64,000 bases of DNA from Undibacterium sp. 5I1 (GTDB taxonomy: Bacteria > Pseudomonadota > Gammaproteobacteria > Burkholderiales > Burkholderiaceae_D): NCBI RefSeq assembly GCF_034314085.1, contig NZ_JAVIWI010000001.1, positions 2,294,001 through 2,358,000 of the forward strand. Reading direction: 5' to 3'. The position numbers were made by a program, and so were the translations under genes. This document shows, in pieces, positions 1-64,000 of the stretch. The first letter of the stretch is position 1. The number at the start of each line of letters is the position of its first letter. The notes below the pieces were generated by a model. That model saw only the letters and a list, made by a program, of their open reading frames with translations. It was not told where the DNA came from and did not search any database.

Positions 1-1
1 T

Positions 2-85
2 GAGTTTGATGAAGGTGTTTCAGCGCGGCTGATGACTTACGTGGGTTGCGCGATGCGCACCACTTCAAATGATGAAAGTTCATGA
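2..85 (+). CDS. C-terminal end of an unidentified protein (possibly MoxR/CbbQ-type ATPase), 5' outside window
   Basis: An open frame enters from the left edge and stops at TGA 83-85, giving 27 residues. They include GVSARLMTYVGCAM, which resembles the end of the C-terminal helical domain of CbbQ/NirQ-like MoxR AAA+ ATPases (pattern GVSTRLLxYA). That is the only support. The assignment is tentative because all the catalytic parts lie outside the window. The gene converges on the DUF4349 gene 33 bases further on. Confidence 0.35.
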   Translation, partial: EFDEGVSARLMTYVGCAMRTTSNDESS

Positions 86-118
86 TGAACCTTCATCTTG
101 TGAGTACTAAAGCACACG

Positions 119-997
119 TCAATTCTTTTCAAACTTCCGTCTTCTGTACTGCTTGATTTTTTTGAATAGCCAAACACAAAAAGTCAGAAGCAGCAGCCAT
201 GGCAATGCGGTTGCGATAAAGGTGACGACCATTGCCAGTGCATCTAGGCTATTGCGTACGAAGCCAGAAGCGGCGCTGCTTAATGGTGCCAAGACAGAAG
301 CCTTGTTTGCAGAGGCAATTCGGATGTTGAGAATTTCGGTATCGACGCGTTTCATCAAGACAACGCGTTGTCCACTCAATGATTCTAGATCGGACTGGAC
401 TTGCACCAGTTGCTCATTGACTTTAATCAGCGCATCAATATCGCTGCCCGCCTTGGCGCGCAGACCTTCCAGCCGACTACGAAAATCTTCTTTGAGCGCG
501 ATCTGTTTTGCCGTGTCTTCAATCCGTCCGCTCAAATCCTCTGCGCTGGTGCGCTGATCGGATAACTTACCTTCGTGGCTGACTAACGCGATTAGCTTAG
601 GAATATCTGCGGGCTTTGCACGCAACTTTAAATTAGCGCTAGCGAAATCACTGCCGCTAACGCTAATATCCAAAACATCGCAACTCTCGGCAGCATCACA
701 GGTGCGCTTGAGGTTCTCGACTAATGGCGTAATTTTTTCTTCAGCAATATTGATGCCGATAGAATGCTCGTAAGCAAGATAACGACGAGAGGACTCCTTC
801 GCTTTTGATGGCGCCCTACTTTCTCCAGGTTCCCTTTGCGCTGACGCAGGCATTTCTGCCTGAAGAGGAGAAGCGACCTCTTGCGCCAACACGACGCCTG
901 TCGGTCTTCTATACTCATCATCCGAAGTCTCTTTTTTCGAGCAAGCACTCAGGCTAAACATCGCTAGAAGCATACAAAAGCAAGCAGTTTTTTTCAT
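119..997 (-). CDS. DUF4349-family lipoprotein with C-terminal membrane anchor
   Basis: The 292-aa protein opens with a lipoprotein signal peptide (MKKTACFCMLLAMFSLSAC, lipid-attachment Cys19). An Ala/Pro/Ser-rich spacer follows. The DUF4349 core (about residues 75-230) contains a predicted coiled coil with an alternating Leu/Ile pattern around residues 165-215. One membrane helix lies near residues 257-277, followed by a basic tail. DUF4349 proteins are envelope proteins of unknown function, so no reaction can be given. A lipoprotein signal plus a C-terminal transmembrane segment would place the coiled-coil domain in the periplasm, attached at both ends. It is a stand-alone gene. Confidence 0.8.
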   Translation of the reverse strand: MKKTACFCMLLAMFSLSACSKKETSDDEYRRPTGVVLAQEVASPLQAEMPASAQREPGESRAPSKAKESSRRYLAYEHSIGINIAEEKITPLVENLKRTCDAAESCDVLDISVSGSDFASANLKLRAKPADIPKLIALVSHEGKLSDQRTSAEDLSGRIEDTAKQIALKEDFRSRLEGLRAKAGSDIDALIKVNEQLVQVQSDLESLSGQRVVLMKRVDTEILNIRIASANKASVLAPLSSAASGFVRNSLDALAMVVTFIATALPWLLLLTFCVWLFKKIKQYRRRKFEKN

Positions 998-1239
998 AAG
1001 ATGACTTGTAGTTTGAATATGAAATAGATACTAACTGAGCGTATTGAAATATGCACGCTGAAAACATAAATCGGACGCTCCAGCGGTATTTCGTACAAGA
1101 TGTTTTATCGTCAGATTGAGGAACGATATAGATCGTTATATGTAATTTGCAGAGTGAATATGGATGGCGAATAGGCGAGTGCTTATAATGCATAACACGC
1201 AATATGCAACTTCACACTTGATTTGAAAGTTTATCTTTG

Positions 1240-1548
1240 ATGATAGAAATCATATTTTTAATCTTGCCAGTTGTTTTTGCACTCTCGCTAAAGAAGGGTT
1301 CAGATAAAGATCTAAGTCGATATCGCGAAGAGGCGAAGGAACAGTTTCGCGCTTATCGAGCGAAGTCCAGCGATGCTCGCTTTGCCTTCAATGGTGCGGA
1401 TGCTGAGATCGTTAAAGAAGATGAGTCTATTACTAGCGACGAAGACAATGGCGTAGTTGTTCACTACAGGTTAACCTGTTTCGCTAGAAATGCAGCGGGC
1501 GAATATTTTATGTATGTGTCAAATCAAAACGGCAGGCCATTTTTTTAA
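1240..1548 (+). CDS. small membrane-anchored protein of unknown function
   Basis: A 102-aa product with one N-terminal hydrophobic segment (IEIIFLILPVVFAL), then a charged region and a C-terminal part rich in aromatic and beta-prone residues ending in RPFF. I do not recognise a family. The ATG at 1240 is preferred over the TTG just before it. It stands alone between the DUF4349 gene on the opposite strand and a 490-base gap. The membrane segment followed by a soluble domain suggests an inner-membrane-anchored protein. It could also be an expressed fragment of a larger lost gene. Confidence 0.5.
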   Translation: MIEIIFLILPVVFALSLKKGSDKDLSRYREEAKEQFRAYRAKSSDARFAFNGADAEIVKEDESITSDEDNGVVVHYRLTCFARNAAGEYFMYVSNQNGRPFF

Positions 1549-2036
1549 ACACGTCAGCCAAAGTAACGCCAAAATCGCTCTTGGAAAAATTTACGTCAGT
1601 CTGCAAAAATAGCATTCGTAGCGCTAGGATAACCACGCGATCCGTTTCATCGGATATCCTCTGTTTTTAAGCTATTTTATTTTCTATCATTAGTGCATAA
1701 AAATGCCGTAATGATAATGCGGCTGGTGGCATGTTTTCGGGCTGCGGGGCGCATTTTTATTAGGGGATTCTTTTTTTCTTAGACACTTTTTACATAGCTT
1801 GTTGTATCAGCAAACATAGCCTGAGCAATGGCAAGATGAATGATATGTGCGAGACTGGGGATAGTTCTAACGTCTGCAGTTTTTCATCGATAAAAAATTG
1901 CGCTTCGTCATACACTTCTTACAAAAAAAATCATACTCGCTTTGCTGGTCGCTTTTTTCAATAACCTCAATAAAAAATATTGACATCATTCAATCAAGAA
2001 TGACGCCTCGATCTTTTTAATCAATCTCAATTATTT
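1549..2036. other. AT-rich gene-free stretch with one 10-bp hairpin
   Basis: No convincing gene is present. A perfect 10-bp inverted repeat (ATAAAAATGC at 1697-1706 with GCATTTTTAT at 1751-1760) encloses about 44 bases and is followed closely by a run of seven T (TTCTTTTTTTC). It could terminate the small gene at 1240-1548. The rest looks like decayed intergenic DNA. Confidence 0.3.
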
Positions 2037-2818
2037 ATGAAATTTTCTCTAATAATTTTTTTGAGCTAGCTCAACATCCTGCTACCAGGCATCACAAGTG
2101 CGACAACTGATGATCCCAACATAAAACTACTAAGCATCGAAGAAGCCAAGTTCCGAGAGAAAAATGATGTGAAAGCTGATAGCAAGGTGGAATACAAAGA
2201 TGAAAATGCGAAGTTGATCTCTTTTAGCGAGTTTCAGACTTTGTTGCAAAAATTTAGACATGTGAATATTGCAAAAAGAAAACTGATGTTTGAAAATGAT
2301 CAGGGACAAATAGTCAGCGGTCCTGCGACGTTTATTTTTTCCGTGTCGAATAAAGAGAAAGAAATTTTTCTTGATAAGGCGAAATACGCAATTAATGCTG
2401 GCGACACTTTCCCGCCATCTACTTTAAAAACATTAGATGAGAAGACTTTGGATAACCGGGAATTAACAGGTCGCTATACGCTGGTGAACTTTTTCTTCGC
2501 TGATTGTGCACCTTGTATTCAAGAGCTTCCATTACTCAATGCATTTGCAGAAAAAATCGGCATATCCAGTTAATCGCCATGACATTTGACGACCAAGACC
2601 GGACGAAAAAACTTGTCGCCGGTCATCCATTTAAATGGCGTGTGGTTCCTGGTGCAAAAACTCTGATTGATCAGCTTGGGGTGAAGGCTTATCCTACTTT
2701 TGCATTACTTGATTCAGCAGGCAAGCTCATTGAGTTTAAACAAGGTTTAAGTATTAACGAGAAAAGCAATGCCTTAGAAAAATGGATTGAGGGGATCATC
2801 GCTGCACAAAATAAATAA
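2037..2818 (+). pseudogene. TlpA/thioredoxin-like secreted protein, broken by a stop and a frameshift
   Basis: Read from ATG 2037, the frame gives a signal-peptide-like start (MKFSLIIFLS), then an in-frame TAG at 2067-2069. It continues in the same frame (LNILLPGITSATTDD...) through a thioredoxin-type region with the redox motif CAPC, encoded around 2506-2517. That frame stops at 2571-2573. The C-terminal thioredoxin half (LIAMTFDDQ...VKAYPTFALLDSAG) continues in another frame to TAA 2816-2818, so one indel lies near 2545-2570, where there is an A-run. The restored product would be about 260 aa, normal for a periplasmic TlpA-family disulfide reductase. Two independent lesions argue for decay, although sequencing error could explain one of them. 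Confidence 0.75.
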
Positions 2819-2996
2819 TTAATTGATAACTAATCGACATGTGCAACGGCAGAAACACCGTCGATCAAATCGCACAAAAGTCTGGCATTGCCTTATGATC
2901 TTGGCGGAGACAAAATTACACCTTTATTGTGTGAATGATGCATAAAATTTAATGCTCTTAAGCCACACACTATCTATTACCTTAGTAACAAACCTT

Positions 2997-4721
2997 ATGA
3001 AGCCTGTTCGCCTACCTGCTGCTGCAACGATTGCTCTGCCACGCTGGAGCATCATCGCTTTATGTTTGCTGTATATCTTGCCCGGTTTAATTGGCCGTGA
3101 TCCCTGGAAAGGGGATGATGCGGCTAGCTTTGGCATTATGTGGACGATGGCGCATGGTGGGATGGTTGATTGGTTGTGGCCGCATATCGTCGGGTTACCG
3201 ATGCCGGAAGAAGGTCCTCTGGCATTTTGGCTGGGTGCAATCTGCATTAAGTTATTTGGCTGGCTAATGGGCGATGCGATGGCGGCAAGGCTGTCGACTG
3301 GTATATTTTTTATGCTGGGATCAGTGTCTGTCTGGTACACCACGTATTTATTGGGCAGAAGAACAGAAGCTCAACCATTAAAGCTTGCCTTTGGCGGTCA
3401 GCCTGAGCCGAGAGATTTTGGGCGGACGCTAGCAGATGGTGCGCTGCTGATTTATCTCGGTTGCCTTGGTTTGTTATTACGAAGTCACCAGACCAGCGCA
3501 GAGGCACTACAAATTGCGTTGGTCGCTTATGCGCTTTACTCGTGCGCAAGATTACTGGATTTGGCCAGTAAAAAGAACGCTTTAAAATTGGGAATTACTT
3601 TAGGGCTGCTGGTACTTACGAGGGGCTGGGTATTGCCACTGGGCTTGGGGATTACCTTGATTGGTCTTTGTTTTTATCGCCAGCAAAAGCAATATCAGCT
3701 CATGCTGAAATATTCGTTTCCGGTGGCCGTGTTAGTCGCCTCATCTTGGTTGCTTGCCGTTAGCATTGCGCACCCGTATGACAGCACACCTTTACCTGCA
3801 TGGATGCTGTGGAATTCTCGCCAAATTGATTTGCCTAGTGTAGACAATATTTCATATTTTTTTAAATATGGCATTTGGTTTGCTTGGCCTGCCTGGCCAT
3901 TTGCAGCATGGGCAATTTATGCATGGCGCAAACAGGAAAAGGCTTTGCATATTTCTTTGCCGGTGTCGTTTTTTAGCTGTTTTGTGGTTCTGGCGTTTAT
4001 CAATCCGTATGCAGAAGAAGGAATTTTATTGCCGATACTGCCACCGCTGGCGATATTGGCCGCGTTCGGTTTGCCAACAATGAAGCGTAGCGCAATTAAT
4101 GCCGTGGATTGGTTTGCGGTAATGGTCTTAACCGGTGTCGCGGCGTTGTTCTGGCTGTATTGGATTGCTGCACAAACTGGATGGCCAGTAGGCGTAGCCA
4201 AACAAGTTGCGCGCTTCTCGCCTAGCCATCAAGCGCACTTTAATGGCTTTAGCTTTGTCATTGCTTTGTGTACCACGATTGCCTGGTTTGCGATTGTATA
4301 TTGGCGTATTTCTCGCCAGCCAGCCGTGTTGTGGCGGGCAGTTGTGTTATCAAGTGGCGGGGTTATTTTATGCTGGTTATTGTTACTGACCTTGGGATTG
4401 CCCATCATCAATGACAGGATTAGTTATGCCGACTTGACCCAAGATTTGGTACGGAATATGCCGCATAATTATCGCTGCATTGATAGCAATGTCGATCCGT
4501 CGCAACGTGCCTCATTTGCCTATTTTGGCGGTTTGCATTTTGCAGGTTTTACCGACCAGCCTTGTGACATGCTGTTGCTACAATCAAGTCGCCATACACT
4601 GAATGCCAGCCCGGTGGTGGATGGCAACGCCTTCCCGGGGACTTGGGAAGTGATCTGGACAGGACATCGAGCATCTGACCGGGACGAATTATTCTCGCTG
4701 TATATTCAGAAAAAGCCGTAA
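2997..4721 (+). CDS. membrane glycosyltransferase, GT39/ArnT-like
   Basis: About 574 aa with many hydrophobic helices, starting at the ATG at 2997 (an upstream ATG at 2952 would add 15 unlikely residues). After the first membrane helix comes GRDPWKGDD, the acidic motif in the first periplasmic loop typical of the ArnT/PMT (GT39) superfamily. These enzymes move sugars from polyprenyl-phosphate carriers to lipid A or proteins at the periplasmic face. The N-terminal two thirds carries the helices and the end (about residues 475-574) is a soluble periplasmic domain. No aminoarabinose genes (arn) are nearby, so the sugar and acceptor are unknown. It is monocistronic. Confidence 0.75.
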   Translation: MKPVRLPAAATIALPRWSIIALCLLYILPGLIGRDPWKGDDAASFGIMWTMAHGGMVDWLWPHIVGLPMPEEGPLAFWLGAICIKLFGWLMGDAMAARLSTGIFFMLGSVSVWYTTYLLGRRTEAQPLKLAFGGQPEPRDFGRTLADGALLIYLGCLGLLLRSHQTSAEALQIALVAYALYSCARLLDLASKKNALKLGITLGLLVLTRGWVLPLGLGITLIGLCFYRQQKQYQLMLKYSFPVAVLVASSWLLAVSIAHPYDSTPLPAWMLWNSRQIDLPSVDNISYFFKYGIWFAWPAWPFAAWAIYAWRKQEKALHISLPVSFFSCFVVLAFINPYAEEGILLPILPPLAILAAFGLPTMKRSAINAVDWFAVMVLTGVAALFWLYWIAAQTGWPVGVAKQVARFSPSHQAHFNGFSFVIALCTTIAWFAIVYWRISRQPAVLWRAVVLSSGGVILCWLLLLTLGLPIINDRISYADLTQDLVRNMPHNYRCIDSNVDPSQRASFAYFGGLHFAGFTDQPCDMLLLQSSRHTLNASPVVDGNAFPGTWEVIWTGHRASDRDELFSLYIQKKP

Positions 4722-4760
4722 TTGAATGATTTCAGCTTGCTCTGAAACTGTTCAAGATAC

Positions 4761-4846
4761 AATATACTCTCAATTATTTTTGTAGAAAATGGCTGATTGC
4801 TCAATATTTATATGGACAATCAAAATATACTTATAGGGAGTATATT
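4761..4846. repeat. dispersed palindromic repeat, copy A
   Basis: An 86-bp element starting AATATACTC and ending GGGAGTATATT, so its ends are inverted repeats. It has a conserved interior ATATGGACAATCAAAATATAC. The same arrangement is seen at 41060-41139 and 48594-48676, and a weaker relative at 35609-35680. Its right end touches the next element at 4851. Non-coding, after the glycosyltransferase gene. Confidence 0.7.
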
Positions 4847-4850
4847 TAAT

Positions 4851-5081
4851 CCAGATTTTCCATTGGAACAGCAACAATTGACCCTTTGGCGGACTGACTG
4901 GCTATCCGCGACGACGACGCAAGCTGCATCTTGCTAGGAGGAGCAACAAAGCCAGGCAGTTCGCCAAAGGGTCAATTGTCGCTGTAACGCTCGCACTCAA
5001 ATCGCGGTCGTGCTATCCCGCTGAAGACCGCACGCCGTCTGCGTTTCTTGCGAAGTGGTAGCGGTCTAATGGAAAATCTGG
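4851..5081. mobile_element. MITE-like nested inverted-repeat element
   Basis: The outer ends are a perfect 14-bp inverted repeat (CCAGATTTTCCATT at 4851-4864, complement at 5068-5081). Inside is a second strong palindrome: 18 perfect bp (4874-4891 with 4962-4979) that extends with a few mismatches to a stem of roughly 38 bp around a 40-base loop. No ORF is present. Terminal inverted repeats without a transposase suggest a non-autonomous transposable element. The family is not recognised, and the inner hairpin would form a very stable RNA structure if transcribed. Confidence 0.6.
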
Positions 5082-5119
5082 GTTTAAAGCATCAATATAA
5101 ATTGCTAACATTATTTGGC

Positions 5120-5998
5120 TTAAACCGTCTCTTTAATAGCAGCGAACTCATTCCAGGCCAGCGCAGCTAACACCACGGCGCCGCCATAGATCGTTGCATT
5201 CGCCGGCACTTCACCAGCACCGAGCCAAGCCCAAATCGGCCCCAGCAACACTTCCACCAAAGCCAACAAAGATACCTCGGGCGCAGCCAGACTTCTGGTT
5301 GCACGAACCATCAACATGCATGGAAAACCTAATTGAAATACGCCTAACACGGCGAGTATTAATAAGTCATGTGCAGATGCCTGAAAAGGCAAGGCAAATG
5401 GCAGCATCGCCAGCGCAGAAATCACGCCACCAATCATGACTGCGGGCGCTAAATCCAACGCGTGCCCACCCTTTTTCAACACGATCACGTTGACTGAGGC
5501 TGCTACTGGTATCCCCATCGCAATCAACATGCCAGTCAACCCTCTACCATCGACTTGTGACATGCCGCCAGCGAACATCCAGACCATACCTGCCAATGTC
5601 ACAGCGATGGCTAACCAGGTGCGCGTCAATATCTTTTGGCGGAGAAAAATCCAGGCGAAAAAGGCTGTCAACAACGGTGAAACACTCATGACAATCAACG
5701 TATTAGCCACGGTGGTCATGGTGAGGGCAATCATAAAACAACAAAACATGATGGCCCACATAATGCCAGAGACAAATCCAAAGCGACCAACGGATAATAG
5801 TTTTTTCAACGCACCGGTATTGTGCTGCACACTCATCGCCAGCACGACATAGATGGCAGCAAACAGGCTGCGCCAGAAGGTAACTTCAAAGCCACGTGCA
5901 ACATCAAGATGCCGCGTCAGCACACCTGCGGTGCTCCACAATATAGCGACGCAGATCATTAAAAGCAAAGCAGTACGATGGCTGGGTTGATTGTGCAT
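5120..5998 (-). CDS. EamA/DMT-superfamily transporter
   Basis: A 292-aa protein with ten predicted membrane helices arranged as two EamA repeats (about residues 10-140 and 150-285), the usual size for the drug/metabolite transporter superfamily. Features include the early ILWSTAGVLTRHL helix, FWRSLFAA at the end of the first pair, and EVSLLALVEVLLGPIWAWL in the second repeat. It sits in the inner membrane and most likely exports a small metabolite or amino acid. The substrate cannot be told from sequence. Transcribed alone, upstream of and parallel to a MITE-like element. Confidence 0.85.
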   Translation of the reverse strand: MHNQPSHRTALLLMICVAILWSTAGVLTRHLDVARGFEVTFWRSLFAAIYVVLAMSVQHNTGALKKLLSVGRFGFVSGIMWAIMFCCFMIALTMTTVANTLIVMSVSPLLTAFFAWIFLRQKILTRTWLAIAVTLAGMVWMFAGGMSQVDGRGLTGMLIAMGIPVAASVNVIVLKKGGHALDLAPAVMIGGVISALAMLPFALPFQASAHDLLILAVLGVFQLGFPCMLMVRATRSLAAPEVSLLALVEVLLGPIWAWLGAGEVPANATIYGGAVVLAALAWNEFAAIKETV

Positions 5999-6049
5999 AG
6001 GATATTTTATTCAGCTCAAATGCAAATTAAAAATCTCGGTTAAATAAAA

Positions 6050-6095
6050 AAACCCGTTTAACTCGAACCACTGTGTGGAGGAGCAAAACGGGTTT
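6050..6095 (-). terminator. intrinsic terminator after typA
   Basis: AAACCCGTTT (6050-6059) pairs with AAACGGGTTT (6086-6095). On the minus strand the stem is followed by a T-run (the A-run at 6045-6052), so it ends the typA transcript. Confidence 0.8.
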
Positions 6096-6139
6096 CAATT
6101 CTATCTGGCGATCATGCTAATCGGCAGATCAAACTTTAA

Positions 6140-7975
6140 TTACGCGTCGCGAGAAGCCTTTTTACGCTCGTGCTCTTTCAAATAACGCTTACGCAGACGA
6201 ATGCTCTTAGGCGTGACTTCAACCAACTCGTCATCCTCAATAAATTCAACTGCATATTCCAGACTCATCTGAATTGGTGGTACCAAACGTACTGCTTCAT
6301 CCGTACCGGAGGAGCGCACGTTAGTTAATTGCTTACCTTTGATCGGATTCACAACCAGATCATTGTCACGGGAGTGAATACCGATAATCATGCCTTCGTA
6401 CACCGGATCGTTGTGAACAACGAACATACGGCCGCGATCTTGTAATTTCCAGATTGCATAAGCGACGGCAGCGCCATCATCTTGAGAAATCAACACACCA
6501 TTGCGACGACCTGCTAACTCACCTTTAGAATTATCAACTGGCGCGTATTCATCAAACACATGGCTCATCAAACCTGTACCGCGCGTCAATGTCATGAATT
6601 CGCCCTGGAAGCCGATCAGACCGCGTGCAGGAATACGATATTCGAGGCGCACACGACCTTTGCCATCCGGTTCCATGTTTTGCAAATCACCGCGACGACG
6701 ACCGAGCTCTTCCATCACGCCGCCCTGGTTGTTTTCTTCGACATCCACGGTCAAGTTTTCATACGGCTCATGGCGCACGCCATCCACCATTTTGAATACG
6801 ACACGTGGACGGGAAACGGAAAGTTCAAAACCTTCGCGACGCATATTTTCGATCAAAATCGTCAGATGTAATTCGCCGCGACCGGATACTTCATAAGTAG
6901 AGTCATCGTTTTCAGCTTGTACTACACGCAAAGCCATATTGGCTTTCAATTCGCGATCCAAACGATCGCGGATTTGACGCGTTGTAACGAATTTACCTTC
7001 GCGACCAGCCAATGGTGAATTGTTAACCATGAAGTTCATTGTCAAGGTTGGCTCATCAACCTTCAACATTGGCAAACCCAGCGGTGTATCTGGTGCGCAG
7101 ATAGTAGAACCGATACTGATTTCTTCGATACCGTTAATCAACACGATGTCGCCAGCCAGTGCTTCGTCAACCAAAATACGATCCAGACCTTTAAACGTCA
7201 GAACCTGATTGATACGTGCTTTGGTTGGCTTGTCGTCTGGACCATTCATCCAAATAACGTCTTGTAGAGGCTTAACACGACCGCTCAAGATACGACCAAC
7301 ACCGATCTTACCAACGTAAGAGGAGTATTCCAAAGACGTGATCTGCAATTGCAAAGGACCATCTGGATCATCTTGACGCGCAGGAACGTGTTTTAGGATC
7401 GCCTCGAACAAGGGATCCATGTTGCCTTCGCGGATATTATCTTCCAAACCTGCATAGCCTTTGAAGCCAGATGCATAAATGATAGGGAAATCTAACTGCT
7501 CATCAGTTGCGCCGAGCTTGTCAAACAATTCAAATGTCGCATTGACTGCTTTCTGCGGATCTGCATTTTCACGATCAATCTTATTCACAACGACGATCGG
7601 TTTTAAACCCAACGCTAACGCCTTACGAGTCACAAAACGTGTTTGCGGCATCGGGCCTTCTTGCGCATCGACCAGCAACAAAACGCTGTCTACCATAGAC
7701 AATACACGCTCAACTTCACCACCGAAATCGGCATGGCCTGGCGTATCAACGATATTAATATGCGTACCTTTGTACTCAACAGCGCAGTTCTTGGACAGAA
7801 TCGTGATGCCACGCTCTTTTTCAATATCGTTAGAATCCATCACGCGGGCATCAACCTGTTGGTTGTCGCGGAAAGTACCGGACTGACGCAATAATTGGTC
7901 AACCAGTGTGGTTTTGCCGTGATCGACGTGAGCGATAATGGCGATGTTGCGGATAGCGCGTTTTGTATTTGACAT
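6140..7975 (-). CDS. typA: ribosome-associated GTPase TypA/BipA
   Basis: 611 aa, normal for the family. The N-terminal GTPase domain shows AHVDHGKTT (G1, about residues 16-24), [12 protein letters not shown] (G3) and NKID (G4). EF-G-like domains III and V and the TypA-specific C-terminal domain follow, ending in a basic tail ([12 protein letters not shown]). TypA binds 70S ribosomes and assists 50S subunit assembly and translation under stress and low temperature. It is the last gene of the minus-strand translation cluster, 180 bp after truB, with its own terminator. A TATAAT-like box at 8014-8019 (minus strand) suggests a separate promoter. Confidence 0.97.
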
Positions 7976-8156
7976 GGTAGCGAGAAGATTTAGGGAAATT
8001 CAGATAACCCAATATTATAACATGTTGTACTGCACAACATTTGGATAATAAGCAAAACTCCTATTATTTCAAGGAGTTACTACGTGTTAGTGACAAGAAC
8101 TGATTACTACTAGAATCTTCTTAGATAAATTAAAACCAGCGATAGATCACTACAAA

Positions 8157-9092
8157 TTACATCATCGTCGTTGCAATTAATCGTTCTGGCGCCAGAATGC
8201 TGTATTCCTGCAATTGGGCAGAACCTAGCAATTGTTGATCTGAGGCACGATATACGCGAACACGGCCAATTTGCGTAGGTAAGATGGTAGATTCTTTGCC
8301 TAAAGCTAAACGTTGCCCCTGTAAAAATCGCTTTGCCAGTTCTTCCGTCAAATCAAGTCGAGGAAAGCTAGATAGCAAGGCATCTACGGGTGCCAATAAA
8401 GCTAATCGGTCAGTTTCTTCGATCTCACCCAAAGCCTCAAGAGTGATCGATTTTTCCAAGATTAAATGCCCGACCTGGGTCCGTCGCAAAGCTTTTAGAT
8501 GTGCTCCGCAAGATAATACTTTGCCGATGTCTTCACCCAATACCCGGATATAAGTTCCCTTGCTGCAACATACATTGAGCGTCAAATACGGGGCGTCATA
8601 ACTTACAAAATCAAGACTATGGATTGTTACTGGCCTTGCCTCTCGCTCCAGGGTTATGCCGGCACGCGCGTACTCATACAGAGGTTTTCCATCACGCTTG
8701 AGGGCAGAATACATAGGAGGAGTTTGCAGAATATCACCACGAAATTGCGCTAAGGCGGCATGGATTTGCTCTTCAGTCACATTGACTGACAAGCTTTCTA
8801 CGATCTCGCCTTCCGTATCTCCGGTAGTAGTGCTAACTCCCAGATGTACGGTAGTTTGATATGTCTTATCTGCTTCCAATAAATCTTGAGAAAATTTGGT
8901 CGCCTCACCAAAACATAGCGGCAACAAACCCGTCGCAAACGGATCCAATGTACCGGTATGCCCCGCCTTTTGCGCATTAAATAGGCGCTTTGCTTTAATC
9001 AGCGCGTCGTTGCTAGATAGTCCGACAGGTTTATCCAGCAATAAAACGCCGTGCACTGGCACACGTACTCTCTTTTTTACCGGACTATTCAT
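8157..9092 (-). CDS. truB: tRNA pseudouridine(55) synthase TruB
   Basis: 311 aa. The catalytic motif GHTGTLDPFATGLLP is present with the nucleophile Asp50. The N-terminal LLLDKPVGLSSNDAL loop and the C-terminal PUA-like part (about residues 245-305) are intact. It makes pseudouridine 55 in the T-loop of tRNAs. It lies downstream of rbfA in the rimP-nusA-infB-rbfA-truB order usual in proteobacteria; the rbfA-truB gap is 194 bp, so a secondary promoter is possible. Confidence 0.97.
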   Translation of the reverse strand: MNSPVKKRVRVPVHGVLLLDKPVGLSSNDALIKAKRLFNAQKAGHTGTLDPFATGLLPLCFGEATKFSQDLLEADKTYQTTVHLGVSTTTGDTEGEIVESLSVNVTEEQIHAALAQFRGDILQTPPMYSALKRDGKPLYEYARAGITLEREARPVTIHSLDFVSYDAPYLTLNVCCSKGTYIRVLGEDIGKVLSCGAHLKALRRTQVGHLILEKSITLEALGEIEETDRLALLAPVDALLSSFPRLDLTEELAKRFLQGQRLALGKESTILPTQIGRVRVYRASDQQLLGSAQLQEYSILAPERLIATTMM

Positions 9093-9286
9093 AAGACGTG
9101 AGGGAGGTTTTTATTGCACCATTGACCTATCAGTGCATGAGTGACAAAACAGGCAAAAGCAGTAAATATTAACATCGACAGTTAGGCGACCAGATATAGG
9201 AAAAAGCTCAATCCGAACTCGATACATTAAGTACGTATAAAGCAGAACTTTTATCTATAAATGCCTAAGCCTAATGCCCATTGCAA

Positions 9287-9676
9287 TTATGCTTCGCCGT
9301 CGTCTTTAGAGCGAGTAGCATTGGCCTCATCAATTAACTTGGACATTGCGATACCGCGTATCGTAGAAGTGTCATGCAGAAAATGTAATTGTGGCAGAGT
9401 ATGAATATGCAGGCGGAGACCTAATTGATTACGCAAAAATCCAGCCGCTTTCGACAAGGCCTCAATGGTACTTTTTACCGCTACCGGATCATCCGCTAAA
9501 GTAGTAAAAAACACTTTTGCATGTGCGTAATCAGGTGTCAGATGCACCTCTGTCAAAGTGATCATGCCGACACGCGGGTCTTTTAATTCTGACCAGATGA
9601 TTTCTGCCAGATCGCGCTGTATCTGATCTGCGACACGCAGACCACGTCCGGGAATATTTTTGCTATGTTTTGCCAT
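9287..9676 (-). CDS. rbfA: 30S ribosome-binding factor A
   Basis: 129 aa with the RbfA KH-like fold pattern: [22 protein letters not shown] at the start, then [16 protein letters not shown], and the C-terminal LHFLHDTS signature. RbfA binds the 30S subunit during 16S maturation and is needed at low temperature. It lies 120 bp after infB, with a 10-bp stem-loop in the gap. The acidic C-terminal tail (SKDDGEA) is common in Burkholderiales. Confidence 0.96.
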
Positions 9677-9691
9677 AAAACCTAATTAGTA

Positions 9692-9753
9692 AGGGTGGGC
9701 AAGCTATTCACGTTTTGCCATATCGGCTGTTCGCAAACATCAGTGCCCACCCT
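9692..9753 (-). other. stem-loop between infB and rbfA
   Basis: AGGGTGGGCA (9692-9701) pairs perfectly with TGCCCACCCT (9744-9753). On the minus (coding) strand there is no T-run after it, so it looks like an intercistronic processing or mRNA-stability hairpin. On the plus strand it is followed by CTTATTTTT, which could end antisense transcription. Confidence 0.45.
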
Positions 9754-9796
9754 CTTATTTTTAAAACTATTAAAAACGCTTACAACACATTTGTAA

Positions 9797-12718
9797 TTAC
9801 AAAGTACGGGCAATTTCCTGAATTTCAAAAATTTCCAACTGATCGCCAACTTCGATCTCGTTGTAATTCTTCAGAGACAGTCCACACTCCATACCTGCAC
9901 GAACTTCTTTTGCATCATCTTTGTAGCGCTTCAGAGAATCAAGTTCGCCAGTCCAAGTAACAACATTGTTGCGCAGCAAACGTACAGAAGAAGTGCGTTT
10001 GATCACACCATCGATGACCAGACAACCAGCAATCGCGCCGACTTTGCTTACCAGGAAGACTTGTTTGACCTCGACCATACCAATAATGGTCTCACGCTTC
10101 TCCGGAGCCAACATGCCGGACAACGCTGCTTTAACTTCATCAACAGCATCATAAATGATGTTGTAGTAGCGAATATCAACACCGTTAGATTCGGCCAACT
10201 TGCGGGCAGAAGCATCAGCACGCGTATTAAAGCCAATAATAACGGCCTTGGAAGCTACCGCCAAATTGACGTCAGACTCTGAAATTCCACCGACTGCTGC
10301 ATGTACAACTTGCACACGAACTTCGTTGGTAGACAGTTTCTGCAATGATTGAACCAAAGCCTCTTGCGAACCTTGTACATCGGTCTTGACGATAATAGGC
10401 AGATTTTTGACTTCTCCCTCGCCCATGTTTTCGAACATATTTTCGAGCTTGGCCGCTTGCTGTTTGGCCAGCTTAACGTCACGGAACTTGCCTTGACGGA
10501 ACAGAGCAATTTCACGTGCTTTGCGCTCATCAGTCATGACCATGACTTCTTCACCAGCGACAGGCACTTCGGTCAAACCTTGAATTTCTACTGGAATCGA
10601 AGGGCCAGCCTCAGAAATGTTTTTACCATTTTCATCCAACATGGCACGTACGCGACCATAAGAAGAACCCGCCAGCACAACGTCACCACGCTTCAAAGTA
10701 CCGGACTGAACCAAGATCGTTGCAACAGTACCGCGACCTTTATCCAGACGAGCCTCAACAACCAAACCTTTAGCCGGTGCATCTTTTGGCGCTTTTAATT
10801 CCAGAACTTCAGCTTGCAACAAAACTTGTTCGAGCAAAGCATCGATACCCAAGCCAGTTTTTGCCGAAACCTGAACAAATGGAGAATCACCACCATACTC
10901 TTCTGGCACAACACTTTCAGCGATCAATTCTTGTGAGACGCGGTCAGGATTTGCTCCTGGCTTATCAATCTTGTTGATAGCGACGACCAAAGGCACGCCA
11001 GCAGCTTTTGCATGGGCAATCGCTTCTTTAGTTTGTGGCATAACACCATCATCAGCTGCAACAACAAGAATAACGATATCTGTCGCTTTAGCACCGCGCG
11101 CGCGCATTGCTGTAAAAGCTTCATGACCCGGAGTATCAAGGAAAGTAATCATGCCACGCGGTGTTTCAACGTGGTAAGCGCCAATATGCTGGGTAATACC
11201 GCCAGCCTCGCCCGACGCCACTTTGGCACGACGAATATAATCCAGTAAAGAAGTTTTACCGTGATCGACGTGGCCCATTACCGTCACTACAGGGGCACGC
11301 GAGGTTAACTCATATTCTTCGTGATCAGCCGTATCCGTCAACATTGCTTCTGGATCATCCAGTTTTGCAGCAAAAGCTTTGTGACCCATTTCTTCAACCA
11401 GAATCATGGCTGTTTCTTGATCCAGCACCTGATTGATAGTGCACATCTGACCCAATTTCATCAAATGCTTAATAACTTCAGAAGCTTTTACGGCCATCTT
11501 GTGTGCTAACTCTGCGACAGTGATGGTTTCTGGAACGTACACGTCTTTAACAATTGCCTCTACTGGCGCCTGGAAATTAGTATCGCGACCATCTTGCTGA
11601 TGTGAACGACGTCCTTTAGGACCGCCCTTCCAACCATCACGTCCACCAGACGTATCACCACGAGTTTTGATACCAGCACCACGCTTTTTAGCGTCGTCTT
11701 GCCATGTGGAAGAAACATTAGCCGACTTAATGGATTTTTTATCCACCGCGACCACTGGTTTCTTCTCATCTTTTTTCTCAGTAGCTGGTTTCTTCTCTGC
11801 GATCTTCTTATCGGAAGGTTTGTGCAGTGTACCTTCGGCCACTTTAGGAGCAACCACAGGCTCAGGGGCTTTGGCAGGACGACGAGCAGCACTCATCATT
11901 TCTTTAATTTGCGCAACCTCATCCGCTACTTTTTTACGAGCGACTTCTGTAACGGCAGCACGTTCTGCCGCTTCTTTTGCCTCTGTAACGATTTTCTTCT
12001 TCGCTTCATCAGCTGAATGACGTTTTTTATCATCATCTGAAGACGATACAACTGGAGCTGCTGCAGCTACAGGAGCGGCTTGCACAGAAACACTAGCGGC
12101 AGATGGCGCATGCACTACTTCTGCTTTCGCACTATTGTTGAGTGCCGCAGCAGCGACTGCCGCTTGTTCTGCTCTCAACTTATCTGCTTCCACCTTAGCC
12201 TCATTAGCGGCAGCTAGTTCAGCTTTGCGCAAAGCTTGAGCCTGTATTTCTTTTTCAGCTTCCAGCTTGGCAAGATGTTCTTGCTTTTGAATCAACTCTG
12301 CCTCTTGACGCATGATCAATTCAGCTTCTTTGCGCGCTTCTTCCTCATGACGCGCAACATCTACCGGATCAACCACCATCGCTGCAGGGCTAGTCTGATC
12401 TTCTGCGGCAGCTTCATCACGCTTCACGAAAGTACGCTTTTTACGAACTTCAACTTGAATCGTACGCGACTTACCAGTTGCATCTGCTTGCTTGATTTCA
12501 GTCGTTTCTTTGCGGGTCAGCGTGATTTTTTTCTTATCTGCATCCGCAGCCACACCATGAGAGCGACGCAGATGCTCCAGCAATCGATCTTTATCTTCTT
12601 TTGACAGCGCGTCGGACGTCGAGCTTTTACTGACGCCTGCGTCACGCAATTGCGTTAGCAGCAAATCCGCTGACATCTTCAGCTCTGTGGCAAATTGGGC
12701 TACATTGTTACTCGCCAT
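9797..12718 (-). CDS. infB: translation initiation factor IF-2
   Basis: 973 aa. An IF2_N module (residues 1-55) is followed by a second N-terminal module and a long Ala/Lys/Glu-rich linker (about 105-385) typical of betaproteobacteria. A further IF2_N-like module lies near 393-445. The G domain starts with GHVDHGKT at 482-489, then DTPGHEAF and NKID. Domains II, III and the fMet-tRNA-binding C2 domain complete it. IF-2 brings fMet-tRNA to the 30S complex. It lies between nusA and rbfA, so termination/antitermination and translation factors share one transcript. Confidence 0.98.
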
Positions 12719-12776
12719 TCAGTCCTCTTTTTCTATGTGCGCCTGATAAAACGCTTAAATGATTATTAACTCGGAA

Positions 12777-14336
12777 TTATTGTGCTTCTACGAGTTTCCA
12801 TGCTGAAGCTAACAAAGCCTTGGCATGATCATCATATTTAGCGTCGATGAGCTTCATCTCATCATCAGTCACGTCTTCAAATGCATCTTTAATTAATTGG
12901 CGCGCACGTTCGGCTGACAGCGCCAAAATCGCTCCAAATTCGTCATACGCCAGACCACCAAAAGCCTGTAGTGTCTTAATGCCTGCTAAACCCAGCTTGC
13001 CAGCAGTTACACGGCTCATACCTTCCAGGTTGATCAAAGCATCCTCGACACCATCAACACCTTCTTCGGAAGCGATCGCCTCCGTGAGCAATGCATCTCT
13101 AGCGCGGTTGCGCAACTCATTTACCGTATCTTCATCGAAGGCTTCAATTTCCAGCATTTCACTGATAGGTACGTAAGCTATTTCTTCCAAACTAGCGAAA
13201 CCTTCATCAACCAAGATATCTGCAACCTCTTGATCAACGTCTAGCTTCTCCATAAACAAAGCACGAACACCAGCAGTTTCTTGCTCTGCTTTACTAGCGG
13301 ATTCTTCCGCCGTCATAATATTAATTTGCCAGCCAGTTAATTCAGCTGCCAAACGAACGTTTTGACCACTACGACCAATGGCAATCGCCAGATTTTCATC
13401 ATCAACAACAACGTCCATACCATGCTTTTCTTCATCTACCATGATAGAAGAAACATTGGCAGGAGCAAGAGCACCGATAACAAATTGAGCCGGATCTTCT
13501 GACCAAAGTACGATATCAACGCGTTCGCCGCCCAACTCACCAGTTACCGCCTGAACGCGCGAACCACGCATACCAACACAGGTGCCGATAGGATCAATAC
13601 GTTTATCGCTGGTATAAACTGCGATTTTGGCGCGTATACCGGGATCACGTGCGGCAGATTTGATAACCAACGAACCTTGCTCAATTTCTGGCACTTCCAA
13701 CTCGAACAACTTCATGATGAATTCTGGTGCGGTCCGAGACAAAATAACTTGTGGGCCACGCGCGTTACGATCGATACGCAAAATATATGCACGAACACGA
13801 TCACCAACACGCAAATTCTCTTTAGGAATCATCTGATCTCGTGGCAAGCGTGCTTCAATCTTGCCAGACTCAACAACGGCCTCACCACGCTCCATGCGCT
13901 TGATCGTGCCAGTCACCAGGGAATCGCCGCGCTCAAGAAAATCAGCCAAAATTTGTTCACGCTCTGCGTCACGGATGCGTTGCAAAACAACTTGCTTAGT
14001 ATCTTGCGCGAAACGACGACCCAACTCTACTGACTCAATCGGCTCTTCGATGTATTCATCGACTTCGATATCTTGATATTGCTCAACAGCCTCGAAATGC
14101 AAAATTTCCTGATCAGGCAATTGCAAACCTGCATCATCAGGCACTACGCGCCAGCGGCGATAGGATTTATATTCGCCTGTATCACGATCAATTTCTACGC
14201 GAATATCGACTTCACCTTCATAGCGCTTCTTTGTGGCCTGAGCCAAAGCATGCTCCAACGCAGCAAAAACGATATCTTCATCAACGTTTTTCTCACGCGC
14301 CAGCACATCAACCAATAATAAAACTTCGCGACTCAT
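12777..14336 (-). CDS. nusA: transcription termination/antitermination factor NusA
   Basis: 519 aa with the full proteobacterial layout: RNA-polymerase-binding N-terminal domain (1-125), S1 domain (about 135-200), two KH domains (about 230-350, with [10 protein letters not shown] and [12 protein letters not shown]) and two C-terminal acidic repeats (about 365-515, [12 protein letters not shown] and [17 protein letters not shown]). NusA slows RNA polymerase, aids hairpin termination and joins antitermination complexes. Its ATG overlaps the rimP stop by 4 bases, so the two are translationally coupled. See the leader hairpin at 14869-14892 for likely autoregulation. Confidence 0.98.
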
Positions 14337-14818
14337 GCTTTGCGGCTCCTAAAATCTACTTGCGGCACCAAACGTGCCTTATCCAAATCGGCAAGCGTGA
14401 ACTCCAGCATTGCCGCACCGTCTTTACCTTCAAATTCCAACTTCAGCTTGTCACCTTGAGGCTCATGCAAAACACCTTCAAATGTTTTGCGATTCTGCGC
14501 ACCAGGCATTGGCAAACGCAACTTAATAGTCGCTTTTTCGCCAACAAACCTGACGAAATCAGTCAATTTCATCAACGGCCTATCAAGACCAGGAGAAGAA
14601 ACTTCCAACCTCTCGTAATTCATATTCTCAACCGTTAATACATGTGACAGTTGGTGGCTGACCTTCTCACAGTCTTCAACCGTGATATTGCCCTTCTCTG
14701 CGTCTGTCGGCAAAAAGTCAATATAAACTCGAAATAAGCCACGATCTGCCCGTTCAAAATCAACCAGATCGTATCCGGTGCCATTGACGGTCTTTTCTAT
14801 CAATTCCAACAACTGCAA
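14333..14818 (-). CDS. rimP: ribosome maturation factor RimP
   Basis: 161 aa from a TTG start at 14818. That start is chosen because GGAG (14826-14829) lies 7 bases upstream and the product then begins (M)[10 protein letters not shown], as in homologues. A longer frame from 14857 lacks both features. The N-terminal domain carries [18 protein letters not shown], the middle SSPGLDRPL, and the C-terminal SH3-like domain [12 protein letters not shown]. RimP acts early in 30S assembly. First gene of the nusA operon. A TTG start on the first gene may help keep its expression low. Confidence 0.95.
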
Positions 14819-14868
14819 GAGTATTCTCCGAAAAATGCTTAATTTGTCTAGCAACAAACTGCTTCGCC

Positions 14869-14892
14869 AAAAAAAAATGGGCTACTGCCCAT
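14869..14892 (-). terminator. terminator hairpin in the rimP-nusA leader / after rluB
   Basis: GATGGGC and GCCCAT form a short GC-rich stem (14887-14892 with 14877-14882) with a TACT-type loop. On the minus strand it is followed by nine T (14877-14869). It lies downstream of rluB and also downstream of the promoter at 14950-14978, so it can both end rluB transcripts and act as an attenuator before rimP-nusA. Confidence 0.75.
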
Positions 14893-14949
14893 CGTTTTTA
14901 GAACGCCCCATTATCCCAACCTATGGAGGCAAAATCTGCTAACTGCAAG

Positions 14950-14978
14950 ATTATAAACGATTATTTACTCTATCGCAA
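14950..14978 (-). promoter_or_regulatory. sigma-70-type promoter for rimP-nusA-infB
   Basis: On the minus strand TTGCGA (14978-14973) and TATAAT (14955-14950) are separated by 17 bases. Transcription would start near 14943, about 125 bases before rimP, and would pass through the terminator hairpin at 14892-14869. Confidence 0.7.
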
Positions 14979-15025
14979 TGGACGAACAGAGCAAAATTAG
15001 GTGTATTACATAGCAACAAGCAACA

Positions 15026-16714
15026 TCAAACACCTTTAGAGCGTCTGCGAGCAGCAATCCCCTGACCTATAGCCTGACCACTTCCTCGCGCTGTACCACC
15101 ACGTCGCTGCTGGCCAGCATCTGGAAATCCTAGCGCTGTCTGCATTGGATCTGGCTGACGACTACGCTTTTTACCTTCTGCGTCATTCCGCCCGGGACCT
15201 CCACTATTACGAGTGCCACCAAACTCAGGGCGCGGCGCGTTAAATCGACCTTGTGGCTTATCGAAAGGATTGACAGGACGACCCGGTGCCTTGTTACCAT
15301 TTGGACGTGCCGCGAATTCTTTACCAGCGGGCTTATCACCACCGGCTTTTTCCAAGCCACTGATTTTCAGTAAGCTACGGACTGCATCTTCTTCCAGCTC
15401 ATCCCAACGACCACGCTTTAAACCTGCGGGCAAAGTCATTACACCGTAACGAGTACGAATCAGACGCGACACCGTCAAACCTACAGCCTCAAACATACGA
15501 CGCACCTCGCGATTACGCCCCTCACCGATGACAACGCGATACCACTTATTTACACCTTCGCCACCGCCATCCATAATTTTGGAGAATTGTGCTAAACCAT
15601 CTTCAAGCTCGACACCAGCGAGCAGCTTTTGGCGCATTCCTTCTTCCAAGTCACCTAAAGTGCGCACAGCATATTCGCGCTCAATACCGTAGCGTGGATG
15701 CATAAGCCGATTCGCCAAATCACCAGAGGTCGTGAATAACAACAAACCTTCCGTGTTGTAATCAAGACGCCCTACCGCCAGCCACTTACCGACCTTCATT
15801 TGCGGCAAACTGGCGAATACGGATTGACGCCCCTCCGGATCACTCATACTTACAATTTCACCCGCCGGCTTGTGGTAAACCAAGACACGAGGTGGTTTTT
15901 TACTAATTTTGCGTTGAATTGGTTTACCGTTAATCCGAACCTGATCAGTTGGAAGAATACGTTGACCGATATGTGCAGGCTCACCATTCACAGATACGCG
16001 TCCAGCAACAATCAAATCCTCCATATCACGACGTGAACCAAGGCCAGCTTCAGCCAGAACTTTATGCAATTTTGGAGCATCATCATCCGCAGTAAGATCA
16101 CGTCTCACTACTTTACTTGTACGCCCCCTACCTTTGTCTTGCCCAGCATCTGCAGCAACGTCGAATGCTTCCGATGTAACAAATGAAAAAACATCATCTG
16201 CGCTGTTGGCGGCGGGACGACTTGCAGGACGAACACCACGCGCCTGACTTGGGTGACGACCTTTATTTAATCCGTTACCGGAGCTATTTCCTGCACCACC
16301 ATTAGGGCCAGCAGAGCGATTGCCAAATTGCTCTTCACGCGATGGGCGCGCTGCACGATTGCCGCTTTGCTCATCCCGTGGCGTGCGTGGTGCGCGATTT
16401 TCGCTATGCCCCTCGCGCGACAGTCTTGCTGGACGCGGCTCACGCGAACCAGCATCAGTACGCTGTACTCGATCACCCTGTGGGCGAACTGCTCTTGGTT
16501 TTCGCTTTTCAACACCGATTTCAGCACCTGGCATATCAACTACGGCAGTCACAACGCCCTCAACCGCACCACTATCTGCCGCATCAGCTTTCGGCCGGGA
16601 TCGGCGCATATTGCGCGGCCCACGCACACCGCGCTTTACTGGCTTTTGCGCATTATCATCACCACCTTCAGCAGATGCATTCGGTTTAATATCGTCTGGA
16701 TTATTTGTATTCAT
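15026..16714 (-). CDS. rluB: 23S rRNA pseudouridine(2605) synthase RluB, long form
   Basis: 562 aa, roughly twice the catalytic core length because of low-complexity ends, as in other Burkholderiales. Residues 1-205 are Arg/Pro/Gly/Asn-rich. The S4 RNA-binding domain follows ([21 protein letters not shown], about 214-260). The RsuA-family catalytic domain (about 280-460) carries [14 protein letters not shown] with the nucleophile Asp. The last 100 residues are again Gly/Arg/Asn-rich. It modifies the peptidyl-transferase region of 23S rRNA. It lies 8 bp after scpB, so the two are cotranscribed. RluE/RluF-type specificity cannot be fully excluded. Confidence 0.92.
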
Positions 16715-16722
16715 TAGTCTAT

Positions 16723-17625
16723 TTAATTTAGGCTTGGGGGCGGGATCGATGACGCAGCATCTGGTTTAGTTTCTGATGCCAGCTCATGATTCGATGTTTC
16801 AACCGCCACATCTGAGCCTTGAGCAAAGTCGCTGTCAATATTACTTATTTCATTTTCTGGCTTGGATGTCAGCGCAGTATCAGCTACGGCGACTTCAGCC
16901 AGACTTTTTACTTCCTCTAGATCACTAGCATCGCCAGCGCTGCTAACTTCATTTTCAATCTCGTGAGCCTTTGCCCCCACAGAAACAACCTCAGTTATTT
17001 CAATACCAGCCAAAGCAGATAACTCTTGCTCTGCAAACATACCGGTTCCGAGGGCATCCAATTCCGGCGCACTCACATCAGATACATCATCTTTTTTTAC
17101 TTGCTGCAAAGGAGGCAGTTGATCCAAGGAAGATAAACCCAAATCATCCAAAAATTGCTTGGTAGTCGCAAACAAACCCGGTCGTCCAGGAACATCGCGG
17201 TGGCCAATAGCTTCAATCCAACCACGATCCTCTAAAGTTTTAATCATCTGAGAAGCAACCGTGACACCGCGTATTTCCTCAATATCTCCGCGAGTAACTG
17301 GCTGTCTGTACGCAATAATGGCAAGCGTTTCCAAGGTGGCCCGTGAATATTTTGGCGGCTTTTCAGGATTCAACCTGTCGATATAAGCACGCATTTCTGG
17401 ACGGCTTTGGAAGCGCCATCCGGTCGACAATCCGACTAACTCAATACCCTTATCGGACCAATCAACACGCAAATCTTCCAGCATGGATTTAATGGTGTCG
17501 GCACCAACAATTTCGCTTGATTCATCACTATCCTGAAACAGCTTCCTCATCGTATTGACGGTAAGCGGCTCATGCGCACATAGCAATGCGGTTTCGAGGA
17601 CTCGCTTGGCCTCAGCAGTATTCAT
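16723..17625 (-). CDS. scpB: chromosome segregation and condensation protein ScpB
   Basis: 300 aa. The two winged-helix domains fill residues 1-175 ([13 protein letters not shown], then [29 protein letters not shown], the family signature). The remaining 125 residues are an acidic, Ser/Ala-rich tail that is probably disordered. ScpB dimers join ScpA and SMC in the condensin that compacts and separates chromosomes. Usual gene order scpB-rluB. The start at 17625 gives the conserved N-terminus. Confidence 0.95.
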
Positions 17626-17956
17626 GCAAACTCTTTAGCACATTGATTGGTTGATCTAATTAAGTATGGAACGGCACTGAAAGAACTTCTTCAGCCAAAA
17701 CCGATTCTGTAATTTTGCTGCACTTTAGGGCAGCGCATGCCATCTAGGCGGATACTTACTGTCTGACATCAACCAAAGTCAACACATTTGGTTATGCATT
17801 AATTGTGTTAATTAACTCATCAACTAAATCGACAATCGCCGAACAATTGCCGCTTGTTTGAGCGTAGCGCAGTTGATTAGAATTTCATCAATTGCGCTGA
17901 TATCGGATTGTAGTCCAGAAATTCCGCACAAATCAAAAAATAATTACTGAGCCAAT

Positions 17957-17986
17957 AAAAAAGCCACGCGAATACGTGGCTTTTTT
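17957..17986 (-). terminator. terminator, probably the original end of the tRNA-fMet transcript
   Basis: AAAAAAGCCACG (17957-17968) pairs with CGTGGCTTTTTT (17975-17986). It is 9 bases beyond the tRNA 3' fragment at 17996-18043, on the side where the undisrupted tRNA gene would have ended, so it is probably the chromosomal terminator separated from its tRNA by the island. Confidence 0.75.
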
Positions 17987-17995
17987 GTTTAATTC

Positions 17996-18043
<48 letters not shown>

Positions 18044-18134
18044 AAAACTAGAGGGGCTTAAAACAAGAATATTCAATAAAATCAACGGCATGCCATACCC
18101 TGACTTACCGCATTATACCGGAATTTACTCACTC

Positions 18135-18155
18135 AAGTGCAGCAAATTTGCAGCA
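18135..18155. repeat. putative integrase arm-site repeat, left end
   Basis: AAGTGCAGCAAATTTGCAGC(A), matching 31655-31675 at 20 of 21 positions in the same orientation. A CCGG/ATTT block 16-17 bases before it is also shared. Copies near both attachment sites suit integrase arm-binding sites. Confidence 0.5.
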
Positions 18156-18248
18156 GAAATTCCGCCGCCCGTCAGATCAAAGTAAATCCTGGTAACTGGT
18201 GCCTATACGTTTAGCAGTCATGTGATTGCTAACAACGAAACCATTCCC

Positions 18249-18524
18249 ATGGAAGCACTTCTTTCCCCTAAAACCTTAGCAGCAGCACTAGGCATTGCCG
18301 AACAAACGATTTATAACCGTCACGCCACAGGTGGAGACTTACCTCCCGTCGTCAAACTAGGTCGCTTACTCCGCTTCCGACCAGCCGATGTACAACACTG
18401 GTTGAACCAGAAGCAGCAAGCAACGGCACCTTTAACAGCAGCTTCACCATCGCAAGCATCAAGTCCACGTCGTCGAGGCCGACCAACCAAGGCCGAACAA
18501 ATTATAGCTCGCCGCAAACTATGA
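18249..18524 (+). CDS. AlpA-like / excisionase-family DNA-binding protein
   Basis: 91 aa from ATG 18249 (a GTG at 18222 would add nine residues). A MerR/AlpA-type winged helix fills residues 1-55: LLSPKTLAAALGIAEQTIYN is the helix-turn-helix, followed by GDLPPVVKLGRLLRFRPADVQHWL, the wing and end typical of the HTH_17 family. The tail ends in an AT-hook-like RRRGRPTKAEQ. AlpA-type proteins activate or assist excision of integrative elements. Its place just inside the left attachment site supports a role in island excision or int control. Confidence 0.8.
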   Translation: MEALLSPKTLAAALGIAEQTIYNRHATGGDLPPVVKLGRLLRFRPADVQHWLNQKQQATAPLTAASPSQASSPRRRGRPTKAEQIIARRKL

Positions 18525-18582
18525 ATTTCTAACTTACTTGTCACTTTCCGCTCGTGTGTCGCTAATTCAATATCCTAAGGCA

Positions 18583-19726
18583 GGGCCGACCGAAGTCGGC
18601 CCCGTGAATCAACATTCATGCTAAACATCTAGCCTTCATCTACTTGTAGTACACGGAGTACTCGCCAAAGCACCCCATGTCACATCACCTCCTGGTCGGT
18701 CGCCAAACCTTCCAGGCACATCATTTCACTTGTAAGGCTATATTATCCGGTGGTGTTTCCCAGTAGCAGATTCGCTAACTCGCCTCCACATGCCCATGCA
18801 GAGGAAAGCTCAACTATATTGACTGGTATCACCGCTTAACCATAGTGCATCCTTATTTTTTATATGCAGGTTTCCACCCTGAACAAAATAAGTATCCACG
18901 ACAGGTCACCCACTTAGACAAAACGACGATGAACAGCGCATAACGTGTGCGGCACGAAATCAAACAAACGTAGTTTTCAGCTACCGACGCTTTTGGGCGC
19001 CCGCGGATGGGAGAATGTCCCGAAGACCTCATCCTTGTTTATTTGTACGTCTACCTGGACTTTTACATCACACACTTTATGCACCTCTTGAAAGCCGGTG
19101 CCCTACGTGAGTTCCCTCAGCGTAGTTTCCGACTATTACACGCATAAGCTCTCTGCTACCCCGCCTTCCGGTGGTGGACTGTCTTCCCTGGACGACTCTC
19201 CAGGCGCCTTACGGCATTTTTTCAGACAGCGGCGACTTTCGTCCGCCGACATCACTCGTGTCAAGCACTCCCGTCCAGCTTGCGCTGGATCGTTCAGGAG
19301 GTCGAGGCTGGTTACTCGATTTTTCGTTTGCCAACCTACCGCATTTCGCCTCACGGCTTATAGCGGCGGTGTTTCTGGTGGTCGCACGAATTTCATAACA
19401 AACTTCACAATAGAGAGTGGGTCGAGAGAATTGCAGCTCTCCCGCCCATCATCGCTCGGCGAGCACCTTTACGTGCACCGAGCGGTACCGGCAACTGAAC
19501 TCTGGAATAGAGGTCAGCGCCTGACAAGTGAGACTGATGTGGGGTCGTTGGCGCGACCATCCCACAGCAGTAAGAAGTGAGAGTGTTGGCGCACCCGACG
19601 ACCTGCATCGTCTGGAACTATTTTCTTGGAGTCCTTACCTGTGTAGGTATCGGACTTCACTAAAAAGTGTAAAACCCAAAAAATCAAAATCAAAACAAAA
19701 AAAATAAAAATTCTTTGAATTTTTTG
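18583..19726 (+). ncRNA. candidate large structured non-coding RNA (about 1.1 kb)
   Basis: No credible protein is encoded here. The stretch is packed with compact perfect stem-loops: GGGCCGAC/GTCGGCCC with a CGAA loop (18583-18602), AGTAC/GTACT (18648-18662), CCTGGA/TCCAGG (19187-19204), CGGCG/CGCCG (19230-19248), TCCAGC/GCTGGA with a TTGC loop (19274-19289), CGCTCGG+GCAC/GTGC+CCGAGCG (19453-19484), GTGGG+GTCG/CGAC+CCCAC (19539-19565) and AGTCC+TACCT/AGGTA+GGACT with a GTGT loop (19630-19656). It ends with an AT hairpin and T-run (19706-19726) that could terminate a plus-strand transcript. Composition is more G+C-rich than the flanks. I cannot assign a known family. Strand and ends are inferred. 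Confidence 0.55.
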
Positions 19727-19739
19727 GGACATTCATTAG

Positions 19740-19767
19740 AGGTGTCCGGAATACATTCCGGACACCT
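19740..19767. repeat. 28-bp perfect palindrome
   Basis: AGGTGTCCGGAAT and its exact complement are separated by only two bases (AC). It lies between the candidate RNA and the 305-aa gene, 150 bases upstream of the latter. It may be an operator, a protein-binding end or a relic of a transposon end. No T-run follows. Confidence 0.7.
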
Positions 19768-19918
19768 AGGCCAAATGCGCCTTTCCGATGATTTGGACTG
19801 CACATAAATCTATCGTTATGGCGGCGTACTACTGTTCTAAATCAACGCCTAAAAAGCAGTTCTTGAAAAAGATAAGACCGATGTCTATACGCCTAATTAC
19901 TGTTTGAATGAACATCCT

Positions 19919-20836
19919 ATGCCTAAATCTAGTGAGAACGATACCTCAGTATTAGCGCAAATCCGGCTACCGCGCAGTCAGACACAAGCCATGCGTTTAC
20001 TACTCGATTACCTTAAAAGTAAGCATTATTTCTATCAAAGTGGCTGGATACGTATCGACAAATTACCTGCTTTTGCAATCGAGATGCATGCCAAAATTGG
20101 CATCGGTATGACGCGACATCAACGCGACTATGCGCGCAAACAAGGTCACTCTTGCGGCCATCTCGTCATCGTTAAACCGCTGGATCAGCGGCAGATTCAA
20201 GAGTTTGGCAAGGTTAATTTTTATGTGCTTTGGTCACAAGGCGAAGGTGAACTGGATGTTTTTCCAAAATATAAAGATGCAAGAAAACCATATCAACGCC
20301 TCTATTTTGAAACGGCAAAACGAACCGAACATGACGGCTGGGAGATCTCCCGTATTTATAAACTGACGCAGCTTGAACACCGCAAGCATGTAGCGAAGAA
20401 CAGCAAAGGCGAGATGTTAGTCGATGAGGATGGTCAAGAGATAATGAGTAGCGGCGGTCGACATTTGACATGGGTCATCAGTAAAGAATCCTTTAATGAA
20501 GCCAAAGCATTGGCGAATGAATTGATTGGGCGCTTTCTGAGTAGCCACAAAAAGCTCACTCCACAGGTGGCAAATTCCATCCTCATATGGTTAGCGTACC
20601 AGCAGAAACGGCCAGGATTTTATGGGATTAACCAACAGCGATATCAACTTAAATGCATGATTTGGTCTGCATTAAAGGCTGCTGAAAACAGAAGGGATGC
20701 CGATGATGTATCGGTACAAGTACTGTTTGATAGTATTTACACGGCGCTCAAAGTGTCGCCCCCAGATAATCCTGGGCGGTCTTTGGCTTGGTCTGAAGAG
20801 ACGATTGAGCAGTGGTTTCAGAACCAGCACGTCTGA
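19919..20836 (+). CDS. unrecognised 305-aa island protein
   Basis: Start taken at ATG 19919 (an in-frame TTG lies five codons upstream). It is hydrophilic, with no signal peptide or membrane segment. The N-terminal third has a helical region (RSQTQAMRLLLDYLKSKHYFYQSGWIRIDKLP) and a His/Arg-rich segment (GMTRHQRDYARKQGHSCGHL). The middle is beta-rich and carries VNFYVLWSQGEGELDVFPKY. The C-terminal third is helical. I do not recognise a family, and no nuclease, replication or helicase motif is evident. It follows the candidate structured RNA and the palindrome in the same orientation, which hints at a shared role. A plasmid/island replication or RNA-binding function is only a guess. Confidence 0.6.
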   Translation: MPKSSENDTSVLAQIRLPRSQTQAMRLLLDYLKSKHYFYQSGWIRIDKLPAFAIEMHAKIGIGMTRHQRDYARKQGHSCGHLVIVKPLDQRQIQEFGKVNFYVLWSQGEGELDVFPKYKDARKPYQRLYFETAKRTEHDGWEISRIYKLTQLEHRKHVAKNSKGEMLVDEDGQEIMSSGGRHLTWVISKESFNEAKALANELIGRFLSSHKKLTPQVANSILIWLAYQQKRPGFYGINQQRYQLKCMIWSALKAAENRRDADDVSVQVLFDSIYTALKVSPPDNPGRSLAWSEETIEQWFQNQHV

Positions 20837-21037
20837 TTATTTCTGCAAATGAATATGAATTAGCTTCGTAAAAAATCATGGTCTCTATTAGAGCTTTTAT
20901 TTAGATGGTTAATAAGTAATTAGCAAGAATAAATAAACACTTGTAAGTATTTGTAATAATTAGCTATATATAAATATTTTAATGATTAAATTAGCAATTC
21001 AAAAAGATAACTAATTACCCTAAAGATAATTATATCC

Positions 21038-22408
21038 ATGTCGTACCAAGAACAAATATCACAGAGTCAACCCTTGTTCCGTCTGGAAGTAACAGCAAGT
21101 CACAGTCAACAATGGCTAGGCGCTATCCGTTTGGCACGACCGATTTCGGCTTGGCTGATTGCTGGTGTTGCTTTGATCGTCACGATGATTCTCATCGCCT
21201 TTATCACATTGGGTAACGTCACCAAAAAAGCCCGCGTCACAGGCATCACCCTGCCGATTGGCGGCAGTATCAGCATCAGCGCGCCCAACGCAGGTTTATT
21301 AGTCAACAGTCACGTCATAGAAGGGCAAACTGTTAGTGCAGGTCAAATACTGTTCGAGCTTTCTACTGAACGCCAGGGAGATAAAGGCGAAATCACCGCT
21401 TTGGTTGCCCAACAACTCGCCACCCGTCGGCAGACATTGGAAGCGGAACAAAGACTGCGCACAGCCCAAGCGATAGAAAAGAAACAGGCTTTAGTTCAAA
21501 GGTTGAATAACCTTACGACCGAAGCCAGTCAACTAGAACAAGAAATTGTCCTCACCCAACGTCGCCATAGCCTGGCCCAAGACAGTGTCACTAAATTCCA
21601 AACGCTGCAAAATAATGGCTATGTATCGGCGGCTCAGACCCAGCAAAAACAAGAAGACATGATTGATGTCGATACTCATTTGTCAACCCTACGTCGCAAT
21701 AAGTTGCAGCTAGAGGCTAATCAACTTGCTATGCAAGCAGAGCTGAATGCTCAGGCTAATAGCTTAGCAACTGACCAGGCACAACTACAAAGAGCGGTCG
21801 CTAGCCTGCAACAAGAAATCGCAGAAAATAACAATCGTAAAACGAATCTGATCACCGCCAGCCAAGCAGGCACCATCACCACACTGACCAGTCAAATAGG
21901 CCAAACCATTAACGCAGGACAGGTATTGGCAACATTAATACCCTCATCCTCCAAGTTAGCGAAGACAACAGACACACTAGGCACAACAAAGACGACTTAT
22001 ACAGCGCCGCTAGAAGTTCATCTCTACGCACCCAGCCGCACCGCAGGCTTCGTCGCCAAAGGACAGCAAGTCTTGATCCGCTATCAAGCCTACCCTTATC
22101 AAAAATTTGGACTGCAAAAAGGCACCGTTACCGACATTAGCGACACTCCATTCGCACCAAATGAATTACCCCCTAATTTAGCCAGTACGATTTTGAGTAA
22201 CGCCCAGCAGAATATTCAAGGCTTCAACAGTAATGAAGCCTTGTACAGAATCAAAGTCAGACTAGAAAAACAAACAATAGATGCCTACGGACAAGTGCAA
22301 AATCTAAAGTCAGGTATGACCCTAGAGGCAGACATATTGCAGGACAAACGCAAGATTTGGGAATGGATTGCAGAGCCAGTGCTGGCAGTGACTAATCGAG
22401 GGAATTGA
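21038..22408 (+). CDS. HlyD-family adaptor of a peptide-export (type I secretion) system
   Basis: 456 aa. One membrane helix near residues 36-58 anchors it in the inner membrane. A lipoyl-like half-domain (GGSISISAPNAGLLVNSHVIEGQTVSAGQILFEL) follows, then a long periplasmic coiled coil (about 125-275), the second lipoyl half (ASQAGTITTLTSQIGQTINAGQVLATL) and a beta-barrel end. HlyD/CvaA-type proteins link a C39-peptidase ABC exporter to an outer-membrane channel. The matching exporter gene begins at 25758. Together with the double-glycine peptide between them this points to bacteriocin-type export. First gene of the locus. No TolC gene is nearby. Confidence 0.88.
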   Translation: MSYQEQISQSQPLFRLEVTASHSQQWLGAIRLARPISAWLIAGVALIVTMILIAFITLGNVTKKARVTGITLPIGGSISISAPNAGLLVNSHVIEGQTVSAGQILFELSTERQGDKGEITALVAQQLATRRQTLEAEQRLRTAQAIEKKQALVQRLNNLTTEASQLEQEIVLTQRRHSLAQDSVTKFQTLQNNGYVSAAQTQQKQEDMIDVDTHLSTLRRNKLQLEANQLAMQAELNAQANSLATDQAQLQRAVASLQQEIAENNNRKTNLITASQAGTITTLTSQIGQTINAGQVLATLIPSSSKLAKTTDTLGTTKTTYTAPLEVHLYAPSRTAGFVAKGQQVLIRYQAYPYQKFGLQKGTVTDISDTPFAPNELPPNLASTILSNAQQNIQGFNSNEALYRIKVRLEKQTIDAYGQVQNLKSGMTLEADILQDKRKIWEWIAEPVLAVTNRGN

Positions 22409-22484
22409 CTACCAAATATTTTTTACCAGTCTCCAACAATTAAACGAACACCATATGGTTAATAACTATTTCAATATAAAAATT

Positions 22485-24497
22485 ATGCAAAATTCCCCAA
22501 TCAAATACGTTTTCTCCTACTTCTTGAAAATTGCTATCACGATAGCTTTTAGCTCTCACACGTTTGCAATTGCTGCCGAAAAACCAAAAATTGAGTCGTT
22601 TTTCACCAATGCCGCAATGCAAAAAGTAACAATCTCCCCTGACGGAAAAATCGTCGCAATGCTCATCGAATCTCAAAGTACCGGCTATTTACAGCTATTT
22701 ACAATGGATTTAGATAGCATGGCTCTAAAAATTGTTGCAGGCTTTTCAAACGCCGACGTCGGTTCTTACGACTGGGTGAATAGCCAGCGGCTAGTTTACA
22801 GCGCTGCTTTCCATGATGTGGCACAGCGTGATTTGCGTTTCTTTCCTGGATTGTTTGCGGTGAATCGTGATGGCACCGACCGTATCGAGCTAGCGAGTCC
22901 CTTTCCTGGTGAACCTCGGACGACTGGATCTAATATTCAATCACAGAAATTAACAGGTTACACCTGGCTGATATCAACGGATAAAAGTCAACAAAGTGAT
23001 GATGTGTTTGTTGGTCAATTCACCTTTAGCAACATTCAGGATGTGAAAGCGGTAAAACTGCTGCGATTGAATACTAAAACCGGCAAATCAAAAAATTATT
23101 CTGGTCCAGACAGCCCTACTAATTGGCTAATAGACGAGAGCGGAACCCCGCGTATTGCTGTAAAAAATAGTAGGGGCATAGACACTATTTATTACCTTGA
23201 TCCTAAAGATACCGAATGGCACAAATTAACTGAATTCTCACAATTTGATCCAAAGGGTTTCACGCCGCTCAGTTTTACGCCAGACGGTAAGCTTTACGTA
23301 ATCAGCAATGCTGGAAATGATACATCCTCGTTGTATCACTATGATTTAGCCAAAAATACGATGGACAAAGAACCGCTGGTGAAATTAGACGGTTACGATT
23401 TTTCAGGTTCTTTGATTATTGATGAAAAGAAAAACCGCGTTATTGGCGTCCACCACCTTACCGATGCCAGCGGTACCACCTGGCTAGATCCTGAACTGAA
23501 AGAAGTTCAAAAAAAGATTGATGATTTGTTACCCGGTACGATCAATCGCCTTTCTTTTCCACGCGGCGGTGCGTCGACCTATGTTGTCATTTCTGCGTTC
23601 TCTGATACCCAGCCAATCAGCTATTTACTCTACAAGCGAGATACCGGCAAGCTATCGGGAATAGGTAAATCCCGCCCCGACATTGATGCTAAAGAGATGT
23701 CCAAACAAATGTTTGTGCATTATTCAGCAAAAGATGGCTTGTCAATTCCTGCCTATCTAACTTTGCCAGTAGGGCATGACAAAAAAAATCTGCCACTCAT
23801 TGTGCTCGTTCATGGCGGCCCCTATGTTCGCGGCAGCCAATGGGGCTGGGATCCTGAAGTGCAATTCCTCGCGTCGCGGGGTTACGCCGTACTGCAGCCG
23901 GAATTCCGTGGCAGCAAGGGTTTTGGTACTCAACATCTTGAGGCTGGTTTCAAGCAATGGGGCTTAAAGATGCAAGAAGATATCGCCGATGGCGCCCGCT
24001 GGGCAATCGCTAATGGTTATGCTGATTCCAAGCGTATTTGCATTGCCGGCGCTAGCTATGGCGGATATGCAACGCTGATGGGGCTCGCCAAAAATCCTGA
24101 ATTATTTCGCTGTGGTTTCGAGTGGGTCGGCGTCACAGATATCAATCTAATGTTCGAGTCAAGCTGGGAAAACGACATGTCGGAAGAATGGCAAAAATAT
24201 GGCATGCCAGTAATGATCGGCGACAAAGTCAATGACGCAGCACAGTTAAGAGCGACCTCACCGGTCAATATCGCGGGTCAGATCAAACAACCCTTACTGA
24301 TGGCTTATGGCGGGGCAGACCGACGAGTGCCGATTAAACACGGAAAAAATTTCCGCGATGCAATTGCCTCGACCAACACGCAAGTTGAATGGATACAGTA
24401 CAGCGATGAAGGTCACGGCTGGCAGCTTGTTAAAAATCGTGTTGATTTCTGGAGTCATGTAGAAAAATTTTTAGAAAAAAATCTAGCGCCGGAATAA
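22485..24497 (+). CDS. exported S9-family prolyl-oligopeptidase-like peptidase
   Basis: About 670 aa from ATG 22485, giving a signal peptide (basic start, hydrophobic IAITIAFSSHTFAIAAA-type core, cleavage near AIAA). The N-terminal half is a beta-propeller. The C-terminal alpha/beta-hydrolase domain has VHGGPYVRGSQWGWD (oxyanion region), the nucleophile Ser in GASYGG (residue about 524), the Asp in GGADRRVP and the His in DEGHGW, so the triad is complete. Lying between the adaptor and precursor genes, it may trim or destroy the exported peptide in the periplasm, either as a maturation step or as self-protection. That role is inference. Family members also simply degrade peptides. Confidence 0.85.
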   Translation: MQNSPIKYVFSYFLKIAITIAFSSHTFAIAAEKPKIESFFTNAAMQKVTISPDGKIVAMLIESQSTGYLQLFTMDLDSMALKIVAGFSNADVGSYDWVNSQRLVYSAAFHDVAQRDLRFFPGLFAVNRDGTDRIELASPFPGEPRTTGSNIQSQKLTGYTWLISTDKSQQSDDVFVGQFTFSNIQDVKAVKLLRLNTKTGKSKNYSGPDSPTNWLIDESGTPRIAVKNSRGIDTIYYLDPKDTEWHKLTEFSQFDPKGFTPLSFTPDGKLYVISNAGNDTSSLYHYDLAKNTMDKEPLVKLDGYDFSGSLIIDEKKNRVIGVHHLTDASGTTWLDPELKEVQKKIDDLLPGTINRLSFPRGGASTYVVISAFSDTQPISYLLYKRDTGKLSGIGKSRPDIDAKEMSKQMFVHYSAKDGLSIPAYLTLPVGHDKKNLPLIVLVHGGPYVRGSQWGWDPEVQFLASRGYAVLQPEFRGSKGFGTQHLEAGFKQWGLKMQEDIADGARWAIANGYADSKRICIAGASYGGYATLMGLAKNPELFRCGFEWVGVTDINLMFESSWENDMSEEWQKYGMPVMIGDKVNDAAQLRATSPVNIAGQIKQPLLMAYGGADRRVPIKHGKNFRDAIASTNTQVEWIQYSDEGHGWQLVKNRVDFWSHVEKFLEKNLAPE

Positions 24498-24741
24498 ATG
24501 GAATGTGTTCAACAAAGAAAATGTCGTACCTCTCAAGATTATGAAAACTGAGCTCTGCAAGTAAGCATCTTAAGTTTTGGGTTGTCTTGATCGCAATTAT
24601 TGGCAATGGACAAGTCCAATAGAAATACGGTATTTGGTATAAAAATTTAGCTTAATCAGAGCGGTGCGCAACGATATGGTTTGGTGATTACGGAAGGGCT
24701 GACCGGTTCAGTTCAATTAGAAATTAAATGGAGTAATGAAA

Positions 24742-25008
24742 ATGAGAACACTTTTTTTAAATGAAGTTTGTACAGTAAGCGGCGGAGAAACGCAGACTGT
24801 AGTAATTCAAGGACAGGGTACAGGCTTGGTTAAAGCAATTGATCCTATGATGTTCACAGGAAATGCATGCTACGCCAGCGACAGCTATGCCAGTGGGCCA
24901 AGCGCTACGGCACCTCAACGTCCGGAAGAACTACCTTTAGGGAGAGTGCCAGGCGCTGGTTTTACCGGGGTAGCAATCAGGGTAATCGTAGGATTGCTGG
25001 CTCTGTAA
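24742..25008 (+). CDS. bacteriocin/microcin-like precursor with double-glycine leader
   Basis: 88 aa. GGAG at 24730-24733 is 8 bases from ATG 24742, which is preferred over ATG 24736 (2 bases). The leader MRTLFLNEVCTVSGG has the pattern recognised by C39 peptidases: Leu/Val spacing ahead of a GG cut. The predicted mature 73-aa peptide starts ETQTVVIQ, holds one Cys (GNACYASDSYAS), a Pro-rich middle (APQRPEELPLGRVPG) and a hydrophobic Gly-spaced end (GFTGVAIRVIVGLLAL) like membrane-active class II peptides. It lies 244 bp after the S9 peptidase. No maturation enzyme typical of lanthipeptides or lasso peptides is nearby. Confidence 0.75.
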   Translation: MRTLFLNEVCTVSGGETQTVVIQGQGTGLVKAIDPMMFTGNACYASDSYASGPSATAPQRPEELPLGRVPGAGFTGVAIRVIVGLLAL

Positions 25009-25137
25009 TAGTAACGTAAGTATGTAGTAATGTATTAAATATTAGTCTGCCCATGGATACATCAAATACATGGGCGGAATATAAAATCAAAGTCAGTTTT
25101 TGCAGTAAAAGTTCACACTTATTTTCGAAGACATTTA

Positions 25138-25728
25138 ATGAAGCACAAGCTCAGCTCAAATTTTTGTTCATCCATTATAAAAAATACATCATTCTCTCTA
25201 TTTTTAGGAGCATTGAATTGGGGATTATTTTTTGGCTTGTTCCAAATTCGGAATATCTATCACTCCTCATTCGCGATATCTTATTCTCGGTGGTGGGAAC
25301 AAGCTGATGTTTATGATTCTATCGCTGCAATATCACTCGCTCCCATATTTGAGGAGCTTCTTTTTAGAAAACTTCTTCTCAATGCACTTTTAAAAAAATG
25401 CTCGAGTATCCAAGCAGTGTTAATCAGTGCCTTTCTATTCGCTTTGGCACACTACACTAATTTTTATGAAGCGAATTTCAGATTTGACTGGCTAGGCGCA
25501 ATAAGTCATTTTTTTATGGGAATAGTGTTGGCTATCGTGTATTTAAAAACTAAACATATTATTTATCCCATTTTTACCCATATTTTAGAAAATTTAATTG
25601 TATTAACCCCTAAAGATTTTTTATTGCCGTCAATTATAAATAACAGTTATTTTCCTTATATTACCTTGGTATGTGCTTCTGGAATTTTGTTGATAAAGTA
25701 CGCTAATGTTAGCGTAATCAATAAATAA
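25138..25728 (+). CDS. CPBP-family (Abi) intramembrane metalloprotease
   Basis: 196 aa and strongly hydrophobic. The family motifs are in order: EELLFRK (motif 1, glutamates and Arg), FALAHY (motif 2, His) and HILEN (motif 3, His/Asn), within about six membrane helices. CPBP proteins cleave prenylated proteins in eukaryotes. In bacteria many occur next to peptide bacteriocins, where several serve as immunity proteins. Placed directly after the precursor gene, an immunity or maturation role fits. Base composition is AT-rich compared with the exporter genes around it. Start ATG 25138; an overlapping frame from 25053 is a shadow. Confidence 0.8.
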   Translation: MKHKLSSNFCSSIIKNTSFSLFLGALNWGLFFGLFQIRNIYHSSFAISYSRWWEQADVYDSIAAISLAPIFEELLFRKLLLNALLKKCSSIQAVLISAFLFALAHYTNFYEANFRFDWLGAISHFFMGIVLAIVYLKTKHIIYPIFTHILENLIVLTPKDFLLPSIINNSYFPYITLVCASGILLIKYANVSVINK

Positions 25729-25757
25729 TTTCTGCAAAGCTATCTAAATTATCCTAC

Positions 25758-25994
25758 ATGAAATCCCTCCTCCAAACAGAATCGAGCGAATGCGGTTTAG
25801 CTTGCTTAGCCATGGTCGCAAGCCATTACGGCTACCACACTGATCTCGCAGATTTACGTCGTCAATTCTCGATCAGTCTTAAAGGAGCGACGTTAGCTCA
25901 ATTGATGCGCCATGCGTCGGCAATGCAATTGTCCACATGTTGGCGCGCACTCAATATTGACCAGATAAACGCAGTTATACGCACTGAATATTGA
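25758..25994 (+). pseudogene. 5' fragment of C39-peptidase ABC exporter, cut by an IS
   Basis: The frame gives the start of a C39 double-glycine peptidase (MKSLLQTESSECGLACLAMV, catalytic Cys12). It remains native through codon 60 (MQLST, ending at 25937), after which the IS end supplies 18 foreign residues and a stop. The continuation (RPLRLELEEL...) is found exactly after the second target duplication at 28532. Removing the IS and one duplication restores a single 717-codon frame. The 78-aa product has Cys but neither the His nor the Asp of the triad, so no active peptidase is expected. Confidence 0.9.
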
Positions 25995-26052
25995 CCAGGT
26001 AAATTAACCTATCCTTGCAGTTTTGACTGCGAGGGAATTCAAGGTGATTACC

Positions 26053-27549
26053 ATGGGAATGTACTCTAAGGTCAGGCGGCTGTTCTACCGAGAACGGCTA
26101 TCCATTAGCGAAATTCAGCGACGAACCAGCCTGTCGCGCAATACCATCAAGAAGTGGCTTAAAGAAGCCGAAGGGACTGAGCCGAAGTATGCCCGGCCTC
26201 CGACTGTCAGTAAAATAGCTCCCTTTGCATCCCTCATTCAGTTAGCGCTACAAACCGACAGCCATCGACCTAAAAAAGAACGTCGTACTGCGCTTATGCT
26301 ATTTAAGGAACTCCAGCAAGCAGGGTTCACCGGTAGCTACTCGGGTGTCAACCGTTACATTTACGCCTGGCGTGACCAAGCTGCCAAAGTCACTGGTAAA
26401 TCTGCCTTCGTTCCACTGAAGTTTCAACTCGGCGAAGCATTCCAGTTTGACTGGAGTGAGGAGCTGCTTGTCATTGGTGGCATTCATCGCAAAATCCTTG
26501 TAGCACACACTAAGCTGTGCGCCAGCCGTGCCTTTTGGCTGGTGGCTTATCCGACGCAAAGCCACGAAATGCTCTTCGATGCCCATACTCGCGCCTTTAC
26601 TGCCATGGGTGGTATTGCACGGCGCGGTATCTATGACAACATGAAGACCGCTGTCGATAAAGTCATGAAAGGCAAAGGTCGTATCGTCAATGCACGCTTC
26701 TTTGCAATGACAGCCCATTACTTGTTTGACCCCGACTTCTGCAATGTGGCGTCTGGCTGGGAGAAAGGTATTGTTGAGAAGAACGTCCAGGATAGTCGCC
26801 GTCGTATCTGGAACGACGCCAGACAGGAACGCTTCGGCAGCTTTGCGGAACTCAATGCATGGCTGGCGGTACGCTGCAAGTTACTCTGGAGTGAATGCCG
26901 CCATCCGGATTACCCTGAGTTGACCGTCGCCGACGTGCTGGAACATGAGCAAGCCCAACTCATGCCGATGCCAACACCCTTCGATGGCTATGTCGAACTC
27001 GTAGCACGGGTTTCTTCTACTTGCTTAGTTCATGTCCACCGTAATCGTTATTCAGTACCGTGCTATTTGGCCAATCACATGGTCAGTGTTCATCTGTATT
27101 CAGAACAGATTGCCGTCTACGCTGAGAATGAGAGGGTTGCATGTCATCTACGACTATTTGGACGTGATCAGACCAGCTATGACTGGCAGCATTACATCCT
27201 TCTGGCAGAAAGAAAGCCCGGTGTCTTACGAAACGGTGCACCCTTTGCATTGATGCCGGCGCCTTTAATCAAATTGCAAACCACCTTGCTACGCCGTGCC
27301 GGTGGTGATCGCGTCATGGCTCAAGTGTTAGCGGCTATCCCGCACCATGGCCTTGATACCGTCATTGTGGCAGTAGAACTAGTGCTGGAGTCCGGTGCAA
27401 CCAGTGTTGAACACATCACTAACGTATTGGTGCGATTAAGTCAGGGCGATCGTCCTGACCCCGTCGCCACAAGCTTGCAATTAATCGAAGAGCCGGTAGC
27501 CGATGCAAGTCGCTACGACAGCTTACATCAGGAGAATCAGCATGTTTAA
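26053..27549 (+). CDS. istA: IS21-family transposase IstA
   Basis: 498 aa from ATG 26053, which has AAGGTG six bases upstream (an in-frame TTG at 26023 is less likely). The N-terminal helix-turn-helix ([21 protein letters not shown]) is followed by the DDE core: Asp in FQFDWSEE, Asp in [11 protein letters not shown] and Glu in [12 protein letters not shown] Mu-type C-terminal domain completes it. IstA cuts and joins the element ends with the help of the ATPase IstB. Its stop overlaps the istB start. Confidence 0.96.
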
Positions 27550-28372
27550 CATCATCAGTGAACTTAAATCACTCAAGTTATATGGAATGGCAACTGCCTA
27601 TACCGATTTAACAGCACAGAGTACCGCGTCCGTGAGTACATCGGAATGGCTCATTCAACACTTGTTAGAAGCGGAATCGACGGATCGAGCGATGCGTTCG
27701 ATCCGTTATCAGTTGCACGTTGCCAAATTTCCGATTCATCGCCACCTAGCTGATTTCGATTTTAGCCAATCCAAAGTAGACCAAAAGCTGATCGAACAGT
27801 TGGCCACGTTAGCCTTCACAGAGGCTGCGCACAACGTGGTGCTGATTGGTGGCACTGGCACAGGTAAAAGCCATCTGGCAACAGCACTGGCGGTCTCCGG
27901 TATTACGCAACATGGAAAGCGAGTGCGCTTCTTCTCAACGATTGAACTGGTGAATGCCTTGGAATTAGAAAAGGCAGCAGGCAAACAAGGACGCATGGCC
28001 CTAAGCCTTATGCAGATGGATTTGGTGATCTTAGATGAGTTAGGTTACCTGCCATTCTCACAGGTGGGTGGTGCGTTACTGTTCCATTTACTGTCTAAAC
28101 TCTACGAACGAACCAGCGTCGTCATCACGACCAACCTGACATTCTCTGAGTGGAGCAACGTCTTTGGCGATGCAAAACTGACGACTGCGTTACTGGACCG
28201 ACTGACACACCATTGCCATATTATTGAAACAGGTAATGATTCCTATCGTTTCAAACATAGCAGTGCCACAGCAAAAATGCGGATTAAATCAAGAGAAAGA
28301 AGCCGGGAATTAAACAAGCCTGAGACTGAGATATCAGCAGAACCTGGTGAAGTCTCTGGGCAGGAGTTTTAG
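27542..28372 (+). CDS. istB: IS21-family helper ATPase IstB
   Basis: 276 aa from ATG 27542 inside the overlap with the istA stop (ATGTTTAA), typical translational coupling. AAA+ DnaC-like: Walker [12 protein letters not shown], Walker [13 protein letters not shown] and the later [15 protein letters not shown] segment. It is about 20-25 residues longer than usual at the C-terminus (basic [11 protein letters not shown] then acidic tail). It chooses target DNA for IstA. Confidence 0.96.
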
Positions 28373-28522
28373 TGCTTAAGTGGCTAAATTGAGTTCAACA
28401 AATGGAGAAAACAATGCACACATAATTGATCGACAAACCTGAAACAAACTTGTATGCTCAGCAACTAAGCGCCTGGTCAATATTCAATGCGCGCAGCTGG
28501 TCAATATTGAGTGCGCGCCAAC

Positions 28523-30502
28523 ATGTCCACACGACCATTGCGCCTGGAGTTGGAGGAGTTAGATCAGTTAGCCTTGCCATGTATTTTGCATTGGAACTTA
28601 AATCACTTCGTCGTCTTAAAAAAGATCACTAAAAATTGGCAAGGCAAAGTGACTTTGTTTTTGCTCGACCCTGCGGTGGGTGAGCGCCGCGTTACTTTGC
28701 AAGAGGCATCGGCTCACTTTACGGGTGTCGCTTGCGAGTTGTCTCCAAGTGCGAGCTTTAAGCCGAAAGACGAGCGTAAAAAGATTGCTATCCGAGATTT
28801 AACCGGACACATCGTTGGCCTGCGTCGCGCCATTGTGCAAGTCATGGTACTAGCGCTGGCGCTAGAAATCTTTGCGATTACCTCCCCGTTGTTTAATCAA
28901 TTTGTGGTGGATGAAGTCATTGTCAGTGGCGACCGCGAGTTACTGACGGTGCTGGTCATTGGCTTTGCTTTACTGATGGTGACTCAAACCGCGATCAGTC
29001 TGGCGCGTAGTTGGTTCTTGATGCGCTGGAGTATGGATATCAGTTTTCAATGGAGTGCTCGAGTTTTTGCGCATCTGACGCATTTACCAGTCTCTTTTTT
29101 TGAGAAGCGTCATCTGGGTGACGTGGTCTCTCGCTTTGGCAGTATTGGGGTGATCCAGAGTACGTTGACGAGTTTGTTTGTGGAGAGTGCCTTAGACGGT
29201 CTGATGGCCTTGCTGGCACTCGGCATGATGTTGTTATATAGCGTGAAGTTGTCTGCTTTGGTGATAGTGACGGTCTTGGTGTACGCCGTATTACGATGGG
29301 TGTCTTATCAGCCGTTCCGCGAGGCGTCGCAAGAACGTCTGGTGCTATCGTCCAAAGAGAGTAGCCATTTTTTAGAAACTATCCGTGCGATCTCGCCGCT
29401 GAAATTATTTGGACGGGAGGAGGAGCGTCGGGCCCGTTGGCTAAATCTCAAAATGGATGTACAAAACCGCGATATCAAGACGCAGAAGATGTCGATATTG
29501 TTCAAGATTTCTAATACCACCTTATTTGGTATTCAGAGTCTGGCTTTGTTTTATATCGGTGCTGGACAGGTGATGCAGAACGCCTTGACAGTAGGGATGC
29601 TAATGGCTTTTTCTAGTTACGCCAGCACCTTCTCAGGTCGTTTCTTTAACGTCATTGACTTGGTAGTCAACCTAAAAATGCTAGGGCTGCATAGCGAGCG
29701 CTTAGCCGATATCGTTTTAGAAGAAGCAGAAATCGATACCGTACAAGAAACCGATATGTCTCGCATACAGCCAACGATTACACTTAAAAACCTGAAATTT
29801 CGTTATGCCGAGGGGGAGCCTTGGGTGTTAGACGGGATTAATCTGACCATTCCTGCAGGACAAAGCATTGCTCTGGTTGGCCCTAGCGGTTGTGGCAAAA
29901 CGACTTTATGCAAAATCATTCTAGATTTGCTTAAACCCACTGAGGGTGAAGTCTTGATTGATAATATTCCGACTAAGCAATTAGGTATAAATGCCTATCG
30001 CAAGCTAATTGGTACTGTGATGCAAGATGATGTATTGATGGCCGGCTCGATTCAGGACAACATCAGTTTTTTTGATGCACATACCAAGCAAGAACAGGTC
30101 GAGCACTGTGCTAGACAGGCGGCAATTCATGAGGATATTGCGGCCATGCCGATGGGTTATCAGACCTTGGTTGGGGACATGGGTAGTAGTTTGTCAGGAG
30201 GGCAAAAGCAGCGAGTCTTGCTAGCGCGTGCCTTGTACAAACAACCCAAGATTCTGGCATTAGATGAAGCCACGAGCCATCTGGATGTGCAGAATGAGCA
30301 AAAGGTCAATCAGGCATTGGGTACGCTGAACTTGACTCGCATTATGGTTGCACATCGACCAGAGACAATTGCCAGTGCGGAGCGCGTGGTGTCATTACAG
30401 AACGGGAAAGCGGTAGAAATACGTGCTACGTCAATCGACCGCGCTGAACTTAAGCCTGATCAATTTGAGTCGCTGGCAGAACTACAGATGTTGGTTGCCT
30501 GA
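28523..30502 (+). pseudogene. 3' fragment of C39-peptidase ABC exporter
   Basis: The remainder of the interrupted exporter: the end of the C39 domain with the catalytic His (LPCILHWNLNHFVVL) and Asp (LLDPAVGERR), six membrane helices (about residues 95-365) and a nucleotide-binding domain with GPSGCGKTT, LSGGQKQR, ILALDEATS and the H-loop MVAHRPE. The last base of the IS plus TG of the target duplication make an ATG (28523-28525) in frame, so a peptidase-crippled ABC half could still be translated if a promoter fires. It lacks the catalytic Cys, which is in the 5' fragment, so leader cleavage should be lost. The native operon ends at the terminator 30514. Confidence 0.9.
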
Positions 30503-30513
30503 TTATTTCAACT

Positions 30514-30545
30514 AACCAAGCCAATATTCATTGGCTTGGTTTTGT
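30514..30545 (+). terminator. strong intrinsic terminator ending the export locus
   Basis: AACCAAGCCAAT (30514-30525) pairs perfectly with 30530-30541 around an ATTC loop, followed by TTTGTTTT. It separates the exporter from the convergent integrase gene. Confidence 0.9.
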
Positions 30546-30602
30546 TTTCTCAATGAGAAGAGTTTGAATCTCTCTTCGGCACTTATCCTAAAAAGAAGAA
30601 AG

Positions 30603-31598
30603 CTAATGTATTGTCTTTTGACGGATAGCTGCTACCAACTCGGCCGCAGTAGGGTTGTAATAGCGCATCGCCATTTGCAAGGTTTTCCAGCCAAAGATTT
30701 TTGCCAGTGTTGCTGCGGGTAATACTTTTGCCCATCTGGACGCCGCTTCATGGCGTAGGTCATGAAAACGTAAATTGGTTATGTCAGCATGTCGGCAAAG
30801 TCGACTAAATGCTGCAGTAACGCCATCCGTTGCCTGGAATCCCGTCAATCGGCCATGTGGATGTTGCTGGGCACTACGCAGAGCAGATTCTGCAGTGACT
30901 GACAAAGGCACATCCCGAGCAGTCCCATTCTTTGTCATATCCAAATGAATAAAATGATGAGCTAGGTCGATTTGATCCCAAGTTAAGGACACCATTTCTC
31001 CGCAACGCATACCAGTTTCGATAGCAAGTACGATTAATAAACTTAGGTCAGATGATTCTCTCTTGCGAGCAGTATCAAACAGACGTATCTCTTCATCGCC
31101 AACCAGACGACGCGAGCGGCCTCTGGGGAGTTTTGGTTTACGGATATCAGTAATCGTGTTGGCGACCGAAATTGACCAGTCACGGCGGGCTGTATTGAGT
31201 AAAGCAGAGAATACGGAAAGTTCTAGTTGTACTGTCTTCGGAGCGACTTCTTTTAGTCGCTGGTCACGGTAAGTGGAAAAGTCGACATTTTGTAGGCTGG
31301 CGAGTGGACGTAAAGCCAGAGGGTGTCGCATCAACTGCAAAAGACGGTAATTTTCTTTGACATGACCGCGCTTAGCGGGCGTTACTTCCAAGCGATAGCG
31401 TTCTAGTGCATCGCCGAGAGTCGTACTTTCTGCGGTTGAACGGTCGCTAAACTCACCACGTCGCATTTTTGCCTCGACATCTCTGGCCCAGTCGTTGGCT
31501 GCTTTGATGGTTTCTAAAGTGCGTGTTTGGGTAGGATAGCCTTTGCACCGGACAATGGCTTGATATTGATACGGACCGCGTTTATTGATCGTTGCCAT
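30603..31598 (-). CDS. tyrosine-recombinase integrase of the island
   Basis: 331 aa. The N-terminal SAM-like core-binding domain (about 60-145) follows a short arm-binding part. The catalytic domain has Arg198 (TGMRCGE), His279/Arg282 (FHDLRHEA), a GW pair at 303-304 and the nucleophile Tyr313 (MRYYNP), so all essential residues are present. It starts 134 bases from the restored tRNA-fMet 3' end and reads into the island, the usual position for an integrase using that tRNA as target. Shufflon/phage-type relatives are about this size. Confidence 0.95.
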   Translation of the reverse strand: MATINKRGPYQYQAIVRCKGYPTQTRTLETIKAANDWARDVEAKMRRGEFSDRSTAESTTLGDALERYRLEVTPAKRGHVKENYRLLQLMRHPLALRPLASLQNVDFSTYRDQRLKEVAPKTVQLELSVFSALLNTARRDWSISVANTITDIRKPKLPRGRSRRLVGDEEIRLFDTARKRESSDLSLLIVLAIETGMRCGEMVSLTWDQIDLAHHFIHLDMTKNGTARDVPLSVTAESALRSAQQHPHGRLTGFQATDGVTAAFSRLCRHADITNLRFHDLRHEAASRWAKVLPAATLAKIFGWKTLQMAMRYYNPTAAELVAAIRQKTIH

Positions 31599-31654
31599 AC
31601 TTCTGCTCCAATTGAGGTTGAGGAACAGGGTATAGACACCGGCATTTCAAACGG

Positions 31655-31675
31655 AAGTGCAGCAAAATTGCAGCA
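31655..31675. repeat. putative integrase arm-site repeat, right end
   Basis: AAGTGCAGCAAAATTGCAGC(A), 20 of 21 identical to 18135-18155 and in the same orientation. It is between the integrase start and the attachment repeat. Confidence 0.5.
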
Positions 31676-31693
31676 ATAAATCGTTTTAAATGC

Positions 31694-31724
31694 AAAAAGG
31701 CTTACAGCAATTCTGTAAGCCTTT
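31694..31724 (-). terminator. island-supplied terminator for tRNA-fMet
   Basis: AAAGGCTTACAG (31696-31707) pairs with CTGTAAGCCTTT (31713-31724). On the minus strand the stem ends in a T-run (A-run at 31694-31698). It lies 8 bases after the tRNA 3' end, so the island replaced the lost chromosomal terminator with its own. Confidence 0.8.
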
Positions 31725-31732
31725 GATTTTAT

Positions 31733-31809
<77 letters not shown>

Positions 31810-32049
31810 TCTGAGAACAACACTATATCCGATTTTGCCCTTGTCCGCAATGCCTATCTTGGATTTATAAGAGCATCGTCGATGTTGCCAGCACTTTAAA
31901 ACCATTTTCACGCAATTCAGGTGTAGACAAAATTTGCCACTTTCTGTTTCAATTTTATGAATGAAGAACATCGTGACTGACGGTGATACACTCCTTAAAA
32001 ATTGGTTATCAACATCATCCCATCGTCCATTCTTTTATATTTCTGTGCC

Positions 32050-32619
32050 ATGAAATTTTGCTCCGAATGCGCCACCCCTGTTGTAATCCAGATTCCTGCT
32101 GACGACACGCGTGAACGCTTTGTCTGTCCTGCTTGCGGAACAATCCATTATCAAAATCCGAAAATGGTCGTTGGCTCCATTCCAGTCTGGGAGCAAGACG
32201 GTGAAATCAAAATCCTGCTATGCAAAAGAGCCATCGAACCTCGTCATGGCTACTGGACCTTGCCTGCAGGTTTTATGGAAAATAATGAGACTACCTCCCA
32301 GGCTGCGCAGCGGGAGACTGTAGAAGAAGCTGGTGCACATATTCAATTGCATGAATTGTTTTCAATCCTCAACGTGCCGCATGTGCATCAAGTGCACTTG
32401 TTTTATCGGGCGACACTATTAGATTTGGACTATTTGGCAGGTGTAGAAAGCTTGGAAGTCGCTCTGTTTGCAGAAAAAGATATTCCCTGGAAAGACATCG
32501 CCTTCCCCACTGTAAGCCATACGCTCAAGTTCTTCTTTGAGGATTTTGCCAAGCTCAAGTCAGGCGGCCAATATACGTTGCATGAGCATGACATTTTCAA
32601 ACCTATGCGCAGCGACTGA
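32050..32619 (+). CDS. Nudix hydrolase with N-terminal zinc ribbon
   Basis: 189 aa from ATG 32050. The first 40 residues form a zinc ribbon (CSEC...CPAC). The Nudix box is near residues 80-102, with GFMENNE, the RETVEEAG core and the spacing GX5EX7REXXEEXG. This is the small Nudix_N_2-type subgroup, distinct from NudC in lacking the SQPWPFP motif. It hydrolyses a nucleoside diphosphate linked to another group, probably a dinucleotide or ADP-ribose-type substrate; the exact substrate is unknown. An upstream in-frame start at 32002 would add 16 poorly supported residues. Confidence 0.85.
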   Translation: MKFCSECATPVVIQIPADDTRERFVCPACGTIHYQNPKMVVGSIPVWEQDGEIKILLCKRAIEPRHGYWTLPAGFMENNETTSQAAQRETVEEAGAHIQLHELFSILNVPHVHQVHLFYRATLLDLDYLAGVESLEVALFAEKDIPWKDIAFPTVSHTLKFFFEDFAKLKSGGQYTLHEHDIFKPMRSD

Positions 32620-32748
32620 CAATGTCCAACAATTAAAAGCTAAACTCACAAAAATCTGCTTTGGTGATAGCCGATCCAGATCAAAACAATTCATCACTTA
32701 AACTTTCTAAGTAAATAATAATTTCACTTTTACTATTCAAGGCAACGC

Positions 32749-32772
32749 GCAATGCATGCACCCATGCATTGC
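32749..32772. promoter_or_regulatory. 10-bp perfect inverted repeat upstream of the MFS gene
   Basis: GCAATGCATG (32749-32758) and CATGCATTGC (32763-32772) flank a CACC spacer, 44 bases before the MFS start. It may be an operator. There is no T-run, so it is not a terminator. Confidence 0.45.
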
Positions 32773-32816
32773 TCGACATATCAAGCATTCGTAGCATCAC
32801 CCAACATAGGCAAACC

Positions 32817-34007
32817 ATGCAGCAACAGGCGGAACGTCTTAAGGTACTCAGCGCTGGTATTTTCAGTTTGATCTTAGCGGTTGGCGTGGCACGCTTTGCC
32901 TACACACCTTTGCTACCCATCATGCAAAAGCAAGCCGGACTCGGGGTATCTGAAGCCGGCTGGCTGGCGGCACTCAACTACGCCGGCTACCTAAGCGGCG
33001 CTTTAATCGCTTCGCAAATCAGTGACTTGCGGCTGAAAGACCGGCTGTACCGGATCGGCATGGTGTTTGCCGTGCTCAGTACGATCCTGATGGGGCTGAG
33101 CGATCATTTTGCCGTTTGGGCAATTTCTCGCTATGTGGCAGGTTTATGTAGCGCCGCCAGCATGTTGCTAGGGACAGGGCTGATTTTAAACTGGCTGATC
33201 CGCCACAATCATCGTAGCGAACTGGGCATACATTTTTCTGGTCTTGGAATTGGTATTGCTGGCTGCGCGGCGGCAGTCGCCGTAATGAGTCACTGGCTAG
33301 ACTGGCGCGAACAATGGTTTGCTTTTGCTATGATCGGATGCCTTTTGCTAGTCCCTGCATTACGCTGGCTGCCCGCGCCGGATAGCAGCAGCTTGACCAA
33401 TTCTGGCCAAAAGATGGAAGACCACCCGCCCAGCAGCTTATTTTTAAAATTATTCATGGCGGCTTATTTTTGCACTGGTGTCGGTTACGTTGTCAGTGCG
33501 ACGTTTATCGTCGCCATTGTTGACCACTTGCCCGGGCTGGCGGGTAAAGGAACCATGATATTTTTGGTGATTGGTCTTGCGGCCACGCCCGCCTGCATAC
33601 TGTGGGATTTGATGGCGCGCCGGACCGGTGATCTGAATGCGCTGATCCTGGCGGCGGCATTGCAAATCATCGGTATTTTGTTGCCAGTGATGGTGGGTGG
33701 ACTCGCTGCATCGGTCGTGGGGGCATTGCTGTTTGGCGGTACTTTTATCGGGATGGTAAGTCTGGTATTGACGATGGCGGGACGTTACTATCCAACGCGT
33801 CCGGCAAAAATGATGGGGAAAATGACGATATCTTATGGCGTGGCACAAATCATCGCGCCTATCATTACCGCTTGGTTCGCACTACATCAAGGTAGCTACG
33901 CATCGGGTTTATATCTGGCGGCTGGCGCCCTGTCGATTGGTACCGTACTATTAATGATGTTAAAAGCCTTAGAATCGCGCGAAACTCTCCGTAAGCTACC
34001 AGCATGA
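32817..34007 (+). CDS. MFS transporter, YbfB/YjiJ-type
   Basis: 396 aa from ATG 32817 with twelve membrane helices. The first helix region GIFSLILAVGVARFAYTPLLPIMQ is the mark of the YbfB/YjiJ family (Pfam MFS_1_like/UPF0226). The inner-membrane transporter's substrate is unknown, though some relatives export drugs or sugars. Its stop is 29 bases before aat, so it may be cotranscribed with aat and bpt. The inverted repeat just upstream suggests regulation. Confidence 0.85.
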   Translation: MQQQAERLKVLSAGIFSLILAVGVARFAYTPLLPIMQKQAGLGVSEAGWLAALNYAGYLSGALIASQISDLRLKDRLYRIGMVFAVLSTILMGLSDHFAVWAISRYVAGLCSAASMLLGTGLILNWLIRHNHRSELGIHFSGLGIGIAGCAAAVAVMSHWLDWREQWFAFAMIGCLLLVPALRWLPAPDSSSLTNSGQKMEDHPPSSLFLKLFMAAYFCTGVGYVVSATFIVAIVDHLPGLAGKGTMIFLVIGLAATPACILWDLMARRTGDLNALILAAALQIIGILLPVMVGGLAASVVGALLFGGTFIGMVSLVLTMAGRYYPTRPAKMMGKMTISYGVAQIIAPIITAWFALHQGSYASGLYLAAGALSIGTVLLMMLKALESRETLRKLPA

Positions 34008-34035
34008 CTAAAGCAAATCACAGCAAACAAGCAGC

Positions 34036-34764
34036 ATGATCCCTTGGCTAGATACTGACACCCCTTTTCCGGAAATAGAAACCGCGTTGCTAGAGATTGA
34101 TGGCGCAGCTGGTTTACTGGCGGCCGGTGCAGATTTATCGCCAGAACGTTTGCTCAACGCTTACCAGCACGGCATCTTCCCCTGGTTTTCTGAAGGTCAG
34201 CCTATTTTATGGTGGTCAACTGATCCGCGCATGGTCTTAAAAGTCAGCGATTTTAAATTGTCTGACAGCCTAAAAAAGACGCTTAAAAAAATCGCCAAAG
34301 ATCCGCGCTGGGAAATCCGCTTCGACAGCGCATTCGAGGAAGTTATGCGGGCATGTGCCGGTCCACGCAGAGATGGCGATGGCATCTCAACCGGTACCTG
34401 GATATCAGAAGACATCATCGCCGGCTATGTCGGATTGCATCAGCAAGGCTTTGCCCATTCGACCGAGGTCTGGCTAGACGGGCAACTGGTCGGCGGTGCA
34501 TATGGTGTGTGCATCGGTCGTATGTTCTATGGTGAGTCGATGTTTGCACGGATCACCGATGCCTCTAAAATCGCTCTGGCGCACCTGGTATTTTTCTTAC
34601 GTAAAAACGATGTGAAAATGATAGACTGCCAGCAACAGACTGCGCATTTAGCGTCTTTGGGCGCCAAACCGATCTCTCGCAGCGAATTTATTCTTCACTT
34701 GCAACAAGCAATAGCAATGCCGCCCATCCTGGATTGGACGACTGAAAAGTTATTTACCAAATAA
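34036..34764 (+). CDS. aat: leucyl/phenylalanyl-tRNA-protein transferase
   Basis: 242 aa. Family motifs are clear: [39 protein letters not shown] near the start and [20 protein letters not shown] (about residues 153-172). It adds Leu or Phe from tRNA to N-terminal Arg/Lys of proteins, marking them for ClpAP through ClpS (N-end rule). It is next to bpt, which has the complementary specificity. Confidence 0.97.
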
Positions 34765-34805
34765 GCTTGAAATGATCTGATCAAAAACGTAATGGTAAAA
34801 ATGCC

Positions 34806-35528
34806 GTGACACAGCTGAACGAATTACCTTTTTCTAGCATACAGTTTTTTGCGACAGCGCCCTATCCATGCAGTTATCTGGATGGCTTGCAGGCGCGCTC
34901 GCAAGTCGCGACCCCGGCACATCTCATCAATGCCGATACGTATTCAGAACTGATTAAAAACGGTTTCCGCCGTAGTGGCATATTTATTTATCGCCCGCAT
35001 TGTGACAACTGCCAGGCATGTACGCCGGTACGCGTCCGCGTCAATGAATTTAGCGTCAATCGTAGTCAGCGTCGCGCTAACAGCAAGCATGGCAAACTGG
35101 TCGCCCGGGTCGCCTCATTGACCTATTCGCACGAGCATTATGAGCTCTACCATCGCTACCAAAATCAGCGGCATGCCGGCGGCGGAATGGATCAGGATAG
35201 TCGTGACCAATATGCGCAGTTTTTACTGCAAAGTCGTGTCAACACTCGGTTGGTCGAGTTTCGCGACGAGCAAGATGTGCTGCGTATGGTCAGCATCATC
35301 GATATCCTGAGTGACGGCTTGTCGTCGGTCTATACCTTTTATGATCCGGATGACAGCAATGCGTCTTACGGCACCTACAATGTGCTGTGGCAAATTCAGC
35401 AATGCATAGAATTGAATTTGCCTTATCTGTATCTGGGCTACTGGATTGCCGCCAGTCCTAAGATGGCTTACAAGACCAATTTCAAACCGCTAGACGGCTT
35501 GATACAAGGTGAGTGGAAAGCTTTATGA
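34806..35528 (+). CDS. bpt: aspartate/glutamate leucyltransferase (Bpt)
   Basis: 240 aa from GTG 34806. It shows the ATE N-terminal domain ([14 protein letters not shown], then [13 protein letters not shown] and [12 protein letters not shown], with paired cysteines) and the C-terminal ATE domain ([20 protein letters not shown]). Bacterial Bpt attaches Leu to N-terminal Asp/Glu, feeding the same ClpS pathway as Aat. It follows aat by 41 bases. Confidence 0.93.
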
Positions 35529-35608
35529 TGGGACTTACCCAACATCACCCCGGCTGCCTTACAGCATCTCGCCGAGACAAATTTTTATAAGCCTTGACAG
35601 AAACATAT

Positions 35609-35680
35609 ACTCACCCGTGTATTTTTTAACGTCCAATGATTCTCTGGACAATCAAACCATTTTGTGCTAATACTCCCCCA
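35609..35680. repeat. degenerate relative of the palindromic repeat, copy B
   Basis: ATATACTCACCC...TTTTTTAACG...CTGGACAATCAAACCATTTTG recalls copies A, C and D, including the GGACAATCAAA core. The right terminal GAGTAT is lost. Between bpt and pyrD. Confidence 0.35.
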
Positions 35681-35694
35681 AAAACAATAAAATT

Positions 35695-36747
35695 ATGCCT
35701 GATAAATTACTCTACGCCTTGGCTCGCCCTGTCCTGTTTGCGATGGATGCGGAGCAAGCGCACAACCTCACCTTGCCGGCCTTACGACGCTCTGCCACCC
35801 TGGGTCTGACCAAACTAATCGCCAAACCCGCCAATGATGCGCGTACCGTCATGGGCATCCAGTTCCCCAACCCCGTTGGACTTGCGGCGGGTCTGGACAA
35901 AGATGGCGCGTATATCGATGGGTTGGCCGGGCTAGGATTTGGCTCGATTGAAATCGGTACCGTCACGCCACGCGCCCAGGCTGGCAACCCGAAGCCACGC
36001 ATGTTTCGCCTGCCAAAAGCCAATGCCATCATCAACCGTATGGGTTTTAATAATGGCGGCGTGGACGCGTTTATCAGCAATGTGCAGGCATCGCAGTTTT
36101 ATCAGGACAAGCAAGGTGTGCTCGGACTTAACATCGGTAAAAATGCCGATACCCCGATCGAACGCGCAGCAGAAGACTATCTACTTTGCCTAGAAAAAGT
36201 CTATCCCTATGCCAGCTATGTGACGGTCAACATCTCATCGCCCAACACAAAAAATCTACGCCAGTTGCAAGGTGCCAGCGAAGTCGACGCCTTATTGGCG
36301 CAGCTCAAAGAAGCGCAACAAAAACTTGCCGATCATTACAAGCGCTATGTGCCGCTGGCATTAAAAATCGCGCCGGATATGGACAGCGAGCAAATCAAAA
36401 ATATCGCCCAAGCCCTGCTGCGCCACAAAATTGATGGCGTCATCGCCACCAACACCACCATCACCCGCGACGCGGTAAAAGGCCTAGAACATGCTGAAGA
36501 GGCAGGCGGATTATCTGGCGAACCAGTATTTGAATTATCGAATAAAGTGATCCGCGCACTCAAATCCGAATTAGGCGATGCCTTACCGATTATCGGCGTC
36601 GGTGGGATTTTTTCCGGCGCGGACGCCAAGGCAAAAATCGATGCGGGCGCCGCCCTGGTACAACTATATTCCGGCCTAATTTATCGTGGCCCAGCATTAG
36701 TCAGGGAATGCGCGGCAGCACTGAAAGCAAATTCAAAATCACGCTAA
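35695..36747 (+). CDS. pyrD: quinone-dependent dihydroorotate dehydrogenase
   Basis: 350 aa, the class 2 length. The N-terminal helical membrane-association region (residues 1-40) precedes the FMN-binding barrel: [47 protein letters not shown] and [11 protein letters not shown] with the catalytic Ser region, then [11 protein letters not shown] and [11 protein letters not shown] near the end. It oxidises dihydroorotate to orotate in pyrimidine synthesis, passing electrons to quinone at the inner membrane. Confidence 0.97.
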
Positions 36748-36848
36748 AGTCATGCTTATTTCAACCTTGGCTCAACTTTAGCTCAGGTTGAGAAAGCACC
36801 TTAATCTCTTTTTTCATTCTGAATTTTTCGTTCTGAGGATGTCAACTT

Positions 36849-37892
36849 ATGCAAACAACTCAACTCGGCAGCAGCGATCTGCAAGTGTCCAAAATCTGTC
36901 TTGGCACCATGACCTTTGGCGAACAAAATACCGAAGCCGAAGCACATAGCCAGCTCGATTACGCATTAGAACGCGGCATTAATTTTATTGATACCGCAGA
37001 GATGTACCCAGTCATGCCGCGTGCCGAAACCCAAGGTTCGACTGAACGTTACATCGGCACCTGGCTCAAAAAATCCGGCAAGCGCAAAGAGATTATTCTC
37101 GCCACTAAAGCAGCAGGTCCGTCACGCGGTTTTGGCTGGATACGTAATGGCGATACCGATCTGACACCCGCCAACATCCGTGCCGCAGTCGAGACCAGCT
37201 TGCAACGCTTGCAAACGGATTACATCGATCTGTATCAACTACACTGGCCTAGCCGCAACGCACCGATCTTCGGCCAAAAGTCTTTTGACCCAAAGCTAGA
37301 ACGTCCTTCGGCAGCCATCGCCGATACGCTGGGCGCGCTCAATGATCTGATCAAAGACGGCAAACTGCGCCAGATCGGCGTCTCGAATGAAACATCTTGG
37401 GGCGTCAGTGAGTTTATCAAAGAAGCCGATAAACAATCCGCCAACCGCATTGTCTCTATCCAAAATGCCTACAACCTAGTCAATCGCGGGTTTGAGCAAG
37501 GACTGGATGAAACCTGCTTCCGCGAAAACGTCGGTCTGCTAGCCTACAGCCCGCTCGCCTTCGGTCAGCTCACCAACAAATATAACGAAGATGCCAATGC
37601 AACAGGTCGCCTAACCCGCTTCCCGGCAACCTGGAGCCCACGCTACATGCGCCCGACCGTATTCGAAGCCAGTCGTCGCTACGCAGAACTCGCCCGCGCC
37701 AACGGCATGACACCTGCTCAACTCGCGTTAGCATGGTGCTACTCACGCTGGTTCGTCGCCAGCACCATTATCGGCGCCACGAATTTGACGCAGCTCAAGG
37801 AAAATATCGATGCGTTTGAACTGCGTTTGTCGGATGAGGTCATCACCAAAATCAATGCGATTCATGCAGAAATGTCTAATCCGGGGCAGTGA
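36849..37892 (+). CDS. tas: NADP(H)-dependent aldo/keto reductase, Tas-type
   Basis: 347 aa. Aldo/keto reductase signatures: the FIDTAEMYP region (Asp and Tyr of the active site), the catalytic Lys in LATKAAG, YIDLYQLHWPSR and the C-terminal SRWFVASTIIGATNL that binds NADP phosphate. The PVMPRAETQGSTERYIG loop marks the Tas/YajO-like group. The physiological substrate is not known. A single gene with a UUCG-loop terminator after it. Confidence 0.9.
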   Translation: MQTTQLGSSDLQVSKICLGTMTFGEQNTEAEAHSQLDYALERGINFIDTAEMYPVMPRAETQGSTERYIGTWLKKSGKRKEIILATKAAGPSRGFGWIRNGDTDLTPANIRAAVETSLQRLQTDYIDLYQLHWPSRNAPIFGQKSFDPKLERPSAAIADTLGALNDLIKDGKLRQIGVSNETSWGVSEFIKEADKQSANRIVSIQNAYNLVNRGFEQGLDETCFRENVGLLAYSPLAFGQLTNKYNEDANATGRLTRFPATWSPRYMRPTVFEASRRYAELARANGMTPAQLALAWCYSRWFVASTIIGATNLTQLKENIDAFELRLSDEVITKINAIHAEMSNPGQ

Positions 37893-37936
37893 CTCTCTTC
37901 CTGTCTGCCAGTACAAAGTTACAGCAAAAAACATTG

Positions 37937-37959
37937 AATGCCCTTCGGGGCATTTTTTT
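37937..37959 (+). terminator. intrinsic terminator after tas
   Basis: AATGCCC and GGGCATT form a 7-bp stem around a TTCG loop (37937-37954), followed by T7. Confidence 0.9.
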
Positions 37960-38378
37960 CGCCTGTGCCTTCCTCACCTCAAAAATATTCCCTAGGGAAA
38001 TTTTTTGTGCCGCAGCTCAATGTCCAGCGCGAAATAAAAATCTCAGTTATGTGTGATATCGCACGGAGCCTGTAAAAATTAAGGTCTATAAGACAACTAG
38101 ACGGTTCTAAAAATCCTTCAAATCCAGATGCCGCGTGAAGCACAAAACATCGCAATACCCAGGTATTGCAAGGCTTTGTAATAACGCGACTCACTCGATC
38201 AGAAGGAATTTTAGTAACGTCGGATAGATGACAGATGGACTCTGTTTCACCACCATAAAGAGTCTCGTCAGATCATCGGCAAGACAGGTTGATGACTATC
38301 CATGTTGAACAAGCACAACACCGTAGACATCCAGGCAGAAATGCACACTAACGCAGGCTCAACCAACGGAGGAACTAG
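37960..38378. other. gene-free stretch with a small gene remnant
   Basis: No complete gene. A short minus-strand frame near 38110-38190 (...RYYKALQYLGIAMFCASRG) looks like a C-terminal remnant of a lost gene, possibly mobile, but is not identifiable. A GCAATACC/GGTATTGC hairpin lies at about 38151-38168. GGAGG ahead of 38379 belongs to the next gene. Confidence 0.3.
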
Positions 38379-38690
38379 ATGAGTAATCTATTAGACTTAA
38401 AGACAAAGGAATTTACCTATGATCCAGATAATTTATTGGATACGTTAATCACCCAGTTGCACTTCAAAAACGATGCCGCGCTGTCGAGAGCGTTAGAAGT
38501 TGCACCGCCGGTAATCAGCAAAATCCGCCATCGAAGACTACCAGTCGGTGCTTCACTGTTGATCCGTATGCATGAAATCTCTAACGTCAGCATCAAAGAT
38601 TTACGTGCCTATATGGGCGACAGGCGCGCAAAATTCCGCATCAGCCCACAACATTTCAAACCCAGCGCGAACGATATGAGTAACGCTTGA
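38379..38690 (+). CDS. small HTH/Cro-like DNA-binding protein
   Basis: 103 aa with a strong GGAGG ribosome site. Residues 25-75 look like a Cro/XRE helix-turn-helix (LHFKNDAALSRALEVAPPVISKIRHRRLPVGASLLIRMHEI). The tail is basic and short. The residues flanking the domain do not match a known regulator I can name, so the target is unknown. Genes of this kind are common near Oxalobacteraceae stress or phage-related genes. Confidence 0.65.
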   Translation: MSNLLDLKTKEFTYDPDNLLDTLITQLHFKNDAALSRALEVAPPVISKIRHRRLPVGASLLIRMHEISNVSIKDLRAYMGDRRAKFRISPQHFKPSANDMSNA

Positions 38691-38813
38691 TATCAGAGTC
38701 GTTGAGCAACATGTGATGACCAGTTTAATTCAGACTCATGCCGGTCATCACAAAAAACGGTGGCAAAGGACAACCCGTCCTCAAACCATCTTCATCCAGC
38801 AAAGGAACAAGTA

Positions 38814-38975
38814 ATGAAACCGCAAACAAAAGCTCCGAGCCAACATCAACACAATGGCAAATCACATCCTTCCGATATGGAAGCCGCAAAAAACCAAAAG
38901 CAAAAAGCAGAACAAACCGAAGTTGCAGGACGCCATAAAAATGACGGACAAAAAGATCACAAGGGCGCGCGTTAA
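38814..38975 (+). CDS. small hydrophilic Lys/Gln/His-rich protein
   Basis: 53 aa from ATG 38814 (AAGGAAC upstream), starting MKPQTKAPSQHQHNG and ending HKGAR. It is very rich in Lys, Gln, His and Asp, and probably disordered. Start choice is supported by the ribosome site; a longer frame from 38760 has none. No family recognised. It may be a stress-related intrinsically disordered protein. Confidence 0.5.
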   Translation: MKPQTKAPSQHQHNGKSHPSDMEAAKNQKQKAEQTEVAGRHKNDGQKDHKGAR

Positions 38976-39049
38976 ATTAATAAGCGCATGCTGTACTTAC
39001 TACAAAAGAGGGTTGTACATTTGAAGAACAATTGGAGCGCGGGAAAAGG

Positions 39050-39679
39050 TCAGTTATTTTGGTTTGCACTTGATCGGATTGGATTCAGTGTTTTAGTAAA
39101 GATTTCTATACCTACGTCTTTTCCGCAATTTTCAGCTGATCCTCTCTCTCCATAGATGGCTGCTAATAATCGTTCTACCCAACCTCCGGAATAGTTAATA
39201 TTGACCGCTCGACTCAAAATTTCGTTGGTTGCCTTTACATATATTGTTTGTTCTGAACGATAATAAATATCGTTTATGTTTCCATGCTTATACTCATACA
39301 CGTATTTACTAATTGGCTGACCACCAATCTCCATATCAATGACGCCTTCCTCTTTGAGTATCATTCTAGCCAACTGACCTCCAGGACCTCTACCCTCAAT
39401 ATACTTATATCCATATTTTTTTATCCACCCTTCAGTAGGTGAATTTATTGGATCGTAAAATCCGGGCGCATTGTCAACGACACGATAAATCTTCAGTCCC
39501 CATTCGGCATCGCACATCTGATGAAGACGGTAGCGCCCATAGACTGCGTCTGCTGTCGGGATGGCGATAAATATGATTGCGACAAACGGTCTCAACCACC
39601 ACGGTTTGATATAACTAATCAACAGACTGGCCAGTAACACATAAATAACGGCTAAAAATAGCAATATCAGTAAGCCCAT
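39050..39679 (-). CDS. membrane protein of unknown function, tandem paralogue 2
   Basis: 209 aa. Two N-terminal membrane helices (LLILLFLAVIYVLLASLLISYI and WLRPFVAIIFIAIPTADAVYG) precede a soluble domain. The first 60 residues are nearly identical to the protein at 39732-40349, then the two diverge to moderate similarity, with matched stretches (GFYDP, KYGYK/R, ILSRAVNIN, GGWVERLLAA). Conserved Cys near the N-terminal loop (HQMCDAE) and the C-terminal (ENCG/GNCG). No known family. Tandem duplication suggests recent amplification or antigen/immunity-type diversification. Confidence 0.75.
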   Translation of the reverse strand: MGLLILLFLAVIYVLLASLLISYIKPWWLRPFVAIIFIAIPTADAVYGRYRLHQMCDAEWGLKIYRVVDNAPGFYDPINSPTEGWIKKYGYKYIEGRGPGGQLARMILKEEGVIDMEIGGQPISKYVYEYKHGNINDIYYRSEQTIYVKATNEILSRAVNINYSGGWVERLLAAIYGERGSAENCGKDVGIEIFTKTLNPIRSSANQNN

Positions 39680-39731
39680 TTAAGTGACCCTTTTTAGATG
39701 TGATTGAAAATAAGCGGTCATCTTTTAATAT

Positions 39732-40349
39732 TTATTTTGTTGGTTTAATTGGTTTAAGTGTGTTGGTAAAAAGATCTGAAGTAATAGTTGATCCGCAGTT
39801 TCCCGCTGAGCCACGTGCGTCGTATAAGGCTGCTAACAATCGCTCAACCCAACCGCCTTCAAAATTGATATTTACAGCTCGGCTAAGAATTTCGCCTGTT
39901 TCGATGACAACAATTCTTTGTTCGACTCTTGAGTACTTGCCGTTTAAATCTCCGAGTTGTGACTGATAGATATACTTGCTAACGGGTTTATCACCAATCT
40001 CGGTCTCAATCGCGCCATCTGAACCTAAGCTCAATCGCGCTATTTTTTTATCTGCTCCAAGTCCCTCGCTAAACCTATACCCATATTTTCGAACATTCTC
40101 TTCTGAAGGTGATGATGTTGGATCGTAAAATCCAGGCACATTTTCGACTACTCTAAAAATTCTTAATCCCCCTTCTGCATCGCACATCTGATGAAGACGA
40201 TATCGTCCATAGACTGCGTCTGCCGTCGGGATCGCGATAAATATTATTGCGACAAACGGTCGCAACCACCACGGCTTAATGTAGCTAATCAACAGACTGA
40301 CCAATAACACATAAATAACAGCTAAAAATAGCAGTATCAGTAAACCCAT
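39732..40349 (-). CDS. membrane protein of unknown function, tandem paralogue 1
   Basis: 205 aa, same layout as its neighbour at 39050: two N-terminal membrane helices and a soluble domain with Cys in HQMCDAE and GNCGS. It lies 53 bases upstream of the second copy and 5 bases after the next gene, on the same strand. The nearly identical first 60 codons against diverged remainder point to gene conversion or selection on the soluble part. Function unknown. Confidence 0.75.
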   Translation of the reverse strand: MGLLILLFLAVIYVLLVSLLISYIKPWWLRPFVAIIFIAIPTADAVYGRYRLHQMCDAEGGLRIFRVVENVPGFYDPTSSPSEENVRKYGYRFSEGLGADKKIARLSLGSDGAIETEIGDKPVSKYIYQSQLGDLNGKYSRVEQRIVVIETGEILSRAVNINFEGGWVERLLAALYDARGSAGNCGSTITSDLFTNTLKPIKPTK

Positions 40350-40354
40350 TTAGA

Positions 40355-40777
40355 TCACCTATTTGTTAACTGTGTCGAGTTCGCTTCGACACGACGAATT
40401 GATTGAATCTGCGGAATAAGCCGCCTCCAACGTCGCACGGTAAAGATCCATTGGAACTGGAGTTGCAGCGCAATTCTGGATTTAAACCAAATCGACTGTC
40501 GGCGTGAAGCAAAATGTATGCATCTGGAATTCAACCATTCGCTGTCAAACCCTGACCATTCTCCGGCAATGCTTCCCAAGTTTGCAGAAACAGCGGGAGC
40601 AACTTCATAGTTATGAATAGCAATCACCTCTTCAATCGAATAGGGCGAAGCAGCGATGACGCGAGCAATATGGTCAAATTGAAAATCCTGGAGTTCTGTA
40701 TCAAGCCAAAAATCCGAAAGCGCCTCCCACACAGGAGCGCGCAGGAGTAGATCGTCGGCGGTGAGTGCTGCGCTCAT
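40355..40777 (-). CDS. DUF7079-like small protein
   Basis: 140 aa. The core (PVWEALSDFWLDTEL, RVIAASPYSIEEVIAIHNYEVAPAV, GEWSGFDSEWL) resembles the DUF7079 family, small proteins often found near secretion or immunity genes. The last 40 residues (basic RRWRRLIPQIQSIRRVE) look atypical for the family and may reflect a frame change near the end. It is 5 bp upstream of the tandem membrane genes on the same strand, so likely one operon. Function unknown. Confidence 0.55.
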   Translation of the reverse strand: MSAALTADDLLLRAPVWEALSDFWLDTELQDFQFDHIARVIAASPYSIEEVIAIHNYEVAPAVSANLGSIAGEWSGFDSEWLNSRCIHFASRRQSIWFKSRIALQLQFQWIFTVRRWRRLIPQIQSIRRVEANSTQLTNR

Positions 40778-41279
40778 ATATTGGACGATGTATGTTTATT
40801 CATCTTCAGTATGTAATGGAAACAGGGGAAATATATCGTCGGTTTGTCGGGGCTGGAAAACCGAATAAGGTGCCGTTTTACTCTGTCAGACTCAACAACA
40901 ATATACCTAGCTAGTCAGTGAAATTGGTATCTCAGATGGTTTTGATTCTATCAACGAAATTTACAGTGCTGATAAAATTTTTAGAGCCTCCGAATCAGCA
41001 TTTCCAGAGATCGAAAGACGCATCACTGGATTAGATACTCAGGCTATGCGTCATATGCATACTCCCCATATTTTTATAGAAATATGCCTTATCGCCCAAT
41101 CATTATATGGACAGTCTAAATATACCCCTACCGAGTAATTCAACATTACTACTAATCGCTGGTTAACGTATTAAGCCCAAAGATCCCCGTCGCTTGGATA
41201 AAGCCTTCAGCACTAAACATCTAGGCAAAAATAAAAAGACCAAAGATAAGCTTTGACTTGACCTCAAAATACTTCTATT
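40778..41279. other. gene-poor stretch with coding remnants
   Basis: From about 40910 an open frame without a start (SEIGISDGFDSINEIYSADK...) runs into the repeat copy C. A further tail (KDPRRLDKAFSTKHLGKNK) ends near 41257. Both look like fragments of lost genes. The repeat lies at 41060-41139 and the gbsR-type promoter at 41253-41299. Confidence 0.35.
41060..41139. repeat. dispersed palindromic repeat, copy C
   Basis: ATACTCCCCATATTTTTATAG at the left and ATATGGACAGTCTAAATATAC with a final CGAGTA on the right match copies A and D in order and spacing, about 80 bp in all. Confidence 0.65.
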
Positions 41280-41299
41280 ATTTCTGTAACGACAGAAAT
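41253..41299 (+). promoter_or_regulatory. promoter and operator of the GbsR/MarR-type gene
   Basis: TTGACT (41253-41258) and TATTAT (41276-41281) are 17 bases apart. The palindrome ATTTCTGT-AACG-ACAGAAAT (41280-41299) overlaps the -10 end, so bound repressor would block transcription. The same palindrome recurs at 42383-42402. Confidence 0.75.
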
Positions 41300-41311
41300 T
41301 AAGGAAATGCC

Positions 41312-41839
41312 ATGCAACTGACACCGACTATGCAAAAGTACATCCTTCATTGGGGTGAAATGGGTACACGCTGGGGTGTCAATCGTACTGTGGCACAAAT
41401 CCACGCACTGCTTTTCCTCAGCAATAAGCCACTACCAGCCGAGGATATTGCCGATACGCTGAATGTCGCCCGCTCTAATGTCAGCAATAGCCTGAAAGAA
41501 TTACAAAGCTGGGGGCTGGTAAAAATTACTCATGTGCTGGACGACCGCCGCGATCATTTTGTGGCCTTGCAAGACGTGTGGGAAATCTTCCGTGTCATTA
41601 GCGAAGAGCGTAAACGCCGCGAGATTGATCCTACCCTGACTGTATTGCGGGAATGCGCTTTGGAAGCGGAAAACGATCCAGGATTAGAAGCGGCGACTAA
41701 AGCCAAAATGGAGCAAGTGCTGGCTTTTTTGGAAATGCTGACGGCTACCTATGAAGACTATAAGCACCTACCACCGGCAACCTTGAAGAGATTTTTAAAA
41801 ATGGGTGGCAAGGTGGCGCGCCTGATCAGTAATGATTGA
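41312..41839 (+). CDS. GbsR/MarR-family transcriptional regulator
   Basis: 175 aa. A MarR-like winged helix fills residues 15-100 (GVNRTVAQIHALLFLSNKPLPAEDIADTLNVARSNVSNSLKELQSWGLVKITHVLDDRRDHFVA), followed by a helical dimerisation region. This matches GbsR-type regulators, which control osmoprotectant or membrane genes in other bacteria. An operator palindrome lies over its promoter and again before the membrane gene pair at 42415, so it probably represses itself and that pair. Confidence 0.88.
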   Translation: MQLTPTMQKYILHWGEMGTRWGVNRTVAQIHALLFLSNKPLPAEDIADTLNVARSNVSNSLKELQSWGLVKITHVLDDRRDHFVALQDVWEIFRVISEERKRREIDPTLTVLRECALEAENDPGLEAATKAKMEQVLAFLEMLTATYEDYKHLPPATLKRFLKMGGKVARLISND

Positions 41840-41915
41840 TTGCTCAAGCATTATCGTAAAAAAACATGCGCAAGTAAAAACATCCTAAACAATTTTGACT
41901 CAAGGAGTTACTAAA

Positions 41916-42338
41916 ATGAGCGCCATAAGTACCCCAAAACTAACGCTGTATTTCGATGGTAATTGCCCTTTCTGCGCAGCAGAAATGCATAGATTAAAAA
42001 CTTGGGATAGCGCGGGCAATCTGGAGTTTGCCGATATCGCCGCCGGTGATTTCTCATCTGATTTTTTGGGTGTGACCATGGAAGCACTCGGTCAGGAATT
42101 GCATAGTCTGACAGATCAAGGTGAGCTGTTGGTTGGGCTAGACAGTATGCTGGTCGCTTATACCTTGGTAGGCCGTGCATGGATGGTTGCACCTTTGCGC
42201 ATACGCTTGCTGCGCCCTGCACTGTCTAGCCTATATCGCAGTTTTGCCCGTAACCGTTATCGGATGTCTGCCTTATTGGGATACAAAATACCCGCTTGTA
42301 ATGAGGGCGTATGTCGCAGAGAGAATCCGTTTCTGTAA
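41916..42338 (+). CDS. thiol-disulfide oxidoreductase, DCC/DUF393 family
   Basis: 140 aa from ATG 41916 (AAGGAG eight bases before). YFDGNCPFCAAEM carries the CxxC of the DCC family, which begins LFDGxCxxC. The rest (DSMLVAYTLVGRAWMVAPLRI, SLYRSFARNRYRMS) follows the family. Physiological partner unknown. Second gene after the regulator; 76 bp before the next, which has its own operator. Confidence 0.85.
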   Translation: MSAISTPKLTLYFDGNCPFCAAEMHRLKTWDSAGNLEFADIAAGDFSSDFLGVTMEALGQELHSLTDQGELLVGLDSMLVAYTLVGRAWMVAPLRIRLLRPALSSLYRSFARNRYRMSALLGYKIPACNEGVCRRENPFL

Positions 42339-42382
42339 TCGGCGCCTTATTTCCGCTTTTTTTCGCCTTTTTTTCACCAGTT

Positions 42383-42402
42383 ATTTCTGTCTATACAGAA
42401 AT
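42383..42402 (+). promoter_or_regulatory. second operator palindrome
   Basis: ATTTCTGT-CTAT-ACAGAAAT, identical half-sites to 41280-41299 with a different 4-base spacer, 12 bases before the gene at 42415, the same distance as at the regulator gene. Confidence 0.75.
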
Positions 42403-42414
42403 TAGAGATATAAA

Positions 42415-42912
42415 ATGAGTTCCATACCAAAAAACACAAAAAGAATATGGCTGGTCAGGTGGATGTACGCCGCTGCCGCGATGCATTTATTGGTCGGTGC
42501 TTTGTTACCCTGGATCGCCAATGCATCAATTTTCAATAATTACCATCACGGGATAGAACTCGCCTTCTGGGGCGATGCCTGGAATAGTTTACATACCTTG
42601 ACTACATCGGGCGCCGCGACAGTACGTGCCCAGCAGGTTTGGTGGATATCGCTATTTGGGCCGACGGTGCAATCCACCGCGATCTGGATGGGCGCACTGG
42701 TCTATTTTGGCGACCAGCAACGTAGCAGCTTCGCCTGGAAAGCTCTCATTATCGGGATCGTCGTGTGGGCACCGCAAGACATGCTGATCTCATTACAAGC
42801 CGATTGCTGGAACCATGTCTGGGTTGACCTGTTCGCGGTAGTCATGATGTTGCCTCCGCTGATCTGGCTATGGCGCGAAGATCAAACCACATTGACCAAG
42901 GCTGCATCATGA
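42415..42912 (+). CDS. four-helix membrane protein of unknown function
   Basis: 165 aa with about four membrane helices (WMYAAAAMHLLVGALLPWIA; VWWISLFGPTVQSTAIWMGAL; ALIIGIVVWAPQDMLISL; VDLFAVVMMLPPLIWLW). No family recognised. Its start is 12 bases after the operator palindrome and its stop overlaps the next gene by 4 bases. Likely part of the regulator-controlled membrane operon with the next genes. Confidence 0.7.
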   Translation: MSSIPKNTKRIWLVRWMYAAAAMHLLVGALLPWIANASIFNNYHHGIELAFWGDAWNSLHTLTTSGAATVRAQQVWWISLFGPTVQSTAIWMGALVYFGDQQRSSFAWKALIIGIVVWAPQDMLISLQADCWNHVWVDLFAVVMMLPPLIWLWREDQTTLTKAAS

Positions 42913-43439
42913 ATAGCATTCTTTGGATTTTAGTGGCGCAAGGTGTCTTAGGCGCATTGGATGTACTGATCAATCACGAGTGGCGAGAAGGCTTGCCGCA
43001 ACGACCTAGCGCCATTCTGGAGCAAGCCATCCACGGCGTGCGTGAGGTTTTATATGCCGTGGTCTTTGCCGGACTTGCCTGGTTTGAATGGCACGGTAGC
43101 TGGGCCTGGCTTCTTGCAGCAGTGCTGGTGATTGAGGTCTTGCTCACCGCCTGGGATTTTGTAGAAGAAGATCGCACACGCACATTATCTGCCACCGAGC
43201 GCGTCATGCATCTGGCGCTGAGCATGGGCGGTGGCGCTTATTGCTCCTTGCTGATTCCGGTTTTATTGACTTGGGCGACATTGCCAGATCAGATGCATTA
43301 CGTCCACTACGGCGTTACCTCATGGTTATTAAGTCTGATGAGCATCGGCGTATTTGGCTGGGGTGTCCGAGATATGTTGGCAGCGTGGACGATGCAAAGT
43401 ACGAAGTCAGCGGCGCATTTTTCAATCGCATCCAGCTAA
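42909..43439 (+). CDS. membrane protein of unknown function
   Basis: 176 aa with about five helices (ILWILVAQGVLGALDVLI, VLYAVVFAGLAWFEW, WLLAAVLVIEVLLTAW, CSLLIPVLLTWATL, WLLSLMSIGVFGWGVRDML). ATG 42909 overlaps the previous stop (ATGA), so the two are coupled. Families of this kind occur with SDR/DoxX-like genes in this order (see next genes). Confidence 0.75.
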   Translation: MNSILWILVAQGVLGALDVLINHEWREGLPQRPSAILEQAIHGVREVLYAVVFAGLAWFEWHGSWAWLLAAVLVIEVLLTAWDFVEEDRTRTLSATERVMHLALSMGGGAYCSLLIPVLLTWATLPDQMHYVHYGVTSWLLSLMSIGVFGWGVRDMLAAWTMQSTKSAAHFSIASS

Positions 43440-43492
43440 TGAGCTAATTCATTGCAATTATAAAAGTGGGGCTAAAAGAAGAAGGATCAGAG

Positions 43493-43923
43493 ATGAACAT
43501 ACTTGTATTAGGTGCGACCGGTCTGATAGGCAGCAACGTAGCGGTGGCCTTGCTCCAAAGTGGATACAAGGTGATTGCGGCAAGCCGCAACAAACCAACT
43601 GCGACGCCCGTTAACCAAAAATCTGCAAAGTCGGCCACAAGCTCCCAATGGCGTGAGATTGATTTTGTCGGCATGACGACAGAACAAGCCTGGTTGCCGC
43701 ATTTAAAAAATATTGATGTTGTCATCAATTGTGTGGGAATTATTCGCGAAGTCAAAGCTGGTGATTTTGATGTGCTGCACCGGGCTGCGCCGTCGCCTTG
43801 TTTGCTGCATGCGAGCGGCTTGGTATCGATCAGGTTATTCAGGTTTCTGCTTTGGGTAGCCACGCAGATGCCACGACCGGGTACTGGCGCAGCAAAGGTG
43901 CTGCCGAAGACGATTTGCAGTAA
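43493..43923 (+). pseudogene. NAD(P)-binding (SDR/NmrA-like) gene, frameshifted and truncated
   Basis: MNILVLGATGLIGSNVAVALLQ is the dinucleotide-binding start. Around 43795 the frame breaks after VLHRAAP. The continuation LFAACERLGIDQVIQVSALG... is in another frame to TAA 43921-43923. Homologous genes are much longer, usually with a membrane domain, so the 3' part is also missing. It is a decayed gene in the regulator operon. Confidence 0.8.
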
Positions 43924-44049
43924 CAGCGTTTGAAAACAAAAAACTACCCTTACTGATCATGATGCTCATCATGTTCATCATGTGGCGCGTAACGAATTCG
44001 CATGCCGTCAACGCCATATCAACAAAAAATACAAAAACGAAAAAATAAG

Positions 44050-44514
44050 ATGGACTATCTCGCCATAAAAACGCTGCATATCCTGTCTGCGACCTTGATG
44101 TTTGGTACTGAATTTGGTACCGCGTTCTACCTGTTTTTTATCAATCGCAGCGGCAATGTTCAGGCAATCGCCTTGGTGACGCAATGGGTTGTGCGCGCTG
44201 ATTGGTGGTTCACGACACCTGCGGTGATTATCCAGCCACTTTCTGGTTTTTGGATGATACGGCTTGCAGGTTTTCCGCTCAGTTCCAGCGGGATGATCTG
44301 GTCACTAGCGCTGTATGTTCTGGCAGCGGTTTGCTGATTACCCGTAGTTTGGTTGCAGTTAAAAATGCGCAACATGGCAGCGCTGGCAGCAAGCAACAAT
44401 CTGGCATTACCAGACCGCTGCTGATTATTTGAAAAAATCCGGACTGCGTTGGGATTCCCGGCATTTGGCGAGTTGCTTGTTGTATATTGGTTGATGGTGC
44501 ACAAACCAGTTTGA
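44050..44514 (+). pseudogene. DUF2269 integral membrane protein with two in-frame TGA
   Basis: From ATG 44050 the frame runs to TGA 44512 over 154 codons, reading as a complete DUF2269 protein (LHILSATLMFGTEFGTAFYL start; PVVWLQLKMRN; FGELLVVYWLMVHKPV end). It is interrupted by TGA at 44335 and 44422. At both sites homologues are expected to have Trp (CWLPVVWLQ and RYWR-type), so each is probably a single TGG-to-TGA change. Two nonsense changes in a row argue for a dead gene. Confidence 0.75.
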
Positions 44515-44539
44515 GACTGTTCTTTTAGCTTTTTTAAAG

Positions 44540-44616
44540 ACTTCACACATCATGACAATTAACTTGATTTCTTGCGTCGAATAAGACAACAAATACGAAC
44601 GAAAAGTGTGTGAAGT
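44540..44616. other. long-range inverted repeat
   Basis: ACTTCACACA (44540-44549) and TGTGTGAAGT (44607-44616), with AGCT on each outer side. It lies between the DUF2269 remnant and the convergent gene at 44698. Possibly a bidirectional terminator or small element; the loop holds nothing else. Confidence 0.35.
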
Positions 44617-44697
44617 ACAGGAGCTATTTTAGAAAAAATTCGGCTATTTGAAACGCTAATGTAACGTCTCAAATCAGCGGGTAATTCTTATATTATC

Positions 44698-45156
44698 TTA
44701 TTTTATTTCTTTAATCTGATCTGCATTTTTTACCAAAATATGTGTTTGGTAATAATACTTGTCAGTTTTAACGCCTTTCTCAAAAAACCAAACCGTTACT
44801 CTCTTAATGGTGCCCTGCACGCGAATACGATGTCCTTTAATGAGCGGATCAAGATCATTACCTAAAGTGTGTACCAACTCCGCTTCAGCGGTTGGATACA
44901 CATCTACTGAGATATTTTTCGGATCGCGATAATCTTCTTCTGAATTCAGGATAATCCTGTCTTTCAGATGTCCGATAGCTTTAACTTCCATCGTAAAGTT
45001 TACCTTGACACCTGCAGGTGCAGCTCTTGCCGCCATATCAACCAGTTGTACAGGATTAGAGATTAATGGCTCAGCATCTTGTGCTTGTGCCATATTTTCT
45101 GTCATGGTAAAAATAAGGGTGGCAATACTCAAGCACGCCATAGTTTTTTTCAACAT
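44698..45156 (-). CDS. exported protein of unknown function
   Basis: 152 aa from ATG 45156. Signal peptide (KKTMACLSIATLIFTMTENMAQA). The mature part has VKAIGHLKDRIILNSEEDYRDPKNISVDVYPTA and ends in HILVKNADQIKEIK, suggesting an OB-fold-like beta barrel (GHRIRVQGTIKRVTVW). No enzyme motif. It follows the PPIase gene by 28 bases on the same strand and may be a periplasmic partner. Confidence 0.7.
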   Translation of the reverse strand: MLKKTMACLSIATLIFTMTENMAQAQDAEPLISNPVQLVDMAARAAPAGVKVNFTMEVKAIGHLKDRIILNSEEDYRDPKNISVDVYPTAEAELVHTLGNDLDPLIKGHRIRVQGTIKRVTVWFFEKGVKTDKYYYQTHILVKNADQIKEIK

Positions 45157-45184
45157 AGGTAGTTTCTTTGATTTGTAGAAGAGA

Positions 45185-46195
45185 TTACTGCATCGCCCGC
45201 ACAGGAATCGGCACATTACATAAATCAATATAGCCTGCGGGGACTTTGTACCAATCACCGCCACGGTTACGTTGTGCTTCAACGATTGCTTTAAAGGTTG
45301 GCGTATCGGTGCGTATGACTTCCAATTTACTCCGTTCGGCTTCTGGCACATCGGCAGCGATACGGATGGATTTGATCGGTGTCTTGATCTCGGTTTCTTT
45401 ATAAAAACCCAAAGGGCCGGTACCGCGTGGCAGGGTGGTCAGTAGTTCTATCCCCTGCCTTATCCGGCCGACCAAAGTGACATTTCTGTCCAATTGGCGT
45501 GGCGCATGGCCGCTTACTATATACATTGAGCTGCCGTCACCGCTCGTTACCTCGTTGCTTCTGCCAATCCCGACACTGGCATAACAATGTGCCAGCCAGG
45601 CAGTGCCGGTTTTGGGATCACGTCCAGCCGGAAAGCCGTCTGCATGACCAACTTGGGGGGCAAACCCATCTGCATCCGGCAAGCGTGTAAATGGCAGTTT
45701 TTTATCGTACTTAACGGTGAATTCAGGATCCAGATTTTTTCGGGCAGTTTTGACTTCGCGCTTTTTTGCTGGATTTTCATCTTCGGGATCGCCCCATTGG
45801 ACGACGTAATTTTCTTGTGAGCGTATGACCACAAGCCCATTGAAATATCCCTCGCTGACCAACGCTTTGATATTCTTCACATGATCAGGAGCGAAGTCGG
45901 GCGCAAGCTCAATCACCACCCGTCCTTTTTCTAGATCCATATACAAGGTGTTGTTTGGATCAAGTGGACGCCAGTCAGTTGCCGCAGAAGCTTTAATTAG
46001 ATCTGCCATGGTGGGTTTTGCAACCGCTTTTGCGGAGGTAGTGGCGGGCGTCTTTGTCAAGGGCTTGGTATCACTAGCGAACGCGGTATTGACCCAGGCA
46101 GTTGACAGCAACAAGCTGGTGGCAGTTAATGCGGCGCCAGCCAGCTTTGTTTTTTTACAGGAATGCGGAACAGAACTTTGTACAGATGCGTGCAT
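45185..46195 (-). CDS. periplasmic cyclophilin-type peptidyl-prolyl isomerase
   Basis: 336 aa. The signal peptide ([24 protein letters not shown]) precedes the cyclophilin domain: [34 protein letters not shown], then [20 protein letters not shown], and [15 protein letters not shown]. It speeds proline isomerisation of exported proteins. GGAG seven bases before ATG. The longer form (about 336 against 165-190 residues) has an extra C-terminal segment, as in several betaproteobacteria. Confidence 0.88.
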
Positions 46196-46471
46196 AACGT
46201 GACTCCGAAAAAATAACGAATACTATGGACTTATTAATAGAAATTGCCTGCCAAGCAAGATTATTGAAGGTACGCGATAGGTAGAAATTTGTCTAGTGTC
46301 TGTGGTGTCCAGAAGGATGCATAGTCATACAAATACAAGGTGTATTTGTAGAGAATTTATAGTGTATTTGAACTAAGGTCTACATAAAGCTGACTGAAAA
46401 TATTTTCTATAAATGAGCTAATAAACTGATGCACTTGTTATGATCAATATTTAGAAAAAGTATGCCATTTT

Positions 46472-46963
46472 ATGAAACCTACTCGCTCCGGATTTACCTT
46501 AGTAGAAATGATGGTCGTCATCGCGATTATTGGCATCTTGGGTACGATAGCATATCCGTCGATACAATTGCGCTTTGTCAGGCAGCAAATCGAATCAATT
46601 ACTCCGCTCACCGATGTCGCAAAAAAACCCATCGCAGCAGCATGGACTGCTACACAAAAAATGCCGGCTGATAATGCCGCCGCTGGTTTGCCTAGTGCCG
46701 ATAAAATGGTCGGAAATTTTGTGAGTAATGTGAACGTACAGGATGGCGCAATCACAGTCACCTTTGGCAACCAGGCAAACAATGCCATCAAAGGCAAACT
46801 ACTAACGCTGCGCCCTGCAGTCGTCTTAGATGCGCAAGTCGTTCCAGTAGCGTGGATCTGCGGCGGGGCAGATGTTCCCGAAAAAATGACGGCATTAGGC
46901 ATTGATCAGACAACAGTTCCGGCCGGGATGTTGTCATTTAGTTGCCAGAAACGGACTAAATAA
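46472..46963 (+). CDS. type IV pilin-like protein
   Basis: 163 aa. The prepilin leader and N-methylation motif (GFTLVEMMVVIAIIGILGTIAYP) are followed by a globular domain with a C-terminal Cys pair region (WICGGADVP, LSFSCQK). It is a single gene: no other pilus genes are near, so it may be a minor pilin or a displaced copy. A ribosome site is not obvious. Expect the prepilin peptidase PilD elsewhere to cut after Gly7. Confidence 0.88.
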   Translation: MKPTRSGFTLVEMMVVIAIIGILGTIAYPSIQLRFVRQQIESITPLTDVAKKPIAAAWTATQKMPADNAAAGLPSADKMVGNFVSNVNVQDGAITVTFGNQANNAIKGKLLTLRPAVVLDAQVVPVAWICGGADVPEKMTALGIDQTTVPAGMLSFSCQKRTK

Positions 46964-47162
46964 TAAGGTGTGCATAAGGTGTCACTAAGTCTTTCATCTT
47001 CAGTTGAAAGCGTATTGAATTCGTTTTTAAGGAGCTATAACGTCGCTCGCCGATTGAAGACCTTGAAAGAAATGAGACCTTATGAATTCATCTTTTTTTG
47101 CTGCATAAAAAAACAGAACGATTTATCGTTAATCAGCCGCATTGCATTACAGGGCTAAACAC

Positions 47163-47363
47163 CTAGTATTTCAATTTTTCACATTGCGCATTTTTGAATG
47201 GTCCGCTGGTACGTTCCCATCCTGCTCCTGGTGAAATTTGCGAGCAAACTTCTGCCGTATCAATCTTGCTGCGCCATTTGTACCAATCGGCAGGGGCTGC
47301 ATTGGCACTGAAGGCCGGCACCACAGACAATGACAGTAAAAATAACTTGGATAAGATGTTCAT
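47163..47363 (-). CDS. small exported protein of unknown function
   Basis: 66 aa: signal peptide (LSKLFLLSLSVVPAFSANA) then a 45-residue mature part with two Cys (VCSQI, QCEKL), likely a disulfide. No family recognised. Stands alone upstream of ribB. Confidence 0.6.
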   Translation of the reverse strand: MNILSKLFLLSLSVVPAFSANAAPADWYKWRSKIDTAEVCSQISPGAGWERTSGPFKNAQCEKLKY

Positions 47364-47489
47364 TTTAAATATGAGATAAAAACTAAGCCCAGTTTAAGCG
47401 AAACTGGATACATCACAAACCCAATGATGTATCCAGTAAATAATTCAGTCTAGCCTTTTTGTTTTCCCCTCAAATATATCGCTAACTCA

Positions 47490-48125
47490 TCAATCGTTAG
47501 TCGTTAGCATCACAAGATCATGCGCAGCGGCATAACACTCAATCTCTGCTCCTTTCGCCATACTGCCGTCAGGATTCATCAGTTCACATAACACTGCTGC
47601 AGGCTTTAAGCCTGCCAACTGCATTAAATCGATGGAGCCTTCGGTATGCCCGCGGCGAGTCAATACGCCACCAGCAACCGCACGCAATGGGAAAACATGG
47701 CCAGGACGTGCCAGATCACCAGGGACAGCGTGGTCAGCAATTGCCGCTTTCACAGTAGTTACGCGATCAGTCGCAGATACGCCAGTCGTAACGCCAATTT
47801 TAGCTTCAATACTTACGGTAAAGGCAGTGCCAAAGCGACTGTCGTTCGTCACAACCATCGAGGGCAATGCTAATTGCTTCACCCGCTCATCCGTAAGGCA
47901 AAGACAGACAATCCCGCTACCATCGCGTATCAATCTGGCCATGCTATCGGTCGTGATTTTTTCTGCTGCAACAATAAGATCGGCTTCATTCTCCCGATCA
48001 AAATCATCCATTAACAGAATAGGTCGCCCCTCTGATAAATCAGATAAGGCACGTGAAAGACGTTCTGCGAATGGTGGCAAAACCAAAGGCAAAACTAAGG
48101 AACTTGTTACAGTGGATATCAACAT
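47490..48125 (-). CDS. ribB: 3,4-dihydroxy-2-butanone-4-phosphate synthase
   Basis: 211 aa from ATG 48125, placed after the FMN riboswitch (the open frame upstream runs through the riboswitch and is not translated). Motifs: [15 protein letters not shown] (Mg-binding Glu pair), [23 protein letters not shown] and [11 protein letters not shown]. It makes the four-carbon unit of riboflavin from ribulose 5-phosphate. No GTP cyclohydrolase II domain is fused. A riboswitch-regulated stand-alone ribB fits a riboflavin supply gene. Confidence 0.93.
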
Positions 48126-48250
48126 AATAGAAACGCTCCGCAAAAAAAGTGCAAAAGACGTTTCAGGGGATTTTGAATAGCCAAACGCAAGCAACACAAG
48201 CGCGCTCGAATAAACGAACGTGCTTGTGCGTGCATTAAGTGTGGCGCATC

Positions 48251-48427
48251 TTCTTTCATCCGGACTATGACCGTCGGCTCTGGAGTCAAACCAGATCTGC
48301 TGACCTTCCAACGCAAATTCACTGTTCCGAAAATGTGATTCGTTGCAAGCGCTCGCGGGCTTGTTCAAGCATCAACTACTTGTTTGAACTTACCGCCGGT
48401 GGGGAGTTTCACCCCGCCCTGAAGACG
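48251..48427 (-). promoter_or_regulatory. FMN riboswitch (RFN element) of ribB
   Basis: On the minus strand the RFN core is intact: the 5' arm GGGGTGAAACTCCCCACCGG, the inner hairpins, and the 3' arm with CCAGAGCCGACGGTCATAGT and GTCCGGATGAA. It lies 126 bases before ribB. A TATAAT-like -10 on the minus strand (48462-48457) is 30 bases upstream of its 5' end. High FMN should switch ribB off. Confidence 0.95.
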
Positions 48428-48593
48428 TACTACTTACCGAATTAGTCGGCTTGACGATTATACAGATTTGGGAAAATTGAAGATCAAGCGACGATTTCTA
48501 TCGTTGATCCTGTTGAATCCCTCATGAACCATCTCGACAGCAAACAGCGATTGGAACAGGCGTTAAAAATGCTAGAGATTCAGTCATCTATTG

Positions 48594-48676
48594 AATATAC
48601 TCCCTATTATTTATATAAAAAATACCCCAATCTCCTTTTAATACATGGACGATCAAAATGTACTCATATGGAGTAT
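48594..48676. repeat. dispersed palindromic repeat, copy D
   Basis: AATATACTCCCTATTATTTAT at the left; ACATGGACGATCAAAATGTAC and a closing TGGAGTAT at the right. It is the best-preserved palindromic copy, about 83 bp. A 73-codon frame (48524-48745) runs through it and is judged spurious. The remaining gap 48428-48593 and 48746-48924 shows nothing clear. Confidence 0.7.
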
Positions 48677-48924
48677 AACTATTATCAAAATAAAAAGAGA
48701 CAGCAAACTCAATCAAATATAAAGAAAAATCTTGATGCCGCATGACAATGTATGATCCGAACTTCGCTGGATTAAGTATCAGAGTATTAAATATACATCA
48801 TTCAAATAATGTCTATCCATATGTCAAAACTACATATAAGCAAATAAAGACTAAGTAGTTTGGATTAAGGCTCAGATTCTTTACTATGCTGTTACTTTCA
48901 ACATGGTGATATGAACGGGGTAGT

Positions 48925-49698
48925 ATGGATTTAGGCTATGTAGCGTCCGGTTTTGCAGTAGGTATTTTGGTAGGACTGACTGGCGTTGGTGGCGGATCGC
49001 TGATGACACCTTTGTTGACTCTGCTGTTTGGCGTGTCACCTACCGTTGCGGTCGGTACCGACTTAGCATTTGCGTCGATTACTAAAGCGACCGGCACTTT
49101 TACCCATCGCTTACGTGGCACAGTGGACTGGCATGTGGTGCGTTTGCTGTGTTACGGCGCCCTTCCGGCAGCATTGATTGCTACGCTGAGCCTGAAACAT
49201 TTTGGCGCTCTGGATAAAGAAATCGGTCAGATTATTCGTTATTCTATTGCCGGTTCGGTGCTGTTGACCGTGGTCGCCTTACTGTTTAAGTCTAAAATGC
49301 TGGCATGGCTTAATCGCCATCCAGAGAAGCAATTGCAAGGTACGCAATTGGCTGCGGCGACCATCGTTTCTGGCGTTTTGCTGGGCACCTTGGTAACCGT
49401 TTCTTCTATCGGCGCCGGTGCAATTGGCGCGACCTTGCTGGTGATGTTGTACCCACGGATGTCTGCTGCGCACATTGCCGGGACTGACATTGCGTATGCG
49501 GTGCCACTGACTGCCATTGCTGCCGTCGGTCACTGGTGGTTAGGATCAATCAACTGGGAGTTGCTGGGTACCTTGTTAATAGGTTCATTGCCTGGCATTA
49601 CGATAGGCTCCATGGCGGCGCGTGCCGTACCAGAAAAATTTTTGCGTGGACTATTAGCTACAACCTTAACTATTGTTGCCGCTAAGCTGGTTCTTTAA
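48925..49698 (+). CDS. TauE/SafE-family sulfite/sulfoacetate-type exporter
   Basis: 257 aa with eight membrane helices in two halves: GFAVGILVGLTGVGGGSLMTPLL and GVLLGTLVTVSSIGAGAIGATLL, the duplicated TSUP core. Members move sulfite, sulfonates or other anions. Placed 36 bases before cysI, it may export excess sulfite or import a sulfur anion in sulfate assimilation. The exact substrate is inferred from context. Confidence 0.9.
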   Translation: MDLGYVASGFAVGILVGLTGVGGGSLMTPLLTLLFGVSPTVAVGTDLAFASITKATGTFTHRLRGTVDWHVVRLLCYGALPAALIATLSLKHFGALDKEIGQIIRYSIAGSVLLTVVALLFKSKMLAWLNRHPEKQLQGTQLAAATIVSGVLLGTLVTVSSIGAGAIGATLLVMLYPRMSAAHIAGTDIAYAVPLTAIAAVGHWWLGSINWELLGTLLIGSLPGITIGSMAARAVPEKFLRGLLATTLTIVAAKLVL

Positions 49699-49734
49699 AC
49701 TGTAATTTTGAGCGTATTTTTTTAGGACCTCACA

Positions 49735-51441
49735 ATGTATCGCTACGATCAACACGATCATCAAATTATCAAAGAACGTATCGCTCAATACCGCGATCAA
49801 GTACGTCGCCGCTTGTCGAACGAGTTGACGGAAGAAGAGTTCTTACCGCTGCGTTTGCAAAACGGTTTATACATGCAGCGCCACGCCTACATGTTACGTG
49901 TAGCGGTACCTTACGGCATGTTGTCTTCTACCCAGATGCGTAAGTTTGCCCACATCGCACGTAAATACGATCGCGGTTATGGCCACTTTACGACACGTCA
50001 AAATATCCAGTACAACTGGATCACACTGGAAGAAACGCCGACCATTTTAGAAGAACTGGCATCGGTAGAAATGCACGCCATTCAAACATCCGGTAACTGT
50101 ATGCGCAATATCACTTCGGATGAATTTGCCGGCGTTGCTGCGGATGAGATCATTGATCCACGTCCTTATGCAGAAATTTTGCGTCAGTGGACAACCTTCC
50201 ATCCCGAGTTTGCGTATTTGCCGCGTAAGTTTAAGATCGCCATCAATGGTTCCTTAGAAGATCGTGCTGCCATCGCAGTGCATGACATCGGCTTAACGGT
50301 GGTGCATAACGAACAAGGTGAAGTCGGTTTTAAAGTTATGGTTGGCGGCGGCATGGGTCGCACACCGATACTTGGCAGCGTGATCCGTGAGTTTTTGCCG
50401 TGGCAACACGTGATGACTTACCTGGAAGCGATCCTGCGTATTTATAACCAATACGGTCGCCGTGACAACAAGTACAAAGCGCGTATCAAAATCCTGGTAA
50501 AAGCCATCGGCGCTGATGTATTCGCCCAGCAAGTAGAAGAGGAATGGGCCGACATAAAGGATGGTCCAGCGACTCTGACAAAAGAAGAATTGCAGCGTGT
50601 TGCGTCTTACTTCAGTACGCCCGCGTATTCCACATTGCCTGCAACTGATGCTAGCTATGAACAACATAAGCAAGACAATAAAGCCTTCGCTAATTGGGTA
50701 AAACGTAATGTCAAACCACATAAAGTTGCGGGCTATGCAAGCGTAGTCTTGTCATTGAAAAAGCCAGGCGTGCCGCCAGGTGATGCAACTGCGGAGCAAA
50801 TGGATTTTATGGCGGATCTGGCAGATCGTTATAGCTTCGCTGAACTACGCGTCACACATGAACAAAATATCGTGCTGTCTGATGTACAGGAATCTGCCTT
50901 ATTCGCGCTCTGGCAAGAAGCAAAAGCGCATGGACTGGCAACACCGAATGTTGGCTTATTGACCGATATGATTTGCTGCCCGGGCGGTGATTTCTGCTCG
51001 CTGGCAAATGCAAAGTCAATTCCGATTGCGCTCGATATTACAGACCGTTTCGCCGATCTCGACTATCTGCATGATATCGGTGATTTAGAACTCAATATGT
51101 CGGGCTGTATTAATGCCTGCGGTCATCACCACGTCGGCAATATTGGTATCTTGGGTGTGGACAAAGATGGTAGCGAGTTTTACCAGGTCTCGATTGGTGG
51201 TGCGCAGGGCAACAAAGCCGCGATTGGCAAAATCATCGGCCCATCGTTCTCAGCTGGACAAATGCCAGAGGTGATCGAACGTATTATCCAAGTGTATTTA
51301 CGTGACCGTATTGAGAACGAACGTTTTATTGATACCGCTCAGCGTTTAGGTATTGTGCCGTTTAAAGAATATGTCTATGCCACACCGATCAAAACGCTGG
51401 AACATTACGGCGAAGATGCTGGTGCGGCAGTGTCGTACTGA
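49735..51441 (+). CDS. cysI: ferredoxin-type assimilatory sulfite (nitrite/sulfite) reductase
   Basis: 568 aa. The siroheme/4Fe-4S cysteines are intact: CCPGGDFCSLA and GCINACGHHHVGN. The N-terminal half begins with the usual GHFTTRQNIQYNW motif. Reduces sulfite to sulfide with six electrons. The family also includes nitrite reductases, but its place before DUF934, cysH and cysDN identifies it as the sulfite enzyme. No cysJ flavoprotein subunit is encoded here, so ferredoxin is the likely donor. Confidence 0.92.
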   Translation: MYRYDQHDHQIIKERIAQYRDQVRRRLSNELTEEEFLPLRLQNGLYMQRHAYMLRVAVPYGMLSSTQMRKFAHIARKYDRGYGHFTTRQNIQYNWITLEETPTILEELASVEMHAIQTSGNCMRNITSDEFAGVAADEIIDPRPYAEILRQWTTFHPEFAYLPRKFKIAINGSLEDRAAIAVHDIGLTVVHNEQGEVGFKVMVGGGMGRTPILGSVIREFLPWQHVMTYLEAILRIYNQYGRRDNKYKARIKILVKAIGADVFAQQVEEEWADIKDGPATLTKEELQRVASYFSTPAYSTLPATDASYEQHKQDNKAFANWVKRNVKPHKVAGYASVVLSLKKPGVPPGDATAEQMDFMADLADRYSFAELRVTHEQNIVLSDVQESALFALWQEAKAHGLATPNVGLLTDMICCPGGDFCSLANAKSIPIALDITDRFADLDYLHDIGDLELNMSGCINACGHHHVGNIGILGVDKDGSEFYQVSIGGAQGNKAAIGKIIGPSFSAGQMPEVIERIIQVYLRDRIENERFIDTAQRLGIVPFKEYVYATPIKTLEHYGEDAGAAVSY

Positions 51442-51464
51442 TCTATTTTTGAGAAAGAATTTAT

Positions 51465-51998
51465 ATGCGTGAAATAATCAAAGATAAGACCATCGTTCAG
51501 GACAACTGGGCAGTATTACGCCTAGCTGAGGGCGAGACGCCAGATGCTGTCGCCATTCCAACGGGCAAAGTCATTGTGCCGCTAAAAGTATGGCAATTGC
51601 AACGTGAATCATTGGCTAAACGTCAGCAAGAATCGCAAGATATTGCCATCTGGTTTGGTAGTGATGAACAAGCGAAGGAATTAAAAGAGGATCTATCACT
51701 GTTCAAGTTAGTGGCAGTTGATTTTCCTAAATTTTCGGATGGCCGTGGTTACTCGATTGCCTACAATTTAAGATCACGTTTTGGTTTTAAAGGTGAAGTA
51801 CGCGCAATCGGTGATGTGTTACGTGACCAGTTATTTTATATGCAGCGTGTTGGATTTAATGCCTTTGCAACGCGTGAAGATCGCAGTATTCAAGACGCGA
51901 TCAAAGGTCTGACTGACTTCAGCGAAAAGTATCAGACCTCATGGGATGAGAAGAACCCGCTATTCCGTCGTGAGCATAGGACTACGGAGCACATATGA
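51465..51998 (+). CDS. DUF934 sulfur-assimilation protein
   Basis: 177 aa. The family core includes VAIPTGKVIVPLKVWQL, then AVDFPKFSDGRGYSIAYNLRSRFGFKGEVRAIGDVLRDQLFYMQRVGF. DUF934 proteins sit directly after cysI in betaproteobacteria and are thought to assist sulfite reductase, though the mechanism is unproven. The stop overlaps cysH by 4 bases. Confidence 0.9.
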   Translation: MREIIKDKTIVQDNWAVLRLAEGETPDAVAIPTGKVIVPLKVWQLQRESLAKRQQESQDIAIWFGSDEQAKELKEDLSLFKLVAVDFPKFSDGRGYSIAYNLRSRFGFKGEVRAIGDVLRDQLFYMQRVGFNAFATREDRSIQDAIKGLTDFSEKYQTSWDEKNPLFRREHRTTEHI

Positions 51999-52744
51999 GC
52001 GATTTTACAAATGAGCTAGCCGATAAATTGTCGGGTAAATTATCGGATAAATTGTTAGACACTAAGGCCACGCTACAACGCATCGCTACAGAATTTTCCC
52101 CGGCTGTGTTTGCCTCTAGTCTGGCGGCAGAAGACATGGTATTGACCGATCTGATCTTGCGCAACAAACTTGCCATCGGTATTTTTTCGCTTGAAACAGG
52201 TCGCTTGCATGCAGAAACGTTGGGCATGCTAGACAAGATCAAAGAAGTCTATGGCTCTGAGATTCATTTATTTAAGCCTGAACCAGAAGCAGTTGCAAAT
52301 TACGTTGCGCAAAATGGTTTAAACGCGTTTTACGATAGCGTAGAAATGCGCAAAGAATGCTGCCGTATCCGTAAAGTAGAACCACTCAATCGCGCATTAT
52401 CTGGCAATAAAGCATGGGTGACAGGACAGCGCCGTTCTCAAGCAACAACGCGTACAGAACTCGCTGTACAAGAAGATGATGCGGCGCATGGTATGCAAAA
52501 ATTCAATCCCTTGGCCGATTGGTCAGAGGAAGATGTCTGGCACTATATTCGCAGTAATAATGTGCCTTATAACCCTTTGCATGACAAAGGCTATCCATCA
52601 ATTGGTTGTGAGCCGTGTACTCGCGCAATTACGCCTGGTGAGGATGTACGCGCAGGCCGCTGGTGGTGGGAAAATCCTGAATCAAAAGAATGTGGTTTAC
52701 ATGTGGTTGATGGCAAGCTCATCAGAATTAAATCTGTTGCCTGA
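51995..52744 (+). CDS. cysH: adenylyl-sulfate (APS) reductase, assimilatory
   Basis: 249 aa. Cys122-Cys123 and Cys205-Cys208 are the 4Fe-4S pairs, and the catalytic Cys233 lies in KECGLH. The paired cysteines mark an APS-type reductase rather than the iron-free PAPS enzyme. SSLAAEDMVLTD and GQRRSQATTR bind the nucleotide. It reduces APS to sulfite with thioredoxin. No cysC kinase is in the block, which agrees. ATG overlaps the DUF934 stop. Confidence 0.95.
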   Translation: MSDFTNELADKLSGKLSDKLLDTKATLQRIATEFSPAVFASSLAAEDMVLTDLILRNKLAIGIFSLETGRLHAETLGMLDKIKEVYGSEIHLFKPEPEAVANYVAQNGLNAFYDSVEMRKECCRIRKVEPLNRALSGNKAWVTGQRRSQATTRTELAVQEDDAAHGMQKFNPLADWSEEDVWHYIRSNNVPYNPLHDKGYPSIGCEPCTRAITPGEDVRAGRWWWENPESKECGLHVVDGKLIRIKSVA

Positions 52745-52817
52745 AGATAGATAAATAAATAGTGATAGCTAAGCAGTAGTAATTCAAAAGTCATAGCCCA
52801 ACAGTCAAAAGAAGATT

Positions 52818-53753
52818 ATGAATACAGTCGTGGAAAAACAATTTATCGATGCAGCGAGTAATCGCCATCTGGATTGGCTAGAATCCGAAGCCATCCATAT
52901 CATGCGTGAAGTCGCTGCTGAGTGCGCTAATCCTGCCTTACTATTTTCTGGCGGCAAGGATTCTGTTGTGATGCTGCGTATCGCAGAGAAGGCTTTTCGC
53001 CCGGGCAAATTCCCCTTCCCTTTAGTGCATATTGATACGGGTCATAACTTTGCCGAGGTCATCACTTTCCGCGACAAGAAAGTAGCTGAACTGGGTGAGC
53101 GATTGATTGTTGGATCGGTGGAAGACTCAATCAAACGCGGCACCGTACGATTACGGAATCCCTTAACCGATTCTCGTAATGCAGCCCAGGCTGTGACACT
53201 ACTGGAAACCATCGCGGCACATAAATTTGACGCTTGTATGGGCGGTGCGCGCCGTGATGAAGAAAAAGCGCGTGCAAAAGAACGGATATTTTCCTTCCGC
53301 GACGAGTTCGGTCAATGGAATCCAAAAGCGCAACGACCAGAATTGTGGGACCTGTATAACACTCGCGTCCATCCTGGCGAAAACATGCGTGTGTTCCCTA
53401 TTTCTAACTGGACCGAGCTGGATGTCTGGCAATATATCGCACGTGAAAAATTGGAATTACCATCCATTTATTTTGCTCATGAGCGTCAGGTTATTCCACG
53501 CAATGGCTTATTAGTCCCTTTGACAGAGTTGACACCAGCACGCGATGGCGAGACGGTAGAAACACAAGTGGTCCGCTTCCGTACCGTCGGCGATATCTCT
53601 TGCACCTGCCCAGTGTCATCCGACGCTGCGACAGTAGATGCCATCATTGCAGAGACAGCGATTACCCAAATCACTGAGCGCGGTGCAACCCGCATGGATG
53701 ATCAGACATCAGAATCCTCAATGGAAAAACGTAAAAAAGAAGGATATTTCTAA
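52818..53753 (+). CDS. cysD: sulfate adenylyltransferase subunit 2
   Basis: 311 aa. The PP-loop motif SGGKDSVVML lies near residue 39-48, with GGARRDEEKARAKERIFSFRDEFGQWNPK downstream. CysD makes APS from ATP and sulfate, driven by the GTPase CysN. ATG follows cysH by 73 bases and the stop overlaps cysN. Confidence 0.97.
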   Translation: MNTVVEKQFIDAASNRHLDWLESEAIHIMREVAAECANPALLFSGGKDSVVMLRIAEKAFRPGKFPFPLVHIDTGHNFAEVITFRDKKVAELGERLIVGSVEDSIKRGTVRLRNPLTDSRNAAQAVTLLETIAAHKFDACMGGARRDEEKARAKERIFSFRDEFGQWNPKAQRPELWDLYNTRVHPGENMRVFPISNWTELDVWQYIAREKLELPSIYFAHERQVIPRNGLLVPLTELTPARDGETVETQVVRFRTVGDISCTCPVSSDAATVDAIIAETAITQITERGATRMDDQTSESSMEKRKKEGYF

Positions 53754-55093
53754 TGGCTACTTTGAATACGGCTGTGGCACCCATTTTAGCTGACGCTACC
53801 AGAGAACGCGGGCTACTACGCTTCATCACCGCAGGCTCAGTTGATGACGGCAAAAGTACGCTGATTGGTCGCTTACTCTTCGACAGTAAGGGTATTTTTG
53901 CTGATCAGTTAGATGCCATGTCGCGTGCCAAACATAAACGTACTGTCGGTGACACCATTGACTTATCCTTGCTGACCGATGGCTTAGAAGCCGAGCGTGA
54001 ACAAGGTATTACGATCGACGTTGCTTATCGTTATTTTGCAACGCCTAAGCGCAAGTTCATTATTGCTGATACCCCGGGACATGAGCAATACACACGCAAT
54101 ATGGTGACAGGCGCATCCACCGCTGATGCTGTGATCATTTTGATTGACGTTTCTAAGGTCAAATTAGGTGATGACGGCAGCGTGGATTTACTCACACAAA
54201 CCAAACGCCACTCGGCTATTGCGCACTTGCTGCAAATCGAACATGTGGTTGTTGCTGTAAATAAAATGGATTTGGTTAATTACGACCAAACTGTTTATGA
54301 TCGCATCGTCGCTGCCTACCAAACATTCGCACAACAATTGGGCCTGAAAGATATTCACCCGATTCCGCTCTCTGCGTTGGCTGGTGATAACGTCGTTACG
54401 GCGAGTGATAAGCTGGCTTGGTATCAAGGCCCGACCTTGATTGAGTTACTGGAATCACTCAGCGTGTATGACGATTGCCATGACGAGCCGTTCCGTTTTC
54501 CGGTACAACTGGTAGCGCGTCATAACGGTCACGAAGCCAATGATTTCCGTGGCTATATGGGTCGAATCGAAGCTGGGAAAGTCAGCGTCGGTGACAAATT
54601 AGTAGTACAGCCTGGCGGACAATCTGCGACCGTCAAAGAGATTTTGACATTGGATGGTTCTTTACCATTTGCAGTGGTTGGTCAGTCTGTGACGATCTTG
54701 CTGGACGAGTATCTGGATATTTCACGCGGTGACATGCTGGCCGCTGCTAGTCGCCCCGCAACTCAGCTTAAAACATTGCAAGCCGATTTGTGCTGGTTAT
54801 CAGAAGATGCGATGGATATTGGCCGCAAATATTGGATTAAACACACGACCAAACAAGTAGCGGCAAAGGTAACGGCGATTGATACCTTATTAGATATCAA
54901 CACGCAGGAGCGACGCACCGCAACAACGCTAAAACTCAATGATATAGCTACCGTCACGATCAACGTGGCGCAGCCATTGGCAGTCGATGCCTACGATGAT
55001 TTGCGTTCGACCGGTGCGTTTATTTTAATTGATGAAGTGACCCACCAGACAGTGGCGGCTGGTATGATCAAATTAACTGAATCTACAGTCTAA
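53753..55093 (+). CDS. cysN: sulfate adenylyltransferase subunit 1 (GTPase)
   Basis: 446 aa. GTPase motifs: GSVDDGKSTLIGRLL, DTPGHEQYTRNMVTGAS, NKMDL. An EF-Tu-like beta-barrel C-terminal half follows. No CysC kinase domain is fused, so sulfate goes only to APS. The stop of cysD and the ATG share TAATG. Confidence 0.97.
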   Translation: MATLNTAVAPILADATRERGLLRFITAGSVDDGKSTLIGRLLFDSKGIFADQLDAMSRAKHKRTVGDTIDLSLLTDGLEAEREQGITIDVAYRYFATPKRKFIIADTPGHEQYTRNMVTGASTADAVIILIDVSKVKLGDDGSVDLLTQTKRHSAIAHLLQIEHVVVAVNKMDLVNYDQTVYDRIVAAYQTFAQQLGLKDIHPIPLSALAGDNVVTASDKLAWYQGPTLIELLESLSVYDDCHDEPFRFPVQLVARHNGHEANDFRGYMGRIEAGKVSVGDKLVVQPGGQSATVKEILTLDGSLPFAVVGQSVTILLDEYLDISRGDMLAAASRPATQLKTLQADLCWLSEDAMDIGRKYWIKHTTKQVAAKVTAIDTLLDINTQERRTATTLKLNDIATVTINVAQPLAVDAYDDLRSTGAFILIDEVTHQTVAAGMIKLTESTV

Positions 55094-55108
55094 GCTGACA
55101 AAACTATT

Positions 55109-55828
55109 ATGCAGAAACCGGGCGGCAAAGTTTATTTAATTGGTGCTGGCCCCGGTGCTGCTGACCTCATTACCGTACGCGGTGCTCGCCTGCTGGCGCA
55201 AGCAGAGGTTGTTTTGCATGATGCCCTGGTAACGCCAGAAATGCTGGCACTTTGCCCGCAAGCGGTAAAAATTTCAGTCGGTAAACGTAGTGGCCAACGC
55301 TCTGCCGCACAATCGCAAATCAATCAACAAATCCTTGAATGTGCACAGCACTACAGCCTTGTGGTGCGTCTTAAAGGCGGCGATCCTATGTTGTTTGGGC
55401 GTGCCGATGAAGAGCTTACGGCTATGGAGCAAGCGGGTATTGAATATGCCATTGTGCCTGGCATCACCACTGCCGTTGCCGCCGCAGCCAGCGCCTGCCA
55501 GCCGTTGACAAAACGTGGCATCGCCCGCAGCGTTGCTTTCTTTACCTCAAGCACAGCACCGGGCGAAACATCAGATACTCGCATACCAGAATGCGATACC
55601 TTGATTCAATACATGGGCGGCAAAGAAGCTGCATTAACAGCACAGAGATTGCTGGCTTCAGGCTATCAGCCGGACTTACCAGTCGTCGTGATAGAAAATT
55701 GCAGTCGTCCAAATGAACGTATTTTGCGACTGCAATTAAAAGAATTAGAGGATGGTCTTAGCGATCGCGAAGGACCGGTGCTGGTGATGATAGGTGAAGC
55801 GATGAGAAGCAGATTCGGCCAAACCTAG
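55109..55828 (+). CDS. cobA: uroporphyrinogen-III C-methyltransferase
   Basis: 239 aa. SAM methyltransferase motifs: YLIGAGPGAADLITVRGARLL (first), VVRLKGGDPMLFGRADEE (second) and GITTAVAAAASACQPLTKRG. It makes precorrin-2, the first step to siroheme for CysI, and does not carry the CysG dehydrogenase/chelatase domain; CbiX (55894) could provide the Fe-chelation. The last gene of the sulfate block. Confidence 0.94.
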   Translation: MQKPGGKVYLIGAGPGAADLITVRGARLLAQAEVVLHDALVTPEMLALCPQAVKISVGKRSGQRSAAQSQINQQILECAQHYSLVVRLKGGDPMLFGRADEELTAMEQAGIEYAIVPGITTAVAAAASACQPLTKRGIARSVAFFTSSTAPGETSDTRIPECDTLIQYMGGKEAALTAQRLLASGYQPDLPVVVIENCSRPNERILRLQLKELEDGLSDREGPVLVMIGEAMRSRFGQT

Positions 55829-55893
55829 CCCAGAATCTGAGCCTGCCGCTAGCCCTGACTCTAGCCACACATCTAGTCCGACCATACCTTAAA

Positions 55894-56268
55894 TTACATC
55901 ACTTTAATGCAATAGTCACGAATTGCAGCTAACACCATGGCGTCTTCGCCGACAGCTTCTGCGACCTTGATCGTCAGGCCCGCATAGTCCGATCTTAGCT
56001 GATCAAGCAATATCGGCAAATCACGCAAAACATGACCGCCCTGCCCCAAAAAAATAGGCACGATGCTTATTTCTGTAATGTCATTGTCTACCATCTGCTT
56101 GACCAAATCTGGCAAGCTCGGCGTCATAAACTCTAGAAACGCCAAGGCAACCGTGACACCGGGCAAACTAGCCTGAGTCATTTGCTGCAAGCGTTGAAAA
56201 GGTGCTGCCCAACGTGGATCACGTGCACCATGCGCGAATAAAATCTGAGCTTGTTTTTTGATCGTCAC
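55894..56268 (-). CDS. cbiX: CbiX-family sirohydrochlorin chelatase
   Basis: 124 aa, the short single-domain form. The metal-binding His is in LFAHGARDPRW and a second in GQGGHVLRDLP. It inserts Fe (or Co) into sirohydrochlorin, completing siroheme with CobA. It lies 2 bases after lptG on the minus strand, so it shares that transcript, and is convergent with cobA. Confidence 0.88.
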   Translation of the reverse strand: MTIKKQAQILFAHGARDPRWAAPFQRLQQMTQASLPGVTVALAFLEFMTPSLPDLVKQMVDNDITEISIVPIFLGQGGHVLRDLPILLDQLRSDYAGLTIKVAEAVGEDAMVLAAIRDYCIKVM

Positions 56269-56270
56269 GA

Positions 56271-57401
56271 TTAATGTCTTTCCACCATCCAGAGTGCAAT
56301 TATTGCCAGTATTAAAAATATGATGCTAGGTACTAAGGCTGTCACCAATGCAGGCCAGGTATTTAACATGCCAACATGGGAGAACAGGCTGTTAGTGAGA
56401 TAAAACACCAAGCCAATCATGATGCCACTAAATATTTTTAAGCTTATACCACCACTTCGCGCATGCAGATAAGCAAATGGCAGAGCCAAGGCCATCATTA
56501 CCAGTGTGGCAAACGGATAGGTTAACTTTTTCCAAAAGGCGATTTCATAACGTTTGGTGCCTTGCTTGTTGTCCGCAAGATGCTTGGTGTAAGCGGCCAA
56601 ATCAAATGCCGACATCCGGTCTGGATCTACAAATAGCACGGATAAAATATCAGGCGTAATCTCTGAAATAATATCCATCGTTGCCATTTTTTTGTTAGAT
56701 ACAGCGGCAATATCCGGTGTGGATAAACTTTTTGGAAACGAGGTTTGACTGACATTGGACAAGCGCCATACATTGCCGCCCATGTATTCAGCATTTTCTG
56801 CCAAAATTTCTGTACTTAAATGGAATTGCTGATCCAATTCTAGCAATTTAACTCCGACCAATTGTCCCTTAGGCAGGATTTGTTTCACGTTTAAAAAACG
56901 AGACCCAATCACGTTGCCAGTTAACCCATGCTCTCGCAGCAAATCTTTCGTCCACAAACCAGACCTGAATTCTTGGGTCACAGAACTATTTAGTGCACTG
57001 AGTTTGATTTTTTCAGCCAGCTTGGTAGTCACGGGCGAGACAAATTCACCAAAAACAAAAGTAATCACGACAAATAACAAACCAATTTTTGCCAGCATGC
57101 TGCCAACCATTCCGGTAGACATACTAGCTGCCCGCATGATGGTAAATTCAGAGTTAGATGCGAATTGAGCAAGCACATAGATGGTGCCAATCAAGACGGC
57201 AATTGGCATAAATTCATAAAGATAACCAGGCAAACCTAGCAATACATATTGCACAGCCTGTTGCAGCCGATAACCAGTGTTGTTGATCGACTGAAGTTCT
57301 CCCATTAGATCGAAAAATGCAAAAAGAGCCAGCAAAGCCACCATCACAAACAGGACAGAGCGAATAATCTCTACGCCAAAATAACGCTGTAAAACTCTCA
57401 T
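56271..57401 (-). CDS. lptG: LPS export ABC permease LptG
   Basis: 376 aa. Six helices in the YjgP/YjgQ layout with the large periplasmic domain (about 120-265) between helices 3 and 4. RVLQRYFGVEIIRSVLFVMVALLALFAFFDLM is the first helix. With LptF and LptB2 it lifts lipopolysaccharide from the inner membrane. The start overlaps the lptF stop. Confidence 0.93.
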   Translation of the reverse strand: MRVLQRYFGVEIIRSVLFVMVALLALFAFFDLMGELQSINNTGYRLQQAVQYVLLGLPGYLYEFMPIAVLIGTIYVLAQFASNSEFTIMRAASMSTGMVGSMLAKIGLLFVVITFVFGEFVSPVTTKLAEKIKLSALNSSVTQEFRSGLWTKDLLREHGLTGNVIGSRFLNVKQILPKGQLVGVKLLELDQQFHLSTEILAENAEYMGGNVWRLSNVSQTSFPKSLSTPDIAAVSNKKMATMDIISEITPDILSVLFVDPDRMSAFDLAAYTKHLADNKQGTKRYEIAFWKKLTYPFATLVMMALALPFAYLHARSGGISLKIFSGIMIGLVFYLTNSLFSHVGMLNTWPALVTALVPSIIFLILAIIALWMVERH

Positions 57402-58540
57402 AGTGCGCTCTGTTGTTGATGGTCTTTGCGACGCAACGCAAATTTAGCTTTTGACCATAGCACTGAAGGATGCCAGTTGCTGTTGACATTTAAACGCCAC
57501 GACAACATCAACATCACCGATATTATCGCGAATAAATGCAGTGGCCACCACGCTTTTCCAAAACTGAAACGTCCCTGAACAACAGTTGCTTGCATAATAT
57601 TAACGAACGTCAAATACATAATCACGAGTAACAGAGCCACAATCACGTTCGCGGATCGACCTACCCTTGGATTAACAAATCCCAACGGGATAGCCATCAA
57701 CAACAAAACGATACTCATCAAAGGCAAAGAGACTCTCCACAATAACTCACCGCGATTGAAGTTGGTCGGGTTGTCTAACAACTGCTTTAAAGGGAGTGAC
57801 TTCGCCGATTTGTCGCCCATTTCTGCCGTGGTCTGCGCAGAAACTAAAATGCCATATCGTTCAAATTGCATCATCTGAAAATCTGGCTCCGTAGCTAAGC
57901 CATCGTAACGGCGTCCCTGACTCATCAATAGAAATTTATCGCCATGGGCATCTATTTCCATTTTGCCTTCCTTGGCAACCACGATGCTGGACCGTCCATT
58001 AGTGAAGGTATTTATAAAAATATTTTGCACTTTACTCAGATCGCCTGCTACACCTTCGACAAAAAAGATGCGGTCAGTTGACGCAGACTCCTGGAATTTC
58101 CCGGGGGACACTTTTGCGATATCTTCTCGCTTTTCATATCGTTCTTTCAATTCTGTACTTTGACGATTTGCCCATGGTGTAGCGACTAAACTAAGTACCG
58201 CAGTCGATACAATAATAGGTAAACCGAACAGTAAGACTGGAGTAACCCATTTGCTCAAACTTACACCTGATGCAAACCAGACTACCATTTCGGAATCTTG
58301 ATAAGATCGACTTACGACCATTAAGACCGAAATAAAACCGGTCAAAATTAATAAAATAGGCAGATACTGCAAGGCAGAAAATCCTATTAATTGCACCACA
58401 TCTGCTGATGCGACTTTGCCACCGGCGGCGAGGCCGAGGATTTTGATCAACATCCAAGTAACAGTGATAGTGAAGAGAATCGTGAAGACAGCGCCTGCGG
58501 CACTGAGTAATTCACGTCGAAGCGCGCGCTGAAAAATCAT
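57398..58540 (-). CDS. lptF: LPS export ABC permease LptF
   Basis: 380 aa. Six helices with a periplasmic jellyroll domain, the same layout as LptG. IFQRALRRELLSAAGAVFTILFTITVTWML is the first helix. Divergent from pepA, a conserved arrangement in beta- and gammaproteobacteria. A 49-base gap contains both promoters. Confidence 0.94.
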   Translation of the reverse strand: MIFQRALRRELLSAAGAVFTILFTITVTWMLIKILGLAAGGKVASADVVQLIGFSALQYLPILLILTGFISVLMVVSRSYQDSEMVVWFASGVSLSKWVTPVLLFGLPIIVSTAVLSLVATPWANRQSTELKERYEKREDIAKVSPGKFQESASTDRIFFVEGVAGDLSKVQNIFINTFTNGRSSIVVAKEGKMEIDAHGDKFLLMSQGRRYDGLATEPDFQMMQFERYGILVSAQTTAEMGDKSAKSLPLKQLLDNPTNFNRGELLWRVSLPLMSIVLLLMAIPLGFVNPRVGRSANVIVALLLVIMYLTFVNIMQATVVQGRFSFGKAWWPLHLFAIISVMLMLSWRLNVNSNWHPSVLWSKAKFALRRKDHQQQSAL

Positions 58541-58589
58541 GGAGGGTTATAATATCGTTTTTTACGAGACTTACAAAGAGGAGTAATAC

Positions 58590-60089
58590 GTGGACTTTAG
58601 CATAAAAACATTCGACGCCAAAAGCACTGTGAATGCCACCAAAACTGGCTGCGTAGTTGTAGGCGTATTCGAAAACAAAAAATTATCCGCCTCAGCTTCC
58701 GCATTAGATAGCGAAGACGAGATCGCTGCAGCACTCAAATCCGGCGATATCACTGGCAAAATTGGCTCATCATTATTGCTACGTAATATTGCAAATATTG
58801 CAGCAGAACGCATATTACTCGTTGGTTTGGGCGAAGAAGACGTTACCATATCAGAAAAAGCCTTTACGCAGGCGGTAAATGCAGCCGCACGTGCGCTGGC
58901 AAACCTCGGCGCAAATGACGCAACAGTAGCTCTGCCATCCGTTAAAGAGCGCGATACTGCCTGGACAATACGGACTGCTGTCATCGCCTTCCACGAATCG
59001 ATTTTCCGTGCTGACGGCCTCAAAAGCAAAAAAGATACTACAAGCACTGGCGTTAAAAAAGTCGCTTTCGGTGTTGATGCAGCAGAAGCAACTGCTGCAA
59101 AAAATGCCCTGGCACAAAGCATTGCGCTGGCAAACGGCATGGATTTAACCAAAGAATTGGGGAATTTGCCTCCCAACATCTGCACGCCAACTTATCTTGC
59201 AACGACAGCGAAAAAAATCGCTACCGATTACAAAATGGGCATAGAAGTATTAGATCGCAAGCAATTGCAAGCGCTCAAAATGAATAGCTTTCTGTCAGTC
59301 ACCAATGGCTCTGTCGAACCACCAAAGTTCATCGTGTTAAAACACATGGGCGGCAAAGCCAAAGATGCGCCAACGGTGCTGGTCGGTAAAGGCATTACAT
59401 TTGATTCTGGCGGTATCTCTCTCAAAGGCGGCGCTGGTATGGATGAAATGAAATACGACATGGGTGGTGCGGCTTCTGTCCTCGGCACCATGCGTGCGAT
59501 TGGCGAAATGAAGTTGAAGCTGAATGTCGTCGCAGTCATCCCAACTTGCGAAAATATGCCTTCTGGCAGCGCCACACGTCCGGGCGATATCGTTACATCC
59601 ATGTCTGGTCAAACGATAGAAATTTTGAACACGGATGCAGAAGGTCGTCTGATTTTGTGCGATGCACTGACTTACACCGAGCGTTTCAAGCCATCCGCCG
59701 TAGTTGACGTCGCAACACTGACCGGCGCTTGCGTCACGTCTTTGGGCCATCACAACACTGGCTTGTTCACACGCCATGACGCGGCACACGATGCGCTGGC
59801 GACTGAATTGCTGACCGCTGGTAAACAAACCGGTGATACCGCATGGCGTATGCCGATTGAAGAAGCTTATAACGAGCAACTGAAATCGAATTTTGCTGAT
59901 ATGGCGAACATCGGTGGCCCGGCTGGCGGCAGTATTACTGCAGCATGCTTCCTTGAACGCTTCACCAAGAAATATACTTGGGCGCATCTGGATATCGCTG
60001 GTACAGCATGGAAATCAGGTGCAGCCAAAGGCTCTACTGGTCGCCCAGTTCCTCTGCTGACAATGTTCTTAATCAATCGTGCTGGCTAA
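58590..60089 (+). CDS. pepA: leucyl aminopeptidase (PepA)
   Basis: 499 aa from GTG 58590 (GAGGAG seven bases before). The M17 signature [16 protein letters not shown] is present, along with [20 protein letters not shown] (Lys and Asp metal ligands). The two-zinc aminopeptidase removes N-terminal residues; PepA also binds DNA in some bacteria. An intrinsic terminator follows. Confidence 0.97.
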
Positions 60090-60155
60090 ATCCGTCGGAG
60101 CTTGAAGGGAGTTCGTTGAGAAAATAACGTCTTCCCTAGTTTGAACGAAAATACG

Positions 60156-60189
60156 AAAAGCGTGCCTTGCCTTAGCATTGCACGCTTTT
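60156..60189 (+). terminator. intrinsic terminator after pepA
   Basis: AAAAGCGTGC (60156-60165) pairs with GCACGCTTTT (60180-60189), with a T-run after it (CTTTTTATTT). Confidence 0.85.
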
Positions 60190-60483
60190 TATTTAGCATT
60201 TTATTTTGCACTTTATTTAGCACTTAGGGTCTTCGTTAAACTTAGCGTTTTTCGACTCATTAATAACTCTGTAGTCAGACAACGTCAACATTACGCCAAC
60301 CACACCAACCACCTAACCTTGTAGCAGGATATCCATCATGAAATTAGTCACCTGAAGTGTGCATTGATGTTTCAAGCGATCTCATAATTTCTCAAAAACG
60401 CCTAAAATACCAATTACATCAATAACTTAGCGCCTCATGTCGTCTCATTCCGTTTATAGAAACTTCTTGGAATCTTGATCGAT
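60190..60483. other. gene-free stretch between pepA and the second integrase
   Basis: About 290 bases without a gene. The composition is AT-rich, like the core genome, up to about 60480, then rises abruptly with the integrase, so the boundary of the acquired region probably lies in its right part. Confidence 0.4.
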
Positions 60484-60523
60484 TGGGGGTATCGTTGGGG
60501 GTATCAATTCAAGGATACCCCCA
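60484..60523. repeat. iterated GGGGGTATC motif before the P4-type integrase
   Basis: TGGGGGTATC occurs twice (60484-60493 and 60496-60505) and once inverted as GATACCCCCA (60514-60523), directly before the integrase start. Likely integrase binding or autoregulatory sites. Confidence 0.6.
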
Positions 60524-60526
60524 GAT

Positions 60527-61855
60527 ATGCTGTCCACACTAAAGGTCAAATCCGCCAAACCGGAAGCGCGCGCGTACAAGCTCGCCGACAGCGGTGGGCT
60601 GTATCTTCTTGTACAGCCCAACGGCTCTAAGCTGTGGCGCTACAAGTTCCGCGTCTGCGGCACGGAGGGACTGAAGGCGCTCGGCGCCTTCCCCGAGATT
60701 GGTCTTGCAGAAGCACGCGGACTGCACATCGATGCCCGGAAGCTTGTAATCCAGGGTATCAATCCCATACAAGCCCGGCGCGACGAGAAGATCATCCAGG
60801 CGCAAGATCAATTGGAGCGCATCAATGGGGTATTCGCCACCGTCGTGGCGGATTGGAACGTAGCAACGGCGGCGGACCTGCGGCCATCCACGGTGAGGCA
60901 GCGCAAGCGCGAGATCGACAACGATCTGCTGCCAACGCTCAAGAGTCGCCAAATCGGCAGCATCACACGCCTGGAACTCACCGCGCTGCTCAAAGGCGTC
61001 GAGAAACGTGCGCCCGAAGTGGCGCGCAATCTGCGCAATCACTTGTGGGGAGTGTTCGAGTACGCAATCGATTCTGGCCTGATCGAGAACAACCCGGTGC
61101 CACCCGTGCGCGTAATGAAGAAACGCAACCAGAAAAACCACCCCGCACTGTCCGACAAGCAGATCGGCAATTTTCTGCGGACGCTGGATAACACGGGCAG
61201 GATTAACGAGGAAACGCGCATCGCCATGGTGTTGGTGCTTCTGACTGCCTGCCGCAAGGCCGAAGTCATCGAAGGCCGATGGGATGAAGTGGATTTGGCA
61301 GGTGCCCAGTGGGAAATTCCGGCTTCACGGATGAAGGCGAAGCGTGCGCATTGGGTTCCACTGCCCCCGCAGGCAGTAGCGTTACTCACCCGCTTGCGCG
61401 CGCTCGTGCCAGCCGACCGAGAGTACCTGTTCCCGAACCGAGTGGACCCGCGCCGGCCGATGGCCAACCGCAGCTTGAACGCCTTGATGGAGCGGTTGGG
61501 ACTCAGCGGCGTAGGTACGCCGCACGGCATGCGGGCATCGTTCAGTACGTATTTCAATAGTATCGGCGGCAACATCGACGTGATCGAGCACTGCCTGGCG
61601 CACGTGCCGGCAAACGCGGTACGCGCAGCCTACAACCGCCACGCGTACCAGGATGAACGACGCGCAATGCTCCAGCAGTGGGCGGACTATCTGGATCGGC
61701 TGCGCCAGGAACGAGCAAGTTCCGAGCACGAATCCATCACGCCCATCGAAAAGACCGAAAAAACGTCCCTGCTCGCAGCAAAACCGAAGGCGGCCCGCGT
61801 TTTCACGGTTTCAACAGAAGGTGTTCCGCGCGTGATGGCGGTGGGGCGGCAGTGA
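60527..61855 (+). CDS. P4-type tyrosine integrase
   Basis: 442 aa. The N-terminal DUF4102 arm-binding domain (KVKSAKPEARAYKLADSGGLYLLVQPNGSKLWRYKFR) precedes the core-binding domain (about 105-185) and the catalytic domain with Arg243 (ACRKAE), His333/Arg336 (HGMR), His359 (CLAHV) and the nucleophile Tyr369 (AAYNRH). All residues needed are present. G+C is clearly higher than the neighbouring genes, which indicates recent transfer. First gene of the second acquired region; its target site cannot be seen. Confidence 0.95.
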   Translation: MLSTLKVKSAKPEARAYKLADSGGLYLLVQPNGSKLWRYKFRVCGTEGLKALGAFPEIGLAEARGLHIDARKLVIQGINPIQARRDEKIIQAQDQLERINGVFATVVADWNVATAADLRPSTVRQRKREIDNDLLPTLKSRQIGSITRLELTALLKGVEKRAPEVARNLRNHLWGVFEYAIDSGLIENNPVPPVRVMKKRNQKNHPALSDKQIGNFLRTLDNTGRINEETRIAMVLVLLTACRKAEVIEGRWDEVDLAGAQWEIPASRMKAKRAHWVPLPPQAVALLTRLRALVPADREYLFPNRVDPRRPMANRSLNALMERLGLSGVGTPHGMRASFSTYFNSIGGNIDVIEHCLAHVPANAVRAAYNRHAYQDERRAMLQQWADYLDRLRQERASSEHESITPIEKTEKTSLLAAKPKAARVFTVSTEGVPRVMAVGRQ

Positions 61856-61920
61856 TCTTTGGGAGTGCAGTCAATATTTTAACTTTTACAATTCATCGAG
61901 TCCTGGCAAACCATCCTGCA

Positions 61921-62340
61921 CTATGGCTTTGCGACACCCCATGCGCCAATAACTTGGTCAAGTGGGAACGGTGATGTCTCTCTTGACCACTCATGGAAGG
62001 GAGCGGCAGTCTGACTATAGGGTCCCGGCTCGGGTCGATCGAACTGGACGCGCGCTGGAATGTGAAAAGCACTCCCAAACACGATCGCCTCGCCAGCGGC
62101 GAGAATCGTCACTTGATCAAGTAGACGGCGTGCCTGCAGAGGAATGATGCGGCGGAAGTGATCAATGTCATCGGGATTCTGCAAGCGGTGGCTGACGAAG
62201 TTCGCGCATTGACTGATGATGGTTTGGCTGATTTCGCTGGGCCGCTGGCTCGCAATAATGAGCGAAAATCCGAACTTGCGACCTTCCTTCGCAATTCGCT
62301 CATAAGCCAGTCGTGTCAAACAGCGTTCAATATTTACCAC
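61921..62340 (-). pseudogene. C-terminal fragment of a HerA-like ATPase
   Basis: 139 residues: ERIAKEGRKFGFSLIIASQRPSEIS is the C-terminal signature of HerA/FtsK-like ATPases, with QCANFVSHRLQNPDD and the DUF87-type end. The N-terminal Walker A part is missing because an IS21-family element starts at about 62342. HerA-type ATPases are parts of several anti-phage defence systems (for example with SIR2 or DUF4297 partners). No partner gene is left here. Confidence 0.8.
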
Positions 62341-62343
62341 CTG

Positions 62344-63111
62344 TCAGCGTCCAAATTTTTCCACTTTATCGGCTTGTTCAGAACGATTTTTGCTGTGCTT
62401 AAATCGGTAAGAATCGTTCCCGGTTTCCAAGATATCGCAATGGTGCGTAACACGGTCAAGCAAAGCGGTAGTCATTTTTGCATCACCAAAGACCTGTACC
62501 CACTCGCCGAATGACAAATTGGTCGTAATGATGAGCGAGGTTTTTTCATAGAGATGGCTGATCAGATGAAACAACAATGCACCTCCAGAAGCGGGAAACG
62601 GCAAATATCCCAGCTCATCTAAAATGACAGCGTCCATCAGGCAGAGCTGTTTCGCCAGATTGCCGACCTTTCCCTGACTCTTCTCTCGTTCCAACTGGTT
62701 GACCAGATCGACCGCATTAAAGAAACGCACCCGCTTGCCATGATGGATTGCCGCGACACCGATGGCAGTGGCCAAATGCGACTTGCCGGTGCCAGTACCA
62801 CCCACCAGAATTAGGTTGTGCGCTGTTTCCATAAATCCTGCGGTCGCCAATTGCTCAACCACTGTTTGCGATAAGGGAGTCTCTGCCCAGTTAATGCCAG
62901 TTAAGTCACGGTGAATCGGGAAGCGTGCTGTTTTGAGTTGATAGCGTAAGCTCTTGAGTTGCCTATCGGTTTGTTCTGCATGGATTAACCGCTCCATCCA
63001 GCTTTCAGGTCGATGTGCTTGCCTGGGCTTTTCTGCCTGCAGCTCACTCCATGCCAAAGCCATCCCATAGAGTTGCAGTGTTTTTAAACTGGTAGCGTGG
63101 TCAGTGGACAT
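62344..63111 (-). CDS. istB: IS21-family helper ATPase IstB (second element)
   Basis: 255 aa from ATG 63111 (eight residues inside a longer frame). Walker [14 protein letters not shown] and Walker [18 protein letters not shown] are present, with the [15 protein letters not shown] segment. The last codons (VEKFGR) lie inside the terminal repeat. Its start overlaps the istA stop by 11 bases. Confidence 0.95.
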
Positions 63112-64000
63112 TGGCCGCTCCCAGCAAATAATCATAACGGTGGCAGTTCGCCAGAGGTTCCATCGTCAAAGCAATGGTGTCTGGCAGGTGGATCGCTGCT
63201 GCGGGTAAATGCGGCGCAATGAGACGGCGCAATTCATTCATCACGATAGGCGCACTGATGACGCCGCCCTCCAGAGTTAACTCACATGCCACAGTAAGCG
63301 CATCAAGTCCTGCTTCACCGGCAAGCATCAGTAATTCTACGAAGGCTCGGTCTCCTTTCGGTTGCTTCAGAATCCGGTCGCGTACTTGCACAACCGCTCT
63401 GGGTAATGTCCATTCAACGAATGGTGCGCCATTGCGTAAAGCGCCAGGCTTCTTCTCCAGAACAGGCAGGTAATGCCAGGGATCACAAATCAACTGGTCA
63501 CGACTGAATTGACGGGCATGGGCGGCAATCACTTCGCCCTGTGCGACGACCCGCACCAGATTTGCTGTCGTGCGAACAGATACCGCCTGCCCGGCAAACC
63601 GCGCTGGCACACTGTACTTATTCCGGTCTACTTTCACTAGACAAGTGGACGAGGCACGCATCATTTTTTCTACATAGCCATCAAAGTGCGCGCTGACAGG
63701 TCGAAGCAAAGGCTGCTCATCAGCATAACAGTCTGCAATGGTGCGCTGACTTTGTGTCGGGTGCATACGTTGCGCTAATTCCTGGCAGCGGGTTGTGAGC
63801 CACGCATTTAAATCCGCAAAGGAAGCAAAGCGGGCCAACGGGGTAAACAGCCATTCCCGTACATTGCCAACTTGATTCTCGACCTGACCTTTCTCCCAAC
63901 CAGAAGCAGGAGTGCAGGCCACTGGTTCAAACAGATAATGATTGGCCAGCGTTAAAAAGCGCCGGTTAAATTGACGTTCTTTACCGACAAAGACGGTGTC
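63101..64000 (-). CDS. istA: IS21-family transposase IstA (second element), 5' outside window
   Basis: The frame is open from the window edge to 63101 (299 codons), matching the C-terminal half of IstA: the Glu of the DDE triad in [25 protein letters not shown], and the Mu-type end. It enters from beyond the window; the apparent start at 63922 is internal. Its closest relative in the window is the island istA, but they are clearly different members. Confidence 0.93.

Follow-up and report, generated by a model that had tools for sequence, protein, structure and literature searches.

Circularly permuted (CP) group II ribozymes, also called "T-large" RNA, were defined as a class by Roth et al. 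2021 (PMC8637638). The branch-point adenosine is described there as attacking a 5' splice site that lies downstream of it, the linker then closing on the upstream 3' splice site, and the products are a circle and a T-shaped branched RNA. The linker ranges from 15 to 86 nt, the sequence of the circle is variable across the class, and pseudoknots were proposed between P2 and D2 and between P1 and the 3' end. The ribozyme of plasmid pPNAP05 was active in vitro and its RNA was expressed. An association of the RNA with the gene acpG was also described there, as frequent and not universal. Its authors give no function for the class or for AcpG, and none was reported in the other literature found, as judged by titles and abstract openings.

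The window (the whole stretch of 64,000 nucleotides of Undibacterium DNA that was analysed) very probably holds another of these RNAs: at a probability of about 0.94, the segment 18583-19660 on the minus strand is a CP group II ribozyme gene that diverges from acpG. It is a further member of a rare, already described class and no new kind of RNA, and this copy adds some new comparative detail. Sequence comparison bears out the homology to the class, the fold of D5-D6, the reversed order of the splice-site motifs, the neighbouring AcpG and the island setting. The features of the locus are as follows; G261, G264 and G265 are other Undibacterium genomes, R2 and R3 are covariance models and A10 is a protein profile.

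17996..18043, no strand: left attachment repeat of 48 bp, an exact copy of 31733-31780, the 3' part of tRNA-Met
18222..18524, plus strand: AlpA-like helix-turn-helix gene, convergent with the RNA (PF12728, E=1.3e-10)
18583..19660, minus strand: probable CP group II ribozyme RNA, ~1.08 kb, ends approximate (conservation limits, fold, R3 and R2)
18583..18603, minus strand: terminal hairpin GGGGCCGAC-UUCG-GUCGGCCC, with a compensatory A-U to G-C change in G264
18652..18679, minus strand: 3' hairpin 2, UUGGCG within the loop
18691..18716, minus strand: 3' hairpin 1, with UUGGCG as its loop, which complements the 5' loops
19371..19387, minus strand: predicted GUGCG 5' splice site with the beginning of the D1 part, GUGCGACCACCAGAAAC
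19388..19415, minus strand: linker between the splice sites, the predicted 28-nt RNA circle (splice-site rule)
19418-19416, minus strand: ACU, after which lies the predicted 3' splice site
19419..19447, minus strand: Domain 6 (D6), with a predicted bulged branch-point A at 19422 (from sequence and R3)
19453..19484, minus strand: Domain 5 (D5), with CGC triad, 2-nt UC bulge and GUAAAG-looped upper stem (R3)
19539..19565, minus strand: 5' hairpin b, P1/P2-like, loop CGCCAA
19581..19596, minus strand: 5' hairpin a, P1/P2-like, loop CGCCAA
19629..19658, minus strand: first hairpin of the conserved RNA, GAAGUCCGAUACCUACACAGGUAAGGACUC, kept in G265 and G261, altered in G264
19740..19767, no strand: near-perfect palindrome AGGTGTCCGGAAT-AC-ATTCCGGACACCT between the RNA and acpG
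19904..20836, plus strand: acpG (AcpG protein), TTG start or ATG at 19919 (profile A10)
30603..31598, minus strand: island integrase (PF00589, E=1.2e-23)
31733..31809, minus strand: intact tRNA-Met, right end of the island

The class assignment comes from reciprocal covariance models. R1 (3' part) and R2 (5' part) were both built from the window, G261 and G264, and R3 models D5-D6 from 21 loci, pPNAP05 included and none of them from Undibacterium (L340 was left out because the selection pattern missed it). R3 matched the window at 19484-19416 on the minus strand with E=1.8e-11, the sole match at E<=5 within the 64 kb; against the whole genome this site had E=1.4e-9 and the runner-up 0.56. On pTT8 the R3 match lies at 5911-5830 of the minus strand (E=1.1e-4), divergent from the ORF 6164-6943. 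The RNA of pTT8 was missed by R2, which matched pPNAP05 at plasmid position 18-174 (E=1.1e-5). Among 399 genomes R2 recovered its own and four distant Burkholderiales (per-genome E of 1.1e-6, 7.9e-5, 2.3e-4 and 2.7e-3), and R1 found no match in these four loci. Over 392 genomes of the family R1 gave outside Undibacterium one weak match at most (G197, E=0.0045); this match and a weak one in G254 (E=0.014) were without an R2 match.

The Rfam family RF00029 (group II intron), which we take to model D5-D6, exceeded its cut-off in one related plasmid RNA, L164 (43.3 vs 40), and in none of the other 19 of 20 related sources. This match served as the pointer to the class that Roth et al. 2021 had described. 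In the window, the Rfam check for GOLLD, ROOL, OLE and introns proposed in the first-pass annotation found nothing over the stretch: at gathering score the whole window gave only an FMN riboswitch (48244-48430, minus strand, 104 bits) and tRNA, with no match over 18583-19726, and 17900-21100 gave no relevant family at E<=5. GOLLD, ROOL, OLE and a group I intron were rejected on this basis, having no covariance-model match either at gathering score or at E<=5. The plasmids pPNAP05 and pTT8, which carry published members, likewise had no match at gathering score, and Rfam 15 does not pick up the class at the window locus.

By DNA search the RNA stretch is present as a single copy in its genome and, among 43 Undibacterium genomes including its own, recurs in G261 and G265 (98%) and in G264 (87%). 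In G176, G249, G250 and G251 only an A-rich stretch near query position 1122-1172 matched, and the match was likewise limited to this stretch in G083 and G096. Identity to the window is 1064/1076 (G261), 1065/1077 (G265) and 938/1084 (G264) for the RNA, and 290/303, 285/303 and 223/303, respectively, for the AlpA gene. The identity of G261 falls sharply near 19770, AlpA on the other side being at 96%, so that the 98-99% figure for the RNA is partly mosaic and G264 is the fairer comparison. The window RNA, searched as DNA against plasmids and phages, had no match, and scans of viral contigs revealed no relative, some loci that were rechecked sharing short words at most. The palindrome at 19740-19767 is the place where the identity of G261 drops, and an insertion in G265 starts just beside it. 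In this last genome (L028, ~4990-8820) acpG is split and parted from the RNA, which is still 1065/1077 identical, by two near-identical 303-aa ORFs that look transposase-like by eye.

On the minus strand the order is D5, D6, GUGCG at 19387, ~700 nt of conserved RNA and then the 3' hairpins. The members on pPNAP05 and pTT8 described in PMC8637638 likewise have D5-D6 first, reversed inner splice motifs and a short linker; they also share the 5' hairpins with long-range loop pairing, the adjacent acpG, the residence on plasmid or mobile DNA and the lack of an intron-encoded protein inside. The splice sites were placed by the motifs given in that paper, NU after D6 and GGGCG before D1. Applied to pPNAP05, this rule returned a linker of 32 nt, equal to the length given in the same paper, and with GUGCG it returned 28 nt in the window, which is inside the published range, and 27 nt in G264. 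The predicted circle is the least conserved inner part in the comparison with G264 (19/28, or 11/20 without the last 8 nt, against 628/704 for the RNA body), in agreement with the variability of the circle across the class. The context of the predicted branch A19422 is, by eye, CUCUCG-A-CCC against GGG-CGGGAGAG.

Some details set the window copy apart from the published ones. Its triad is CGC, with the G and C retained and C as first base, whereas the published consensus is AGC; CGC stands at the same place in L320, L325 and L326. The 5' splice site reads GUGCG in the window, G261 and G264, and at the likely place in L320 and L321 too, whereas GGGCG is found in pPNAP05 and in every other locus whose linker could be read. 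Moreover both 5' loops are CGCCAA and both 3' loops hold UUGGCG, the RNA is ~1.08 kb long against a class average of ~0.9 kb, and the copy lies in an integrative island at a tRNA-Met gene. With canonical group II introns (RF00029) it shares the D5-D6 fold, the branch-point A and a GUGYG-type 5' splice site, but its order is permuted and neither a conserved inner ORF nor an interrupted gene was seen. A canonical group II intron was rejected, as D5 starts ~0.2 kb from the 5' end and D5-D6 would be expected at the 3' end.

If the RNA follows the chemistry described in PMC8637638, its domain order of D5 and D6, 3' splice site, 28-nt linker, 5' splice site and putative D1-to-D4 part would allow the bulged A of D6 (19422) to attack at the 5' splice site, which precedes 19387. 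In a second step the linker, now with a free end, would attack the 3' splice site after 19416, and the products would be an RNA circle of 28 nt and a branched RNA in which D5-D6 and D1-D4 are 2'-5'-linked. The 5' CGCCAA loops may pair with the 3' UUGGCG loops, drawing the ends together and standing in for the D4-D5 link.

The alternative that survives best, although improbable, is that catalysis was lost in the Undibacterium lineage and that the CP group II ribozyme is now a scaffold only or is decaying. The CGC triad and the GUGCG site deviate from the published consensus, and a search for an EBS-IBS pairing, which in 7 of 20 loci gave a candidate ~210 nt past the 5' splice site, gave none in the window. 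Nevertheless all four Undibacterium copies retain the triad's G and C, the bulge, the bulged A and the two splice-site motifs, conservation in G264 is higher for the RNA (938/1084) than for AlpA (223/303), and G264 carries compensatory changes. In addition, CGC is the triad of the active group IIC intron of O. iheyensis too.

The ORF that diverges from the ribozyme encodes a protein of 305-310 aa with 19-27% identity to 22 A10 members outside its own branch. Profile A10 matches the ORF 57909-58718 of pPNAP05 (E=2e-33) and the ORF 6164-6943 of pTT8 (E=6e-12), the next ORF being at 0.015; since these are the ORFs of both published loci, the window ORF is taken as AcpG. By size and place the pTT8 ORF fits TTHC007, a label that its record does not carry, and the window protein shares with AcpG/TTHC007 the profile match and the position divergent from the ribozyme. 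For the window protein no family above cut-off was found in Pfam, PHROGs, NCBIfam or PADLOC (the single weak Pfam line was GARS_C, 13.6 bits against a cut-off of 34.8), and among solved structures nothing matched its family at an E below 1.4. The window AcpG had no match in plasmids and phages, a first genome scan was fruitless, and the distant AcpG of L160 had no match in phages.

Profile A8 matches the window ORF at 1.2e-12 and recognises a gene beside the RNA in all four of the distant R2 loci. The family was found in 24 of 300 Burkholderiales genomes, its own included, and in eight plasmid records at low identity. Twenty-seven AcpG regions were compared (L320-L346), 26 of them from 29 A8 profile rows and one from another search; the own genome and the partial G644:C29 were excluded, two G493 rows were merged and six regions were taken with longer flanks. 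A D5-D6 match or the D6-linker-splice-site pattern lay within ~2.5 kb of AcpG in 25 of the 27 (one weak), 16 of these 25 sitting in the R3 training set (L353 for L341), and as 21 matched loci or their plasmids helped to build R3, matches at training loci are not independent. Outside the training set R3 matched L320, L321, L323, L328, L335, L340, L345 (E=0.013), L352 and L354, the last two standing for L330 and L331. The regions without D5-D6 are L344, with a weak AcpG match, and L346, where the contig ends 223 nt upstream. Six of the eight plasmids carry D5-D6 near AcpG (L163, L164, L165, L166, L168 and L170), and the Acetobacteraceae plasmids L167 and L169 have AcpG without a D5-D6 match. At L350-L354 (G512 twice, G635, G503 and G644) RNA and acpG share one strand, the RNA being the upstream one, and D5 is ~1.3-2.1 kb from acpG, whereas the window arrangement is divergent.

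A role of AcpG as replication protein was also considered and rejected, because a separate annotated replication gene (RepL, RepB, TrfA, RepA or replication initiation protein) is present in seven of the eight AcpG-bearing plasmid stretches; in the remaining one, from Pandoraea (16.7 of 35 kb), no replication gene was seen.

The complementary loops at the two ends of the RNA lie ~0.9 kb apart, and in 3' hairpin 1 the loop is followed by 3 bp, an inner loop and an outer stem. As read from the sequence, the loop pairs would correspond to the class feature of 5' loops pairing with distant loops. This arrangement of loops is also found in other loci, among them pPNAP05, where both 3' loops are the same and one 5' loop is exact. 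A search for an exact CGCCAA hairpin within nt 1-700 and a UUGGCG hairpin within nt 700-1700 (stems >=4, motif picked after sight) was positive for 11 of 41 regions and for none of 4100 mononucleotide shuffles, the 41 regions including the near-identical window and G261, a 223-nt fragment and regions without RNA in range. G264 fails this test on the stem criterion of the 3' hairpin only, in G265 the inserted sequence displaces the RNA outwards, and L331, one of the 11 positive regions, has the RNA on the acpG strand. The order of CGCCAA and UUGGCG is identical on both strands, so that the loops by themselves are no argument for RNA.

Folding of 18575-19665 against 30 dinucleotide shuffles per strand gave z = -3.8 for the plus and -5.8 for the minus strand, and the four-sequence alignment folds at -398 on the minus strand vs -337 on the plus strand. 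Among the four copies, pair changes on the minus strand number 14 compensatory, 25 one-sided and 15 broken, those on the plus strand 15, 18 and 23, respectively; with compensatory counts this close, covariation alone cannot choose the strand at four-copy depth. The RNA was assigned to the minus strand on account of the UUCG and GNRA loops, the better fold and the D5-D6 match found there. The first-pass annotation had thus misread the strand, and the T-run hairpin near 19726 that it took as the end of the RNA belongs to the 5' flank, the real 3' end being near the 18583 hairpin. Of the extent it had proposed, 18583-19726, the start was retained, but the conserved structured part stops near 19660. 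The claim of a G+C content above that of the flanks is only partly borne out, with 0.47-0.54 within the stretch, ~0.49-0.50 over AlpA and 0.44 on the downstream side.

A deeper alignment, A9, consists of 17 R2 matches at E<=5, three of which, at E 0.9-3.3, are probably chance. In it 94.5% of cells are paired, both partners vary in 39 of 53 pairs and covariation scores 0.274 (0.080 when shuffled, at most 0.041 when slid), numbers that are favoured because A9 was fitted to the model structure. Within the D5 helix all cells are paired and both partners vary in 9 of 12 pairs. The earlier proposal that a mobile island here carries a large structured RNA is upheld; the hairpins that it named are present (19453-19484, 19539-19565 and 19630-19656), and the comparison of homologous islands for covariation that it advised was positive.

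The module occurs on small plasmids, a palindrome adjoins the stretch and the loop motifs have the same order on either strand, all of which would suit stem-loops that function as DNA, be it as replication origin, in recombination or as protein-binding hairpins. Such a role is very unlikely. It is the minus strand that has the better fold and agrees with the RNA models, and replication genes of their own were seen in all plasmid stretches save that of Pandoraea (7/8). Moreover, according to PMC8637638, pTT8 replicates with the ribozyme nearly all deleted, a chromosomal copy having remained, and the RNA of pPNAP05 is expressed.

Still less probable is a new, non-catalytic large RNA, a cage or scaffold in the manner of GOLLD or ROOL, whose likeness to group II would be due to chance. 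The window RNA is large, ornate and located in a mobile island, as GOLLD, ROOL and OLE are large and ornate and come in some cases from mobile or phage contexts; ROOL and GOLLD form RNA-only complexes, and kissing loops are among the terms of one paper in this literature. However, the window RNA has a splicing core and no Rfam match to GOLLD, ROOL or OLE, the R3 match (E=1.8e-11) falls at the expected place and strand, and reversed splice-site motifs and AcpG are common to the published CP group II loci. The two options first offered, a GOLLD/ROOL-like RNA or a new class, both give way to a CP group II ribozyme on the evidence of the reciprocal models.

A small protein as the functional product can be practically dismissed, as none of the four frames checked survives in every relative: the 160-aa frame 19098-19580 on the plus strand is uninterrupted in the window and G261, is almost complete in G265, with a frame change near its end, and has several stops in G264, and three minus-strand frames, open in G261, have a stop or frame shift in both G264 and G265.

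The ribozyme stretch lies at the left end of the integrative island, with the AlpA-like gene beside the left repeat. The AlpA-like protein bears a weak resemblance to MAD1 of the methylation-associated defence system, at 28.4 bits far under the NCBIfam cut-off of 80, and at 1.4e-7 in PADLOC. The cargo at 21038-30502 includes an HlyD-type protein, an S9 peptidase, a CAAX protease, a C39-type ABC transporter, which seems to be interrupted by an IS21 pair, and, judged by eye, a 90-aa ORF whose leader is GG-like; it looks like peptide export. Near two distant acpG/CP group II loci, C4 antisense RNAs (RF01695) were found (L320, 3677-3760; L327, 2942-3026), which suggests prophage or satellite neighbourhoods. 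Between acpG and the RNA a short GATGTTCC- or GAGATTCC-like site was seen in 27 of 41 regions (L163-L170, L320-L346, L347, L348 and the window), with a pattern composed after sight of the site. Its copies are GAATGTCC in the window (~19903-19700, minus strand), GAGGTTCC in pTT8 and GAGATTCC in pPNAP05, and it is a possible binding site or promoter element.

As to the role of the CP group II ribozyme, it can be guessed, quite tentatively, that the branched ribozyme, assisted by AcpG, would be an effector serving the mobile element. The branched ribozyme is favoured over the circle as effector because the body is conserved and the sequence of the circle much less so. More doubtful is a fuller reading, whose parts are to be taken jointly: RNA and AcpG might form a portable RNP of plasmids and islands in which the branched ribozyme, kept shut by two similar 5'-3' loop-loop contacts, reverse-splices into target RNA or DNA in trans, for upkeep of the element or against rivals, with AcpG binding the RNA and/or the GATGTTCC-like site.

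CP group II ribozymes are among the few large ribozyme classes, and one for which the defining paper gives no role. The present copy sits in a defined integrative island of an Undibacterium genome and its relatives bear out the pairing of AcpG with the RNA. The circle sequence, the branch A, the end loops and the shared upstream site are handles for finding the role of the class.
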